A stretch of 64,000 nucleotides of DNA, taken from the NCBI GenBank assembly GCA_030710605.1, contig CP092877.1, forward strand, positions 75,127,571-75,191,570, in the 5' to 3' direction. Below, one piece after another: positions 1-64,000 of this stretch (the stretch's first letter is position 1; the number at the start of each line of letters is the position of its first letter). A program made the position numbers and the translations under genes. The notes beneath the pieces are model-generated. The model searched no databases. It saw only the letters and a list, made by a program, of their open reading frames with translations, and was not told the DNA's origin. This DNA is from Cordylochernes scorpioides. Its lineage: Eukaryota > Arthropoda > Arachnida > Pseudoscorpiones > Chernetidae.

Positions 1-437
1 AATATATTTGACAAAACTCTATCAAAAATATAAATATTTTTTTGCTACATGTTTTAATTTGCATATACCTATTTTACATATCTCAGATTGTATTTAAAAA
101 TCGTTAACCATTTCTTCTAACTTTTGGCGAAATGGTGCTTTATTAATTAACGATTTGATATTATTAGGATTCTTTCCTGGTATACAAAAATGAAAAATAC
201 GTGTAGATCAGTTATACTTTTCAATTAATCAAACAATTTGGCTGCTGAATTTCTGATTCTGGTACAGCGCCATCTAGGGAATGAAATTGTAACTAAAATC
301 AATTTCGAAATTTTCAATATTTGCCATAAAAAATCCCATTGCATTCTGAACACAATGGTGTTTACCGCATTGCTCTAGCGCAAATACTCGCGGAGTTATT
401 AATTTTTAAAGTTGTGCGGGACTTTTGGATCACCCTG
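1..437 (+). mobile_element. End of a DUF4817-type DNA transposon (partial, runs off the window)
   Basis: Read on the minus strand from 437 inward, this begins with CAGGGTGATCCAAAAGTCCC and matches the left inverted repeat of the 39996-49377 element throughout, then continues past it into that element's 3' flank. TA follows at 438. The similarity implies a second copy of the same family whose transposase, if present, would lie left of the window on the plus strand. Confidence 0.75.
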
Positions 438-477
438 TATATATGAAAAAACAATAGAAAAATAATAATAATAAGTG

Positions 478-720
478 GGTCAGGTGTTGATATTAAAAAT
501 AAAAAAAGCATATCCTGACCAGAAACACATGTGCTTTACAGAAGGCAGAGCGCCATCTAGTGGAACAGAAATCAACTAAACATTGATTTAGCCTGTTCCC
601 TGATATTTGGCCAACCCAGGTAATTAAAAAAAAATAAATGAATAGTTGATATTTATTCCGATAGATGGCGCAAGTAATCAAAATCAGTTTCCCGATCAAG
701 AGATAACCATTTTCTTAATT
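478..720. repeat. Palindromic repeat families B and A, fused fragments
   Basis: Bases 483-620 match family B (palindrome at 21461-21661): a segment with GCGCCATCTAGTGGAACAG followed by the sequence that precedes the hammerhead in full copies. It joins at about 640 to a family A arm (GATAGATGGCGCAAG). No ribozyme core is retained. Confidence 0.6.
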
Positions 721-1137
721 TATCACTGTAAACCTTATTTTTTCATCTTAATCAAAGTATATTTAGGAATTTTTTAAAGATCGCTTAACCAAGAGTTAAA
801 TGAACCTATTTTCTATAAATGAAAGTTTATAAATAAAGGACGAATTTAGATGCAATATAGCAACCTTCATAAACTGAAAAATAATTTATTCAAGAGTTAT
901 GGCCTTTAAAAATATTGATGAATATTAGTATAAAAAAGTATTCATTATCACAGGTTTGAAGATTTCGACAAATTACAAAAAGGTATTAATTGCATAAAAA
1001 AGTTTTCGGAAAAACTCTTTCTCAGCAATCTAAAACATAAAAAAGATAACGGAGAGAGATTATAAAGTATTTTAAAGATATATATCTTATATTCGGGTTG
1101 AGAAAATAAAAAAAAAGTAATTAATTATTATGTTTAG
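721..1137. other. No feature seen
   Basis: AT-rich sequence without a recognisable ORF or repeat. Confidence 0.4.
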
Positions 1138-1183
1138 ATTGTCGAATGGGCAGATGCCATGACCACTAGGCTACCCTGGACAT
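1138..1183 (-). pseudogene. tRNA-like fragment
   Basis: The minus strand reads GGTAGCCTAGTGGTCATGG, which resembles a polymerase III A box within a tRNA D arm, followed by a possible anticodon arm. No T arm or B box follows, so this is at most a tRNA or SINE-head fragment. Confidence 0.3.
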
Positions 1184-1403
1184 ATTTTTCCGTTCATAAA
1201 GTTAATATATGATGCCAATATATATAATAATTGTATAAACGAATGCAAGACAAAATCACCGCGAAGGTTTCTTTTTTTTAAGGCAATTTCTTTTTAAGGC
1301 AATTATCGTTTTGCACAATTACTTAATCTTTTAAAATAAATAACAATATTTAAATGAAAATATGTTTCTTTAAATAAAATAATTCGAAATATTTGATATG
1401 TTT

Positions 1404-1611
1404 TAACACAAAGCAATAACGCGCCATCTATACATATAAAATAAAAGGATTTAAAAGCGCAAATGTTTCTTTTACACATAAAACGAACTTCAATATATAT
1501 TTTTCGTCGCAGTAAGGACAGTAGAAGTTCGTTTTATGTGTAAAAGAAACATTCGCGCTTTTAAATCATTTTATTTTATATGTATAGATGGCGCGTTATT
1601 GCTTTGTGTTA
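1404..1611. repeat. Family D palindrome (long inverted repeat)
   Basis: Arms of about 88 bp (1404-1491 and 1524-1611) are near-perfect reverse complements around a ~30-bp spacer containing CAGTAAGGACAGTAGAAG. The motif GCGCCATCT sits near the outer end of each arm. Confidence 0.85.
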
Positions 1612-1683
1612 ATCTATTCCTAATGGCCTTGTCTTTATAGTTTGCTGAAGAGCATTGCTCGAAGCAAATATTTGAATGTAATT

Positions 1684-1950
1684 CTACTGTCCTTTAAGCT
1701 TATGTCCATAGTTTACTTGAAAACCATTTCTAAGATTCCATCCTTCAGTGTAGCATATAATAGCAGAATGATCCAATACAGTATTAGAGCTCTGAGAAGC
1801 GGTCTGGTGGATTAAATTGGCGAAACCGCTGGGAGGGTTCACCACTGATGAGCCAAGCCCTCCCAATATATTTTTTCATCACAGTAAGGACAGTAGAAGT
1901 TCGTTTTATGTGTAAAAGAACCATTCGCGCTTTTAAATCCTTTTATTTTA
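1684..1950 (+). repeat. Family D repeat unit with permuted hammerhead-like core
   Basis: This shares a ~250-bp unit with 10770-11045, 12190-12420 and 18375-18625. At 1817-1862 it carries TTGGCGAAACC, then GGGAGGG, then CTGATGAGCCAA, then CCCTCCC. TTGGC and GCCAA can form hammerhead stem II although GAAAC comes before CTGATGAG (see findings). Confidence 0.7.
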
Positions 1951-2082
1951 TATGTTTTATTTGTGTTCACTCTATTTCTATTTATTTGAAGTGTTATAAT
2001 TTCCATGTTTCAAAAACCTATTTCAAAAAGGTCGTTAGAAATATGTAAGGCCTGAAATAGCTTTACATGCGAACATTTATGA

Positions 2083-2156
2083 TGCCAAACGTAGCTTAAT
2101 GGTTAGGTGTGCGGCTTCGTATTTCCACAACCTTGGTTCGAAACTTAGCCTGGGTG
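2083..2156 (+). pseudogene. tRNA-like sequence (tRNA pseudogene or SINE head)
   Basis: GTAGCTTAATGGTTAGG resembles an A box and GGTTCGAAAC a B box about 35 bases later. A run of nine T follows, as in a polymerase III terminator. The acceptor arms pair poorly and I cannot assign an amino acid. Confidence 0.45.
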
Positions 2157-2462
2157 TTTTTTTTTTATATTATTGAAGCAAAGTTTTTTTTACAGTACCA
2201 AAATTTCCATACATAGGTAAAAAAAATACGAGGAAAACGATAGGCTATTTTAAATTATATATAAATTAAATATTAAAACTATATATTCAAATTATTCTGC
2301 TTAGCTCACGAACAGCGCCCTCTATCAAGGTTATAAAAACGTTTAAAATCGATATCTTCTCAAAATTTTATTAATAATATTTCGCTTAATAATTAGAATA
2401 CTTGATCTAAATCGAAATATTTATAGACGCTCGCTCGATTTGAAGATTTACACATGTGTAAA

Positions 2463-2741
2463 TTTGGTTTTCGACCACTACGACCCGGGTTCAATTCCCG
2501 CATTGGACACTTTTTTTCTGATAAAAAGAAATGCTCCAATGGCCCCCGATTCTTGCAAAAGTCCAACCCCACCAGCGAGTGCAAGTAACCAAACGGGGCT
2601 CTGGCACATTTATAAGTGCAAAGTCGAACTGCTTTTCACATGTGTAGACATGTGGTGCGCTTACAGTAAAAGCAGTCGCTAACTACCCACCATGATTATC
2701 ATGGCCTGTACCACGTGTAATAGGGATAATTAAAAAAAAAA
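2463..2741 (+). mobile_element. SINE-A copy (tRNA-derived), 5' truncated
   Basis: SINE-A consists of a tRNA-like head (B box GGTTCAATTCC here), a T-rich linker, a ~200-bp body and a 3' end CTAGGGATAAGC followed by poly(A). This copy lacks the first ~30 bases of the head and ends in a poly(A) run at about 2741. Confidence 0.85.
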
Positions 2742-2754
2742 AAGATAATTACTT

Positions 2755-2865
2755 GATATATTCCGATAGATGGCGCAAGCCATCAGTAACTTTCAGTTGA
2801 ATTCAACCATCTGATTCCAGTACAAATTATCACACTTTTCTTTGGTACAATTTTTCACATGTGTG
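2755..2865 (+). repeat. Family A fragment
   Basis: Contains GATAGATGGCGCAAGCCATC and the CACTTTTC...TTTTTCACAT segment typical of family A ends (compare 50215-50715). No ribozyme core. Confidence 0.6.
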
Positions 2866-2984
2866 ATGATTGTATTACAATATGAGAATTAGCGTTAAAA
2901 TGTTTTCACTATTATAATCCTATAGGTAGTGTATTGAGAGCGTTAACATATATATTCTATTTTTCAGTGTCGTATTGTGTTATA

Positions 2985-3325
2985 TGAAAATTCGAAACTA
3001 TTATAGACGCGTTAGATTCTTTTTGAAAATAAAACAATTTCTACTGTCCTTACTGTAATGGAAAAATTGATGAGAGGGCCTGGCTCATCAGTGGTGAACC
3101 CTCCCAGCGGTTTCGCCAGTTTAATCTACCATACCGCTGTTATATTGCAATTTTTCGAACTTCCTTTTATAGCGATACCGTTACTAGATTCTTGGAATGG
3201 GGATTTTTAGATTAACTATGGACATAGGCTTTGAGGACAGCAGAATTACATATAATTATAAATATATAATATGCTTCGAGCAATCGCTCTTCCGCAAATA
3301 TCAAATTAGAAATTGTTTAATTTTA
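2985..3325 (-). repeat. Family C repeat unit with permuted hammerhead-like core
   Basis: On the minus strand (about 3120 down to 3075) it has CTGGCGAAACC, then CTGATGAGCCAG, the family C version of the core. The flanks TACTGTCCTTACTG and TATGGACATAGGCTTTGAGG are shared with the other C copies. Confidence 0.7.
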
Positions 3326-3425
3326 GAAAGAATCATACGCGTTTAAAATAGTTTCGAATTTTGATAACAGAAGGCGCGTTAGTGCATCATAATATAAATA
3401 TTGTGTTATATATTAAGTTATTTAA

Positions 3426-3535
3426 TTAAAAAAGCATGAAAAGCCCTTCCATTATTTTTTTCATTGCAGTAAGGACAGTAGCATTTTTTTTATTTTTAAA
3501 AGAATCATACGTGTCTATAATAGTTTTGAATTTCC
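3426..3535 (+). repeat. Family C end fragment
   Basis: Contains the conserved end CATTGCAGTAAGGACAGTAG followed by GAATCATACGTGTCTATAAT. It abuts the LINE-derived sequence at 3536. Confidence 0.55.
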
Positions 3536-3742
3536 ATTGTTGTTGTTGTTGTTGTCGTGTCCAAAGAAGAGTCTCAGATGTCTCCATTGTCTCCATCACA
3601 GCAGCAGCAATATCCACTATCATTGGAAGATGGGTGCCGTTGCCACGTTAGTCACCTTAGAAAAGAACCAGAATTTGGTCAAATATTCCAAGGGTCCAGG
3701 GGGGACCGCAGGGAGGTGTGGTTGGACTTCTCCCCCCCCCCT
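3536..3742 (-). mobile_element. Internally deleted LINE-A (5' end joined to 3' end)
   Basis: On the minus strand, 3742 to about 3628 matches the 5' end of the LINE at 42207-42330. Sequence equal to the LINE 3' tail (GATAGTGGATATTGCTGCTG, ending in CAA repeats) then follows directly to 3536. The coding body is missing. This arrangement resembles RIME/SIDER-type non-autonomous elements that keep only the ends of their parent LINE. Short open frames here, including a glutamine-rich one, are by-products. Confidence 0.7.
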
Positions 3743-3955
3743 TAAAAAAGCATATATTAGATCAAAATATAATGTTTTTACCAATATTTCGGTCAATGAA
3801 CGCCAACCTTTTTCAAGGTACAACAGTTTATTTATGTCAACAACAAACTCAGCGCCAAATTGCTGTTGACAAAAATATGTTATAATACCTTGATAAAGGT
3901 TGGCGTTCAGCCAACCGAAATATTGGTAAATTCAATATACGCCTTTTTAATTAAA
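3743..3955. repeat. Family P3 fold-back repeat
   Basis: Inverted arms begin and end with AAAAAGGCATATAT-like sequence. Inside, TACCAATATTTCGG and GCCAACC...GGTTGGC occur in both orientations. The minus-strand order TTGATAAAGG, stem-loop GGTTGGC/GCCAACC, GAAA mimics the stem II plus GAAA layout of Penelope hammerheads, but the CUGAUGA box is degenerate. Confidence 0.7.
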
Positions 3956-4150
3956 GATCTATTGAAATTCGAAACTATTATAAACGCTCAAGAATCTTTT
4001 TGAAATTAAACAATTTCTACTGCCCTTACTGCAATGTAAAAATTAAAGGGAGGGCCTGGCTCATCAGTGATGAACCCTCCCAGTGGTAAGGGCAGTAGAA
4101 ATTGTTTATTTTTAAAATAAATCATACGCGTCTATAATAGTTTCGATCAT
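3956..4150. repeat. Family C fragments, partly inverted
   Basis: A minus-oriented half unit with CTCATCAGTGATGAACCCTC joins a plus-oriented end (GGCAGTAGAAATTG). One core half is lost. Confidence 0.6.
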
Positions 4151-4377
4151 AAAATTAACTTGATTAAAATTCGATATACGCGATATTTTGTGTGTTTTCT
4201 CAATATTTAAATAATACTTTAAATCAATATTAAGGTGAAAAAATCAGGATTCTAGGAATAAATTGAGAAAAAAGGCATCTCTGCGGTTTCGCCAGTTTAG
4301 GATCTATTGTTTTGGATTGTTCTATTTTTTACAAATATATATATAATACATTATAAAGGACTGCGGCGTGTGATTAT

Positions 4378-4632
4378 AAACAATACTTAAAGTTTTACCG
4401 CATAAGTTTCTTTTCTATGAAAAATCAATATTTATTTCAAAGAGAAATATTTACTATTTCTAACTTTTTGAATGAAGTATGAAACTGAAACTTCCCGTTC
4501 GCCATTACTCTTCATATTTTCACCCTTTCATACTTCATTCAAAAAGTTAGAATTAGTAAATATTTCTCTTTGAAATAAATATTGATTTTTCATAGAAAAG
4601 AAACTTATGCGGTAAAACTTTAAGTATTGTTT
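4378..4632. repeat. Family F palindrome
   Basis: Arms of about 105 bp (4382-4488 and 4528-4632) are reverse complements, including GCATAAGTTTCTTTTCTATG on one side. The ~40-bp loop contains CCCGTTCGCCATTACTC. A diverged single copy lies at 16140-16275. No ORF or ribozyme core seen. Confidence 0.75.
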
Positions 4633-4650
4633 ATATATATATATATTTTG

Positions 4651-4951
4651 CTTATCCCTAGTACACATGGTACAGGCCATGATAATCATGGTGGGTAGTT
4701 AGCGACTGCTTTTACTGTAAGCGTACCACATGTCTACACATGTGAAAAGCAGTACGACTTTGCATTTACAAATGTGCCAGAGCCCCGTTTGGTTACTTGC
4801 ACTCGCTGGTAGGGTTGGACTTTTGCAAGAATCGGGGGCCATTGGAGCATTTTTTTTCTTAAACAGAAAAAAAAGTGTCCAATGCGGGAATCGAACCCGG
4901 GGCGTAGTGGTCGAAAACCAAACGGTTTAACCAGCCTTCTACCGACCCCCA
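4651..4951 (-). mobile_element. SINE-A copy, nearly full length
   Basis: Starts at 4951 (minus) with the tRNA-like head (GGGGGTCGGTAGAAGGCTGG), B box GGTTCGATTCC, and runs to CTAGGGATAAGC at about 4652. Confidence 0.9.
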
Positions 4952-5062
4952 AATATTAACTTCTGCGAATATAAAAAATCTCAAATTTATAAACTTTTAC
5001 GGTAATAACCCTGAAAGGAAAAATATCCATTTATTCAAAAAACAAATATTCAATTCAAAAAA

Positions 5063-5212
5063 ATTGATTTAAAAAAACTCGATCGGTATGAAAAATTCGA
5101 GAAATGTAGAAGAAACGAATTCCCAATTAAATATAGAGAGATTTTCCTGCCTGAAGGGGTTGCTCAATTAGACAGTGTTACTAGGGAGAGATTGAAACAA
5201 CTTTATTATTAA
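5063..5212 (+). CDS. Unidentified 49-codon open frame
   Basis: This frame opens without an ATG and ends at TAA 5210-5212. The end of the peptide (KYREIFLPEGVAQLDSVTRE) has a composition unlike random AT-rich translation. I do not recognise a family. It stops just before the TRIM-like element, so it could be a remnant of an older transposon or a terminal exon. Chance cannot be excluded. Confidence 0.2.
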   Translation: MDLKKLDRYEKFEKCRRNEFPIKYREIFLPEGVAQLDSVTRERLKQLYY

Positions 5213-5239
5213 AATGTCCATATAAAGTTTTATAAGGTT

Positions 5240-5940
5240 TTAAATACTAATTATTAATTTTATTATATTTATTAACAAAGTGGTCGTTTTTATGTTTATA
5301 TTTTGCTACTCTGTAAATTCCCCTCGTAGATTATTTTTGTTTATCATTCATAGTTTGTTCTTGTCTGAAATAAATTGTTGTCTCCTCCCGAAGTTGATCT
5401 TCCCTAATTTTCCACGTGGCATTTTGGTGGAGATACTGGGTAAATTAGGGAAGACAAACTGAAGACCGCCGAGAAGACCTTGAAGCCATGGGTGCTGTGA
5501 TCTACATTTTCGGAGATTGACTCCAGGATTCCACCGCCGTGTCAAAGCCAAGACTTCCCTCGAAGATGATGATGTCCCTATAGACGACGATACGACAACA
5601 AAGCCGCTCTTCACGCCGCAAAAAAAAAAAAAAAAGGACGCAAAGGTACTAAGGACAAAGTTCCAAGACTTCGATGGAATCCTTGGCAGAAGCACGTCCG
5701 ATCCATGTCAGTATCTACAATAATTGCTAGCTGTGGGTCACAACTCCCATAAGGAAGAAGCTATGTAACAAAGTATTTATTAATTTTATTAACAGAGTGG
5801 TCATTTTTATGTTTATATTTTTGCTGCTCTGTAAATTTCCCTCGTGGCTTATCTTTTGTTTATCACTCATAGTTTGTTCTTGCCTGAAATAAATTGTTGT
5901 CTCATCCTGAAGTTGGTCTTCCCTAAATTTCCACGTGGCA
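5240..5940 (+). mobile_element. Small TRIM-like LTR retrotransposon
   Basis: Two direct repeats (about 5240-5421 and 5764-5940) share TTCTTGTCTGAAATAAATTG-like sequence and both end in CCACGTGGCA. The second begins TGTAACAAAG, so the LTR is TG...CA with an AATAAA signal. Immediately after LTR1 comes TTTTGGTGGAGATACTGGG, which fits a tRNA primer-binding site (TGG complementary to a CCA end). The ~340-bp interior is too short for gag-pol. A solo LTR of the family lies at 38720-38877. Confidence 0.65.
5517..5723 (+). CDS. Short ORF inside the TRIM-like element
   Basis: A 68-codon frame between the two LTRs. It has an acidic stretch (LEDDDVPIDDDTTTK) followed by a lysine run encoded by a poly(A) tract. 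There is no gag, protease or RT motif. It may be a remnant of a gag N-terminus or fortuitous. Confidence 0.25.
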   Translation: MTPGFHRRVKAKTSLEDDDVPIDDDTTTKPLFTPQKKKKKDAKVLRTKFQDFDGILGRSTSDPCQYLQ

Positions 5941-6290
5941 AAAATATGAGGCATTAGCGCGCCATCTGTTATCAAAATTCGAAACTATTATAGACGCGTA
6001 TGATTCTTTTTAAAAATAAACAATTTCTACTGTCCTTACTGCAATGGAAAAATTAAAGGGAGGGCCTGGCTTATCATACACATTCCAAGAGTCTAGCATC
6101 AGTATCACTATAAAAAACGATCGAAAAATTCAATATAAAAGCGCTATGGTAGATTAAACTGGCGAAACCGCTGGGAGGGTTCACCACTGATGAGCCAGGC
6201 CTTCCCTTTAATTTTTCCATTGCAGTAAAGGCAGTATAAATTGTTTATTTTTAAAATGTATCATACGCGTCTATAATAGTTTCGAATTTT
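5941..6290. repeat. Family C palindrome
   Basis: A minus-oriented C end (GCGCGCCATCTGTTATC at 5957) faces a plus-oriented C unit with AAACTGGCGAAACCGCTGGG and CACTGATGAGCCAGGCC (about 6148-6205). The arms are inverted copies. Confidence 0.75.
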
Positions 6291-6394
6291 AAATATATAT
6301 GTGAAATAATTTCAAAAAAATAAAATTTGAAACGCTCAATCAATACTTAATCTTTTTTTCTATTTTTTTACATATATATAAATATTAAAAACAA

Positions 6395-6520
6395 ATTAGA
6401 CTTATCCTGAACACTAACATTAGTGTTTTATTGATAGCAGAGCGCCATCTAGTGGAACAGAAATCAACTAAACATTGATTGAACTTGTTTCCTGATATTT
6501 AACTAACTCATTTTCTTAAT
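6395..6520. repeat. Family B fragment
   Basis: Contains AGAGCGCCATCTAGTGGAAC and AACTAAACATTGATTGAAC, then breaks off before the ribozyme region. Confidence 0.6.
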
Positions 6521-6639
6521 AAATCATGAAAAGTCAACCAACGAAATATGAAATTTTTGCTGAAAGGAATTTTGTTTATAAATATAAAGGTAGCTTCTCA
6601 CGTCAAAATAGATGCTAAAACACGTCACATTTAGATATA

Positions 6640-7105
6640 TTTTTAAAAGGAAAGGTGTATAGACATAAGAATAGCATGCTCCCTCAATATGGAAGTAAGT
6701 CTTGCATCGCCTGTGGGTCCGGCGACCTGTCGCTGGTTCACCGGTACTGGTCCTGCCGCTACCTCAGGTCTCTCATCCGGGAAGCATTTACCATAATCGG
6801 GCGGCCCCCTGACCTGCAGGGCTGGGTCTTCGGGCATGGCCTAGACGATGACGCCCTGGCCATCCTGGTGTCTGCCAAGACACACATCTATAGGTACTTC
6901 CTCGGTGTGGAACTGAGGAGTGAAGACCTTGTCTGGAGGAGGACTCTCTCAAGATGGGGAAACCTTCCTTGCTGAAGACATTTGTACACAACTATATATA
7001 TATTCCCCTACACTTTATATGCCCTTTTACTCTTTTATTTTTTCTCCTTTGTAAAATTTGATAAAAAGAATCAATAAAATTGTTTAAATTGTCAATTGTC
7101 AACAT
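6640..7105 (+). pseudogene. LINE-B fragment: C-terminal end of ORF2 and 3' UTR
   Basis: A frame to 6975 encodes a cysteine/histidine knuckle (CIACGSGDLSLVHRYWSC) followed by a leucine-rich tail ending in RRTLSRWGNLPC. This arrangement is typical of the extreme C-terminus of Jockey/R1-like non-LTR retrotransposon polyproteins. No reverse transcriptase precedes it, so the copy is 5' truncated, as LINE insertions usually are. The 3' UTR runs to AATAAAATTG at about 7075. The region is clearly more GC-rich than its surroundings. Confidence 0.65.
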
Positions 7106-7109
7106 TAAG

Positions 7110-7425
7110 TGATATTCTAGCCACAATGGTTTCTATCATATCATCAGCTAAAACAGTATTTTCGACAGATTCTGTCGATTTTCTCACTCTGTAGAATGCT
7201 AGCCGTACGGACTATAGCTCGACAATGTAGCTTACAGATTTGCCTCCTGTCTGAATTCTCCGTAGCTCATTTTAGAATGAATTCACTAATGTTACTCTAC
7301 CTGCTTTGAATAGATAGAATCAAGTAAAATCATGTTTATGTGTATTATTAAAAAGTAGAGTTAACTTTTATGTCATTCGTATATATATATTGCTCTTTCA
7401 CAAAAATACAATTAGATTTGTTTGG
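7110..7425. other. No feature seen
   Basis: Ordinary AT-rich sequence. Confidence 0.35.
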
Positions 7426-7429
7426 TTTA

Positions 7430-7946
7430 TTGTTGTTGTTGTCGTGCCCAATGAAGGGCCTCAGATGTTTCCATGTATCTCTATCACAGCACTCTCAATG
7501 TCCTCTATCTTGGATGTGTAAAACTGCTGTTCTGGGTCCATGTCAATTTTCTGTTGTTTTCGTGTTCAATGAAGAGTCTCAGATGTCTCCATACATCTCT
7601 ATCACAGCAGTCGCAATGTCCACTATCTTGTGTGTGTAAAGCTGCTGCTCTGGGCCCATGTCAATTTTTTGTTGTTGTTGTCGTATGCAATGAAGAGCCT
7701 CAGATGTCTCCATACATCTCTATCACAGCAGTCGTTCTCTATCTTGGGTGTGTAAAGTTGCTGTTCTGTGTCCACGTCAATTTTCTGTTTTTGTTGTGTC
7801 CAATGAAGAGCCGCAGATGTCTTCATGCATCTCTATCACAGCAGTCGCAATGTCCACTATCTTGTGTGTGTAAAGCTGCTGCTCTGGTTCCATGTCAATT
7901 TTCTACAATGCTGCGGCCATTGCTGGGCATGAGAATATATGGGTAG
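7430..7946 (-). repeat. LINE-A 3' tails in tandem (about four diverged units)
   Basis: On the minus strand, sequence matching the LINE ORF2 C-terminus (7946 to about 7905) is followed by about four diverged tail units, each ending in CAA repeats. This is the same arrangement as 33775-35293 but older. Open frames through it on either strand are incidental. Confidence 0.8.
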
Positions 7947-7949
7947 GTG

Positions 7950-8310
7950 TTAGTTCTTCACCATTTAGGTTATTATATCATTCATTATCAGGGAATATAT
8001 TAATCTTAGAGGATTGGTGTAGTTAGAAATAAGAGAAGAAAGGAGAGCTGAAGAGATTAAGGTATCGGCCTACCATCTATCAACATCAGAATATGATATC
8101 ATCAGTCACCTAGCAACACTACACCATGGGGGAACTCAACTTGCAACCTTACACCATGGGATATCTCCAGCTTGGCCCCAACACCAACCTAGAAATACGA
8201 TATCTTCTCTTGTATAGTGTCTATACCTCTATGGATACAATTTATAAACAATTCAAATTTTAAAAAAGATAGTATAACATATATAGATAAAGAATTCTTC
8301 CTGATTGAAA
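7950..8310. other. No gene; short internal duplication only
   Basis: ACACCATGGGGGAACTC and TTACACCATGGGATATC suggest a ~33-bp imperfect duplication near 8120-8160. Nothing else is recognisable. Confidence 0.3.
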
Positions 8311-8363
8311 TTAAACGAAAAACATGGTGAAGGAAGACGAGTTTCTTTTATTGATGCATAGGT

Positions 8364-8700
8364 GCAAGCTTTCGGGTAAAACCCCTTCAACAGGCGAGCA
8401 ATGAAGAGCGACTTATAAGAACTATGGTACAAATGGTAGGAAGGAAAAAATATATATAAAAAGGAACATGTGGGAGGTTTAAATAAAGGACAGGAGAGGA
8501 TGATAAGCTTCTGTAAGATCTATTTTTCTATTGATGCTGTTCAGTTTGTGGGATACTATGGATTCTAGAATAAGTCTTTGGTGTAAGATATGTATGTGCC
8601 TGTAATGTTTGTGGGTGAATCTGACTACCAAACATCTTTTCTAAAGAATTCCACTTTCGTATTCAGCATCTTGATGGTTAAATCTGTTTGTAGAGAGATC
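8364..8700 (-). pseudogene. Penelope-like element 1 fragment: end of GIY-YIG ORF and 3' repeat
   Basis: From 8613 to a stop at 8479-8481 (minus) the translation contains HQRLILESIVSHKLNSINRK. It aligns with the C-terminal tail of the 54-kb Penelope copy (YQRLILEAMISLQCNSINRH). Downstream at 8396-8364 is CTGTTGAAGGGG, loop, CCCGAAAGC, the stem-loop plus GAAA signature of Penelope terminal repeats. Upstream coding sequence is absent or decayed. Confidence 0.65.
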
Positions 8701-8879
8701 GAGGGAAAGAACTAATGTCTGTTTACATTCTTCATCGTCTTATTGGCCTATCACCTAAAAGAAAGATATTACAGTGCTCTTTATTAACAATTAACATAAT
8801 TTTATTGACATCTTGTCAATACATCCAAAATTGCATAGTCTACACTATTTAAAAAATAGTATTTCTACATGCATGATAC

Positions 8880-9010
8880 TATGTTACGATGCACTAGCAT
8901 GCCATCTGTTATCAAATTTCGTATTTCGATAAACGTAATATAATTGTTCGAATAAAAGCCACAAATTGATATTTGCGGAAGAGCGATTGCTCGAAGCATA
9001 TTATATATTT
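8880..9010. repeat. Family C end fragment
   Basis: Contains TGCCATCTGTTATCAAATTT and the inverted C terminus GAAGAGCGATTGCTCGAAGC. Confidence 0.55.
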
Positions 9011-9029
9011 ATAATTGTAAATGAATAAA

Positions 9030-9120
9030 ACAAAGCTTCGAGGGCTGCGTATCTTTTATTAGAACGAATATAATACTAGCTTTCAGGCACATACGCCCTT
9101 CTACAGGAATTAATGAAACA
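9030..9120 (-). repeat. Penelope-type terminal-repeat fragment
   Basis: The minus strand (9106 to 9076) reads CCTGTAGAAGGGC, loop, GCCTGAAAGC. This is the same signature as 8396-8364, with the same A-to-U change at core position 6 of a hammerhead. Confidence 0.5.
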
Positions 9121-9189
9121 ATAATCCGACTAGTTTGAAATAGGTTTTATATACACGTAACTGTTGTTTTGCATATCAATTTATAATTT

Positions 9190-9465
9190 ATAATTGTATA
9201 TAATTCTGCTGTCCTCAAAGCTTATATCCATAGTTCATCTAAAATACCCATTCGAAGAGTCTAGCATCAGTATCACTATAAAAGAAAGTTCCAAAAATGC
9301 AATATAACAGCGGTATGGTAGATTAAACTGACGAACTGGTTCACCACTGATGAGTAAGGCCCTCCCATTAATTTTTCCATTGCAGTAAGGACAGTAGAAA
9401 TTGTTTTATTTTAAAAAGAATCATACGTGTCTAAAATAGTTTCGTATTATGATACTATGTACAAT
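9190..9465 (+). repeat. Family C copy, core damaged
   Basis: Shares AGTCTAGCATCAGTATCACT and GCAGTAAGGACAGTAG with other C copies. The GAAAC box is interrupted (AAACTGACGAACTGG) and CTGATGAGTAAGG replaces CTGATGAGCCAGG. Confidence 0.65.
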
Positions 9466-9719
9466 GAATATGGCACCTCTGCCATCACTGTAGAGTTTGG
9501 TGAAGAATCACCAGTGGGTCTTCAGAGAGTGATGGTATAAAAGGCCTTAGCTAACACATTACGTTTAAATCTTGTTATCATAGATGGTAATTTGGTCAAC
9601 CACTGTTATATTCCTAAAGTTTCACTGGCCGTGGTTTTACCTTTTCTTTGAATCTTTCGCCGCTCCCTGACAATCTAGAGTTATTGTCTATCGTCGCCAT
9701 CCGGTATCAAAATAACTTT

Positions 9720-9772
9720 ACTAGGTGCCACTCAAAATAAGCAACCTATCTTATGATATTTACAACAATGAA
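9720..9772 (-). repeat. SINE-B 3'-end fragment
   Basis: GTGCCACTCAAAATAAGCAA and TTATGATATTTACAACAATG match the ends of the copies at 19194 and 25714. The tRNA-like head is missing. Confidence 0.5.
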
Positions 9773-10186
9773 AACGGTGTTCACCTAACAACTCTGAACA
9801 CTCGGATTTTCCTGGAAAATCTCTTAAAGATTTCTTGAAAAAGCCATGGTCCACATGTGCTGTGTGAGCAGAAGAGCTTAAATTGAATTGTTCCATTATA
9901 TGTATGTTCCATATGTAAATGCCTGTTTTCTTTCCTCTTTTCGCTCTCCACTTCTCCCATCTATATTTCCGATTTTTTTTCTTTTTTTTTTCCAAATCCA
10001 TATTCTTATTTTCCATAGGATTATTCAAATAATAATCTGTATATATTTATCATGTGTATATAATTTTTCTCCATTTTTACCCCTTTGTATATTTCCCACT
10101 TTCATAGGTTTCTCCGTCTTGTAACCCCAAGGAGAATCCTCTGTAAGACCTGTGTGTCTTAATAAAGGTTTTTGTGTGTGTGTATT

Positions 10187-10312
10187 TACAACAATGAATA
10201 ATATAAGTGAAGGTTATTCACATATAAAAACAAAGTGTCAATTGCAGGATTCGACCCCGGTTCATGGTTGTTGGGAATCGAGGGTTTTACCCACTCGTCC
10301 ACTGACTTATTT
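10187..10312 (-). mobile_element. SINE-B copy with tRNA-like head
   Basis: The minus strand from about 10310 reads GGACGAGTGGGTAAAACCCT as D-arm-like sequence, then a B-box-like GGGGTCGAATCC. Related copies are at 19194-19360 and 25714-25868. Confidence 0.6.
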
Positions 10313-10401
10313 GATTGTCCCAAGGCATCATCCCTATGTATGTTATTTACATACCTATAAATTTTTGACACAAAGCAAAAAGCGTCATATATATATATAA
10401 C

Positions 10402-10758
10402 TAGCGAATGTACCCGACTTCGCCCGGTTTTTACCCTAGTAAATGTTTGCCTAACGAACATTTGTTAAAACGATTTTAGAAAATTTTCACGGTGAATGGT
10501 TGTATGGTTTATGAATCTATCTAGTACAGACAGACACACATTTATATATATATATATATAATAATATAAATGAGTTTTAAAAATTGTAAAAAAAAAATCA
10601 TCGGCCGGGAATCGAACCCGGGTCGCCCGCGTGGCAGGCGAGCATTCTACCACTGAACCACTGATGCTTATAAGAAATGGCCATATTTGGGTATTTATTC
10701 CATTCACAAAAGCAAAAGATGACAGAATTGATTGTTGATGACTCTGATACTTGTATAT
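10402..10758 (-). mobile_element. Diverged Helitron-type element carrying a tRNA-Gly cassette
   Basis: The minus-strand end at about 10402 is a mutated version of the Helitron 3' terminus found elsewhere here (GGGTAAAA..., GC-rich hairpin, CTAG). Further in lies the tRNA-Gly sequence with the same flanks as at 23044 and 25581, ending near the ATATACAAGTATCAGAGTCA side. The link between terminus and cassette is by adjacency. Confidence 0.5.
10598..10667 (-). tRNA. tRNA-Gly (GCC)-like gene, acceptor arm imperfect
   Basis: The minus strand reads TGGTTCAGTGGTAGAATGCT for the D arm, anticodon loop CTGCCAC (anticodon GCC), B box GGTTCGATTCC, then a T run. Acceptor strands GCATCAG and CCGATGA pair at about five of seven positions, so it may be a pseudogene. 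It lies in a repeated cassette with copies at 23044, 25581, 57031 and 57531. Confidence 0.65.
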
Positions 10759-10769
10759 ATAATAATCAT

Positions 10770-11045
10770 ATGTAATTCTACTGTCCTATAAGCCTATGTC
10801 CATAGTTTTCCTGAATACCATTTCTTAGATTCCACCTTTCAGTGCAGCATATATAAACAGAATGATCCAATACAGTATTAGAACTCTAAGAAGCGGCTTG
10901 ATAGATTAGATTGGCAAAACCACTGGGAGAGTTCACCACTGATGAGCCAAGCCCTCCCAATAAATTTTTTCATCGCAGTAAGGACAGTAAAAGTTTGTAT
11001 TGTATATAAAAGAAACATTCGTGCTTTTAAATCTATTCATTTTAT
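10770..11045 (+). repeat. Family D copy
   Basis: Matches 1684-1950. GAAAC is mutated to CAAAAC, while CACTGATGAGCCAAGCCC is retained. Confidence 0.7.
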
Positions 11046-11104
11046 AAAATATTGGTTTTAAAAAGCAAATATACATGAATAAATATTTTAAAATACTATA
11101 TTTT

Positions 11105-11560
11105 ACACATATAAAGGTATTATAAAAAAGCCATCTCCTTATCGTGCAACTGAAAGTTTCTGATGGCTTGCGCCATCTATCGGAATAAATATCAACTATT
11201 CGCGTTGATTTTTAATTATTCCAGAATTGGCCAAATACCCATTCTTGATTAATCAAGAAAAGCTAACCACGGACACGTTTCGGGCCGTTGGCCCTCATCA
11301 GTGTGGTGCAAGCTCTACCTCAACGACCAAAAAACTGGTCATTCAGGCATCCTGAAAAATCATGAAACGGGCAGTTAAGGCCAGAATTGCGTGAGACATC
11401 TGGACTAATTAAAAATTCAACAAGAATAGTTTATATTTATTCCGATAGATGGCGCAAGCCATCAGAAACTTTCAGTTGCACGATAAGGAGATGCCTTTTT
11501 TATAATTTATGAACTTTATCCCAGTATAATATCAGATTTGTACTATATATTGCACATATA
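11105..11560. repeat. Family A element, palindromic, with hammerhead
   Basis: Outer arms (AAGCCATCTCCTTATCGTGC at the left; inverted at 11455-11505) flank a unique middle carrying a minus-strand hammerhead at 11266-11307. The right end continues with CCAGTATAATATCAGATTTG. Terminal repeats of Penelope elements are known to carry hammerheads; no coding sequence is present here. Confidence 0.75.
11266..11307 (-). ncRNA. Hammerhead ribozyme, type I order, very short stem III
   Basis: Minus strand: CTGATGAG (11301-11294), stem II GGGC/GCCC closed by CAACG, GAAAC (11281-11277), GT, then GTC (11274-11272). Stem I forms between ACCAC upstream and GTGGT downstream of the cleavage triplet, with one mismatch at the base. 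Stem III is two pairs (A-U, C-G) around a 2-nt loop, as in minimal Penelope/retrozyme hammerheads. Confidence 0.75.
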
Positions 11561-11817
11561 AAGGTATGAATAAAACAAAAAAGAATAAATCCATATAGCC
11601 AGAATATCAATCCAAAGTAGAAACGCTATTTTCTTATCTTCCAACAAGAATCCACTCCCAATCCTATCACAAAATGTCAGAATAAACGTGGGTTCTCTAC
11701 GTGTGATAAATTCTACCTTCCATATTTTTTTAACATTTTATCTATTTGAAATATATATTAAGGCAGTTTTTATATCTCTCGTTCCATCATTTCAGAATAA
11801 TTTTATGGATTTCTTTA

Positions 11818-12128
11818 GTTGCTTATTCCAAGTACACGTGGTACAGGCCATAATAATCATGGTGGGTAGAATTTGGCGACTGCTTTTACTGTAAGTGCAA
11901 CACATGTCTACACATATGAAAAGCAGTTCGATTTTGCACTTACAAATGTACCAGAGCCCCGTTTGGTTACTTGCACTCGCTGGTGAGGTTGGACTTTTGC
12001 AAGACTCGAGGGCCATTTGAGCTTTTTTTTTTTTTTTTTAACAGAAAAAAAGTGCCCAATGCGGGAATCGAACCCGGGTCGTAGCGGTCGAAAATTAACG
12101 GTTTAGACCATCCTTCCATCGGCTCCCA
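11818..12128 (-). mobile_element. SINE-A copy, nearly full length
   Basis: The minus strand runs from GGGAGCCGATGGAAGGATGG with B box GGTTCGATTCC to GTACTTGGAATAAGC. A pure T run of about 17 on the plus strand marks the linker. Confidence 0.85.
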
Positions 12129-12189
12129 CTTTATAGATATAAGTTCAAATCTATCGTTTTTGATTTAAAATAGAGCTCTATAATGTTAT

Positions 12190-12420
12190 GAATAGGTTTG
12201 ATCACAAATTCTAATGTTCTATAAACCTATGTTCATAGCTTTCTTTAATATCATTTTTAAGATTCCACACTCCAGTGTAGCATATATAAGCAGAATTGTC
12301 CAATACAATATTAGCGCTCTAAAAACAGTCTGGTGGATTAAATTGGCGAAACTGCTGAGAGGGTTCAACGCTGATGAACAAAGCTCTTCCATTTATTCAT
12401 CATTACTATAAGGTTGGTAT
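12190..12420 (+). repeat. Family D copy, degenerate
   Basis: Retains AAATTGGCGAAACTGC and GGGTTCAACGCTGATGAACA, so both core boxes are damaged. Confidence 0.6.
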
Positions 12421-12515
12421 AAAATTGTTTAATTTCAAAAAAAAAGCTAGAGGCTGCCTGGCCGGCATTCATATTTCTATAAAATAGACACTTCGGCCAG
12501 TTGGAGTTTTTTATT

Positions 12516-12558
12516 TTCTCAACGTTTCGACAAATATCTTTTGTCTTCGTCAGGAGAA
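12516..12558 (-). ncRNA. Hammerhead ribozyme (CUGACGA variant) overlapping the endonuclease stop codon
   Basis: Minus strand: stem I strand CTTCTC, CTGACGA (12553-12547 on the plus complement), an extra A, stem II GACAAA/TTTGTC, GAAAC, GTT, then GAGAA pairing with TTCTC. Stem III would be a single pair, so monomer activity is doubtful. The same motif occurs at 12852-12894 and 18126-18170. Confidence 0.6.
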
Positions 12559-12819
12559 GTATCTTGATACCCATCCCTCTAAAAATAATCTTTCCTTTTT
12601 AAATTTTATATTCCTGTGAAATATCTCAATATCATTCCAATCTGGCCTATGTCCTGAATATAATGAATGTTCCCCAATTTTGCTTAACGCCCTTCTCCCC
12701 AATAAACCCTGTTGGTGTTCCTTAATTCTGGTCTCTAAATTACGGCCGGTTTCTCCTACATAAATTTTGTCACATTCTGTGCATTTAATCCCATAAATTA
12801 CGTTATTTGGTTTTGATGT
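12550..12819 (-). pseudogene. Penelope-like GIY-YIG endonuclease domain (5' truncated)
   Basis: An uninterrupted 90-codon frame (stop included) begins with TSKPNNVIYGIKCTECDKIY and continues VGETGRNLETRIKEH. It has the GIY-YIG tyrosine (VIYGIKC), the YVGET motif and the catalytic-type arginine (GR...ETR). It then has HSLYSGHRPDW and a conserved glutamate (KKERLFLEG), the layout of the Penelope endonuclease C-terminal to the RT. No RT remains. The TGA stop at 12552-12550 lies inside the CTGACGA box of the following hammerhead. Confidence 0.8.
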
Positions 12820-12851
12820 TTAATTGTTGATTAATGTTTATTTTTATTTAC

Positions 12852-12894
12852 TTCTCCTGACGAAGACAAAATATATTTGTCGAAACGTTGAGAA
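12852..12894 (+). ncRNA. Hammerhead ribozyme (CUGACGA variant), inverted copy
   Basis: CTTCTC, CTGACGA, A, GACAAAATATATTTGTC, GAAAC, GTT, GAGAA. The core and stems I and II match the copy at 12516-12558, in opposite orientation. Confidence 0.6.
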
Positions 12895-13176
12895 AATAAA
12901 AAACTCTAACTGGCCGAAATGTCTATTTTTCATAGAAATTCAAAAAAAGAATCATACGCGTTAAAATAGTTCAAATTTCTAATAAAAGATGACGTGATAT
13001 TCCATCATATTAAGTAAAGTTGAATTTTAGAATATATATATATGCAATATAATTCCACCTTAATACGACATATATATATATACCTTTACATTGGATTTAA
13101 TTCATATTATAGATGACTATATTCACATATCCATATAAAATGTTCACATTTATCCACATTACAATAATCAAGGGGG

Positions 13177-13484
13177 GTCGGTGGAAGGCTGGTTAAACCG
13201 TTTGGTTTACGAACACTACGACCCGGGTTCGATCCCCGCATTGACACTTTTTCTGTTTAAAAAAAATAAAAATGCTCCAATGGCCCCCCGATTCTTGCAA
13301 AAGTCCAACACCACCAGTGAGTGCAAGTAACCAAACGGGGCTCTGGCACATTTGTAAGTGCAAAGTCGAACTGCTTTCACATGTGTAGACATGTGGTGCG
13401 CTTACAGTAAAAAGCAGTCGCTAACTACCCACCATGATTATCATGGCCTGTACCACGTGTACTAGGGATAAGCAAAAAAAAAAC
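13177..13484 (+). mobile_element. SINE-A copy, full length
   Basis: Starts GGGGTCGGTGGAAGGCTGG, B box GGTTCGATCCC, and ends CTAGGGATAAGC plus nine A. It is one of the best-preserved copies. Confidence 0.9.
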
Positions 13485-13564
13485 AATATGCAAAAAGGTG
13501 TATAAGCAAGCGAAGTGGTAATGGATATTGTTTAGACCTCTCTAGAAGAATTTCATACCTTTTA

Positions 13565-14095
13565 TCCCTATATATATAAAAGTCAGTGTATGTATGTATG
13601 TATGTTTGTCGGCTATACACGTCCACAATACGTAACTAATCGGACTGAAATTTTAACAGTATACAGAGTAGAAACTGGAAAAACCTATAGTGAAAATTTT
13701 AAGTCTCTATCCCGAATATTCGTCGAGTTATTTGCAAATTTGCGTTGCAAATTTGCCCTTTTGCTCGCAGCAGCACCTCTAGCGGTGAGGATGGGAGGTA
13801 ATATCAGCTGACCTAATGTACATGTAAAGTTTGGAGTAGGACGTTTCACAAGAGTGACATCCACGGCGCAATTTAAAATTGTAAAGAATAGTATTTGAAA
13901 ATCAAAATAATAGAATTTTCAAATATCGTTGTGAAAATTTACATTTTATTTTTATATTTTAAAAACACAAAGTTTGGAGCGAAACGTTTCATAAGAGTGA
14001 CATATACAGGGCCAATTTATAATTGTAACGAATAGTATTTGAATAAAAACATTTAATCGGGTTAAACCCGGGCGTTGTCCAGGTCAATCAGCTAG
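13565..14095 (+). mobile_element. Non-autonomous Helitron, apparently complete
   Basis: Begins TCCCTATATATATAAAAGTC after an A and ends with a GC hairpin (CCCGGGCG...) followed by GGTCAATCAGCTAG before a T. This fits Helitron rules: 5' TC, 3' CTRR with a subterminal hairpin, and insertion between A and T. No Rep/helicase coding is present. Confidence 0.75.
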
Positions 14096-14209
14096 TTAAA
14101 AATATAATTCTGATTTTAATACATATTCTTCTTTGAAAAATATTCATCGTCATTCACCAACAAAATATTGGAAATGATATTAATGTAAATTATACTACTT
14201 ACACGCATA

Positions 14210-14262
14210 ATTCGCCTCTCCCGTCAAAATAGACGCTAAAACTAAACGTTATCTATTGCTGG
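14210..14262 (+). repeat. Family E fragment
   Basis: CGCCTCTCCCGTCAAAATAG matches one arm of the palindrome at 26219-26420. Confidence 0.5.
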
Positions 14263-14290
14263 AAGAGGCTACATTCATTTTATATATTTA

Positions 14291-14730
14291 CTAGCCGAAT
14301 GACCCGGGCAACGCCCGTGTTTTACCCGATTGTGAATGTTTTGATTCAAATACTATTTGTTACAATTATAATTTGGCGCCTTAAATAAATGCATATGTTA
14401 GTTAATAACTATAGCCTATGTGCTTTATCTGTCTATGTACTGTTGGCTTCCGTAGGCGTATTTACTGAGAAAAAGGAAAAAGAGGATTCCATTTGGTTAT
14501 TATCTAATATATGCATTTATTTAAGGAGCGACCCGCTCCAACACAATAGTTACAAAGACGAAATAGCGAGGGGGGCATGATGGGGGGGAGGCAAAGGTGG
14601 CGTGACCGTAGCCCTCCAATAGGAGGGCGCCATTCCAAAAAAAAAAAGCAAACGTTGACAGAGATGAAAACTGATGACTGATTGATTAGGAGATGAGGAA
14701 TGACGCTCGTAACTGTATATAGAATTTTCT
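14291..14730 (-). mobile_element. Helitron-type element with a tRNA-cassette flank but no tRNA
   Basis: The minus-strand 3' terminus (CTAG at 14294-14291, hairpin ACGGGCGTTGCCCGGGTC) is well preserved. At the far end, 14650-14725 resembles the 5' flank of the tRNA-Gly cassette (GCAAACGTTGACAGAG, CTCGTAACTGTATATA). The tRNA itself appears deleted at a poly(A) tract near 14640. Confidence 0.5.
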
Positions 14731-14734
14731 CCCG

Positions 14735-14872
14735 GACGGGGTTCTGGCATATTTGTAAGTATAAAAATCGGACTGCTTTTGACATGTGTAGACATGTGGT
14801 GCATTTACAATAAAAGCAATCGTTTAGTATCCACCATGATTATCATGGCATGTACCACGTGTACTAAGAATT
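14735..14872 (+). mobile_element. SINE-A 3' portion
   Basis: Contains GGGGTTCTGGCATATTTG through TGTACCACGTGTACTAAG. The head is missing. Confidence 0.75.
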
Positions 14873-14998
14873 ATTTTAAAAAAAGATTTTCTCGGCAAAA
14901 TCCCCACACATCTACACACAATTCTATAAGACTAACAAATTACCCCTTCTATATAAATAAACACTCACTTTAACCATTTAGTCTTTATTTCAAATAAG

Positions 14999-15000
<2 letters not shown>

Positions 15001-15053
<53 letters not shown>
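15001..15053. repeat. (AT)n microsatellite
   Basis: About 22 uninterrupted AT units. Confidence 0.95.
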
Positions 15054-15057
<4 letters not shown>

Positions 15058-15394
15058 GAATATGTAAATATAAAGAGAGATATGTAAATTTTGTCTTTAT
15101 CTAAACACAAAAATGGCATTTATACAATGTTTCAAAGTAAATTGATAAAATAGAGAGAGAGCGTTTAAGATAATTTTAGTGAAACAGAAGTAGTAAATTG
15201 TAGTTAATGAGTAAATAATGGACAAAATTACTTTTTCTTTATCTGTAATGATGTCAAAATGGCATTTCTATTGAATTTAGAATGTAACCAAATTGTCTTC
15301 TAAAGTGTTCCCTTGTTATTCCCGACTCACTGTTCTGTTCTTGTTAGTTTCTGGAGTGAGGAGTTGACCTTGTTTAATTGATACCATATTATTT

Positions 15395-15590
15395 GACTTT
15401 TTCTAGTGGAACAGAAATCAACTAATCGTGGATGTCTTTTCTTGATTTATCAAGAAATTGGGTTGGCCAAATATCAGGGAACAGGCTAAATCAAAGTTTA
15501 GTTTATTTCTGTTACACTAGATAACGCTCTGTCGTCTAAAAAGCACATTTGCTACAGGTCAGGATAGGTCTACTTTAATATCTACATATA
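15395..15590. repeat. Family B fragment, inverted arms
   Basis: TAGTGGAACAGAAATCAACT at the left and an imperfect inverse at the right flank a short middle (GGTTGGCCAAATATCAGGG). The GCGCCATCT motif is decayed. Confidence 0.55.
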
Positions 15591-15626
15591 TGTAGACAAA
15601 ATATTCTTTATTTAAATATATATATA

Positions 15627-15925
15627 TGTGACAATATAATAATAATAAGGTGGGGAAAGAGAAATAAGGACACCACAAATTGGTAGAGGAATTCTAGACA
15701 ACCAGAGAGAGATAGGCGGGCCAGCCACCGCTGAGCGGCCGGCCGTTCCGTGTCGAACACAATATCCTCCAACTGTCTTAATTAGTCCTGAGGTTCAAAG
15801 AAACGGCCCTGTGGTCGCCCCCTGGAATGTCGCTGGTGTCTCAGATGACTGGACTTTAGCTGCTGTCTCTCTCTGGGCTGACTCTAGGTTTACTTTATTA
15901 TTCCTGGAAGAGTAATATTATGACA
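15627..15925 (+). repeat. Repeat family R (unclassified, ~290 bp)
   Basis: Shared with 52380-52683 (minus) and 60763-61055 (plus). It starts ATATGTGACAATATAATAAT, has a GC-rich core (GGCCGGCCGTTCCGTGTCG) and ends TTATTATTCCTGGAAGAGTA. No coding potential or clear terminal repeat class. Confidence 0.65.
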
Positions 15926-15939
15926 TATATATATAAATA

Positions 15940-16025
15940 TATATGTGGCAATATAATAAGGTGGGAAGAGAAATAATCACACCACAAGTTGGAAGAGGAA
16001 CCCAGGAAACCAGAGAGAGAGAGGT
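15940..16025 (+). repeat. Repeat family R, 5' fragment
   Basis: Repeats ATATATGTGGCAATATAATA through ACCAGAGAGAGAGAG, directly after the full R copy. Confidence 0.6.
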
Positions 16026-16139
16026 AGTTTCTACTGTAGATAGAATAAATAAATGCATTTGCTACGGTATATTCTTAATTTATAGTTATATTTAGAATGC
16101 ATAAAAGTAAAAGATACAAATTATAATAAAGAGAGAAAT

Positions 16140-16275
16140 TGTAGAAACGACATTTGAAAATTATCCCGCATGTGTTTCTTTTGAACGAAAAATCGAAATT
16201 TATTTTAAGGAGAAATAACGATTATTTCTATTTTAGGGATGAAGTATGAAAAGATGAATTGTGAAGAGTAATGAT
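16140..16275 (+). repeat. Family F diverged copy
   Basis: GAAAAATCGAAATTTATTTT and GGGATGAAGTATGAAAAGAT correspond to one arm of 4378-4632. Confidence 0.4.
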
Positions 16276-16965
16276 AAACGGAAAAATAAGGTTAAGGTTA
16301 GAAATAGAGACAAATTTTCTAATAAAGAGAGAAATAATTAATATATTTTTCATATACATAATATTTTACTAATATATTTCCAAATTCTATCGACTATTTT
16401 AATTAGTTTTGAGATCTTTGTAAAAAAAAAATCAATTATAGAAAATGAACAAAAAAAAAGTAAAGATAACGATTTAAAATTTGACCAAAAATCTTTTTTT
16501 GTTTCAAATGTTGAAATGATGAACTTATGATGAACCTAATTTACTAAAATTCTTTTCAAAGAACAAAATCTTTTTTTTTCCACAGAAATTAGGTTTTGAG
16601 GTAAGTAGTAAAATAACAAAGTAGTATTTTTATTTTTCATTGAGAAAAACCTTTTTGTTATTTGACCAGTTTTATTGATATTTTTAAATGAAACAATATT
16701 TATTTTAACGTTGCCCGATACTAATTTAATTTTTTTTATGATGCTTTAGCGATTACATTTCTAATTACACTTTTTTTTTAACAAACCGCAATTAGATTTT
16801 AAAACGGCTAATATTATTTTTACCTCTTTTTATATAATTACTAAAATCTTTTGTTCTAATAAAGCTTTGAAATCAAAACAATTATTAAGCTTTTTATTAC
16901 AAATATGTATATTTAAATAAATATACATCATATTTTGAAAATAGAACAATCCATAAATAAATCTT
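16276..16965. other. No feature seen
   Basis: Very AT-rich with many homopolymer runs. No repeat or ORF recognised. Confidence 0.4.
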
Positions 16966-16969
16966 TAAT

Positions 16970-17125
16970 TAAAAAGACATATATAGGATCAAAATATCAT
17001 TTATTTTACCAATATTTCAGTTGGCTGAACACCAACCTTTATTAAGGTGTTATAACATATTTAAACGGTTATTTGGTAAAATAAATGATATTTTGATCCA
17101 ATATATGCCTTTTTAATTAAATATA
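16970..17125. repeat. Family P3 fold-back repeat
   Basis: AATTAAAAAGACATATATAG at the left and ATATATGCCTTTTTAATTAA at the right are inverted ends. TACCAATATTTCAGTTGGCT lies inside. Confidence 0.7.
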
Positions 17126-17844
17126 CATCATGTCTAATATGATGAACTTGCGCGCCATTAATTTTGATACATCATGTATAATTGAATTTTTATTAAAAAA
17201 ATATCTAAAATTCGTATATACCTTTATTTAAAATATAGACGAATGTATAAAATATTTTAAAGAATATGAAAGAAAGTCGTTACAATGAGATATAAAATTT
17301 TGATATCGTATGCTATTTTAAAACCTTTCTATTTCATATTCAACAAAGAAGTCGTCTGAAAAAAATAAAAAAGTATAAATAAAATACAATGTATTGTGTA
17401 TAGCGAATAATAGCTCTTCGAACACAATACATAACGTATTTATCACGTCAATAAAGAAATGAAAAATGGGAAAGCACGCTGTGAATATGATTTATCATTT
17501 ATACGTTGATGTGAAAATTGGCTAGAAAATTGATACAAAATTCTCCCTATTTGTATTCCAAAGTTTAGACTTTGTAACATTTCTTTTATATATGTAAGGT
17601 TATTGAATATAAATTTACATTTAACTCTTTTTCCTATTTATTTTCTTATACAAGATTTTTTTTTTATAAATAGTTTTGACATTTCGGTAACAGGGTTGTA
17701 ACTATCTTCAGACAAGAGTACAGAATGAGAAATTTTACCACAGTATGTTTTAAATAGTTAATGCTATCAAATGTGTGAACAATTATCTTCTTATCTGCTA
17801 TCTTGTTTACACACTTGACAACAGTAACTATTCAAACATGAAAA
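17126..17844. other. No gene seen
   Basis: AT-rich. A weak Penelope-like string (GTCTGAAGATAGTTACAACC on the minus strand near 17715) lacks a stem II. Confidence 0.35.
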
Positions 17845-18062
17845 AATGGTACAAATGTGATATTGTACTGGGATAAGGTGCATAAATAAAGAAAAAAGCA
17901 TCTCCTTATCGTGCAACTGAAAGTTGCTGATGGCTTGCGCCATCTATCGGAATAAATATCAACTATTCTCGAGTATCAACGAGAATAGTTGATATTTATT
18001 CCGATAGATGGCGAAAGCCATCAGCAACTTTCAGTTGCACGATAAGAAGATGCCTTTTTCTT
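17845..18062. repeat. Family A palindrome
   Basis: Arms 17889-17968 and 17976-18056 are near-perfect inverted copies (CATCTCCTTATCGTGCAACT outward, GAATAGTTGATATTTATTCC inward) with almost no spacer. The ribozyme-bearing middle of other A copies is missing. Confidence 0.85.
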
Positions 18063-18064
18063 AA

Positions 18065-18175
18065 TATTTAAAACATATTTATATAAAAAATAGACACTTC
18101 GGCCAGTTGGAGTTTTTATTTTTATTTTTTCAACGTTTCGACAAAAATCTTTTGTCTTCGTCAGGAGAAGTAAAT
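18065..18175 (-). repeat. Penelope-like element 2 terminal-repeat fragment with hammerhead
   Basis: Same sequence as 12480-12560 (minus): GACACTTCGGCCAGTTGGAG, then the hammerhead (CTGACGA, GACAAAAGATTTTTGTC, GAAAC) at 18126-18170. Confidence 0.65.
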
Positions 18176-18374
18176 AAAAATAAAGCATTTGTTGGCAAGG
18201 CGTTAAAAATTATACAAGAATTGCGAGAGGAAAATATTAATGTACATCGGTATAGAGAACACCTCTCCCTATAAATTTACCTCAGTATGATACAAACGTT
18301 AATTTAGGATTTTTTCTTAATTATTTTTTATAAGAAATGAAATCATCAAAGCACTAATGTGTATTTTACACATA

Positions 18375-18625
18375 AAAAAACAAACTTCTACTGTCCTTAA
18401 TGCGATGACAAAAATATATTAAGAGGGCTTGGCTCATCAGTGGTGAACCCTTCCAGCGGTTTCACCAATTTAATCTACCAGACCACTTCTTAGAGCTCTA
18501 ATACTGTATTGGATCATTCTGATTATATATGTTGCACTGAAGGTTTGGATATATAAACAGAATGATCCAATACAATATTAGAGCTCTAAAAAGCGGTCTG
18601 GTAGATTAAATTGGCGAAACCGCTC
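18375..18625. repeat. Family D, two head-to-head copies
   Basis: A minus copy (18375-18535), with core AATTGGTGAAACCGC and CACTGATGAGCCAAGCC, faces a truncated plus copy ending at AAATTGGCGAAACCGCTCG. Confidence 0.7.
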
Positions 18626-18953
18626 GTAAATCGACGCAATTATCCCTAGCCGGGTATATCGCGTTTTGTGTTAAAAAAAATACTAAATGATCTTTTTACA
18701 AAAATAAATTCTAAAATGTATTATTGAAATGTCTTCTCACGGACGTGACTGTTTACAGACAAAATTGAAGTTGAAGAGCAGAATATTTTCTGGAAAGCTT
18801 ACAAAAACCAAAATTAAAAGAATTCAACCTATTTATTTAAGAGATTGCACTAAAGAGTTTTAGACTGAATATTTGATGCAAATGAGGTTTCTTTTACGCT
18901 TAAATAAACGACCAATTACAGACCAAATTTGCATATCTACGCTTCAATTGCAT

Positions 18954-19053
18954 NNNNNNNNNNNNNNNNNNNNNNNNNNNNNNNNNNNNNNNNNNNNNNN
19001 NNNNNNNNNNNNNNNNNNNNNNNNNNNNNNNNNNNNNNNNNNNNNNNNNNNNN
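18954..19053. other. Assembly gap (100 N)
   Basis: Exactly 100 N, the usual placeholder for a gap of unknown size. Continuity across it is not established. Confidence 0.98.
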
Positions 19054-19193
19054 ATATCAATTAATAAACATAAGAACTTTTCAAAGTTATTATTTTTACC
19101 TGAAAAAATATCGAAATCAGTGAATATAAAATAGATTGCTATCTAGATAGAGAATCGAATTATTCATAATTTATTTCCCCAAAATCACTATAT

Positions 19194-19360
19194 TAGGTAC
19201 CACTCAAAAATAGCAACCTAGTTTATGATATTTACAAAAATGGTTATTAATATGTGAAGGTTATTCACATACGTATTAAACAAAATGTTAAAGTGGGATT
19301 CAATCCCGGTTCATGGCTGTCGGGAATCGAGGGTGTTACCCACTCGTTCACCTAATTGTA
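19194..19360 (-). mobile_element. SINE-B copy
   Basis: Minus strand: GAACGAGTGGGTAACACCCT, CGATTCCCGACAGCCATGAA, then CCGGGATTGAATCCC in B-box position. The 3' part is shared with 25714-25868. Confidence 0.65.
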
Positions 19361-19469
19361 TTTCTTTTTATATATACATTCATGGATACATTTTTTTTAG
19401 TTCTGTTAGTTTTTGCAACGTAAAAAAAAAGGGGGGGAGGGGGGATGTTTTTAACCATTAATGAGTCAT

Positions 19470-19795
19470 CAAATTACAAAACTATTTTAGAGGCGTAATA
19501 TTCTTTTTAAAATAAAACAATTTCTACTGTCCTTACTGCAATGGAAAATTTGAAGGGAGGGCCTGGCTCATCAGTGGTGAACCCTCCCAGCGGTTTCGCC
19601 AGTTTAATCTACCATACCGCTGTTATTTTGCATTTTTGGAACTTCCTTTTATAGTGATACTGATGCTTGACTCTTCGAATGGGTATTTTAGATGAACTAT
19701 GGACATAAGAAATTGTTTTATTTTAAAAAGAATATTACGCCTCTAAAATAGTTTTGTAATTTGATAACAGATGGCGCGCTAGTGCATCGTAAAAT
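19470..19795. repeat. Family C, palindromic copy
   Basis: A minus-oriented C unit with an intact core (CTGGCGAAACCGCTGGGAGG, CTGATGAGCCAGGCC) is followed by an inverted end with AGATGGCGCGCTAGTGC. Confidence 0.75.
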
Positions 19796-20142
19796 AAGTT
19801 AATGAGTCATACTTTCCCAATAAATTTTCTTTTTTTTTTTTCATCTCAGAAAGGAAATTAGTAGAAATGGCTTTATTTTTAATAATGAAAGGAGAGTAAA
19901 TTTCACGGTAATAGCATCAAGATATGCAAATTTGTTGGACGTTCTATTTACATATTGTAATATATTTGCATAATGAAAAATATTCAACAAGGTATTCTAT
20001 ATATATAAGTAGATTGAAAACTGAACCAATTTAAAAAACGAGTCAACGGAAAAATTAGGGATAATATAAATATCAGAATCCAATATTGACAAATGTATAA
20101 AATTTTGATAATATATTTATATGAATTATTTATTCTTTCTAG

Positions 20143-20400
20143 CATGTACATTCATGAACGAAATTTAAGGAAGTGGTAAGTCTTTGATATCGCTGGTCGT
20201 CTGTTTTTTTAAGGACACTGTGTATTTTGTTCACACTTGGTTATCTCGTGTGTCTTCAATAAAGGTCACTGTAATATCTTTCAGAGTTATTATCTGAATC
20301 CCAATATACATGCTAAAAGGTACAACTTCTTTAAGTTTTGTCTATGAGTGTATATTGGTTATCTCGTGTGTCTTCAATAAAGGTCACTGTAATACTTAAT
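20143..20400 (-). repeat. 123-bp repeat units (about two)
   Basis: The minus strand carries TACACTCATGGACAAAACTT-like ends and the CAGTGACCTTTATTGAAGAC core. A spacer (ATCGCTGGTCGTCTG) at the left resembles the tail at 33575. Confidence 0.75.
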
Positions 20401-21455
20401 AATGATAGAAAGTATTTTTTATTTATATAATGAGTGTCATCAACAATTTTAAGAATTAAGAGTAGAAATATTTTGTCCTATATAAAGCCAATTAAAATCA
20501 TTAATTCAATGAAAAACAATCTCATAAATTCACTTTCTAAAAGTTCTTTAAACTTTTAAACTCTCTAAGCCTATAAATGATTTTTTTTAAACCACTTCAA
20601 GAAAGGGTAAAAGATATTTTTAGAACCTAAAGTTTCCTGTCACGATGAACTTACACCAAAAGATAATTAAAGTTGAAGATTCCTACTGGAGATTCTAAAT
20701 ATAGAATTGTACAAAGTCAAAAATAATAAAATTAAAGTTATCATTTATCTTTTGGTTAGAAAAAGATAATAAAATTAATCACTTCTCTAAAAGATTTTTA
20801 TTGAGCTCTCTAAACAATTATCAATATTTTCTCTGTGAGATTTTATATTGATTTTTTTCACTATTTGAAAATCAAATTAAAGCGATTAATTTTAATATTA
20901 AATTTCTTTATTCATTGAACGGTAAGATTCTGTGAAAAAAAATCAATAAAAATCTTGACATATTTAATATTTTATGGCAGATGAATATTTGAGTTTTTAG
21001 AATAAATCGACGAGAAATATTTGAGTTATTTGATATATGGTAAAAATATTTAGCTTTACCTTTATGGAAATCTATTTCACTTTTATTTTGAGGCCATTTT
21101 TCTGAAAAATTGAATCAGCATTTTTGAATATATTTGATATTCCATGGTTTTAAAGAATTTGTATTTTGAAAACTATGCCTCAATATAAATATAGAGGAAA
21201 TATATATATATTATTTTTGTGAGTCACGATATATATTTTTTCTCTGACTGAATTTATAAAGTCGAAAGACGAAAAAGTGAAAAATACCAAACGTAAACTA
21301 TGATCGCTTATTTTAATGTTGTCAATATAGAATTTATCAAATATTTAAATGTATTCATGTTAACTTGACTTTCCATTGATAAACACAAGTCATATATATA
21401 TATATATATATTAAAAACTAAAGAAAAAAATAAAAAATAAAAAGATCAGGTGTTG
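20401..21455. other. No feature seen
   Basis: About 1 kb of AT-rich sequence with no recognised repeat, RNA or ORF. Confidence 0.45.
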
Positions 21456-21460
21456 AAATC

Positions 21461-21651
21461 AATATTAAAAATGGCATATCCTGACCAGGAGCACATGTGC
21501 TTTACAGAAGGCAGAGCGCCATCTGATAGAACAGAAATCAACTAAACATTGAATCAGGGAACAGGCTAAATCAATGTTTAGTTGATTTCTGTTCCACCAG
21601 ATGGCGCTCTGCCTTCTGTAAAGCACATGTGCTCCTGGTCAGGATATGCCA

Positions 21652-21661
<10 letters not shown>
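21461..21661. repeat. Family B palindrome
   Basis: Arms 21461-21552 and 21571-21661 are near-perfect reverse complements (GGCATATCCTGACCAGGAGC / inverse), each containing GCGCCATCT. The ~18-bp loop is AGGGAACAGGCTAAA-like. An (AT)n run follows. Confidence 0.88.
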
Positions 21662-21693
<32 letters not shown>

Positions 21694-21709
21694 CACATAT
21701 ATATGTATA

Positions 21710-22429
21710 TGATAATTTAAACCAACAACCCTATATTAATACTTATAACAAGATTGTTATGTTGTATATAGAAACAAATCTATAAATAATTATACGCATA
21801 ATTAACATGTGTCCTTGCATCACCATATGTAATGTACTGAGGATGAATAAATAAAACTATATAATAGATTAAAAGCTGAGTTAAAAGCAAGATTGAGAGA
21901 ATCACAAAGTAACTTCTAAAGATAGATTGGAAGCCGACAGACCGGTGCCAGTGTCGATTAACGACACGTGCAGTAAGGCAATACTTCCTGGTCCCCTTCC
22001 TGGTCCAAGGAGTTGTATAAATAAGACCCGGCTTAGCAACAGCGAGTCAGTTACAGTAGTCGTCACCATCAGCGCGTCGCCGGTTGTCACCAACTCATCG
22101 ACCATGTAAAACAGTAAGAAATCTACTATCTCCATCTTGCTCTTGGCTCGTCTTTTTATCTATTCAGGGAACTTTCCTTCTACAACTGTGTCGCTTCGTT
22201 TTGTGTGTGTGGACATTCCCAAGCTTTTCCACTCTGCCTCGACCACGACTGCCTGTACTTTGTGAGAACTGTTAAAGGTCCTACAAGGTGCAGAGAGGTA
22301 CTGGAAAACTCTCCACGCCCTGACTGTCCCTCTCGGTTACTACAGGTTTGACCCTCGGTTGCCACAGCTTATAGCGAGAGTCGACGAGGTACTACAAGAG
22401 TCAACCAGAACTTTCAACATATTATTACA
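21710..22429 (+). mobile_element. Solo LTR (~720 bp) with 6-bp target duplication
   Basis: Begins TGATAATTTAAACC and ends CATATTATTACA (TG...CA), flanked by TGTATA at 21704-21709 and 22430-22435. A homologous copy at 53615-54377 has its own 6-bp duplication, which fixes the ends. AATAAATAAA and TATAAATA (22016-22023) lie inside. No internal coding region of the parent element is in the window. Confidence 0.8.
22016..22023 (+). promoter_or_regulatory. TATA box of the solo LTR
   Basis: TATAAATA, conserved at 53902-53909 in the second LTR copy. Both are followed by AAGACC and a GCAACAG segment. Confidence 0.55.
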
Positions 22430-22899
22430 TGTATATATATATACACATATATATACATATATGCTATGAACAATTTGTTTGTTGTTAGAGAAAGGGTTGA
22501 TAAGACAAAGGATCGATAAGATAAAGGGTTGAAGGTGCAATCGTGATAAAGAAAAAGATAATTATTTACCGTCAAGTAGCTTTTATTTTCAATTACTTGA
22601 GGAAATATTACACATTAGTTATTTTCACATTATATAGAATTTATAAAGTTAATCCTATATTAGTGATTTAAAAGGATAGATATGTTAACTATGCATATTT
22701 ACAACAAAACTGAAGGTTATTCTAAAAACGATGATAACCAAAAATTAAATAACAATGAATAAATATATATATATTTTTAAATATATAAATATTTGAGTTT
22801 TTAGATTATATAATATATATTTATATACAAGGTTGTCCCAAAGGTTCGTAAACACTTGTAAAAAAATGAAATACCAATATTATTCGCCTTTATGTATAA

Positions 22900-23225
22900 C
22901 TAGCCGAATGACCCGGGTAACGACCGGGTTTTACCCGATTAAATGCTTTTATTCAAATACTATTCGTTACAATTATAAATTGGCGCCGTGGATGTCATTC
23001 TTGTATAATATATATAAATGAATTTTAAAAATTGTAAAAAAAAGAATCGGCCGGGAATCGAACCCGGGCCGCCTGCGTGGCAGGCGAGCATTCTACCACT
23101 GAACCACCGATGGTTAGAAGAAATGGCCATATTTGGGTATTTATTCCATTCACAAAAGCAAACGGTGACAGAATTGATTAAGACAGAATTGTTGCTTGAT
23201 TATGACGCTGATAACTATATATATT
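22900..23225 (-). mobile_element. Helitron-type element carrying a tRNA-Gly
   Basis: The minus-strand 3' terminus is CTAG at 22903-22900, preceded by GGGTAAAACCCGGTCG hairpin sequence. The tRNA cassette lies inside, and the element fades at CAGTTATATATAG-like sequence near 23222. Confidence 0.6.
23044..23113 (-). tRNA. tRNA-Gly (GCC)-like gene
   Basis: D arm GGTTCAGTGGTAGAATGC, anticodon loop CTGCCAC, anticodon stem CTCGC/GCAGG, B box GGTTCGATTCC. The outer two acceptor pairs are lost (CCATCGG with CCGATTC). A T-rich terminator follows. Confidence 0.6.
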
Positions 23226-23615
23226 ATGTCTTTGTATTATGTATTCGCCGTAATAATATTATTCGCCAAGTAATATGAAAAACATTAACTTTTGAGACAA
23301 CCTTATAATACAAAGAGTTACGGAAGGAGGATATTCATGTACAAAAAGAGGCACATCTCCCTTTAAATATGCGTCAGAACGATGGCTTCACCCTAGTAAA
23401 GAAACTTTACTTGTGATATCGAATAAGCCACAACACCAGTTTTAACAAATTCAGACAAAAAACTAACCTGTATACCATGGTTTCGGGCTTTTTCCTTCAT
23501 CATATATATCGCTATATATAGTCACGACCGTCTTTCCTCATCGGCCTCTGTCACGGATGCGCGCGCACAGGGAGGTCACGTGCTCGCCGGTAGCCAATAA
23601 AAATAAAATAAAAAC

Positions 23616-23702
23616 TCCCTCGAGCCGGATTTGAACCAGCGACCTAAGGATCACCGTTGTAACATCTACAGTCCTCCGCTCTGCCAACTGAGCTATCGAG
23701 GG
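23616..23702 (-). tRNA. tRNA-Tyr (GTA) with 14-nt intron, apparently intact
   Basis: Minus strand: acceptor CCCTCGA pairs fully with TCGAGGG. D arm is TAGCTCAGTTGG (A box), anticodon loop CTGTAGA with anticodon GTA, T arm CGCTGGTTCAAATCCGGC. The 14-nt insertion ATGTTACAACGGTG sits one base after the anticodon, the standard position of eukaryotic tRNA-Tyr introns. Exons total 73 nt. TTTTT follows three bases past the discriminator A. Confidence 0.9.
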
Positions 23703-23880
23703 ATACAAACTGTATGAATAAGTTTACCTTATAAAGTTAACTAATCCTATTTCTACACAAAATGTACTCATACATATATTATATTATATTATTATTATCC
23801 CTATATATAGTCACGACCGTCTTTCCTCTTCGGCCTCTGTTACGGATGCGCGCGCACAGGGAGGTCACGTGCTCGCCGGC

Positions 23881-23937
23881 TCCCTCGAGCCGGATTTGAA
23901 CCAGCGACCTAAGGATCACCGTTGTAACATCTACAGT
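23881..23937 (-). pseudogene. tRNA-Tyr 3' half (exon 2 plus intron), truncated
   Basis: Identical to the 3' part of the gene at 23616, including the intron, then broken within the anticodon loop and joined to the Helitron 3' end (GGGTAAAACACGGG). The A-rich leader before the gene's terminator is also missing. Confidence 0.85.
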
Positions 23938-23984
23938 CGGGTAAAACACGGGCGTTGCCTGGGTCATTCGGCTAGTCTTATATA

Positions 23985-24375
23985 AAGAAAAGAGAGATCT
24001 TCTGTTGTATTTTGATCATCTTGAAGTTTAAACTATGGCAATGCAGTCGCGGTTGAAATAACAATTTAGAGAGGTTGAAAATAAAATAAGTTTTGAAAAG
24101 AGATTGTTTTAATTGATCTTATAAGATATATAAGAACACAATTTGATTAAAGTACTGCCTGACTTAAGGCATAAGAATAAAAAAAATGAAAAGCTTATTT
24201 ACATAATGTACAAATGTTTTGAGCCGGCCATCGGGGAAGAACAACAACGAGTTTTTATAGGGGAAGCATGACCTCTGGCGGTCGATTTAACAGAAACTGT
24301 TTGGATCTATGAAATATAATTTTAAATAGAATAATATTTTAATATGACATAATTTTAAATAAAATATGTTAATAT
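23985..24375 (+). repeat. Repeat family U (unclassified, ~400 bp)
   Basis: Contains GCAATGCAGTCGCGG, GCCGGCCATCGGGGAAGAAC and CATGACCTCTGGCGGTCG. Other copies: 55385-55725 (minus), 59045-60760 (split by a mariner) and 63640-63830 (minus). Confidence 0.65.
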
Positions 24376-24471
24376 AACATATATATATTATTATTATTTT
24401 GTTAATTAATTCAAAAATGAATGTCTCTTTGGAACAATAATATCATTTTCCGCAACTATCTTATACATATA

Positions 24472-25075
24472 TACACTCATGGACCAAACTTAAGGAAATT
24501 GTATCTTTCAGTATGTATATCGGGATTCGGACAATAACTCTGAAAGATATTACAGTGACCTTTATTGAAGATACACGAGATAACCAAGTGTGTATACACT
24601 CATGGACAAAACTTAAGGAAATTGTACCTTTTAGCATGTATATCGGGATTCAGACAATAACTATGAAAGATATTACAGTGACCTTTATTGAAGACACACG
24701 AGATAACCAAGTGTATATACACTCATGGACAAAACTTAAGGAAATTGTACCTTTTAGCATGTATTTCGGGATTCAGACAATAACTATGAAAGATATTACA
24801 GTGACCTTTATTGAAGACATACGAGATAACCAAGTGTATATACACTCATGGACAAAACATAAGGAAATTGTATCTTTTAGCATGTATATCGGGATTTAGA
24901 CAATAACTCTAATATATATTACAGTGACCTTTATTGAAGGTACACGAGATAACCAAGTGTGAACAAAATACACTCATGGACACGACTTAAGGAAGTTATA
25001 CCTTTTAGCATGTATATCGGTATTTAGACAATAAGAAGATACACAAGATAGTCAAGTATCAACAAAATTATCCTT
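24472..25075 (+). repeat. 123-bp tandem repeat array (about 4.5 units)
   Basis: Units repeat every 123 bp, each starting near ACTCATGGACAAAACTTAAG and including ATATTACAGTGACCTTTATT. TACACTCATGGACAAAACTT resembles a Tc1-type terminus, and inverted ends occur at 39712-39995. The period is a multiple of three, so one frame stays open for 128 codons; no domain is recognised in it. Confidence 0.85.
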
Positions 25076-25580
25076 CAAGAAAACAGATGACTGGCAAATA
25101 TACATTCAAAAAGAAAATTAGATAAAGACAAATTTGACTGGAGGTTCTTTTTAACCGTCCAAAGGGTTACAAATTACATCAAATATTGAAGATCTACATA
25201 GGAAAAACTCGAGTCTTCTAATTAAAATGGCATAGATTACAAGGCAGGTTACTTCAATCTCCAGGGATCACACTGGCGCGGAGGGGAAAACCTGCAGAAA
25301 AAAAATGGCTCTGCCCTAATTTGCATATATTAAAGTTAATTAGAAGGAAGGACATAATAAATTGTACCCTTATGAATATGTTATATGGTTCCCATGGTAG
25401 ATCCTTAACAATATGGTCTTAAGTTCCTCTCTATCTCTCGCTCTATAAAGTCTGCCCGATCATATTATACAAGTATTAATATATACAGTTATCAGCGTCA
25501 TAATCAAGCAACAATTCTTAATTCTGTCACCGTTTGCTTTGTGAATGGAATAAATACCTAAATATGGCCATTTTTCATAA

Positions 25581-25651
25581 CCATCGGTGGTTCAGTGGTA
25601 GAATGCTCGCCTGCTACGCGGGCGGCCCGGGTTCGATTCCCGGCCAATGCA
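25581..25651 (+). tRNA. tRNA-Gly-like gene, anticodon changed to GCT
   Basis: The tRNA-Gly backbone is intact (GGTTCAGTGGTAGAATGC; GGTTCGATTCC), but the anticodon loop reads CTGCTAC, so the anticodon is GCT instead of GCC. Acceptor strands CCATCGG/CCAATGC pair at five of seven. Ten T follow. Probably a pseudogene. Confidence 0.6.
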
Positions 25652-25713
25652 TTTTTTTTTTTACAATTTTTAAAACTCATTTATATATTATTCTGGTTCA
25701 AATCACATTAATA

Positions 25714-25868
25714 GGTACCGCTCAACAAGAGCAACCTAGTTCTTGATAATTGAAACAATGAATAATATATGAAGGTTATTCACATATTAAACAAATTTTA
25801 ACGCGGGATTCAATCCCGGTTCATGTCTGTCAGGAATCGAGGGTGTTACCCACTCATCCAACGACCTT
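25714..25868 (-). mobile_element. SINE-B copy
   Basis: Minus strand: GGATGAGTGGGTAACACCCT, CGATTCCTGACAGACATGAA, GGATTGAATCCCGCG, ending in GGTTGCTCTTGTTGAGCGG. Confidence 0.65.
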
Positions 25869-25994
25869 TAATAATATATTATACAAGAATGACATCCACG
25901 GCGCCAATTTATAATTGTAACGAATAGTATTTGAATAAAAGCATTTAATCGGGTAAAACTCGGGCGTTGCCCGGGTCATTCGGCTAGTGTATTA

Positions 25995-26160
25995 TAAAAA
26001 AAAAGGCATCTCCTTATCGTGCAACTGAAAGTTGCTGATGGATTGCGCCATCTATCGGAATAAATATCAACTATTCTCGTTGATTTTTAATTATTCCAGA
26101 ATTGGCCAAATACTTTCAGCAACTTTCAGTTGCACAATAAGGAGATGCCTTTTTAAATAA
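25995..26160. repeat. Family A copy with deletion
   Basis: Left arm GGCATCTCCTTATCGTGCAA to ATTCCAGAATTGGCCAAATA, then directly the inverted right end CAACTTTCAGTTGCAC. The hammerhead region is deleted. Confidence 0.7.
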
Positions 26161-26218
26161 TGTATGCACCTTATTCCAGTACAATATCACATTTCTACTT
26201 TTTTTCACATACAAGTAT

Positions 26219-26420
26219 GTAAAGAGACAAGGGTAGCCTCTCCCGTCAAAATAGACGTCTAAAACCAGACGCCATCTATTGACCGTCGCCGTGCTGGTAT
26301 TGTGGCTTTGTCACCGACCCGAGGTCGCTAGTTGCGCGACGGTCAATAGATGGCGTTTGGTTTTAGACGTCTATTTTGACGGGAGAGGAGACCCTTGTCT
26401 CTTTAGATCAATTTCCTCCC
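26219..26420. repeat. Family E palindrome
   Basis: Arms 26219-26289 and 26332-26404 are reverse complements, including CTCTCCCGTCAAAATAGACG and ACGCCATCTATTGACCGTCG. The ~40-bp GC-rich loop contains GTCACCGACCCGAGGTCGC. Another copy lies at 58010-58215. Confidence 0.8.
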
Positions 26421-27237
26421 GGCAAAATTTCTATCCATACAAGTATGTGTAAAAGAGATTCCTTCTTCATTAATAAATACATGTGTAAATTTATAAATAA
26501 AGCGTTTAAAGTTAAATTCTATACAGTACCAAATTTTAATTAGGTGCATTCATGCTTATAAAAGTTATTCTTCTTACATTACTTATATTCTATCGAAAAC
26601 TCCTATGCTGACCGACTACCTTGAATTATCACTAATTAGATACAATATGAAGAATTCTCTGACAGACCAAACACTAAATAAGCCCCTTTCAAATGAGTTG
26701 AATAAATTATCAATACAAAATTTAGAATTTATCTTTCTCAAACTAATCTAACGTTCAAGAATTTTTTCTGAGAGATGTACAAAGCTTCATTACTCCTGAT
26801 AAATACACTACTTTGTTCTTCACAGGAAAAGGACCCTTTTTAAGTTTTCTCTTTGACTTGAGAGTTATAAATGATCCAACATGTGAATGCTGTCTAGATG
26901 TTGAAACACCAGAGTGTTGGCTTGTCCTCTGACTAACCAAATTGTACTTGTTTACTTTGACATACATTACCCCATTACATGGAATAATTTTTATACTTTT
27001 CCCTGAAAGCCTGATATATTTTACTCAAGATCTCTCTAATAATTATGCTAAATGAATATACTCATGGACACAACTTAAGGAAATAAAATTCTTTAATGTC
27101 ACAAATACCTTCGAGCTAAAATAACACTGCACGTTGATTGGCTTAATGAACTCTCTCTCAACACTGACTAGATGATTAAAGTCACGTGACAATGACAGCC
27201 AATCGTAGCGCGAAAGAAACGCTCCAATACTTATAAA
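26421..27237. other. No convincing gene; one 123-bp-repeat end at 27057-27105
   Basis: ATACTCATGGACACAACTTA marks the terminus of the 123-bp family. A 70-codon minus frame (26967-26755) is basic and unrecognised; I treat it as chance. Confidence 0.35.
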
Positions 27238-27550
27238 CATTTATATTAAGATGCACTAGCGCGCCATCTGTTATGAAAATTCAAAACTATTATAGACGTG
27301 TAAGATTCTTTTTGAAAATTAAACAATCTCTACTGCTCTTAGTGCAATGGAAAAATTAAAATGGGCGGGCCTGGCTCATCAGTGGTGAACCCTCCCAGCT
27401 TTTTTCAAACTTAAACTGGCGAAACCGCTGGCAGGGTTCACCACTGATGAGCCAGGCCCTCCCATTAATTTTTCCATTGCAGTAAGGGCAGTAGAAATTG
27501 TTTTATTTAAAATATATTCTTACGAGTCTGAATTATTTTCGAACTTATAA
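27238..27550. repeat. Family C palindrome
   Basis: A minus C half (GCGCGCCATCTGTTATG, then GGGCGGGCCTGGCTCATCAG) and a plus C half with AAACTGGCGAAACCGCTGGC and CACTGATGAGCCAGGCCC face each other. Confidence 0.8.
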
Positions 27551-27944
27551 ACATATTAAGGCGTCTGCTAGAGTATACTTATTTGCATATGCATTGAATC
27601 GATTGACATATTTTCCCATTGCTCGCTGTAGTTGATCTAGACAACTGCTCATATTTAAAGCTCTGGTTTATCATTCTGTTTTCACTATTACTGTATGTTG
27701 GGTTGGTTTGTCTGAAGTTTTCCCAACTGCAATTCTTCTAAACATATAGTATAGTAAAAAAATAGTTATAATAATTATGTTCAACAATGTTTTTCTTTTC
27801 CCAAAATTATCAGATATTATTTCTACAGGCCTTTCTTTAGTATACTATATTAATAAATTGAATTTACACAATTGTGTGTGTGTGTGTGACACTTTTTTTA
27901 TACATCTTTAATTATTGGCATTTCCCGACCGCTCACATGAGGAT

Positions 27945-28425
27945 TTTAGAAGACAGAGAGCGCCATCTAGTGGAACAAAAATCAACTAAACATTGATTTA
28001 GCTTGTTCCCTGATATTTGGCCAACCCAATTTCTTAATAAATCAAGAAAGTCAAACCACGCACACGTTTCGGGCTGTTTTCTATTTATTTCTTGATTTTT
28101 AAGATTAAAAGTGTCTTTACGCAAATTTATCCTTAAATACCTATTTCTTGTTATCTCAGGAAGCCTCTAGGACCAAATCTTTGGTCGTAGAGGTACAGTC
28201 TGCACTACGCTGACGAGGGCCAACAGCCCGAAACGCATACGTGGTTGACTTTTCTTGATTTAATCAAGAAATTGGGTTGGCTAAATATCTTTGGAACAAG
28301 CTAAATCAACGTTTAGTTGATTTTTGTTTCACTAGATGGCGCTCTACCATCTAAAATGTTCATGTGAGAGGTCAGTAAAATGCCAATTTTGTTTTTAATA
28401 TCAACACCTGACCTTTTTTCTATTT
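27945..28425. repeat. Family B element with hammerhead
   Basis: Starts GCGCCATCTAGTGGAAC. It contains an incomplete minus hammerhead (28040-28077: GAAAC side only) and a complete plus one (28204-28245), and ends with the inverted arm CACTAGATGGCGCTCTACC and GTCAGTAAAATGCC. Confidence 0.75.
28204..28245 (+). ncRNA. Hammerhead ribozyme, CUGACGA form
   Basis: Stem I ACTACG, CTGACGAG, stem II GGGC/GCCC, GAAAC, then GCATA and CGTGGT. The inner stem III pair is lost (C opposite A), so it may be weakened. Same architecture as 50959-51000. Confidence 0.55.
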
Positions 28426-28639
28426 CTTGATTTTTAACATCTTTAATTATATTAGTTGAAGGAGGTGGTGAGAAACAGAGCTGGAGCGTTTGTGTTGTTC
28501 AAATTTTGGAAGACGGCTGAAGAGAAGGGGAAGCTATACACATAATCTAATTGATGTAAATAATTATATGTAAATAATCTTTGTCGGGATTAGAATGACG
28601 AATCCTGTATGGGACTTTGATTCCAGTAAAAGGCTTGTT

Positions 28640-28800
28640 GTTGCTGTTGTATATAGTCACAATGTATAAAATACTATACTAAACCTACTACATATATCTC
28701 TGTATTCTTAGTTCTCTTCTCTTCAATTACTCTGTAAACCGGCAATTCCTATATAGGACGAGAGGTCTTCAATAAAGGCTTTTGTTGTTATTGTTTTAAT
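28640..28800 (+). repeat. Possible LINE 3' UTR end
   Basis: CTTCAATAAAGGCTTTTGTT followed by GTTATTG resembles 10130-10180 (TCTTAATAAAGGTTTTTGTG). A polyadenylation signal plus a TTG/TG tail suggests the end of a 5'-truncated retrotransposon. No coding sequence remains. Confidence 0.3.
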
Positions 28801-29200
28801 TATATTATATAATATATAGATTTATAAAAATACAAAATAATAATTGTGATAAATTAATAAACTATTATCATCACCAAAATGTATAAAACATTTTAAACAT
28901 GTAATGAGTGAACATATATAAGAAAGGCTTGACAAATTCATATATAAATAGTGACAATATGGCAGACCTACTATACACAATAACTATTCCCAACTAACCA
29001 CCACTAAATGGATTAAGCTATTATGTAAAATTGTCACGTATGTATGCAAATATCCCGGCAGGCGTAGCGGCACTGAAAGCCAATCACAATCCTGCTGTTA
29101 CTAACAGAAATATCGATAAATACGCTACCTCTCAACATAACAAAATTTCTTCTTAAATTAAACATTTTCATCTTTTCTATATATCATTTATATATATGAA
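28801..29200. other. No feature seen
   Basis: AT-rich sequence without recognised features. Confidence 0.35.
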
Positions 29201-29204
29201 AAAA

Positions 29205-29400
29205 TAATTAAGAAATAAAATAATAAAAATTGATTTTAATAACAAACACCTGACCTTTTTAAATATTTTTTTTTCCACATGTTAAGCGTATTTACGCAAG
29301 TTTGGCCTTAAATACCCATTTCTTGATTTCTCAGGAAGCTTTGGGGGACCAACATATTTTTTTATCGTAGGAGTACAGTCTGCACCAAGCTGAAAAGACA
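29205..29400. repeat. Family B inner fragment
   Basis: GCGTATTTACGCAAGTTTGG and CTTGATTTCTCAGGAAGCTT match 28100-28175. The ribozyme core is absent. Confidence 0.5.
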
Positions 29401-29755
29401 AGTAGAAATTTGTTCTATTTAATACAAATATAAATTCGTCCTATGAATAGTTCCAATTTTGATATATAGGGGGAGCGCTATATCATTTAATTGTTGCATC
29501 ATGATTAATGCGCGTATTTTAAAAATTATTTATAATATTATTTTGAATATATTTAAAATTTAAATTATATATTTATTTATTTTTATAAAAAAAAACAGAT
29601 TATTACTATAAAATATTATGTACTATAAAACATTTGTATTTTTGATACACTAAATACCCCACCTGCTTTAAACTTTGATGAGATAAATAAAGAGAGATTA
29701 TAGGTGTTAACTAAATATAAAGTTGTCTCATTATTGACTGGTTTAAACTTGTAGA

Positions 29756-29896
29756 ATGGTTGAGACACGTTCTGGAAAGATGCAAGACGCGTCTGAGGAG
29801 AGAATCAAGACTGAAGAATCTGCCAAACCGCAGCCTGGTGCAACAATATTTAAAGGTAATATATTCAAAATAATAGATATATCTTTACGATCGTAA
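29756..29896 (+). CDS. Short ORF resembling a retroelement gag N-terminus
   Basis: A 46-codon frame starts MVETRSGKMQDASEERIKTE. The opening 'M..TRSG' is common at the start of Gypsy-type Gag proteins (my recollection of the family, not a search). AAAG|GTAATA at about 29853 would fit a splice donor, so a first exon is the alternative. AATAAA lies at about 29928. The frame ends with no further domain. Confidence 0.3.
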   Translation: MVETRSGKMQDASEERIKTEESAKPQPGATIFKGNIFKIIDISLRS

Positions 29897-30014
29897 AGCC
29901 TGTAGAAGGACGTTCTAAAGCTTGCTAATAAAATTCGTACAAGAAACTTCTCTTCAATCTCCGTTCTATTTTTCTATTTTAACTCGAAGAGTTTATTTTA
30001 GTCAATTTTGAAAG

Positions 30015-30192
30015 TTAATTTATTTACCAATATTTCAGTTGGCAGAATGCCAACCTTTTTCAATGTACAACAACGTATTTTTGTTGATATTATATTTATA
30101 TTGAATAAATACCTTGTTGTACTTTGAAAAAGGTTGGCATTCAGCCAACTAAAATATTGGTAAATAAATTACTTTTTAATCCAATATATTAT
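30015..30192. repeat. Family P3 fold-back repeat
   Basis: TACCAATATTTCAGTTGGC and its inverse CCAACTAAAATATTGGTAAA flank CAACAACGTATTTTTGTTG. The right end reads CTTTTTAATCCAATATATTA. Confidence 0.7.
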
Positions 30193-30217
30193 TTTTAATT
30201 GAAGATATATATGTATA

Positions 30218-31180
30218 CAGTAGAACTATCTCCCTGTAAACAACACCTAATTGCAAAGCCAAAGTGTCCTTTAGGGAGAGGAGACCTCTTACTGAAGAGT
30301 TGTTACATACTAAAAATGGTAATTTTACAAATGAAAACTGTCCATTGTAGAGAGGTTTCCTCTAGCGCGAGTGTCCTCTCATTGAGGTTTTAATGTATTG
30401 GCGATGAAACCTGTCCTTTATAGCGCGGTGTCCTCTAGCGCGAGTGTCCTCTCATGGAGGTTGTTCTACTGTATTGGCGATGAAACCTGTCCTTTGTAGA
30501 GAGGTGTTCTCTAGCGCATGTGTCCTCTCATGGAGGTTCTACTGTATTTGTGATGAAAACTGTCCTTTGTAGATAGGTGTCCTCTAGAGCGAGTGTCCTC
30601 TCATGGAGGTTGTTCTACTGTATTGGCGATGAAACCTGTCTTTTGTAGAGAGGTGTCCTCTAGCGCGAGTGTCCTCTCATGGAGGTTCTACTGTATTGGT
30701 GATGAAAACTGTCCTTTGTAGAGAGGTGTCCTCTAGCGAGTGTCCTCTCATGGAGGTTCTACTGTATTGGTGATGAAAACTGTCCTTTGTAGAGAGGTGT
30801 CCTCTAGCGCGAGTGTCCTCTCATGGAGGTTCTACTGTATTGGTGATGAAAACTGTCCTTTGTAGAGAGGTGTCCTCTAGCGAGTGTCCTCTCATGGAGG
30901 TTCTACTGTATTGGCGATGAAACCTGTCTTTTGTAGAGAGGTGTCCTCTAGTACGAATGTCCTCTCATTGAGGTTTTACTCTATTTGTGATAAAAACTGT
31001 CCTTTGTAGAAAGGTGTCCTCTAGCGCTAGTGACCTCTCATTGAGGTTTTACTGTATTTGTGATGAAAACTGTCCTTTGTAGAGAGGTGTCCTCTCATGG
31101 AGGTTTTAATGTATTGGCGATGAAACCTGTCCTTTGTAGAGAGGTGTCCTCTAGCGCGAGTGTTTGATGTTCTACTGTAT
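30218..31180 (+). repeat. Minisatellite, 71-76 bp period, about 13 units
   Basis: Each unit holds GATGAAAACTGTCCTTTGTA, GAGAGGTGTCCTCTAGCGCG and GTGTCCTCTCATGGAGGTT. Successive starts at 30403, 30479, 30552, 30628, 30701, 30772, 30845, 30916, 30989 and 31062 give spacings of 71-76 bp. Two spacings often alternate, hinting at a higher-order unit. Similar GAGAGGTGTCCTCT repeats occur in many invertebrates. Confidence 0.9.
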
Positions 31181-31605
31181 CAGTTTTTTTTATATATTTT
31201 AACAAATTCTATCTTGTTTACCATCTTGACAAGCCATTATCATCAATATGTCTTCAATAGAAAAATGAAAGCCAATATGTCAGTATGGCAAACATGAAAA
31301 GAAAACATTGGGGAGCCCATGTGTTAACCTAACCATTAGGTTAGCTAGCAGAATTTTTGACACATTTTAATTACAGCCCATTCCCTTGAGGGTGATAAAA
31401 ATAAATTTTAACGCCACCTAATTAATATAGTTGTCTCTTTTTGTTAATTAATTGTATAATTATCATTTCAACATGGCCTTGGTAACATGATATTTTAAAA
31501 GCTCGTTGTTTCGGTCTTTTTAGGATGTAATTTATTATTGATTTTGGGAGATGCGTTAGTGTGTGTTTTTCTAAAAGATATATTATTTTACATTATTTAA
31601 TATTC
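31181..31605. other. No feature seen
   Basis: Low-complexity AT-rich sequence; no repeat recognised. Confidence 0.35.
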
Positions 31606-31609
31606 TGTT

Positions 31610-33170
31610 TAGTTTTCATGGATAAAACTTAAAGATGCTGTACTTTTACCATGTATATCGGGATTCAGACATTAACTCTGAAAGATACACTCATGAATAA
31701 AACTTAAGGAAGTTGTACCTTTTACCATGTATGTCGGGATTCAGACAATAACTCTGTAAGATATTACAGTGACCTTTATTGAAGACACACGAGATAACCA
31801 AGTGTGTATACACTCATGGACAAAACTTAAAGGTGCTGTACCTTTTACCATGTATGTCGGGATTCAGACAATAACTCTGAAAGATATTACAGTAACCTTT
31901 ATTGAAGACAAACGAGATAATCAAGTGTATATAAACTCATGAACAAAACTTAAGGAAGTTGTACCTTTTAGCATGTATATCGGGATTCACACAATAACTC
32001 TGAAAGATATTACAGTGACCTTTATTGAAGACACTCGAAATAACCAAATGTATATACACTCATGGACAAAACTTAAGGAAGTTGTACTTTTTAGCATGTA
32101 TATTGGGATTTAGACAATAACTCTGAAAGATATTACAGTGACCTTTATTGAAGACACTCGAAATAACCAAATGTATGTACACTCATGGAAAAAAATTAAA
32201 TATGCTGTATCTTTTACCATGTATATCGGGATTTAGACAATACCTCTGAAAGATATTACAGTGACCTTTATTGAAGACACTCGAAATAACCAAATCAACA
32301 TATATAGTCACGACCGTTTTTCCTTAATTCCTCATGTCACGGATGCGCGCGCATCATCATTACGATCGTTATCATTATCTAATGATAATAATAATAATTA
32401 TTATTATTATATTATTTTATTATTAATATATAGTCACGACCGTCTCTTTCCTCAATTCCTCATCGCTGTCACGGATGCGCGCGCATCATCATTATGATCA
32501 TTATCTTCTATAGAAGCTTCTATCTTTATAATTATGTATATTTACAAAAAGTCAATTCGCTCGCGCCTCTAGCGGTGAAAATGAGGGGTAATACCAACTG
32601 ACCTAATGTACATGTAAAGTTTGGAGCGGGACGTTTCACAAGAGTGACATCCACGGCTCCAATTTATAATTGTAACAAATAGTATTGGAATAAAAACATT
32701 CAATCGGGTAAAACACTGGCGTTGCCCGGGTCATTCGTCTAGTGTATATACACTAATGAACAAAACTTAAAGGTGCTGTACCTTTTACCATGTATGTCGG
32801 GATTCAGACAATAACTCTGAAAGATATTACAGTGACCTTTATTGAAGACACACGAGATAATCAAGTGTATATAAACTCATGAACAAAACTTAAGGAAGTT
32901 GTACCTTTTAACATGTATATCGGGATTCAGACAATAACTCTGAAAGATACACTCATGGACAAAACTTAAGGAAGTTGTACCTTTTACCATGTATGTCGGG
33001 ATTCAGATAATAACTCTGAAAGATATTAGAGTGACCTTTATTGAAGGCACACGAGATAACCAAGTGTATATACACTCATGAACAAATTTTAAGGAAGTTG
33101 TACCTTTTAGCATGTATATATCGGGATTCAGACAATAACTCTAAAAGATATTTGATACACAGTGACCTTT
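31610..33170 (+). repeat. 123-bp repeat array, interrupted
   Basis: About nine units, some shortened, on both sides of a Helitron (32300-32742). Each has CTCATGGACAAAACTTAAGG and CAGTGACCTTTATTGAAGAC. A P3 element interrupts a unit at about 33172; the unit's tail resumes near 33510 (GAAGACACACGAGATATCC). Confidence 0.85.
32300..32742 (+). mobile_element. Helitron inside the 123-bp array
   Basis: A 5' TATATAGTCACGACCGT start occurs twice (32301 and 32430) and the 3' end is CTAG at 32739-32742 after GGCGTTGCCCGGGTCATTCG. The flanks CCAAAT and GTATATACACTAATG rejoin as one 123-bp repeat. Confidence 0.7.
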
Positions 33171-33171
33171 A

Positions 33172-33508
33172 ATTAAAAAGGCATATATTGGAACAAAATA
33201 TCATTTATTTTACCAATAATTCAGTTGGCTAAACGCCAACCTTTATCAAGGTGTTATAACATATTAATGTGCGTCAACAACAAACTCAGCGCCATATAAC
33301 GTCAATAGAATTAAGTTTAAAAAATATTTTGCCTATATATATTCAATGGGGAGAAAAAAAAAGATAAATATATTTATATTATGGACAAAAAATAAATTTT
33401 GTCAAATAAGGATGTGAATATTTTGAATATTAACAATAATGCCTATTTTATATTTACAATTATTTGTACTATGTGTAAAAATGATATTTTGATCCTTTTT
33501 AATTGAAG
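33172..33508. repeat. Family P3 element inserted in the 123-bp array
   Basis: AAAAAGGCATATATTGGAAC at the left and GATATTTTGATCCTTTTTAA at the right are inverted ends. AATT borders both sides. The middle holds extra AT-rich sequence. Confidence 0.65.
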
Positions 33509-33774
33509 ATTCATTTATGGGTTGCTCTAATTTCAAAACAGTGATCTCGATTGAAGACACACGAGATATCCAAGTGTGAACAGAATTGCCTCTGTCTTCT
33601 TTAAAAAAATAGGCGACCGACTACATCAAAGACTTTCCAGTGTATCTTCTATGTGCAAGAGTTTTAGAACACCAGATTATAGAAGGAATTTTAAAGGAAA
33701 AAATGTTTCAGTTAATTGTAGTTTTGCTATTGTAAATTAAAAATTAACATCAAAACATCAAAAATAAGAAAAGA

Positions 33775-33962
33775 TCAAATAGGCGAAATAAACTCTGAGA
33801 GAAGAATTACAAAAACTATAAAAAGACTCAGAACGAAACACAACAAAGGAATGACAATACATACAGATAGCATAAGAACCTATAAGACATGCAACAACTG
33901 TCCTGGTGTGGAACTAACACCTACTCACATATTCACATGCCCAGCAATGGCCGCAGCCTTGT
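33775..33962 (+). pseudogene. LINE-A ORF2 C-terminus
   Basis: The frame reads GEINSERRITKTIKRLRTKH and then CNNCPGVELTPTHIFTCPAM. This is the basic segment and Cys/His knuckle typical of the C-terminus of Jockey/R1-like LINE polyproteins. A TAG interrupts just after (AAL*). The frame would continue as the first 121-bp unit (KIDLDPEQQLYTPKIVDIAT) to a TGA. The LINE at 42207-48800 belongs to the same family by its tail. Confidence 0.7.
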
Positions 33963-35293
33963 AGAAAATTGACTTGGACCCAGAGCAGCAGCTTTACACA
34001 CCCAAGATAGTGGACATTGCTACTGCTGTGATAGAGATGTATGGAGACATCTGAGGCTCTTCAGTGGACACAACAACAACAACAGAAAATTGACATGGAC
34101 CCAGAGCAGCAGCTTTACACACCCAAGATAGTGGATATTGCTACTGCTGTGATAGAGATGTATGGAGACATCTGAGGCTCTTCAGTGGACACAACAACAA
34201 CAACAGAAAATTGACTTGGACCCAGAGCAGCAGCTTTACACACCCAAGATAGTGGATATTGCTACTGCTGTGATAGAGATGTATGGAGACATCTGAGGCT
34301 CTTCAGTGGACACAACAACAACAACAGAAAATTGACATGGACCCAGAGCAGCAGCTTTACACACCCAAGATAGTGGATATTGCTACTGCTGTGATAGAGA
34401 TGTATGGAGACATCTGAGGCTCTTCAGTGGACACAACAACAACAACAGAAAATTGACATGGACCCAGAGCAGCAGCTTTACACACCCAAGATAGTGGATA
34501 TTGCTACTGCTGTGATAGAGATGTATGGAGACATCTGAGGCTCTTCAGTGGACACAACAACAACAACAGAAAATTGACATGGACCCAGAGCAGCAGCTTT
34601 ACACACCCAAGATAGTGGACATTGCTACTGCTGTGATAGAGATGTATGGAGACATCTGAGGCTCTTCAGTGGACACAACAACAACAACAGAAAATTGACA
34701 TGGACCCAGAGCAGCAGCTTTACACACCCAAGATAGTGGACATTGCTGCTGCTGTGATAGAGATGTATGGAGACATCTGAGGCTCTTCAGTGGACACAAC
34801 AACAACAACAGAAAATTGACATGGACCCAGAGCAGCAGCTTTACACACCCAAGATAGTGGACATTGCTACTGCTGTGATAGAGATGTATGGAGACATCTG
34901 AGGCTCTTCAGTGGACACAACAACAACAACAGAAAATTGACATGGACCCAGAGCAGCAGCTTTACACACCCAAGATAGTGGACATTGCTGCTGCTGTGAT
35001 AGAGATGTATGGAGACATCTGAGGCTCTTCAGTGGACACAACAACAACAACAGAAAATTGACATGGACCCAGAGCAGCAGCTTTACACACCCAAGATAGT
35101 GGACATTGCTACTGCTGTGATAGAGATGTATGGAGACATCTGAGGCTCTTCAGTGGACACAACAACAACAACAGAAAATTGACATGGACCCAGAGCAGCA
35201 GCTTTACACACCCAAGATAGTGGACATTGTGACTGCTGTGATAGAGATGTATGGAGACATCTGAGGCTCTTCATTGGACACAACAACAAAAAC
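33963..35293 (+). repeat. 121-bp tandem array of LINE-A 3' ends, 11 units
   Basis: Eleven units at exactly 121-bp spacing (33963, 34084, ... 35173). Each runs from AGAAAATTGACATGGACCC through GATAGTGGACATTGCTACTG to GGACACAACAACAACAAC. The unit is the last ~34 codons of LINE ORF2, its stop and a short CAA-repeat tail. Units are nearly identical, so amplification looks recent. Because 121 is not a multiple of three, open frames here are not genes. Confidence 0.95.
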
Positions 35294-35730
35294 TAAAAAT
35301 CAACGTCTATATAAAAATTTGTTGCATAAATTTAGATTTTTCTGTTAATAAAGTATTTTTATATTCAAATATATTCCCCACATCCCTACAAAAAGTATTT
35401 TAAATCATAATTTAGTAAAAAAAAACTCAAATCAATAAAAAAAATATCAATTTAAACATTACAAGGTAAAAAAAGCAAACCTAATTTACCACCATTAATT
35501 TAAAATCAATTATTAACTTGAAAAAAAAAAACTTCCAAATTCCATGAAATTCCAATATAAAAAATTAAGGAATGATTAATGAGAGAAATTATAACACTAA
35601 TTACCATTTTCCTAAATAGTTGAGTTAATTGGAATTTGCATAGACACACAATATACATATGGCTAATTTGTTAATTGAAAAGTAATTATATAAATTAGTT
35701 TATAATGTTTATACCATCCATCGTATGGAA
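35294..35730. other. No feature seen
   Basis: AT-rich spacer between the two arrays. Confidence 0.4.
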
Positions 35731-35734
35731 AGAG

Positions 35735-36935
35735 AGGTACCATTGCCCCGTTAGTCAGCCACATTTCAGAGTTCGCTGTTCACGGTTACCGTAGCGGCTC
35801 AGGGCTCACGACACCGTACTACAGGGCAGTCCCTTACTTGTGCTGTTTCTCCCGCCCGCCACGTAGAGGAGGGGTGTCTTGTCCCGTTAGTCAGCCACAT
35901 TTCAGAGTTCCCTGTTCACGGTTACCGTAGCGGCTCGGGGATCACGACACCGTACTACAGGGCAATCCCTTACTTGTGCTGTTTCTCCCGCCCGCCACGT
36001 AGAGGAGGGGTGTCTTGTCCCGTTAGTCAGCCACATTTCAGAGTTCCCTGTTCACGGTTACCGTAGCGGCTCGGGGATCACGACACCGTACTACAGGGCA
36101 ATCCCTTACTTGTGCTGTTTCTCCCGCCCGCCACGTAGAGGAGGGGTGTCTTGTCCCGTTAGTCAGCCACATTTCAGAGTTCCCTGTTCACAGTTACCGT
36201 AGCGGCTCGGGGTTCACGACACCGTACTACAGGGCAATCCCTTACTTGTGCTGTTTCTCCCGCCCGCCACGTAGAGGAGGGGTGTCTTGTCCCGTTAGTC
36301 AGCCACATTTCAGAGTTCCCTGTTCACGGTTACCGTAGCGGCTCGGGGTTCACGACACCGTACTACAGGGCAATCCCTTACTTGTGCTGTTTCTCCCGCC
36401 CGCCACGTAGAGGAGGGGTGTCTTGTCCCGTTAGTCAGCCACATTTCAGAGTTCCCTGTTCACGGTTACCGTAGCGGCTCGGGGTTCACGACACCGTACT
36501 ACAGGGCAATCCCTTACTTGTGCTGTTTCTCCCGCCCGCCACGTAGAGGAGGGGTGTCTTGTCCCGTTAGTCAGCCACATTTCAGAGTTCCCTGTTCACG
36601 GTTACCGTAGCGGCTCGGGGTTCACGACACCGTACTACAGGGCAATCCCTTACTTGTGCTGTTTCTCCCGCCCGCCACGTAGAGGAGGGGTGTCTTGTCC
36701 CGTTAGTCAGCCACATTTCAGAGTTCCCTGTTCACGGTTACCGTAGCGGCTCGGGGCTCACGACACCGTACTACAGGGCAGTCCCTTACTTGTACTGCTT
36801 CTCCCGCCCGCCACGTAGAGGAGGGGTGCCATTGCTCCGTTAGTCAGCCATATTTCAGAGTTCCCTGTTCACAGTTACCTTAGCGGCTCACGACACCGTA
36901 ATTCACCCTACAGAGCAGTCCCTCACTTCGCCAGT
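35735..36935. repeat. 136-bp GC-rich tandem array, about 8.8 units
   Basis: TTAGTCAGCCACATTTCAGA recurs every 136 bp (35751, 35887, 36023, 36159, ... 36839). Each unit includes GGTTACCGTAGCGGCTCGGG and CTCCCGCCCGCCACGTAGAG. Inner units are near-identical while the edge units differ. It is far more GC-rich than its flanks. The first and last units read ACCATTGC.CCGTTAGTCA, close to the LINE-A 5'-end string GCCGTTGCCACGTTAGTCA. Confidence 0.93.
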
Positions 36936-36974
36936 TCAAATAGTTTAAACTTCCTATAAAAGTGAATATATTGG

Positions 36975-37065
36975 AGTGAAAAAAAGGATTTATTTACTGA
37001 TATTTCGGTTGGAGGCTGAGCATCAACCTTTGTAATATATAACAACGTATTCATTTTAGAACGCC
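36975..37065 (+). repeat. Family P3 fragment
   Basis: ACTGATATTTCGGTTGGAGG and CATCAACCTTTGTAATATAT match one P3 arm. Confidence 0.5.
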
Positions 37066-37890
37066 ATCTTTTATAACAAATTCAAAACTAATTTTGACGC
37101 ATATGATTATTTTTTAATAACAATTTTCTATCATGATGCATTAGCACGCCATCTGTTATCAAAATACGAAACTATTATAGACGTGTATGATTCTTTTTAA
37201 AATAAACAATTTCTACTGTCCTTACTGTAATGGGAAAATTAATGGGAAGGCCTGGCTCATCAGTAATGAACCCTCCCAGCGGTTTAGCCAGTTTAATCTA
37301 CCATACCGCTGTTATATTGCATTTTTCGATCTTCCTTTCTTAGTGATACTGATGCTGAACTCTTGGAATGGGTATTTTAGATGAACTATGGAGATAAGCT
37401 TTGAGGACAGTAGAAATACATACAATTATAAATGTATAATATACTGCCCTTATTGCAATGATAAATTAAAGGGAGGGCCTGACTCATCAGTAGTGAACCC
37501 TAAGCGGTTTCGTCAATTTAATCTACCATACCGCTGTTATATTGCATTTTTCGATATTCCTTTTATAATTATACTGATGCTAGACTCACGGAATAGGTAT
37601 TTTAGAAGAACTATGAACACAAGCTTTGAGGACAGTAGAATCACATACAATTATAAATTTATAATATACTGCCCTTATTGCAATGATAAAATTAAAGGGA
37701 GGGCCTGGTTATCAGTAGTGAACACTCCCAGCGGTTTCGTCAGTTTAATCTACCATACCGCTGTTATATTGCATTTTTCGATCTTCCTTTTATAGTGATA
37801 CTGTTGGTAGACTCTTGGAATGGGTATTTTAGAAGAACTATGGACACAAGCTTTGAGGATATCAGAATTACATATAATTATAAATATATG
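37066..37890 (-). repeat. Family C, three tandem units
   Basis: Three direct copies of the C unit (cores near 37255-37300, 37485-37520, 37705-37745), each starting CCTTACTG/CCCTTATTGCAATG and ending with TGAACTATGGAG or equivalent. Cores are variously damaged. Long open frames through them have no known domain. Confidence 0.75.
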
Positions 37891-38545
37891 TGAGAACCGA
37901 ATAGATCCTGTCGACTCACTATAATAATATTTCGATGATGATCCTGTGTAAGATCCTGTTGACTCCTGTCAACTTACTGTGGGATTGGTGACTTGTGGTG
38001 AATTGTGGAGGTTGGTGATTGATGGCGCAGTCTTGGTCGAATGGTGGGTTTCCACAGGGGAAATAACGAGAGAGACAAACCTGGATGGGATAGAACCTGG
38101 ACTTCGCGATAAGGGAGAGAGTTGTGACTGGAGGAGGTACCTTGCCTTTCACATGATCGAAGAGAATTTTACCTTGATTGGAGCCTGAGTTGAGCACCTT
38201 GCTTCTAGCCCGGTCCTTACCTTCTTCTGCTTAACCATTTGTCCGAGATAATCGTCAATAACTACCTCGGCTTCTCATTAGTTGGGATCGTTCTACGTGG
38301 TTACCTCTGATTGGCTATTAGTTGTTCATGCTTAACTGTGATTGGTGTCGGTACCTCCATTGTCGTCATGATTGCCATCTTCCAGGAAGAAGGTCTTTGA
38401 ACTTTAGTTTTATGGTTCCTGGGTAGTGACCTTTACTTCCTGGATGATGCAATCCTGGTAATTGCTGTTCTCTTTTTCGCGAAGCCTAACTTTTATTTAA
38501 ACTTTTGACGATACATTGCATAGATTGTGGTGGGATTACATATTG
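37891..38545. mobile_element. Unclassified insertion within a family C repeat
   Basis: About 650 bp of more balanced composition interrupts C-type sequence, which resumes at 38560 (ATATACTGCCCTTATTG). It starts near GTGAGAACCGAATAGATCCT and ends near TTTTATTTAAACTTTTGACG. Tandem-like GATCCTGT.GACTC strings lie at its left edge. No ORF with a recognised domain; it could be a solo LTR. Confidence 0.35.
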
Positions 38546-38700
38546 CTATATACAAATTATCACATATATAATATACTGCCCTTATTGTAATGATAAATTA
38601 ATTAGTGATGAACTCTCTAAACGGATTCGCCTATTTATCAATTCAGCGAGGAGAGTATATAGAAAATTGTTTTTTGAATCATATATTATACTTTAAAATA
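38546..38700 (-). repeat. Family C remnant
   Basis: TACTGCCCTTATTGTAATGA and GTGATGAACTCTCTAAACGG represent a decayed C unit, the far side of the interrupted copy. Confidence 0.5.
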
Positions 38701-38719
38701 TAGTTTGAATTTATTATAT

Positions 38720-38877
38720 TGCTACGTGGAAAATTAGGAAAGACAAACTTCGGGATAACACAGAAATTTAAGGCACGAACAAAACTATGAATAATAAACA
38801 AAAGATAAGCAATGAGGGAAGTTTACAGAGTATCAAAATATAAACTCTGTTAATAAAATAATAAATACTTTGCTACA
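38720..38877 (-). mobile_element. Solo LTR of the TRIM-like element
   Basis: The minus strand reads TGTAGCAAAGTATTTATTAT ... CCACGTAGCA, matching the LTR at 5764-5940. Confidence 0.7.
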
Positions 38878-38884
38878 ATAGAAA

Positions 38885-39155
38885 TACCTTAGAAACTGCA
38901 AGAATAGATATCAATTTGATGCACTAGCCCCCCATCTGTTATCAAAATTCGAAATTATTTTAAAGGCTTAAGATTCTTTTTAAAATTAAACAATTTCTAC
39001 TGCCCTTACTGCAATGGAAAAATTAAAGGGAGGGCCTGGCTAGGGTTCACCACTGATGAGCCAGGCCCTCCCTTTAATTTTTCCATTGCAGTAAGGGCAA
39101 TAGAAATTGTTTAATTTTAAAAAGAATCTTACGCCTTTAAAATAATTTCGAATTT
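38885..39155. repeat. Family C palindrome with collapsed centre
   Basis: GGGAGGGCCTGGCTAGGGTT at the centre joins a minus half to a plus half with CACTGATGAGCCAGGCCC. The GAAAC box is lost in both. Confidence 0.7.
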
Positions 39156-39159
39156 AGAT

Positions 39160-39710
39160 AAAAATTTGCTTACTAACGATGGCTATGCAAAAATTCCTTC
39201 AATTTCTAGCTGAGGTGTAAGAAGCACAGAAAGGCTTCTATTGTATCACAGGAAAGACCATCATCTGTCATCAGGAGAGAGTAATTGTTATCTCTCTCAG
39301 AAAAGAGAAGCATATTCTGTTATCAGCAGGGATTGGCTTGGTAATCAATCAAGCTTTCGACTCCCTTATCTTTCTCACACCCCCCTTCTCAATACGGCTT
39401 TGTTCTGTGCCATTTGTTTTACAAATATTACTGGGATCTATAGCAACCATTTATTTAGTATTATTGTACGTAAGGTACACCCTTACGTCTATTTTAATCC
39501 TAATTTTTTAACGAATTTTTTTTATTGTTGACTTGAAATTGATTTATAGTTTAGTAATATCTTTCAGAGAGCCTTGTCCCTCTAATAACAAAACCATACT
39601 TATTTTATATTATTTGAAAAGAGAAAATTAGCTTTTTGGCAAAGAATTTTTCTATGTTTTTTATACTGCTATCATTTTTTATCATTTCCTAATTTTAATA
39701 TTCAGCTTAA
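39160..39710. other. No convincing gene
   Basis: A 96-codon plus frame (39241-39531) has no recognisable motif. I see no repeat. Confidence 0.3.
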
Positions 39711-39711
39711 G

Positions 39712-39995
39712 TATAACCATGGATAAAACTTAAGGAAGTGGAAAGTACTTGCTGTTGCTCGTTGTCTTTTTTTGAAGGAGACAGAGGTTGTTCACACTTG
39801 GTTATCTCATGTGTCTTCAATAAAGGTCACTGTAATATCTTTCAGAGTTATTGTCTGAATCCCGATATACATACTAAAAGGTACAACTTCCTTAAGTCTT
39901 GTCCGTGAGTGTATTTTGTTCACACTGGGTTTTCTCGTGTCTTCAATAAAAGTCACTGTAATATCTTACAGAGTTATTGTCTGAATCCCGATATA
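39712..39995 (-). repeat. 123-bp family copy with inverted ends, left side
   Basis: Begins CCATGGATAAAACTTAAGG (inverted terminus) and has two units on the minus strand. It breaks at CTGAATCCCGATATA; the unit resumes at 49378 (TACATGCTAAAAGG) on the other side of the large transposon. Confidence 0.8.
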
Positions 39996-40399
39996 CAGGG
40001 TGATCCAAAAGTCCCGCACAACTTTAAAAATTTATAACTCCGCGAATATTTGCGCTAGAGCAATGCGGTAAACACCATTGTGTTCAGGATGCAATGGGAT
40101 TTTTTATGGCAAATAATGAAAAATTCGATATTTATTTTAGTTACAACTTTATTCTCTAGATGGCGCTCTACCAGAATCAGAGATTCAGCGGACAAATTGT
40201 TTGATAAATTGAAAAATAAAACTGAAAGACACGTATTTTTCCTTTTTGAATACCAGGAAAGAACCCTAATAATATCAAATGATAAATTAATAAAACACCA
40301 TTTCGCCAAAAGTTAGAAGAATTGGTTGACGATTTTTAAATACAATCTGAGATATGTAAAATATGTATATGCAAATTAAAACATGTAGCAAAAAAATAT
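39996..40399 (+). repeat. Left terminal inverted repeat (~404 bp)
   Basis: Matches the reverse complement of 48975-49377, from CAGGGTGATCC to ACATGTAGCAAAAAAA. It contains CTCTAGATGGCGCTCTACC, the shared 9-mer motif. Confidence 0.9.
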
Positions 40400-41029
40400 T
40401 TATATTTAAGATGGAGTTTTGTGAAATGAATTGAATGTTTGAAAATAACTACTGATATCATTACACGATTTTTGAAATGTTAATATAGTACCAAAAATAT
40501 GATGGCACTACTAATAGGATTTCGTGCTATAAGGAATGTATAGTTTCTTGACTAATTGTCGACACTTGACTATTTAACTGGATATTTGTCATGATCCAAA
40601 AATGAAATATAGATGGGAGTGACAAAATATATTTGTCGTACTTTATTCCAAATATCCTATGGGTTTGTCAAATGTTATCATTGTTTATTATACTGTACAT
40701 AAATTTGAAAATGTATCCCCTCAAAAAAATCATTTTTAAATCGACCTTTTGCGTTGAAAAACGTGGTAGTAAAATCATTTTGTATTATTTTTTGCGCAAA
40801 ATATCTAAAGTTGGGGGGGGGGGATACAGAGATTATTCCTTATGCTATTTCTTCTAATGAGCGAAAAGCGATAAACTAAACATAAGGGGTAAAATTGTGT
40901 ATACCAGTGTTATTCGAGAAGTTATAAAACTTTGGCCTGCACGACATAATATAAAATGTGGGCAAATGACAAACAAAAAAATACTGTTTACAGAAAAGAA
41001 GAGTCAAGATGTGAGGACAGCATTTATTA

Positions 41030-42201
41030 TTCCCATAACCCAAAACAAAGAGCTGCAAAATATAACACATGAGGTAACTGCCTTCTCTCTTGTATTAGGT
41101 CACAATCCTTGCTCAATGTGGCGCCCTTCATTCTCAAACACCGCCTGCAGACGATAGATGACAGAATGGTCACAATTAAAGAGTTGAAATTTATAAAACA
41201 TGCCATCTGATAGAAGCCTTCAACATGGCCAATGTGGTAGGCCGGCATCAATAAAAACGCGACTTAATGTACCCCCATAACCGAAATTGTAAGGCGTCAA
41301 GTCTGGTGATATTGGAAGCCACTGGTATATACGAGCGGCGACTTATCAACGAATTCCACCGAACTGTCCTTCAGCAATTGTTTGGCACCGCGGGAGATAT
41401 GAGAGATATCCTCCATCTTGCATGAATGTTATTTCGCTTAGTGCTTGTTTGTCCTGCAATATGGGAATAACCTTTTCTCTCAAAAGTTGAACATAACGTT
41501 CACCAGTTACAAAAACGGTTTTAAAAGTTCTTCCATTGATTTTTCAAAGAAAATGGCCCAATAATATAAGAAGAAGTGAACCCACACAAAACTGTAACTC
41601 TGTGCTGATGAAGTGGTATTTCTGTAAAAATCCTAGGGTTTTCTGTTGCCAAAATGAGGCAGTTTTGAATGTTAAATTCTCTCTTTAGATAAAAGTGAGC
41701 ATCATCTGTTCTTAGAACATTTGACAGCCAGTTTTCATCAATATCAATTTGCCGGAAAACCCATGCAGCGAATTCTTGACTCTTCTCAAAATCGCTGACT
41801 TTCAACTCGTGAAAACTTTGAATTTTGTTAAGATATTTTTATAGAAAAATTCTAAATGTGTGTTCTCTCCAAACTGTTCCATACGAAATCCCCGTTTGTC
41901 GAGAAACTTGTCTAGCACTTACTTCTCCATACGTGGATAACGTTTCAATGGCTTCAGCATTCTGCAAAACCGTAACAGCCACTGACTTGCGTGTCGATGG
42001 TCTTCCACTCCGAGGTTTTGCTTCCAGAGATCCAGTTTCCTCAAAACTTCTAATCAATCGCTTTGGAGAGTAGCAACTCATTGGTCCTTTACCGCTTCGA
42101 ATATCTTTAAAGAAACTAAACGCCCGTAAAGCTTCAGTGGCATATTCTGAATCACAATTTAAAAAATTCACCAAGAGTGCTTTATCCTGTAGTGACGGCA
42201 T
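41030..42201 (-). pseudogene. DUF4817/DDE-type transposase, decayed
   Basis: Start ATG is at 42201 (MPSLQDKALL). The N-terminal helix-turn-helix region has KGPMSCYSPKRLIRSFEETG followed by SLEAKPRSGRPS, as in DUF4817-type mariner-like transposases. A TAA at 41841-41839 interrupts, then the same frame continues through FAAWVFRQIDIDENWLSNVL, RTDDAHFYL (first acidic residue) and GFTSSYIIGP to 41521. After a frameshift come FMQDGG (second Asp) and SPDLTPYNF (third position now Asn). A further shift leads to LFNCDHSVIYRLQ. Cannot encode an active enzyme. Confidence 0.8.
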
Positions 42202-42206
42202 TCCAG
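42195..42206 (+). repeat. 12-bp target-site duplication of the LINE, left
   Basis: ACGGCATTCCAG here and at 48801-48812. It spans the start codon of the transposase (CAT on the plus strand), so the insertion split the gene from its promoter. Confidence 0.9.
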
Positions 42207-42404
42207 GGGAAGGGGAGAAGTTCGACCATACCTCCTTGTGGTCCCCCCTGGAACCTTGGAATATTTGACCAAATTCTGCTTCGTTTCCAAGATGACTAAC
42301 GTTGCAACGGCACCCATTTTCAAATGAAGAGCAAAACTGATATCTCCAGTAATGCTACCGTGTCCGGGGTAACCGCCGCGTCAGGAGCTGCAGCTCGAGC
42401 TCAT

Positions 42405-43177
42405 GATGAGAAATCTACTACGAGGACACAATTCAATCTACTACAACTCAATATAAATGGTACCCAGAGGAAAATAAAGAGCTGACTTGTCTTCTCTGTG
42501 ACAACAATGGAAATATCAATTGTCCTCAGGAGACAAAATTGAATCAGAATCTGAGATTCAATATCAAAGATTATACAACACTACGAATGGACAGACCGGG
42601 AATATTCGGAGGAGGACTTGCCGTTTTGATTAAAACTCTAGAAATCAAATTTAAGGAAATCGCCTATAATCAGAGTAAGCCTAGAGGAAGCACGACAGAA
42701 GCTCAGGCAATAGAAATCTATCTTACAGATAAAACGATTCCAATCATAAATGTTTATCACCACGAAAATACTAGCATCAATACAGGCCTGATAGAGACAT
42801 TAAGTGAAGCGTCTTCGGATATCGCGATCATACTTGGTGATTTTAACGCCGAAAGACCAACTTGGGGATCACCTGTCCAGGATAACAAAGGTCAGCAGGT
42901 TGAGGACATGCTAACCGACCTCGACCTTACGCCGTTAAATAACGAAAAGAACATCTATCTATCCAAGTCCACAGGCACAGAATCCGCAATAGACATCACA
43001 GCGATAAATTACAACATCGCACCCACAACACAATGGAAAATTCCGAAAAGTGCAATCAGTGACCACAGACCAATTTTAACAACCCTAAAATTCAAAATTG
43101 AGAATTTCCAACAGAATAAAAAAACACTGGAAAAAAAATTACAGAAAAGCTTGAAGAACTGTGCAACGAAGAATTAA
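42405..43177 (+). pseudogene. LINE-A ORF2 AP-endonuclease domain
   Basis: An early segment QFNLLQLNINGTQRKIK holds the N-terminal Asn motif. A frameshift at about 42477 leads into CPQETKLNQNLRF (catalytic QET), DRPGIFGGGLAVLIK, IAIILGDFNAERPTWGS (GDFNA) and ESAIDITAI, ending in ISDHRPILTTLKF (SDH). These are the ordered motifs of the APE-type endonuclease of Jockey/R1/I-like LINEs, which nicks the target. A second frameshift at about 43139 ends the frame. Confidence 0.82.
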
Positions 43178-43794
43178 ATCACAGAACGATTGACAAAAAA
43201 TTGGAAAAATTATATTTGAACATATCCAAAGCTGAAAAAGTATCGATACCTAGAGGTAGACGTAAAGACCTGTGAATACTTTACTGGAAGGGCCACAATA
43301 TCGAGGCAATGATTGCAGAGAGAGAGACAATATCAATGAACTTCTTAAAACAAATAAAACAGAAGAAATCATAAAGGAACTCATTGAAATTAGTCACAAA
43401 ATAGAACAAGAAATTTGGATATTCAAACAAGTAAAATGGGCAGAATTCTGCGAAAAAATGGATCCAAAAAAGGAAAGCCATCACTGGAATATAATTAGTG
43501 TTATAAAACAATCAAAACCAACACTAATCCTCCAATACTCTAACCGATATGAACAGCGAGAACGAACAAACAGATGGCTGACATAATTGCTGAATATCTT
43601 TCAAGCACTTCCAGACTCAGCTATACGAATGAAGGCAGGACTCTAAAAAATAATATAAACAAGTTAGTTAAACAAGCAAAATATTACCATCAACAAGATA
43701 TATACTCTAGAGACTTCACACTGAATGAGCTAAATTCATCAATAGGAAAGTTAAATCCAAGATATCACCTGGGGAGGCTCTAATCTTTGGTCAA
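43178..43794 (+). pseudogene. LINE-A ORF2 linker between endonuclease and RT, broken
   Basis: Frame-shifted coding remnants, lysine- and glutamate-rich (for example EEIIKELIEISHKIEQEIW), in the position of the linker/thumb-proximal segment. Several stops and shifts; no catalytic motif. Confidence 0.5.
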
Positions 43795-44380
43795 ATGATT
43801 AAACACTTTGGAGACGAAGCTAAAAATCAACTCCTACGAATACTGAACATTTCATGGCAAACTGGTAAACTACCAAAGAATTGGAAGATATCAATTATAG
43901 TGCCAATACTGAAACCACACAAAGATGCTAAGGAATGCAAGAACTATCGGCCAATTGCTCTTACCTGCATACTTTGTAAATTACTAGAATGAATTATATA
44001 CTCTAGGATCATAGTCTGGCTCACTATCAATAATAAAATAAACTTCTACCAAACTGCCTAAAGATTCAGACACTGTACAACTGATAAACTGTTCTACTTC
44101 TGTCAATCAATAATAGATTTCTAGGAAAAACCGCCAAAGAAGACAACGGCCGTAGTCCTGGATATGACCTCAGCTTTTGATCGAGTGAAGAAATTATTTG
44201 AAAGGGGGGCTGCACAACATCGGAGTAAGAGGAAAAACCTTAATCTGGATTGCAGACTTCTTAAGGGGAAGAAGGATAAAGGTTCTGGTCAATGGAACAT
44301 TTTCCAAGAACCGAAGAACATGGGCTGGTGTACCTCAGGGATCTGTGCTCAGTCCTCTACTCTTCTCGCTATATATTAAC
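43795..44380 (+). pseudogene. LINE-A reverse transcriptase, N-terminal half
   Basis: GKLPKNWKISIIVPILKPHK and CKNYRPIALTCILCKLLE are RT motifs 0-1. After stops at 43990 and 44060, TTAVVLDMTSAFDRV is motif A (catalytic Asp), and a frameshift leads to AGVPQGSVLSPLLFSLYIN, motif B. The YxDD motif that should follow is absent because the Gypsy LTR starts at the next base. Confidence 0.82.
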
Positions 44381-44517
44381 TGTTGTTTATGTAAATAGAT
44401 GAATATTATTTGTATTATTTAAAGCCTCATTATGTAAAAATATGTATATATAAATTGGACATTTGTTGTTGGCCATGGTCAAGTTTGAGCTCTTGTACGT
44501 CTAATTACGACACAACA
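44381..44517 (+). repeat. Gypsy 5' LTR (137 bp)
   Basis: TGTTGTTTATG ... GACACAACA with short inverted ends TGTTGT/ACAACA and TATATAAATTGG as a TATA region. It is followed by AAAGTGGCGACGAGGATGCG, where TGGCGAC is a plausible primer-binding site. Confidence 0.82.
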
Positions 44518-44699
44518 AAAGTGGCGACGAGGATGCGCGATCTACAGAGCCAGTAAAAAGCTGAGGAAAGCGGCGTCTATGCAAGTATAACAACTACATC
44601 TTTTAAACAAATCTGACTCTCGGATTATGGAGAGGAAAAATAGGAAAATGGGTTAAGATTACATCTTTTAAACTATCTGGATCAAGAAAACAAAGGAGT

Positions 44700-45275
44700 A
44701 GAAAAGATCAGCATGACAAGTTCAAAGTTAATAGTACCTTTTAGAGAGATGCTATAGCCCAGTGGAGGACACTTCGATCTTTTTGTACAAAATTTGAGGC
44801 TTTCTTTTTGGCATCTGAAGAAGGAGATTGAAGTGCTGATTTTTACCTCGCTACCAGATTCTGAAACTGTGAAGCAGGGCAACGACATTTTCTTCCTGGT
44901 CTAATGAAAGATCAACCCTATGATACTATCATTCAAAGAATTAAGCTGCATTTGGATCCAAAGAAGAAAGTGATACCACAGCGATGCAGATTTTTAAAGA
45001 GAATTCAACAGGAAGGTTAATCAATTTCGGAATATCTTAGAGAATTGAAACATTTAGCAATAAATTGTAATTTCGTCGATATGTTGGGAACCATGATGCG
45101 AGACCGTTCTGTGGCTGGAATCAAGTCGGAAATTCTGCAAAAGAAGCTTGTACAAGAGGACGACGATGTCACCCTGGATAAAGTTTTTTCAGTGGCGATC
45201 TCGTTCGAATTGGCGGAGATAAATACAAGAGAATTACAAGATAAATTAGTGGCCAAGATATCCCCTGTGAATTGA
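44700..45275 (+). pseudogene. Gypsy gag remnant
   Basis: Frame-shifted pieces. The best preserved is 45045-45275 (LAINCNFVDMLGTMMRDRSV ... IKSEILQKKLVQEDDDVTLD), which matches the usual capsid C-terminal region of Mag-like Gag: a 'RDR.V.G' step followed by a helical 'QKKLL' segment. Upstream pieces are interrupted by stops. Confidence 0.65.
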
Positions 45276-45288
45276 AAGGATAAAAAGG

Positions 45289-45897
45289 GTGAGTACAATA
45301 ATAGTACGGCGCAGTATAGGCCTTTCAGGCAAAGTGGCAAAGGCAAAATATTGTATTATAGATGTGTTGAAAGACATTCACACGTGGCATCTGTTTTACC
45401 TCATAGAACAAAGACTTGTTTTAAAATGTAATAAACTGGGTCATTTAAGTAGGGTCTGCAAAGCTAGTAAAAGAATGTGGGGATGTAAATTTGTACAAGA
45501 GGACTCTATATATTCTGTACAGGGCGAAACTGATGCCACAATAAATTCAACAGTAGATGTTTATTCTTTGTGCTTTACAATAGAAACAGGAAGTCCAGTT
45601 ACGTTGATACCTAAATATATTTATAATAATTATTGGCAAGGTAAAAGATTATTTTCAACAAATTTAAGATTAAAATCCTTTTGTGGTAAATCAATAGAGA
45701 TTATAGATCAAATAAATGTTTTTGTAAAAGAAGCCAACCAATATTTACGATTAATAGATGTAAATAAAAAAATCCAGGTAATTTTATTAGGAAGAGAATG
45801 GCTTAAACAGTTGAAACTTGATTATTCTATATTGTTTAGCATTAACATTTTAAATAATGAATATAATAGAAATATATTTAAATATATAAAAATTTGA
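45289..45897 (+). pseudogene. Gypsy zinc knuckle and aspartic protease, active-site Asp changed
   Basis: Zinc-knuckle remnants lie in two frames: YYRCVERHSHVASVLPH, then CNKLGHLSRVC. The retropepsin region follows: CFTIETGSPVTLIPKYIY sits where DTGSP is expected, so the catalytic Asp is Glu, and ILLGREWLKQLKLDY is the conserved second half. The Asp-to-Glu change plus the frameshift make an inactive product. Confidence 0.72.
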
Positions 45898-46712
45898 TGG
45901 ATAGGTATGCAGATTTGTTTAACAAAGATTTGGGCTGTCTAAAGGACGTTAGAATAAATTTTAATTTAAAAAAGGATGTGACTCCTGTGTTTTGTAAGGC
46001 CAGAAGTTTACCTTTCTCTCTAAAAAACAAAGTAGAGAATGAAATTGATCGTTTAGTGAATTCTTGCTCTTTATAACCTATAGTTCATGCATATTGGACC
46101 GCTCCAATAGTACCAGCATCAAAAAAGGATGGTAGTGTAAGGATATGTGGCGATTTTAGATGTACAGCTAATAAAGCAATAGAATTAGATAGGTATAACA
46201 TTCCATCGATCGATGAGATCTTTTCAAAATTATCTACAAGCACCGTACTTTCGACTCTAGACCTATCACAGGCTTACTTACAAGTAATGTTAGCGGAAGA
46301 AGCCAAAGCTGTTGTTGATATAAACACAACAAAGTGGTTGTTTTCTTATAAAAGACTACCATATGACGTAGCGGTAGCACCAAATAAATTTCAGAGGATT
46401 ATGGAAGGCCTATTTTCTGATTTGCCAGGTGTGGCCTGCTACATAGATGATATTTTGGTTGCAGGAAAAGACTTTGAAGATCATGAACAAAAGTTGGATC
46501 TAGTGTTTAGATTATTGCTAGAAAAAGGTTTAAAGTTAAACAGATATAAATGTAAATTTAAAAAGAAATCGGTGGAATATTTAGGGTTTAAAATGGATAA
46601 ATATGGACTGCATCCATTAGAAAATAAAATTAAAGCAGTGATAGAGGCGCCTGAACCTAAAGAATGTTTCGCAATTGAGATTTTTCATAGGACTCTTAAT
46701 TTATTATTATAG
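45894..46712 (+). pseudogene. Gypsy reverse transcriptase
   Basis: After a stop at 46074-46076, coding continues through VPASKKDGSVRICGDFR, RYNIPSIDEIFSKLSTSTVL, STLDLSQAYLQV (motif A), RLPYDVAVAPNKFQRIMEGL (motif B region) and GVACYIDDILVAG (motif C, YIDD). EYLGFKMDKYGLHP follows. These are the ordered palm motifs of a Ty3/Gypsy RT. The frame breaks at 46675. Confidence 0.85.
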
Positions 46713-46789
46713 ATTCATAAAGAATATAGCAAACATTTTAGCGCTATTCTATCAACTTTTGAATAAAAATTGTAGATGGAATTGGACGA

Positions 46790-47228
46790 AAAAATATCGA
46801 ATGTTATTTTAAAAATGTAAATCATTATTAATGGACTATGAACTAGGCGTAATTCTGAGTCATAGAAATGATAGAAAGGAAGAATGCCCTATAGCTTTTG
46901 CTTCTAGAACATTAACTGAAGCGGAAAAACGTTTCTCTAACTAGAAAAGAAAGCGTTGAGCATAACCTTTGGCGTTGAGAAATTCAGACAATACTTACTG
47001 GGACGAAAATTTGTATTGGTCACAGACAACCGACCCTTAATTCATATATTTTCACCTCATAAACCAATTCCCATATGTGCATCATCCAGAATTAAAAGAT
47101 GGTCCTTACAATTAGTTGCATTTAATTATACTGTGGAATTTCGAAAAACTATTGATAATTCCAATGTTGACGCATTGTCACGTCTTCCTATAGAATCGAG
47201 TGTCAGGGAGTCTCTTGATGAAGACTAG
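46790..47228 (+). pseudogene. Gypsy RNase H
   Basis: Remnants include GVILSHRNDRKEECPIAFAS (with shift), SRTLTEAEKRFS, then ITFGVEKFRQYLLGRKFVLV and TDNRPLIHIF, ending SNVDALSRLP. These match the RNase H of Gypsy pol, including the TDN catalytic motif and the 'N..DALSRLP' end. Confidence 0.8.
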
Positions 47229-47325
47229 GTACTTCTTCTTAGGAAGTCGAATGAGGTACCGTTCTCTTTTATGGAGGTGGCTAATGAGACGCCCCAAGAT
47301 AAAATACTGTCTATAGTATTAAGGA

Positions 47326-48220
47326 ATGTTAGAGAAGGCAACTGTGTGTGTGTGTGTGTGGAAATTCACAAGGGTACCGAGAGAAAACCCACTAGCTCCT
47401 CATTATAAGATCAATGAGGAATTAAGTTTGGAGTTTGGTTGTTTTCAATGGCGTGAAAGAGTGGTAATTCCCCAAAAATTAAGATATTTAATTTTAAATG
47501 ACTTGCATGAAATACACATGGGGATTGTTAAAATGAAGATGATTGCCAGACGGTATTTTCTGGTGGCCAGGCATAGACAGTAACATCGAGGAGTTAACTA
47601 GAGAATGTAGAGTATTCAAAGAATCGGCAAGCATGCCCCCGGCTACCATCTCGGAATGGACTTGGCCCGAAAAACCGTGGCATCGACATCATCTTGATCT
47701 AGCGGGTCCGTTCATGGGAAGAATGTTTTTGGTTCTCGTGGACGCATACTCAAAGTGGATAGAAATTTTTATCATCAAAGATATTACCAGAAAAACTATT
47801 ATAAGTCATCTTAGAGATATTCTCGCCAGAATTGGATTGCCCTAATTTTTTGTTACAGATAACGGAAGAAAGTTTGTCTCCGGTGAATTCGAGCAATTTA
47901 CCAAAATGAATGGTATACGGCACACTAAGACCAGTCCGTATAATCCTAGTACAAATGGTTTAGCTGAGAGATATGTAAGAGAGTTTAAAAACCTTTTGAG
48001 AAAGAATAATGGGAAGGATGATTTAGAGACGAATCTACAAAGTTTCCTATTTGCTCATAGAGCATTCCCCCAAACTGTAATAAAGGAATTCACCGGCGGA
48101 ACTGCTAATGAAGAGAAGTTTACGGTCAAGATTCTCGAATTTAATACCAAGATGGGAAATCCGCGAGAGGTATTTCATGAGGCCGTAAGAAGGCAGGAGC
48201 AGTTTACTACAGTTTGCTAG
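47326..48220 (+). pseudogene. Gypsy integrase
   Basis: The zinc-binding region DLHEIHMGIVKMK retains two His, and after a frameshift TRECRVFKES retains one of the two Cys. The core has HHLDLAGPFMGRMFLVLVDA (first Asp) and, after a stop at 47843-47845, FVTDNGRKFVSGEFE (second Asp). SPYNPSTNGLAERYVREFKN carries the third acidic residue (Glu). This is the DDE layout of Gypsy integrases. Confidence 0.82.
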
Positions 48221-48437
48221 GTTTATTTCCGCAACTATGCAACTGGACCTAAACGGTAAAAAGGTACCATTTTGGAATTATTGAGCTACCGTCACTACCT
48301 TATAAGTTACGAGGGCGTCGTGTATAAGAGGCATATCAATCAATTGCGTCCTGTGAGAAAGAAACAAGTTGAGACAAGAAATTTGATACTTCCTCGAACA
48401 TCAGGAGAGAAGCCTGTAGGGGGAAGTCAGAAATAAA

Positions 48438-48645
48438 GTGAAGAGGAGGTTCCAGAGGTTACATCAGGAAACAAGGAGGAGACTGCTTCTGTGCACGTAC
48501 CCTCTTGCACTCTTATACCAGGGCCTGTTGCTGTGCACGTGCCCTCTTGCACTCTTAAACCGGAGGCTGCCGCTGTGCAAGTGCCCGTCCGCAGTCCTAG
48601 ACCTCAGAGAGCCAGGAAACCCCTAGACCGACTGGAGTATTATTA
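48438..48645 (+). pseudogene. Gypsy pol C-terminal tail with 42-bp in-frame repeats
   Basis: Three 42-bp copies (48485-48610) of GCTGTGCACGTGCCCTCTTG-type sequence encode 14-residue units such as AVHVPSCTLKPEAA. The tail ends in RPQRARKPLDRLEYY and a stop just before the polypurine tract. Similar Arg/Pro-rich endings are common in Gypsy integrases. Confidence 0.55.
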
Positions 48646-48657
48646 AGGGGGGAGATG

Positions 48658-48754
48658 TGTTGTGTATGTAAATAGATGAAGATTATTTGCATTCTTTAAA
48701 GTCTCATTATATAAGAATATATGTTTATATAAATTGGACATTTTTTGTTGGCCA
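48658..48754 (+). repeat. Gypsy 3' LTR, truncated
   Basis: TGTTGTGTATGTAAATAGAT ... GTTGGCCA matches the first 97 bp of the 5' LTR and stops there, preceded by AAGGGGGGAGATG (polypurine tract). The last ~40 bp and any right-hand duplication are deleted. Confidence 0.82.
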
Positions 48755-48800
48755 AACGAAAAGAATCTGAGGCTCTTTATTGGACACGACAAAAACAACA
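48755..48800 (+). mobile_element. LINE-A 3' tail beyond the Gypsy insertion
   Basis: AATCTGAGGCTCTTTATTGG then ACACGACAAAAACAACAAC is the LINE tail seen in the 121-bp array. The second copy of the 12-bp duplication follows at 48801-48812. Confidence 0.85.
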
Positions 48801-48974
48801 ACGGCATTCCAGAGTAAAATAAATCATCAGAGATAGATAAATATTTTTCAAATGAATCAAAATAAATATAATCGATACTGAGAGAGAGTTGAATTTAAAA
48901 AAATAGAAAATTATTATTTTCGAAATATAAATAGCTGAGAGGATTCCAGCAAACCGCATCTAAAATATCAGATT

Positions 48975-49377
48975 TTTTTTTTTGCTACATGTTTTAATTT
49001 GCATATACCTATTTTACATATCTCAGATTGTATTTAAAAATCGTTAACCATTTCTTCTAACTTTTGGCGTAATGGTGTTTTATTAATTTATCATTTGATA
49101 TTATTAGGGTTCTTTCCTGGTATTCAAAAAGTAAAAATACGTGTCGTTCAGTTATATTTTTCAATTTATCAAACAATTTGGCCGCTGAATCGCTGATTCT
49201 GGTAGGGCGCCATCTAGCGAATAAAGTTGTAACTAAAATCAATTTATAATTTTTCATTATTTGCCATAAAAAATCCCATTGCATCCTGAACACAATGGTG
49301 TTTACCGCATTGCTCTAGCGCAAATATTCGCGGAGTTATTAATTTTTAAAGTTGTGCGGGACTTTTGGATCACCCTG
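48975..49377 (-). repeat. Right terminal inverted repeat (~403 bp)
   Basis: Reverse complement of 39996-40399. The promoter-side leader of the transposase lies between 48813 and 48974. Confidence 0.9.
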
Positions 49378-49915
49378 TACATGCTAAAAGGTACAACTTC
49401 CTTAAGTTTTGTCCATGAGTATATACACACTTGGTTATCTCGTGTGTCTTCAATAAAGGTCACTGTAATATCTTTCAGAGTTATTGTCTGAATCCCGATA
49501 TACATGCTAAGAGGCACAACTTCCTTAAGTTTTGTCCATGAGTGTATATACACTTGGTTATCTCGTGTGTCTTCAATAAAGGTCACTGTAATATCTTTCA
49601 GAATTATAATCTGAATCTCGATAAAAATGCTAAAAGGCACAACTTCCTTAAGTTTTGTTCATGAGTATATACACACTTGGTTATCTCGTGTCTTCAATAA
49701 AGGTCACTGTAATATCTTTCAGAGTTATTGTCTGAATCCCGATATACATGCTAAGAGGCACAACTTCCTTAAGTTTTGTCCATGAGTGTATATACACTTG
49801 GTTATCTCGTGTGTCTTCAATAAAGGTCACTGTAATATCTTTCAGATTTATTTGTCTCAATCCCGATATACATGCTAAAAGGTACAACTTCCTTAAGTTT
49901 TGTCTATGAATGTAT
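49378..49915 (-). repeat. 123-bp tandem array, right side
   Basis: About four units on the minus strand, spaced ~123 bp. The first is the continuation of the unit broken at 39995. One frame again stays open across units (41-residue repeats, for example DITVTFIEDTRDNQVYIHSW). Confidence 0.88.
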
Positions 49916-50214
49916 ATCTATTTACTTCGTACATCACGAATAATAAAAATTGTGAAATATTTTAAGTAAAATTTCGACGTAAAACTTATAAATAAAATTA
50001 AATTTACTAGAGAGTTGGAATAAAAAAAGTGCTTCTACATTAAATATAATTATATAAAAAGGGTGTTCATGGATCTGTGAAAAGAAAATTGAGTTTTCTT
50101 CCAATAATCTAGCTACACCCTTTTTACCTAATCTAATTAACTATGCAAAGAGAGAGAAGAAATACAGTAAATGGATTTTATCTCCGATATGTTAAATATC
50201 CTTACCTATTTCTG
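49916..50214. other. No gene; short inverted ends only
   Basis: AAAAAGGGTGTTCATGGATC and TAGCTACACCCTTTTT (50058-50125) are short inverted ends around ~50 bp. Otherwise unremarkable. Confidence 0.3.
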
Positions 50215-50715
50215 TGTTGAAAAAATAGTACAAATGTGATATTGTACTGGGATAAGGTGCATAATTATGAAAAAAGGGCATCTCCTTATCGTGCAACTGA
50301 AAGTTGCTGATGGCTTTCGCCATCTATCGGAATAAATATCAACTATTCTCGTTGATTTTTAATTATTCCAGAATTGGCCAAATACCCATTCTTGATTAAA
50401 CAAGAAAATCTAATCACGGACGCGTTTCGGGCTGTTGGCCCTCATCAGCGTGGTGCAAGCTGTACCTCAACGACCAAAAAATTGTTCATTCAGGCATCCT
50501 GAAAAATCATGAAACAGGTAGTTAAGGCCAGAATTGTGTGAGATCGCGACACAATGTGAAAAAATAGTACAAATGTGATATTGTGGTTAGCTTTTCTTGA
50601 TTAATCAAGAATGGATATTCGGCCAATTCTGGAATAATTAAAAATCAACGAGAATAGTTGATATTTATTCCGATAGATGGCGCAAGCCATCAGCAACTTT
50701 CAGTTGCACGATATT
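50215..50715. repeat. Family A element with hammerhead
   Basis: Left end AGTACAAATGTGATATTGTA and GGGCATCTCCTTATCGTGC; inverted right end GATAGATGGCGCAAGCCATC and AACTTTCAGTTGCACGATA. The middle carries the hammerhead at 50413-50454 plus a second, partial left-end copy (50550-50580), so the element looks rearranged or dimeric. Confidence 0.8.
50413..50454 (-). ncRNA. Hammerhead ribozyme, type I, GUC cleavage triplet
   Basis: Minus strand: stem I ACCACG, CTGATGAG (50448-50441), stem II GGGC/GCCC with CAACA loop, GAAAC, GC, GTC, then CGTGAT. Stem I pairs CGTG with CACG plus the outer pair. All canonical core bases are present. Confidence 0.82.
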
Positions 50716-50817
50716 TCTGTGTTATTTATTTATTAAGTAATGCTAAAAGAAAGAGTTAATATGATTATCATGAATTTCAAGCTAATAAAAATACATATAA
50801 TATTATCAAAAACAAAA

Positions 50818-51065
50818 AAGGCATATCCTGACCAGGCTCACATGAGATTTTCTAGATGGCAGAGCGCCATCTAGTGGAACAAAAATAAACTAAACGTTTA
50901 TTTAACTTGTTCCGTGATATTTGGCCAACCCAATTTATTGATATATCAAGGAATGCCAACCACGTACGCGTTTCGGGCTGTTGGCCCTCATCAGCGTGGT
51001 GTATCCTCATGTGAGCGGTCAGAAAATGCCATTTTTGGTTTTAATATCAACACCTGATCACATTT
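50818..51065. repeat. Family B element with hammerhead
   Basis: GGCATATCCTGACCAGGCTC, GCGCCATCTAGTGGAAC and TTAACTTGTTCCGTGATA lead into the hammerhead. The right end, GAGCGGTCAGAAAATGCC, is inverted. Confidence 0.75.
50959..51000 (-). ncRNA. Hammerhead ribozyme, type I, best-paired copy
   Basis: Minus strand: ACCACG, CTGATGAG (50994-50987), stem II GGGC/GCCC closed by CAACA, GAAAC (50974-50970), GC, GTA, then CGTGGT. Stem I is six perfect pairs, stem II four and stem III two (A-U, C-G). The cleavage triplet is GUA. Short stem III suggests activity would be best in dimers, as known for minimal hammerheads of this type. Confidence 0.85.
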
Positions 51066-51107
51066 TAAAATTCTTTTCTTATTTTTTTCACATTTTTTTT
51101 TTTTTTT

Positions 51108-51378
51108 TTGCTTATCCCTAGTACACGTGGTACAGGCCATGATAATCATGGTGGGTAGTTAGCGACTGCTTTTTACTGTAAGCGCACCACATGTCTACAC
51201 ATGTGAAAGCAGTTCGACTTTGTACTTACAAATGTGCCAGAGCCCCGTTTGGTTACTTGCACTCGGTGGTGGGGTTGGACTTTTGCAAGAATCGGGGGGC
51301 CATTGGAGCATTTTTTTTTTAAACAGAAAAAAGTGTCCAATGCGGGGATCGAACCCGGGTCGTAGTGGTCGTAAACCA
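51108..51378 (-). mobile_element. SINE-A copy, head 5' truncated
   Basis: The minus strand begins within the head at TTTACGACCACTACGACCC, has B box GGTTCGATCCC, and ends CTAGGGATAAGC followed by a long A run. Confidence 0.88.
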
Positions 51379-51589
51379 ATTTTTCACATAAAATTATTGA
51401 ATATTGTATCAAATCATATATAATTCTAACATATCAAATTTTGTGTCATTGAATATCTTTCTTTACATTTCAGGAACGTATTTATTTATAATTATTTATA
51501 TATATATATATATTGCGTATGATTTTTGTCCGATTCATTAGTGCTGTAAAGACCAGGATATCCTAAAGGATATTTGGTGATCAGTTGGT

Positions 51590-51990
51590 GATATCTGTCG
51601 ATCAAAAGATCTAGCCCGAGGGCGCATGCCGGCCATCACCTTCCTCGGAAGAAGCCGCTCCTAACATGGGGGACAGACGCTTCAGCAGCCGTTCCTAACA
51701 TGGATGCAGGCGCTGGAGTAGTTGTTGTTGGCTACAGCCTTTGGTTGATTACATGGCGGGCTGGACTCGCCATTTGACTCAGTGTCGTCATTGGGCTTTT
51801 GTGGCTTTTTGTAGAGGTACCAGTGCCACCTGATACCCCACCACGCCCTGGTAACACTGACGCTGCTTGTTCGCGACTGCTTATTTGACCAGTTGTCTGA
51901 TCTTATTCGCAGCTAACCATCATATCTGATGGCCGTTCCCCTATCCACAGCCCGGGGACGCGCCTGGCAGCAAATTATTTATATAAATTC
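51590..51990 (+). repeat. GC-rich repeat-like segment, probably a LINE 3' region
   Basis: Composition shifts sharply. It contains two near-copies of CGTTCCTAACATGGATGCAG/CGCTCCTAACATGGGGGACA and ends with CATATCTGATGGCCGTTCCC, CAGCCCGGGGACGCGCCTGG before AT-rich sequence. No ORF is intact. It reads like a retrotransposon 3' end, but I cannot name it. Confidence 0.35.
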
Positions 51991-52379
51991 TTATTATGAT
52001 TATTTTATTTATTACCAGTTGCGACACGCTATATCCGATCTGGATAATTGCACGTGAAACTATTTACAATAATTGTAGTAGAGTAGGTAACAGAATTATC
52101 AAAAAGAAAACAAACAATTAAGAAAAAGAGCATTGAATAAACATATACATTAAACAAATAAGCATACAACATAAGCAGATAGAAGAAACCGCAAGGTAGT
52201 TATTTACAATATGTTAAGCAATGATGGAAGTTGATGAAGTTATCTGTAATAATTAGTATCGTGGAGAGAGAAAGTTGCTGATAAAGTTGATTCTCTCTTT
52301 ATCTTAAAATATATTTTATATAAGAAAAAGATACTATAAGCTATATATTTCTACACTTCCCAAATCTATCATTTATATA

Positions 52380-52683
52380 TATGTCATAATATTATCCTTC
52401 CAGGAATAATAAAGTAAATCTACAGTCGACCAGAGAGAGACGTAGAGAGGAGGATGTAAAGGCCGGTCACTTGATATATCAGTCACATTCCAAGGGGCCC
52501 ATATTCGTAGAACCTCGGGACTATTTTTGGACAGTTGGGGGGTGGTGTGCGACACGAACGGTCGTTCAGCGGTGACATCCCCTCGCGCTCCCTCTCTCTC
52601 GCTGGTTGCCTGGAATTTCTCTTCCAAACTTGTGGTTTCCTTATTTCTCTCTCCCCACATTATTATCATCTTGCCACATTGAA
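52380..52683 (-). repeat. Repeat family R copy
   Basis: Inverse of 15627-15925: CATAATATTATCCTTCCAGG to CCCACATTATTATCATCTTG, with TGTGCGACACGAACGGTCG in the core. Confidence 0.7.
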
Positions 52684-52755
52684 AGTCGACAGGATCATAT
52701 CACAGAAGAGTCGGCAGGATCCACAGAAGAGTCGGCAGGATCATATCACATATAT
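52684..52755 (+). repeat. Short tandem repeat, 19-bp unit
   Basis: AGTCGACAGGATC, then two CAGAAGAGTCGGCAGGATC units. A related AGTCGACAGGACC string ends the LTR at 54317. Confidence 0.6.
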
Positions 52756-53155
52756 ATATTTTATTATTTTTATTTCAAATTAAAGCGCTATGTCCCCCTA
52801 GGTACACTTGCGCTGTCATACATTTATGTCTTTACATTTTTAAACATATATATACAATAATTTTAGGCCGTGAATAGAATAGTCATATGATGTTAACAAT
52901 GAGAAAGAGAGAAAAAAACGAGAAAAAAGAACTGTGTTCAAAAGAAAGAAGTGTCTGGCAATATGTACAATCAACATAATATAAATTATTTGTAAAATAT
53001 ATTTGTTGCTATATAATTTAAAATATATTTACAAAAGGTATTGAATTTAATATACATTTCTTACTATATATATATATATGTTATATAAAAATATTATTTT
53101 ATTTAAAGTTATATATAATCAAACAAAATAAACGCGACAGAAGAGGAGTTTCTTA
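52756..53155. other. No feature seen
   Basis: AT-rich sequence including (TA)n stretches. Confidence 0.35.
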
Positions 53156-53437
53156 AATTTAATACTCGCGAGCTTTCGGACCGTGACGTCCTTCAACTGG
53201 CTATAGAATGAAAGTGTAAACGACTATATATAGAGCTAAGAAATACTAATTTACATAATGGAAATTAAAAGTATACATTTAAATTAACATACTGCAGAGA
53301 TCAACCAAGATTACATATTTACATGTGAATTAAAATACAACGGCGTAAACTATTGTGATTGCGAGGGATAAGAAAGAAAGATAGTAAGTATGTATTTGAT
53401 ATTGAAGGCATGATGACGGGTGGATTTGGATAAGGTA

Positions 53438-53614
53438 CTATTTCAACAGAATATGGTATGAGTCAGGTATATCGATATGTCTGTTGATACTATTGCATTG
53501 TAATGATATCATGGCCTCCAGGATCAATCTTTGATATTTGCTATTGATGTTCTTATAATGGATGGTTGGATTGGATAAATCAAACGAGTGACCTGTATTT
53601 GAGATATGGGTATA
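53438..53614 (-). pseudogene. Penelope-like GIY-YIG C-terminal segment beyond the LTR
   Basis: Reads HISNTGHSFDLSNPTIHYKN and YQRLILEAMISLQCNSINRH to a TAG stop. It has the His/Asn and Glu positions expected in the second half of the GIY-YIG fold and is uninterrupted. Confidence 0.8.
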
Positions 53615-54377
53615 TGATAATTTAAACCAATAACCCTATATTATGTAATTTATAACAAGATTGTCATGTTGTATATAGAACTAATTATAAACTATAACTA
53701 ATTATATGCATAATTGACGTGTGTCCTTGTATCCCCATATGTAATGTACTGAGGATGAATAAATAAAAATATATAATAGATTAAAAGCTGAGTTAAGAGC
53801 CAGAGGGAGAATCACAAGTAACTTCTAAAGATAGATTGGAAGCGACAGACTGTCGCCAGTGTCCGGTGTCCCTCGACACGTGCATGACCCAATTCTCGTA
53901 GTATAAATAAGACCGGCCTTAGCAACAGAGTTAGTTCAGTTCCCCATCAGCGCGTGGCCGGCTGTCTCCAAGTTCCACCTCATTTCACCATGTAGTCAGT
54001 AAGAAACGCTACTCCTATCTCCATCTTTGCTTTTGGCTCGACTTTTTATCTATTCAAAGAACTTTCTTTCAACTGTGTCGCTTCGTTTTGTGTGTGTGGA
54101 CATTCCCCAGTTTTCCACTCTGCCTCGACCACGACTGCCTGTACCCTGTGAGAACTGTTAAAGATCCTACAAGGTGCAGAGAGGTACGGGAAAACTCTCC
54201 ACCCCTGACTGTCCCTCGCGGTTACTACAGGTTTGACCCTCGGTTGCCACAACTTATAGCGAGAGTCGACGAGGTTCTACAACAGGCTTACCAAACCCCA
54301 ACGCATTATTACAGCTAGTCGACAGGACCACAACACAATATTACAGATAGTCGTCAGGATCTCAACATATTATTACA
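53615..54377 (+). mobile_element. Solo LTR inserted in the Penelope ORF
   Basis: TGATAATTTAAACC ... TATTATTACA, flanked by GGTATA at 53609-53614 and 54378-54383. Homologous to 21710-22429. A ~40-bp internal segment near the 3' end (CACAACACAATATTACAG.TAGTCG) is duplicated here. TATAAATA is at 53902-53909. Confidence 0.88.
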
Positions 54378-55394
54378 GGTATATATTTGGGATGTTATGG
54401 TCTTATTGGTTATGTTCCTGCTGTGTTCATTCATTCTGATGGCCGCAGATCTACCCGTTTCCCCCACGTAAATGGCGGAGCATTGACGACATGGGACGGC
54501 ATAGACCGCGCCTTCAGAATTACAATTGTTGGTGGGTTTGTTAGATCGGGTTATAGGGTTTCTGGTTATGGATGCGATGTTAGGGTTATTGTAGTAGAAT
54601 GTGTTGATGCCGTATGGTTTCAGTAGTGAAGCTATGGCAACTGACTGTGGACTGTAGGGGAGAGTGCAGTGACTTTTGTTTGTTTGTGCCGGTTTTGTAT
54701 AATTTGGGTTGTAAAAGTGTCTGTTGATGAATGAGATTGGGTAATTGGCATTTGTCAAATGGGCTATTATCTTTGGTTTCTCTATGTTTTGGAATATGTT
54801 AAGTGAACAATGTGTGAAGATCCGCTTGGTAAGGGTCTTCACTAAGCTTATTTTATGGGTAAAAGGGCAGTGGGAGCTATAATGTGTGTAGTGTGGGGGT
54901 GAGTTGTTCTTATAGTAAACGGTAGTGTGAAAGAAATTATTGGTACGGATTATTAAGATATCAAGGAAGGGAAGGACAAAAGAGGTTTCAGTTTCGTATG
55001 TGAAAGAGATATCGGGATGAAATGAATTTAGGTCATTAAGTATATGGCTAACCGAGTCTATTTTTGTGATGCAGAATATATCATCTATGTAACGTTTCCA
55101 GAAGTATATGCTAGAGGATTGCTGTTGATTGATCCTTTCATCCAATGACACCATTACAATTTCTGCAACGATGGATGATAGTGGGCTGCCCATAGGGGAG
55201 CCCCTAATTTGTTTGTAATATTGTTGATTAAATGTAAAGATGTTCATATCCAAGCAAAGGGAGGTTAAATTAATAATATAATCGGCTGTGTGGGTGTCAA
55301 TTGGTGTGTTATATAAAAGTTTTCCGAGCTCACTTATAATGAGTGGGTGGGGAAGGGATAAATAGAGGGATTTCACATCAATCAGGGTTTAAAT
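54378..55394 (-). pseudogene. Penelope-like RT (palm part) and GIY-YIG endonuclease, interrupted
   Basis: The frame opens at DVKSLYLSLPHPLI (RT motif A region), then YYKQIRGSPMGSPLSSIV (motif B) and FWKRYIDDIFCI (motif C). An extended thumb follows, then the endonuclease GAVYAVPCRQCSAIYVGETG with RSAAIRMNEHSRN. This is the RT-GIY-YIG order of Penelope elements with canonical motifs intact; finger motifs are missing through 5' truncation. The remaining endonuclease tail lies beyond the LTR in the same reading phase once the LTR and one 6-bp duplication are discounted. Confidence 0.88.
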
Positions 55395-55725
55395 ATTCTG
55401 TTGAATCGACCGCCAGAGGTCACGCTTTGCATATAAAACTCGTTGTTGTTATATCCCAATGGCCGGCTCAACCCTTTTGTACATTTTGTAAATAACTTTT
55501 TCATTTTTTTCTTACGCATTAAGCCAGGCATTCATTTTATCAAATTATGTTTTCTATATTCCAAAAGCTCAATTAAAGCCATTTCTAATCTTTACTATTT
55601 TTATTATATTTTCAAGATTATTATTTCAACCACGACTGCATTACATTACCATAATCCTCAACATGATCAAGAATACAACAGAAAATCTCATTCATATTTG
55701 TATTTATAACATATATAAACTATAC
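55385..55725 (-). repeat. Repeat family U copy
   Basis: Inverse of 23985-24375 (CGACCGCCAGAGGTCACGC; ATGGCCGGCTCAACCC; ACAACAGAAAATCTC). The Penelope element is inserted at its CAGAATATTTA end. Confidence 0.65.
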
Positions 55726-55980
55726 TTTCTATACAAATCTATTATTTGCTAAGTTACATCGCTATAAAAGTAGTCTACAAAATGGGATAAAGACACAGAC
55801 ACAACTATTTCACCAAACTATGAGTCCAATATTTTGCTGTGAAACACAGTAAACCAATAGAAAAAAAAAGGAAAACAATTAACTCGAGTTATTTCCCCAA
55901 TCCTCTTACATAGAAACGCTTCCCTCAATCCGATTTTGTTCTTTTTATCACTTCACCAATATAATCAACTTTTTGAAAAA
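55726..55980. other. No feature seen
   Basis: AT-rich; no repeat recognised. Confidence 0.35.
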
Positions 55981-56425
55981 AATAGTACAAATGTGATATT
56001 GTACTGGGATAAGGTGCATAAATTAAGAAAAAGGCATCTCCTTATCATGCAACTGAAGATGTCTTTTTCATAATTTATGAACCTTTATCTCAGTATAATA
56101 TCACATTTGTACTATTTTTTCACATTGTGTTGCGGTCTCACGCAATTCTGGCCTTAACTACCTGTTTTATGATTTTTCAGGATGCCTGAAGTACCAATTT
56201 TTTGGTCGTTGGTCGTTGAGGTACAGCTTGCACCACGCTGATGAGGGCCAACAGCCCGAAACGTGTACGCGGTTAGCTTTTCTTGATTAATCAAGAATGG
56301 GTATTTGGCCAATTCTGGAATAATTAGAAATCAACGCGAATAGTGAATATTTATTCCGATAGATGGCGCAAGCCATCAGTAACTTTCAGTTGCGCGATAA
56401 GGAGATGCCTTTTTCATAATAATCA
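55981..56425. repeat. Family A element with hammerhead
   Basis: AGTACAAATGTGATATTGTA, AAGGCATCTCCTTATCATGC and, after a shortened left part, GTTGCGGTCTCACGCAATTC lead to the plus-strand hammerhead. The right arm is GATAGATGGCGCAAGCCATC to GATAAGGAGATGCC. Confidence 0.78.
56232..56273 (+). ncRNA. Hammerhead ribozyme, type I, GUA triplet
   Basis: ACCACG, CTGATGAG (56238-56245), GGGC/GCCC stem II, GAAAC (56258-56262), GT, GTA, CGCGGT. Stem I has one A-C mismatch; all core residues are canonical. Confidence 0.8.
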
Positions 56426-56985
56426 ACTTTGTAAAACTTTTCAATTTTATGAACTTTCTCACTTAACAACTTTGTATTCTCTATATCTAGATATAAATCT
56501 CTTTTATGTGTCTTTAATATTGGTGGTGGTGCTTATCTCCATGGTTAAACCAATTCCTGAAGTCCTCTCCAATTTTGCCATGGTAGTTATAGGCCTGGAA
56601 AATAGGTCCTCTATTATCAATTCTGAGCATGATATGTTCCGGAGAAGCTTCCGTACTATTGTATTTCAAGCAGTTATTGAAGATTTTTTGTCCATTTTAA
56701 AATTTTAAGGTTTTTATATCGCCACTTCTTTGTCTTGCTAAAGCTGTTTATTGATTTCTATTGAGTTTTTGAAGTTCTTCTAATTGTTTCAATGTACCAG
56801 TGATGATTTGGAGATGCTGTCAGTTTTGATTTATATATTTTTTATTGGTTCTTGTTTGTTTAGGTAAATAGCTATGGTTATCTTTGCATGACTAGTGTAT
56901 TAATTATATAGTAGGTTTAATGATTGATCATATTTTTACTATCTTTACAGAGTAATTAATTTTGTTGTATATAATAATATATACA
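56426..56985. other. No convincing gene
   Basis: A plus frame to 56708 (hydrophobic start, LILVVVLISMVKPIPEVLSN) overlaps the family A arm upstream, has no recognised domain and is probably chance. Confidence 0.3.
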
Positions 56986-56989
56986 GTTA

Positions 56990-57300
56990 TCAGCGTCATG
57001 CACAATTCTTTCTTAATTCTGTCACCGTTTGTTTTTGGTTCAGTGGTAGAATGCTCGCCTGCAATGTGGGCGCCCCGGATTCGATTCCCGGCCGATGCAT
57101 TTTTTTTTACAATTTTTAAAACTCATTTATATTATTAAAATATATGTGCTTTTCCTGTCTATGTACACAAGTATACAAGTATGTATACAACTTATTTGCA
57201 AATTGCGTGGCAAATTTGCCCTTTCGCTCGCAAGCAGCGCCTCTAGCGGTGAAGATGGGAGGTAATATCAGCTGACCTAATGGACATGTAAAACGTGTTT
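56990..57300 (+). mobile_element. tRNA-Gly cassette with Helitron interior sequence
   Basis: ACAGTTATCAGCGTCATGC, the tRNA-like region, ACAATTTTTAAAACTCATTT, then Helitron-type CCCTTTCGCTCGCAAGC and GCGCCTCTAGCGGTGAAGAT as in 13740-13800. No 3' CTAG terminus is found before the sequence changes. Confidence 0.5.
57031..57099 (+). pseudogene. tRNA-Gly-like pseudogene, 5' acceptor deleted, anticodon GCA
   Basis: GGTTCAGTGGTAGAATGCTC is intact, the anticodon loop is CTGCAAT (GCA), and the T arm has GATTCGATTCC. The 5' acceptor strand is replaced by TTTGTTTTT, the same deletion as at 57531. T8 follows. Confidence 0.7.
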
Positions 57301-57436
57301 TAACAGGACATAGAGAAAAATCTAAAAAATATATTTTTCGGATTTTTAGTCAAGAAAAATAAATTGACAGGTTCTGGGAAAAAAGTAGTTGTTTTTTATT
57401 CAGAAAATGATGATGACAATATTGCTGTATCATTAA

Positions 57437-58002
57437 TATATATAGTCACGACCGTCTGTCGTGGCCTCTGTCACGGATAAAATACAGTTATCATCGTCAT
57501 GCGTTCTTAATTCTGTCACCGTTTGCTTTTGGTTCAGTGGTAGAATGCTCGCCTGCCACGCGGGCGCCCCGGGTTCGATTCCCGGCCGATGCATTTTTTT
57601 TATTTTTTACAATTTTTAAAACTCATTTATATTATTATCCCTATTTATATAAAAGTCAGCGTATGAATGTATGTTTGTCACCTATACACGTCCACAATAC
57701 GTAACTAATCTGACTGATATTTTAACAGTATATAAAGTAGAATCTGGAAAAACTCTTAGTGAAAATTTCAGGTCTCTATCCCGAATATTCGTCGTGTTAT
57801 TTGCAAATTTGCTCTTTCGCTTGCGCCTCTAGTGGTGAAAATGGGGGGTAATACCAGCTGACCTAATGTACATGTAAATTTTGGAGCGGGACGTTTCACA
57901 AGAGTGACATCCACGGCTCCAATTTATAATTGTAACTAATAGTATTTGAATAAAAACATTTAATCGGGTAAAACCCGGGCGTTGCCCGGGTCATTCGGCT
58001 AG
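57437..58002 (+). mobile_element. Helitron with tRNA-Gly cassette, inner complete Helitron at 57648-58002
   Basis: Outer start TATATAGTCACGACCGTC, then CTGTCACGGATAAAATACAG directly into the tRNA cassette. A second start TCCCTATTTATATAAAAGTC follows at 57648 after A. The shared 3' end is CTAG 57999-58002 (ACCCGGGCGTTGCCCGGGTC hairpin) before T. Confidence 0.75.
57531..57593 (+). pseudogene. tRNA-Gly (GCC)-like pseudogene, 5' acceptor deleted
   Basis: D arm, anticodon loop CTGCCAC (GCC), GGTTCGATTCC and 3' acceptor CCGATGCA are intact. The 5' acceptor is missing (TTTGCTTTTGGTTCAG). Both pol III boxes remain. Confidence 0.75.
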
Positions 58003-58009
58003 TAATCTA

Positions 58010-58215
58010 TAAGAGATAAAGGTCGCCTCTCCCGTCAAAATAGACGTCAAAACTAGACGCCATCTATTGACCGTCACCGCAAACTAGCGGTCTCGGGTCG
58101 GTGACAAAGCCACAACACCAGCTTTGGCAAACTGAAAAGCGTCCACCTAGAGACCATGGAAGGGAGAGGCGACCTTTGTCTCTTCAGATCAATATCCTCC
58201 CGGCAAAATTTCCTT
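58010..58215. repeat. Family E copy, one arm rearranged
   Basis: GTCGCCTCTCCCGTCAAAAT, GACGCCATCTATTGACCGTC and GGTCTCGGGTCGGTGACAAA match 26219-26420. The right arm retains GGGAGAGGCGACCTTTGTC. Confidence 0.65.
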
Positions 58216-58235
58216 CTATAATAATCTATATAAAC

Positions 58236-58298
58236 TTCTATTTCTACCCACCCTGATTATCATGGCTTGTACCACGTGTACTAGGGATAAGCAAAAAC
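58236..58298 (+). mobile_element. SINE-A 3' tail only
   Basis: TGATTATCATGGCTTGTACC, ACGTGTACTAGGGATAAGC and a short A run. Confidence 0.75.
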
Positions 58299-58319
58299 AA
58301 TCTATATAAAAAAGCATAA

Positions 58320-58560
58320 ACTCTTTTTTACTAGCCGTTTCATGATTTTTCAGGATACCTGAATGACCTTTTTTTTTGGTCGTTGAGGTACATCTCACGC
58401 TTACGAGGGCCAACAGCCCGAAATGCGTATGTAGTTAGATTTTCTTGATTAATCAAGAATAGGTATTTGGCTAATTCTCTGTAATAATTAAAAATCAACA
58501 AATAGTTGATATTTATTTTGATAGATGGCGCAAGCCATCAGAAACTGTATATTTGTATAT
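58320..58560. repeat. Family A copy, degenerate hammerhead
   Basis: GCCGTTTCATGATTTTTCAG and TTTGGTCGTTGAGGTACATC lead to CTTACGAGGGCCAACAGCCC, GAAATGCG (58400-58425). The core is mutated at two or more positions. The right arm has GATAGATGGCGCAAGCCATC. Confidence 0.65.
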
Positions 58561-58670
58561 CTCTAATTATTAATTAGAACGAGGCATTATGTTCATTACT
58601 CTAGTAAAAAAAAACCTTACCTAGTGATGATCAAGAAAGAGTGACAAAGCCAGTTTTGGTAAACTGGTAT

Positions 58671-58980
58671 ACACACATACAGCTTTATTAAAGCCATCGG
58701 TCTTATACAGATTCACCACAGGAAGGAAGCATAGATAGAGCTCTTATACTCCAGGCAGCACAGAACACAACAACAGCCTCCAGGTCCGACGTATGTTCAG
58801 TGGCCATAGATTCCAGCATATTATTTTACACACATACAACTTTATTAAGACCACAGGGCTTATACAGATTCACCACAGGAAGAAAAGAAGCATAAATAGA
58901 ACTCCTCTACTCCAGTTAACACAGAACCCAACAACAGCCTTCATGTCCGACGCATTTCCAGTGGAAATACGTTCCTTCGT
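58671..58980 (+). repeat. Tandem duplication, ~157-bp unit, two copies
   Basis: ACACACATACAGCTTTATTA at 58671 and ACACACATACAACTTTATTA at 58828. Both continue with TTATACAGATTCACCACAGG and CAACAACAGCCT. Family unknown. Confidence 0.75.
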
Positions 58981-59204
58981 GTGCATACGTCAAGATAAAC
59001 ATATCTCTGAAAAGGCGAGTGTGGAATCAACTAGTATATAAATATATATATTATATAAAAATGAAAGAAATTTCTGTTGATTATGAGATTAATTGCTTGT
59101 AAAGGAATTATTGGTCATTTTCTTGATTTTGGTTATCTTGAGGATTAAGCTCTGGTGATGCGCAGTCGTGGTTAATAATTTTGAAATAATAATAATATTG
59201 AATA

Positions 59205-60501
59205 CAGAGGGTGTTTCCTTTCAAATGAAACGATTTCAAACGTCCGTTAGAACTTTATTTTTCGAACGTGAATTTTTTTCATGTGTTCTATGTGCTTCCC
59301 CGTCTTCTTGGCTATCTCCCTGCATCGGACTTTCCAAGCTGCGAACACTTCCTTGACTTTGGAGAGCGAAACATTCGACCACTCCTCTTGTGCGGCTTTC
59401 CAAAGTCCGGCCTCAGTTTTGGGACGTCGGTTGAAGAGCCGTTGTTTCAACATACCGAACCCGTAAAAATCCAGTGGGCTGGCGTCGGGAGACTTCACTG
59501 GAATGTCCGAGTTCCTGATAAAATTTAAGCCTAGGGTGTCCTTCATTTCTTGTAGGAACTGTTGGGTTTTGTTGGAGGTATGGGAAGAGGCTTTGTCGTG
59601 ATGAAGGAACACTTTGTCCATTTCCCCTGGGTAAAGGTCCTTCAGTTGTTCGATGACAGGTTTCAGAACGCATTCTATATAGAATTCTGAGTTCACCTTC
59701 ACCTTCGATGGAACCTTTATGAGCGGAAGGACTCCACGGCCAGTCATTACCCCGACAACCATGAAACCTTTAGGGAAAGTTTCGGAGCATTGGTGAACCC
59801 AATTATCCGGGACCTGATTGCCTCTTTTGATGTAGCAGATCTTCCGGATTCCATTGCAATACGTCACATACATCCATGCTTCGTCCAATGTTGCAGTATA
59901 TTCCGATCTGGAACCGGCCAGGTGTTCCTCGTAGAGCTTCCGGGCATTCGTTGCACGGTTTTTCATGTGGAAAGGGGTGAGCTTGTGAACCTTGCCTTTT
60001 CGTCGGGTATCCAGTTCCAAATCTTTGTGAATGATGTTATTTATCGTTTTTAGCGATGTTCCACACATTCTGGAAAGTTGGCGCTGAGATGGTGGATTTT
60101 CAGTAGTTGCTAGCCGCTTTACCTTGGAAACCGTGGCGGGGGTCCGCACCGGACGTGGTCGATCGACTTGAAATTTTTGCCCATTGGATTCAGCTTCCCT
60201 TTTCTTTCCGATGCCATTTACTACCCTACATATTGTAGCTTTGCCAACATCTAGTCCTTCTGCTTTTAGCTTTTTCACTATGACGCTATAACTGTTTCCT
60301 TCTTTGGAAAGGGTCCGAATTGTTTGTTCGACTTGGAGCGTTAGTCTCTCTCCCCCCATGTTGCAAAAATCATGATACCTGATGAAAATGAATTCTCCAG
60401 AAGATTCTAGATCTATTGGAACCAGTGTCGTGTGCAGCATGCCTGCACGTGCAAAACGCGAGCGCTCGAAAATCGTTTCATTTGAAAGGAAACACCCTCC
60501 G
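59205..60501 (-). mobile_element. Complete mariner-like transposon (1297 bp)
   Basis: Inverted ends CAGAGGGTGTTTCCTTTCAA (left) and CGGAGGGTGTTTCCTTTCAA (right, read inward) extend about 30 bp to ATGAAACGATTT. TA duplicates lie at 59203-59204 and 60502-60503. One long uninterrupted ORF fills the interior on the minus strand. Confidence 0.93.
59247..60440 (-). CDS. Mariner-family transposase, DD41D (rosa-like), intact
   Basis: 397 codons without interruption; a more typical start is Met28 (MGGERLTLQ, at 60359). The N-terminal paired HTH region spans about residues 30-130 (ICRVVNG; SQRQLSRMCGTSLKTINNII). The catalytic triad is D186 (TLDEAWMYV), D282 (VFLHHDKASSH) and D324 (SPDASPLDFYGFGMLKQRL), with 41 residues between the last two by my count. 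That is the DD41D spacing of the rosa group rather than DD34D mariner. It would cut and paste at TA. With matched inverted repeats this copy could be recent and autonomous. Confidence 0.9.
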   Translation of the reverse strand: MLHTTLVPIDLESSGEFIFIRYHDFCNMGGERLTLQVEQTIRTLSKEGNSYSVIVKKLKAEGLDVGKATICRVVNGIGKKREAESNGQKFQVDRPRPVRTPATVSKVKRLATTENPPSQRQLSRMCGTSLKTINNIIHKDLELDTRRKGKVHKLTPFHMKNRATNARKLYEEHLAGSRSEYTATLDEAWMYVTYCNGIRKICYIKRGNQVPDNWVHQCSETFPKGFMVVGVMTGRGVLPLIKVPSKVKVNSEFYIECVLKPVIEQLKDLYPGEMDKVFLHHDKASSHTSNKTQQFLQEMKDTLGLNFIRNSDIPVKSPDASPLDFYGFGMLKQRLFNRRPKTEAGLWKAAQEEWSNVSLSKVKEVFAAWKVRCREIAKKTGKHIEHMKKIHVRKIKF

Positions 60502-60762
60502 TATTAGATATTTATTTATTTGAGCTAAGGAATATACATAAAAAAGATAATTTGGTAAAAGAACTCCCTTACTTAAGGCGAGTAGAATAAGGAAAACAAA
60601 AGAATTTTTACATAATGTACAAAAATTTAAGCCGGCCAACGGGGAACAACAACAATGAGTTTTTATAGGGGAAGCGTGACCTCTGGCGGTCGAGTTAACA
60701 GAGTATTTGTATCTATGAAATATAATTTTAAATAGAATAATATTTTTATATAATATATATGT

Positions 60763-61055
60763 GTGGTATTATAAGGTGGGAAGAGAAATAATCACATCAC
60801 AAGTTGAAAGAGGAACCTAGACAACCAGGAGAGAGAGACGGAACTGGCACATCCGACCGGCCGTTCGTGTCGCACACAATCCCCAACTGTCCTAAAAGTC
60901 CCGAGGTGTTAACTAACGGGCCCCAGTGGACGCCCCTTGGAATATCGCTGGTGTCTCAAGTGACCGGGCTTTACCCTCCCGTCAATCTCTGGGTTGTCTG
61001 TAGGTTGGTTTTATTTTTTTTTATTCCTGGAAGAGTATATATCATGAAATATATA
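60763..61055 (+). repeat. Repeat family R copy
   Basis: GTGTGGTATTATAAGGTGGG to TATTCCTGGAAGAGTATATA, core GGCCGTTCGTGTCGCACAC. Confidence 0.7.
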
Positions 61056-61082
61056 TATATATCGCTCTTATACATAATTAAA

Positions 61083-61366
61083 GATAAAATACACGACCGT
61101 TACGAACCGTGTTCAATTCCCACATTGGGCACTTCTTTCTGATAAAAAAAAAAATAACCAATGGCCCTCGATCCTTGCAATATTCCAACCCCACCAACGA
61201 GTGCAAGTAATCAAACGGGACTCTGGCACATTTGTAAATGCAAAGTCGAACTGCTTTTCAGATGTGTAGACATGTGGTGCACTTACAGTAAAAGCAGTCG
61301 CATACTACTACCCACCATGATTATCATGGCCTGTACCATGTGTACTAGGGATAAGCAAAATTAAAG
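61083..61366 (+). mobile_element. SINE-A copy, head 5' truncated
   Basis: Starts within the head (TTACGAACCGTGTTCAATTC), ends ACTAGGGATAAGC. Confidence 0.82.
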
Positions 61367-61775
61367 ATAAAAATACCTCTTTATGTACATATATGCATAT
61401 ATACACGTACATTTAAGGACTTTCTAACAAGTGATTAAAACAGGATTGACAACCCGACAAAATCCTTTTGTGAAGTGAAGGAGGACACCATTAAGTTTTG
61501 ATGTTTTCCCAGAATGGGAGCGGTACTTGAGATTAGAATTGGTATCTTAGCAACCACCAGCCATTCAGGGCTGCAACGTGTGTACGCCAGAACGGATCAA
61601 TGGAGACACAACAGGTAGCTCTCTCTCCTAACCATTCCTCTACTTCTTGGAGCATTTCAATTTGCATAACTCTACCTCCAAATATCTTTCGGTTTTCTTC
61701 TAATTGTAGACTACACAAACATTGTGTAAATATGCAAATAGATAAAACATATATATGTAATTTACTATTTTGAAA
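61367..61775. other. No convincing gene
   Basis: A 61-codon minus frame (61718-61533) includes EVEEWLGERATCCVS but no recognised family. I treat it as chance. Confidence 0.3.
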
Positions 61776-61778
61776 GGG

Positions 61779-62086
61779 GGTCGGTGGAAGGATGGTCTAA
61801 ACCGTTGGTTTTCGACCGCTACGACCCGGGTTCGATTCCCGCATTGGGCACTTTTTTTATGTTTAAAAAATGCTCCAATCGCCATCGATTCTTGCAAAAG
61901 TCCAACCCCACCAGCGAGTGCAAGTAACCAAACGGGGCTCTGGCACATTTGTAAGTGCAAAGTCGAACTGCTTTTCACATGTGTAGACATGTGGTGCACT
62001 TAGAGTAAAAGCAGTCGCCTACTTCTACCCACCATGATTATCAAGGCCTGTACCACGTGTATTAGGGATAAGCAAAAAAAAACTAT
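61779..62086 (+). mobile_element. SINE-A copy, full length
   Basis: GGGGTCGGTGGAAGGATGG head, B box GGTTCGATTCC, end TTAGGGATAAGC plus A8. Confidence 0.9.
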
Positions 62087-62420
62087 TTTGAAATGGTAAT
62101 TTGAAAATTTTAAATGTAACAGTAAAATTTTTCCTACTTGTCCCAAAATGTATCTTAACACCTGCAGCTCCAGAACACATTTTGCCTTGCATTAGATGTA
62201 CTAAACAGGACCTTTGGGAGAGCCCGCTGCTTATCATAAAACAGCTCGAAGAGCATGGACTCATGGAATTCGTGTAATCTATACACAAGGGGATAAGAAA
62301 CAACAATCATTTTGAAAAATATATTGATTTTCTTTAAAATTTGAAAGTGATGTTTTTTATCTTCGTTTTTTCTTTTGAGAGAAGTAAACAGAAAATGTGT
62401 ATATATAAAAGTCTAATACA
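62087..62420. other. Possible retroelement remnant, unassigned
   Basis: CCTTGCATTAGATGTACTAA and CCGCTGCTTATCATAAAACA have more balanced composition than neighbours. No domain can be read. Confidence 0.25.
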
Positions 62421-62429
62421 TTTTTTTTT

Positions 62430-63214
62430 TGCTTATCCCTAGTACACGTGGTACAGGCCATGATAATCATGGTGGGTAGAAGTAGGCGACTGCTTTTACT
62501 GTAAGTGCACCACATGTCTACACATGTGAAAAGCAGTTCGACTTTGCACTTACAAATATGCCAGAGCCCCATTTTGTTACTTGAACTCGCTGGTGGGGTT
62601 GGACTTTTGCAAGAATCGGGGGCCATTTATTTTATTTTATTTGACATATCGGACGCGATATCCCAGCTCGGGATACTTGCGCCTAAATACATTTTAGTAG
62701 ATTATATACAATTCATTTTATACAATTTAATAACCGGACTAAAAACATAATTAAAACTTAAACGATGGCACTCTAAAACAGAAGAGAAAATCCAAAATGG
62801 ATTATTTTATCAACCTATATACAACTCAATAACCGACTAAAAACACAATTAAAACTGAAACGATGGTTTTCTCAAACAGAAGAGAAAATCCAAAATAAAT
62901 TATTTTAGCAACCTATATACAATTCAGTATATACAACACAATAACCGGTTAAAAACACAATTAAAACTGAAACTATGGTTTTCTTAAACAGAAGAGAAAA
63001 TCCAAAATGAACTTACAAAAATTATTGAATTTTACATAAGTTTCTTTGTTATATACAAATTCGCAAACCTCTTCGATGGGATAAAAATGATTACTTCTGT
63101 AGCTGTGGAATATCGAGCTATCGGCCATTGGAGCTTTTTTTTTTTAATCAGAAAAAAAGTGCCTAATGCGGGAATCGAACCCGGGTCGTAGCGGTCGAAA
63201 ACCAACGGTAATCT
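62430..63214 (-). mobile_element. SINE-A copy split by an insertion
   Basis: The tail (62430-62627) and head (63127-63214, B box GGTTCGATTCC) of one minus-strand SINE-A are separated by 62628-63126. GGCCATT occurs at both junctions and could be a 7-bp duplication. Confidence 0.75.
62628..63126. mobile_element. Insertion inside SINE-A with ~105-bp tandem subrepeats
   Basis: Three tandem copies of AATAACCGG.TAAAAACACA ... CAGAAGAGAAAATCCAAAAT begin near 62723, 62822 and 62932. The left end (CATATCGGACGCGATATCCC) resembles 52020-52050 (ACACGCTATATCCGATCTGG). No ORF; class unknown. Confidence 0.55.
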
Positions 63215-63316
63215 AATACATGAACACGGAATATATATTTATAATGTAGAATTACAATGAAGCTTGATGGTTTTACCCTTATTATTTTTTTTATTTTTAA
63301 GAAATAAATATATATC

Positions 63317-63592
63317 GGGTGTCGGCGGAAGGATGGTCTAAACCGTTGGTTTTCGACTACTACGACCCGGGTTCGAATCCTGCATTGGGCACTTTTTTTT
63401 AATTTAAAAAATGCTCCAATGGCCTCCGATTCTCGCAAAATTCCAACCCCACCAACGAGTGCAAGTAATTAAACAGGGCTCTTTCACATTTATAAGTGCA
63501 AAGTCGAATTTCTTTTCACATGAGTAGACATTTGGTGCATTTACAGTAAAAGCAGTCGTCAACTTCTACCCACCATGATTATTATGGATAAG
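63317..63592 (+). mobile_element. SINE-A copy, slightly diverged
   Basis: GGTGTCGGCGGAAGGATGG head, GGTTCGAATCC B box, end ATTATTATGGATAAG lacking the ACCACGTGTAC segment. Confidence 0.82.
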
Positions 63593-63639
63593 TAATATAT
63601 ATATATATGTTATATTAAAATATTATTTTATTTAAAAAT

Positions 63640-63830
63640 ATATTTCATGGATTCAAATATAAATTCCCTATATCAAACCGATTGCTATTGTTTTCCGATG
63701 GCTGGCTCAAATCTTTTGTACATTATCGTGACATTCTCATGTATACCAAAATCAAGCAGGAGCTAATAATTCTATATAAATAACAATCAAAATACAACAG
63801 AAAATCTCATTTTTTATATTTATGTAATAT
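63640..63830 (-). repeat. Repeat family U fragment
   Basis: GATGGCTGGCTCAAATCTTT and CAAAATACAACAGAAAATCT match the inverse of 23985-24375. Confidence 0.5.
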
Positions 63831-63839
63831 ATATATATT

Positions 63840-64000
63840 GCGCAGAGGTTGTTTTTTTTTGCGTATTTTTTACCTGAAAATTGCGTCATTTATTTTTTAT
63901 GATCACCATGCTATCGTTTCTAGTTGGTATGCCTTTATCAACAAAGGGGCAGCCACAGTTTGGCTTCTTCCTAGGGAAGAACAGGATCGTGTTCTCAAAA
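63840..64000. other. No feature resolved at the window end
   Basis: More balanced composition after 63910 (GGTATGCCTTTATCAACAAA, GGGGCAGCCACAGTTTGGC) suggests the start of another element or gene cut by the window edge. Confidence 0.3.

What the first reader, a model, noticed from the sequence alone, without database searches (positions are those of the whole stretch)
50959..51000. Family of hammerhead ribozymes in Penelope-linked palindromic repeats
Six copies (11266, 28204, 50413, 50959, 56232, 58394) share CTGATGAG (or CTGACGAG), a GGGC/GCCC stem II, GAAAC, a 2-nt loop and a GUC or GUA triplet, with stem I formed by flanking ACCACG/CGTGGT. The 50959 copy pairs perfectly. Two repeat families (A and B) with unrelated arms share this cassette. 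Hammerheads in Penelope terminal repeats are known. Here they sit in short palindromic elements without coding sequence, which could be non-autonomous, retrozyme-like parasites of a Penelope element.
Basis: partly seen in the sequence, partly recalled or inferred. Interest (0 to 1): 0.75.

Follow-up and report, generated by a model that had tools for sequence, protein, structure and literature searches.

The report
Ribozyme repeats inserted Penelope-style
This animal genome carries thousands of short non-coding repeats with a hammerhead-type self-cutting RNA motif, and the way their ends are built suggests that they are copied into new places by the machinery of Penelope-type jumping genes, a helper that had been proposed for such animal elements.

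Summary
The six hammerhead-like copies are real, with corrections: 58394 has a broken core, and the A and B arms are homologous, not unrelated. The family has 9,590 exact 35-nt ribozyme matches in the 2.62-Gb genome (reversed control 0). The unit is about 338 nt and strongly self-paired; its ribozyme is the minimal type I form known from Penelope-like elements (PLEs). Copies occur as 338-350-bp tandems and as head-to-head palindromes, often with duplications of 10 bp or more.

Main result: element 3' ends fall in two classes about 46 nt apart. In 18 of 19 classifiable palindromes one end is short and the other long. One PLE family of the same genome shows the same anatomy (about 33 nt apart). 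This is the PLE "tail" signature: two internal start sites for reverse transcription. The two arms share private variants far above chance, so in young elements both strands were probably copied from one template.

Best reading: retrozyme-type elements inserted by PLE machinery, each cut target strand priming its own cDNA at a different start site, perhaps on a small RNA circle. No PLE with the unit's sequence was found. Cleavage and circles are untested, and Rfam's curated score is not reached.

The parts
50959..51000 (-). Hammerhead motif, focal copy (B50): stem I ACCACG/CGUGGU, CUGAUGA core, stem II GGGC/GCCC, GAAA, palindromic ACGCGU stem III, GUA triplet
   Evidence: 36 nt identical to the A-family ribozyme
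50804..51086 (-). B-type element around the focal ribozyme: arm 50804-50964 (-), inverted tail piece 51007-51086 (+); no clear target duplication
50413..50454 (-). Hammerhead motif of element A50 (GUC triplet, one stem I mismatch)
50219..50711 (-). Element A50, head-to-head palindrome: full unit with long (tailed) end plus an inverted arm starting at unit position 2 and ending at 132 (neither class)
50207..50218 (.). Target duplication of A50, left copy (TATTTCTGTGTT)
50712..50723 (.). Target duplication of A50, right copy
56232..56273 (+). Hammerhead motif of element A56 (GUA triplet, one stem I mismatch)
55973..56418 (+). Element A56, head-to-head: long (tailed) end on the left, short end on the right
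55961..55972 (.). Target duplication of A56, left copy (ATAATCAACTTT)
56419..56430 (.). Target duplication of A56, right copy
11266..11307 (-). Hammerhead motif of element A11 (GUC triplet, mismatch next to the core)
11121..11552 (-). Element A11, head-to-head, one short and one long end; target duplication CACATATAAAGGTAT at 11106-11120 and 11553-11567
28204..28245 (+). Hammerhead motif of element B28 (CUGACGA core, GUA triplet)
27916..28436 (+). Element B28, head-to-head; the inverted arm runs across the cleavage site to stem II; target duplication ACATCTTTAATTAT at 27902-27915 and 28437-28450
   Evidence: (read by eye)
58394..58435 (+). Decayed hammerhead of element A58 (CTTACGAG core, predicted inactive)
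58327..58546 (+). Element A58, decayed, one direction only
17839..18065 (.). A-type head-to-head palindrome without ribozyme, one long and one short end; no duplication of 10 bp
25994..26210 (.). A-type head-to-head palindrome without ribozyme, one short and one long end; no duplication of 10 bp
54354..55388 (-). Penelope-like element of family 1: RT domain (Pfam RVT_1) followed by a GIY-YIG-like motif read by eye (no Pfam hit); a further C-terminal piece at 53441-53614. Copies with 798-aa open frames elsewhere in the genome. The family shares insertion anatomy with the repeats, but not their sequence

Best explanation
The repeats are non-autonomous, non-coding retroelements of the animal retrozyme kind that are integrated by Penelope-like machinery. 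Proposed cycle: (1) genomic units are transcribed (inferred). (2) The hammerhead, whose stem III is a self-complementary ACGCGU with only a 2-nt loop in the monomer, cleaves as a dimer in multi-unit RNA and yields monomers of about 338 nt that may be ligated into small, highly paired circles (inferred; pairing and ribozyme conservation are shown). (3) A PLE protein with its GIY-YIG nuclease makes staggered cuts in AT-rich DNA (duplications shown; enzyme inferred). (4) Each cut strand primes its own cDNA inside the RNA, one at the short site (unit ~149-157, in the loop of a conserved hairpin) and the other at the long site (~186-209, mostly 198-204) (two sites and one-of-each rule shown; priming inferred). 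(5) In young elements both reverse transcriptases copy the same kind of template, sometimes for more than one lap (shared private variants and blocks up to 1,893 nt shown; a single circular molecule inferred). (6) The two cDNA ends are joined at variable points, leaving a head-to-head palindrome; when one strand fails, a single-direction or tandem copy remains.
For: 9,590 exact ribozyme matches, control 0. Of the first 100 listed places, neighbours under 1.5 kb: 12 tandem (338-350 bp), 8 head-to-head, 1 tail-to-tail. Two end classes; 18 of 19 classifiable palindromes short/long, reached by 16 of 100,000 permutations. PLE family 1 of the same genome has end classes 268-289 and 311-317; clear short/long palindromes L042+L045, L046, L062, L070. 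PLE hits are also head-to-head: 16, against 3 tandem and 0 tail-to-tail neighbours within 6 kb, among 117. Duplications of 10 bp or more in 22 of 56 chains (fragments and duplicated loci included) against 2.5% of mispaired flanks. Arms share 75 of 216 minority states counted over fragment pairs (35%) against 3.5% expected, maximum 9% of 500; 15% against at most 8.7% without L078, L079, L034 and L076. In L078 six segments on both strands carry the same variants. L040 holds five near-identical 338-nt monomers. Ribozyme pairs hold in 92.4% of cells, 12 double-change cells against 4.2 shuffled. Start-site hairpin: 13 double-change cells against 6.3. Unit folds at -118.9 against -76.6 kcal/mol, z -7.9. 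Ribozyme block more conserved between one A and one B unit than the rest, 41/47 against 174/280, p 0.0007. Literature: two adjacent internal start sites define the PLE tail and both target strands are cut and extended (PMC11167929); the tail lies on one of the inverted pLTRs and inserts are mostly head-to-head with TSDs (PMC3846280).
Against: No PLE carrying the unit was found. Of 30 family-1 loci (L041-L070) three match: L041 through A56 itself, L049 with a 59-nt tail fragment, L056 with a 33-nt ribozyme-core match; unit against one locus each of families 1 and 2 gives at best 16 nt, E 6e-4. Tail lengths differ (about 46 against 33 nt). In the lizard PLE studied in vitro, ribozyme mutants did not affect insertion, unprocessed RNA was the dominant substrate, no reads ended at the cleavage site, and start-site choice did not differ between strands (PMC11167929): this speaks against a need for cleavage or circles and gives no strand rule. 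Rfam gathering scores are not reached. RNAalifold predicts no structure on the start-site alignment. The numbers of pairs with double changes are not above shuffles (66 of 500 reach it; 170 of 500; 191 of 500). Five isolated ribozymes fold no better than shuffles. cDNA ends do not clearly cluster at the cleavage site: 4 of 58 by script, p 0.02, but L040 really ends near 322 and L085 is ambiguous, leaving two. In several palindromes the arms share little or nothing (L024 1 of 10, L029 1 of 18, L030 1 of 24; A50, A56, 17.8 kb and 26.0 kb none). One palindrome (L024) and one PLE (L066) have two short ends. Tandem units could also come from tandem genomic templates or unequal exchange; gene conversion could make arms alike.
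Confidence: 0.65

Rival explanations
1. Solo pseudo-LTRs or deletion derivatives of an unidentified autonomous PLE family: the unit is that PLE's own pLTR with its hammerhead, and the palindromes are degraded PLE inserts rather than an independent retrozyme.
For: Minimal hammerheads are known from PLE pLTRs (PMC7761336 passages); PLE inserts have inverted pLTRs with a tail; PLEs are very abundant here (49,865 and 62,219 first-look candidates, mostly unscored).
Against: 338-bp tandems of the non-coding unit; unit-length and multi-unit inserts with their own duplications; no PLE coding sequence within 1.5-2 kb at 39 of 40 ribozyme loci L001-L040 (tblastn with families 1 and 2; remote families could be missed). 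The exception, L003, has a family-3 PLE with its own ribozyme-like motif; in the window A56 lies beside a PLE but has its own duplication. PLE families 1-3 carry different ribozyme-like motifs.
Confidence: 0.2
2. Self-priming (fold-back) by a PLE reverse transcriptase, as proposed for rotifer PLEs (PMC3846280): one strand folds back and is copied, giving the palindrome.
For: Head-to-head palindromes with alike arms are expected (passages).
Against: A folded-back copy should have the same outer end on both arms; here 18 of 19 differ by the tail.
Confidence: 0.07
3. Palindromic DNA transposons (MITE-like fold-back elements) that happen to carry a hammerhead.
For: Palindromic, non-coding, flanked by duplications, thousands of copies.
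Against: Duplication lengths vary (8 to 15 bp, 19 in one AT repeat); junctions are internal and variable; 338-bp tandems; asymmetric ends; conserved RNA pairing.
Confidence: 0.03
4. Retrozymes moved by a LINE with twin priming.
For: Inverted segments and duplications also arise in LINE twin priming (recalled).
Against: In twin priming the inverted piece starts at a variable internal place (recalled); here both outer ends lie at fixed sites and the same two-site anatomy is seen in a PLE family of this genome. LINE copies of this genome were not examined.
Confidence: 0.05

Closest known systems
Metazoan non-LTR retrozymes (Cervera and de la Pena 2020, PMC7229834; review PMC7761336)
   Same: Non-coding units of about 170-400 bp with a type I hammerhead, tandem copies, strongly self-paired RNA, PLEs in the same genome.
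   Different: Those described are tandem repeats, and most invertebrate ones have a stable helix III (amphibian ones a weak one). Here the ribozyme is the minimal PLE-type variant and palindromic inserts are common. The review says that the repeats show no conserved motif that would reveal the helper; here the insertion ends point to one. The review also notes that most minimal type I motifs are dispersed in non-coding DNA, which elements like these may explain.
Penelope-like elements (Arkhipova 2013, PMC3846280; Frangieh 2024, PMC11167929)
   Same: Head-to-head inverted inserts, TSDs, AT-rich targets, optional tail on one of two inverted ends, minimal hammerhead.
   Different: The repeats encode no protein and share no more than scraps of sequence with the PLE loci examined.
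Minimal hammerheads of PLEs that cleave as dimers (Lunse 2017; paper not held, title seen in the reference list)
   Same: By the title and the review: small type I variants without a proper helix III, associated with PLEs.
   Different: Here in non-coding units; cleavage not tested.
Plant LTR retrozymes (PMC4918200; search listing only, and as described in PMC7229834)
   Same: Non-autonomous elements with hammerheads and circular RNA.
   Different: Type III ribozymes, LTRs and 4-bp TSDs there; none of these here.

Membership tests
Hammerhead ribozyme, minimal type I | CUGANGA, stem II, GAAA, UH triplet, stem I | tested here: met
   5 of 6 window copies; 58394 fails. Pairs hold in 92.4% of cells, with double changes.
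Hammerhead ribozyme, minimal type I | Rfam covariance model above gathering score | tested here: not met
   Best 26.5 bits against 52 for HH9; the model has a longer stem III.
Hammerhead ribozyme, minimal type I | Self-cleavage | not testable with these tools
   Needs RNA.
Metazoan retrozyme | Non-coding unit of about 170-400 bp with one type I hammerhead, found in tandem | tested here: met
   Units 338-350 bp; 12 tandem neighbour pairs among 100 listed places; L040; no frame of 130 aa or more overlaps the window elements.
Metazoan retrozyme | Stable helix III, as in most invertebrate retrozymes described (not universal) | tested here: not met
   Stem III is ACGCGU with a 2-nt loop. Loop-loop contacts were not tested.
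Metazoan retrozyme | Circular RNA | not testable with these tools
   Only indirect: multi-unit blocks and alike templates.
Inserted by PLE machinery | Two adjacent 3' end sites (tail) | tested here: met
   ~149-157 and ~186-209; PLE family 1: 268-289 and 311-317.
Inserted by PLE machinery | Head-to-head inverted inserts with TSDs | tested here: met
   not every element has a recognisable duplication
Inserted by PLE machinery | Copied by a PLE protein | not testable with these tools
   Needs a biochemical or cell assay.
Penelope-like element (autonomous) | ORF with RT and GIY-YIG | tested here: not met
   Unit too short and without such a frame; no PLE frame within 1.5-2 kb at 39 of 40 ribozyme loci.
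Penelope-like element (autonomous) | pLTR shared with a coding PLE | tested here: inconclusive
   Not found in family 1 or 2 loci or at L003; other families were not examined.

The most novel reading that the evidence does not exclude
Penelope-type integration copies a small ribozyme circle from both cut target strands at once: the two subunits of a PLE dimer use two start sites about 46 nt apart on the same RNA circle, one per target strand, and run around it in parallel for up to several laps. This would explain the strict short/long pairing, the shared private variants of the two arms and the multi-unit arms. Self-priming would not be needed, and the old observation that only one inverted pLTR of a PLE has a tail would follow.
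Probability: 0.35. Interest if true: 0.8.

Novelty: new variant of a known kind. Interest (0 to 1): 0.62.

Why it matters
Which enzyme moves animal retrozymes is open in the papers seen: PLEs are called a strong candidate (PMC7229834), but the repeats are said to show no conserved motif that would reveal the helper (PMC7761336). The end anatomy reported here is such a mark and can be checked in any genome with retrozymes. The short/long rule also separates two models of PLE integration: self-priming (PMC3846280) against two independent starts, one per target strand. More than nine thousand ribozyme copies in one genome make a large natural data set for this.

Tried and rejected
Unrelated arms: rejected, A and B are homologous. 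Cleavage site as preferred cDNA end, suggested by A50 (position 2): not clearly supported. The window's PLE as source of the unit: rejected. Chance descriptor scan with shuffles: timed out, not repeated; a pattern scan with shuffles and a reversed-pattern control were used instead. Viral contigs: pattern found 0 times. Rfam on the 225-bp repeat at 37.2 kb: one chance-level match. RNAalifold on the start-site hairpin: nothing. The second ribozyme family seen in L056 could not be counted. The species was not identified.

Rows dropped: L035 (inverted duplicate of the L034 locus) from the pair rule; L022 and L023 (duplicates of L021), L035 and L038 from the variant test; fragments with fewer than 56 unit positions from the variant test; chains under 150 unit positions and L022, L023, L035 from the end positions. 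L038 was split by hand into two elements, and only its first half counted as head-to-head. Two palindromes with an unclassifiable end (L025, A50) were left out of the 19. Loci: 34 of the 79 clusters among the first 100 listed places (all on contig C1) were fetched: the first 20, eight consecutive single copies, and six chosen because the list showed head-to-head pairs, so those six are not a blind sample (without them, 12 of 13 palindromes are short/long). L001-L020, the best matches to the focal ribozyme, were not in the pair rule; B-type ends were not classified. PLE head-to-head neighbours were counted for only, not.

Full report
WHAT WAS CHECKED. The focal copy (50959-51000, minus) has an unbroken 6-bp stem I, a 4-bp stem II, GAAA, the palindrome ACGCGU in place of stem III, and GUA. 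CTGAYGAG occurs 18 times in the window against 1.8 expected; only five of these are the ribozymes. Rfam at gathering scores gives no hammerhead. At the permissive threshold, run on 49000-59500, HH9 gives 18.7 bits at 50390-50467 and 56222-56287, and on L040 26.5 bits, E 0.0047, at each of five tandem copies. The gathering score is 52, so the curated test fails.

THE UNIT. Self-comparison shows that A and B are one family: about 72-77% over alignments of 153-237 nt. Counted from the cleavage site the unit is 339 nt (A50) or 335 nt (B28), and a natural monomer in L040 is 338 nt. Between one A and one B unit the ribozyme block is 41/47 identical, the rest 174/280 (p 0.0007). On 25 ribozymes (23 distinct) 92.4% of pair cells hold and 12 cells change on both sides (shuffled mean 4.2; 0 of 500 reach it); the number of pairs with such changes, 4, is reached by 66 of 500 shuffles. 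The outer part of stem I, stem I itself and stem II each have double changes. The monomer folds at -118.9 kcal/mol against -76.6 for shuffles, z -7.9, 0 of 100. Over 15 units 85.2% of the cells of the predicted circle structure pair, 46 with double changes against 26.3 shuffled, but the number of pairs with such changes (16 against 14.7) and of further pair types (54 against 59.6) is not above shuffles. Five isolated ribozymes do not fold better than shuffles.

NUMBERS IN THE GENOME. The window is part of a 2.62-Gb genome in 24 contigs. The A-type 35-nt pattern (one free base) has 4,858 + 4,732 exact matches, reversed control 0; a B-like pattern with CTGACGAG has 332 + 350, control 0. The output lists only the first 100 places of the A-type pattern, all on contig C1: 79 clusters, 67 of them single; neighbours closer than 1.5 kb are 12 tandem (338-350 bp), 8 head-to-head (153-386 and 1,252 bp) and 1 tail-to-tail.

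INSERTION ANATOMY. In 34 fetched clusters plus the window, A-type 3' ends fall into two classes, by script limits 144-160 and 183-212; in the palindromes they lie at 149-157 and 186-209. Among 21 head-to-head elements (one duplicated locus dropped) 19 have two classifiable ends: 18 short/long, 1 short/short, 0 long/long; 16 of 100,000 permutations reach 18. Leaving out the six clusters picked for being head-to-head, it is 12 of 13. Single-direction fragments end short 20, long 6 and elsewhere 11 times (duplicates included). Exact duplications of 10 bp or more flank 22 of 56 chains, fragments and duplicated loci included, against 2.5% of 2,000 mispaired flanks. The duplications of A50 (12 bp), A56 (12 bp), A11 (15 bp) and, read by eye, B28 (14 bp) are in the parts list; the palindromes at 17.8 and 26.0 kb have none of 10 bp. 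Many duplications are AT-rich, so some matches are weak one by one.

COMPARISON WITH PLEs OF THE SAME GENOME. The window holds a PLE (RT domain E 8e-8; a GIY-YIG-like motif was read by eye from motifs recalled, no Pfam hit; a C-terminal piece lies at 53441-53614). Its protein finds 117 scored hits of 49,865 candidates, several with open frames of about 800 aa. Neighbours within 6 kb are 16 head-to-head, 3 tandem and 0 tail-to-tail. In family 1 the insert ends lie mostly at reference positions 268-289 or 311-317. Palindromic inserts with both ends visible: clear short/long in L042+L045 (one insert), L046, L062 and L070; probable in L049 (short end a 53-nt fragment) and L053 (long end placed at 338); short/short in L066; L050 undetermined. 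Families 1, 2 and 3 have ribozyme-like motifs of their own, different from this one. Matches of the unit in PLE loci are A56 itself beside the window's PLE, a 59-nt tail fragment in L049, a 33-nt ribozyme-core match in L056 and a 38-nt B-arm piece in L072; family 3 was seen only in part, in L003.

ONE TEMPLATE FOR BOTH ARMS. In 19 palindromes 75 of 216 minority states, counted over pairs of fragments, are shared by the two arms (35%), against 3.5% with arms of different elements (maximum 9% of 500). Without L078 it is 23%, without L078 and L079 19%, without these and L034 and L076 15%; null maxima 8.7-9.6% of 300. In L078 all six segments, about two laps on each strand, carry the same variants against the L040 monomer and differ only in A- and T-run lengths. 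Against this, L024 (1 of 10), L029 (1 of 18), L030 (1 of 24) and four window elements (none shared) show no sharing; in old copies mutations after insertion would hide it, but L030 has one arm about 10% more diverged than the other. Gene conversion between arms could also produce sharing; it would not produce the short/long rule.

START SITE. The short end lies in the loop of a hairpin closed by GATAAGG/CCTTATC in A and GGTCAGG/CCTGACC or close variants in B: 89.3% of cells pair, 13 with double changes (0 of 500 shuffles), but the number of such pairs, 3, is reached by 170 of 500, and the changes are mostly the A/B split, thus few events. RNAalifold predicts nothing on the same alignment. In the lizard PLE studied in vitro, reverse transcription starts inside the RNA in a stem-loop, at two adjacent sites that define the genomic tail, and both target strands are cut and extended; the start site does not differ between strands, and ribozyme mutants do not affect insertion (PMC11167929).

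HOW IT MOST LIKELY WORKS. Transcripts with several units fold; the ribozyme, whose own stem III would need a 2-nt loop, acts as a dimer; monomers are released and perhaps ligated. A PLE protein cuts both strands of an AT-rich target and each 3' end primes a cDNA on the RNA, one at each of the two sites. Blocks longer than one unit in one direction (22 block sums of 350-1,893 nt, one of which joins two elements and two belong to the duplicated locus L035) need a circular or a tandem template. The ends of the two cDNAs are then joined at variable positions. Shown here: units, tandems, palindromes, duplications, two ends, the one-of-each rule, shared variants, conserved pairs. Inferred: transcription, cleavage, circles, the PLE as the enzyme, priming and joining. 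The in vitro work on the lizard PLE suggests that cleavage may not be needed for insertion as such.

LITERATURE. PMC7229834 was read in parts 1-4 of 6, PMC11167929 in parts 1-2 of 4 and as passages, PMC7761336 and PMC3846280 as passages. Retrozymes and PLE ribozymes are known; PLEs as helpers are a stated hypothesis; the tail on one inverted pLTR is described for PLEs; dispersed minimal hammerheads in non-coding DNA are noted. The parts seen do not describe palindromic retrozymes or the short/long pairing as a rule. Of paper searches no listed title or abstract start mentions these; most listed papers were not opened, and the library holds open papers only.

Noticed in passing
L056:3926 (+): A different hammerhead with ACCATGGU stem III and GUC (CTGACGAGGGCCATTACCCCGAAACCATGGTC), so the genome probably holds further ribozyme families; counting it failed because the machine was busy.
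   Followed up: partly
window 12553 (-), 12857 (+), 18164 (-): Hammerhead-like motif CTGACGA...TTTGTCGAAACGTTGA; the first two flank a PLE relic at 12565-12819, so they are probably decayed PLE ends whose stem III would be the palindrome ACGU.
   Followed up: partly
window 27316-27508 and 37214-37889: A palindromic element and a 225-bp tandem repeat that share CTGATGAG-containing sequence but did not match the ribozyme pattern; no meaningful Rfam match on the second.
   Followed up: partly
window 50864-50877, 27960-27973 and other B arms: B arms contain CCACTAGATGGCGC (minus strand), which fits the CTCF consensus as I recall it; thousands of copies could spread CTCF-like sites. Not tested.
   Followed up: no
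window 59247-60503 (-): Open frame of 418 aa resembling a Tc1/mariner-type transposase (DDE_3 E 0.005, below the curated cut-off).
   Followed up: no
window 24468-25034, 31685-32295, 49378-49917: Three arrays of what looks like one 123-bp tandem repeat in one window.
   Followed up: no
window 53615-54377: The window's PLE is interrupted between the RT part and its last 58 aa by a segment that begins with a 32-bp minisatellite.
   Followed up: no
L034 and L035: What looks like the same palindromic insertion lies twice on contig C1, 29 kb apart and in opposite orientation with a shared B fragment beside it, pointing to an inverted segmental duplication.
   Followed up: no
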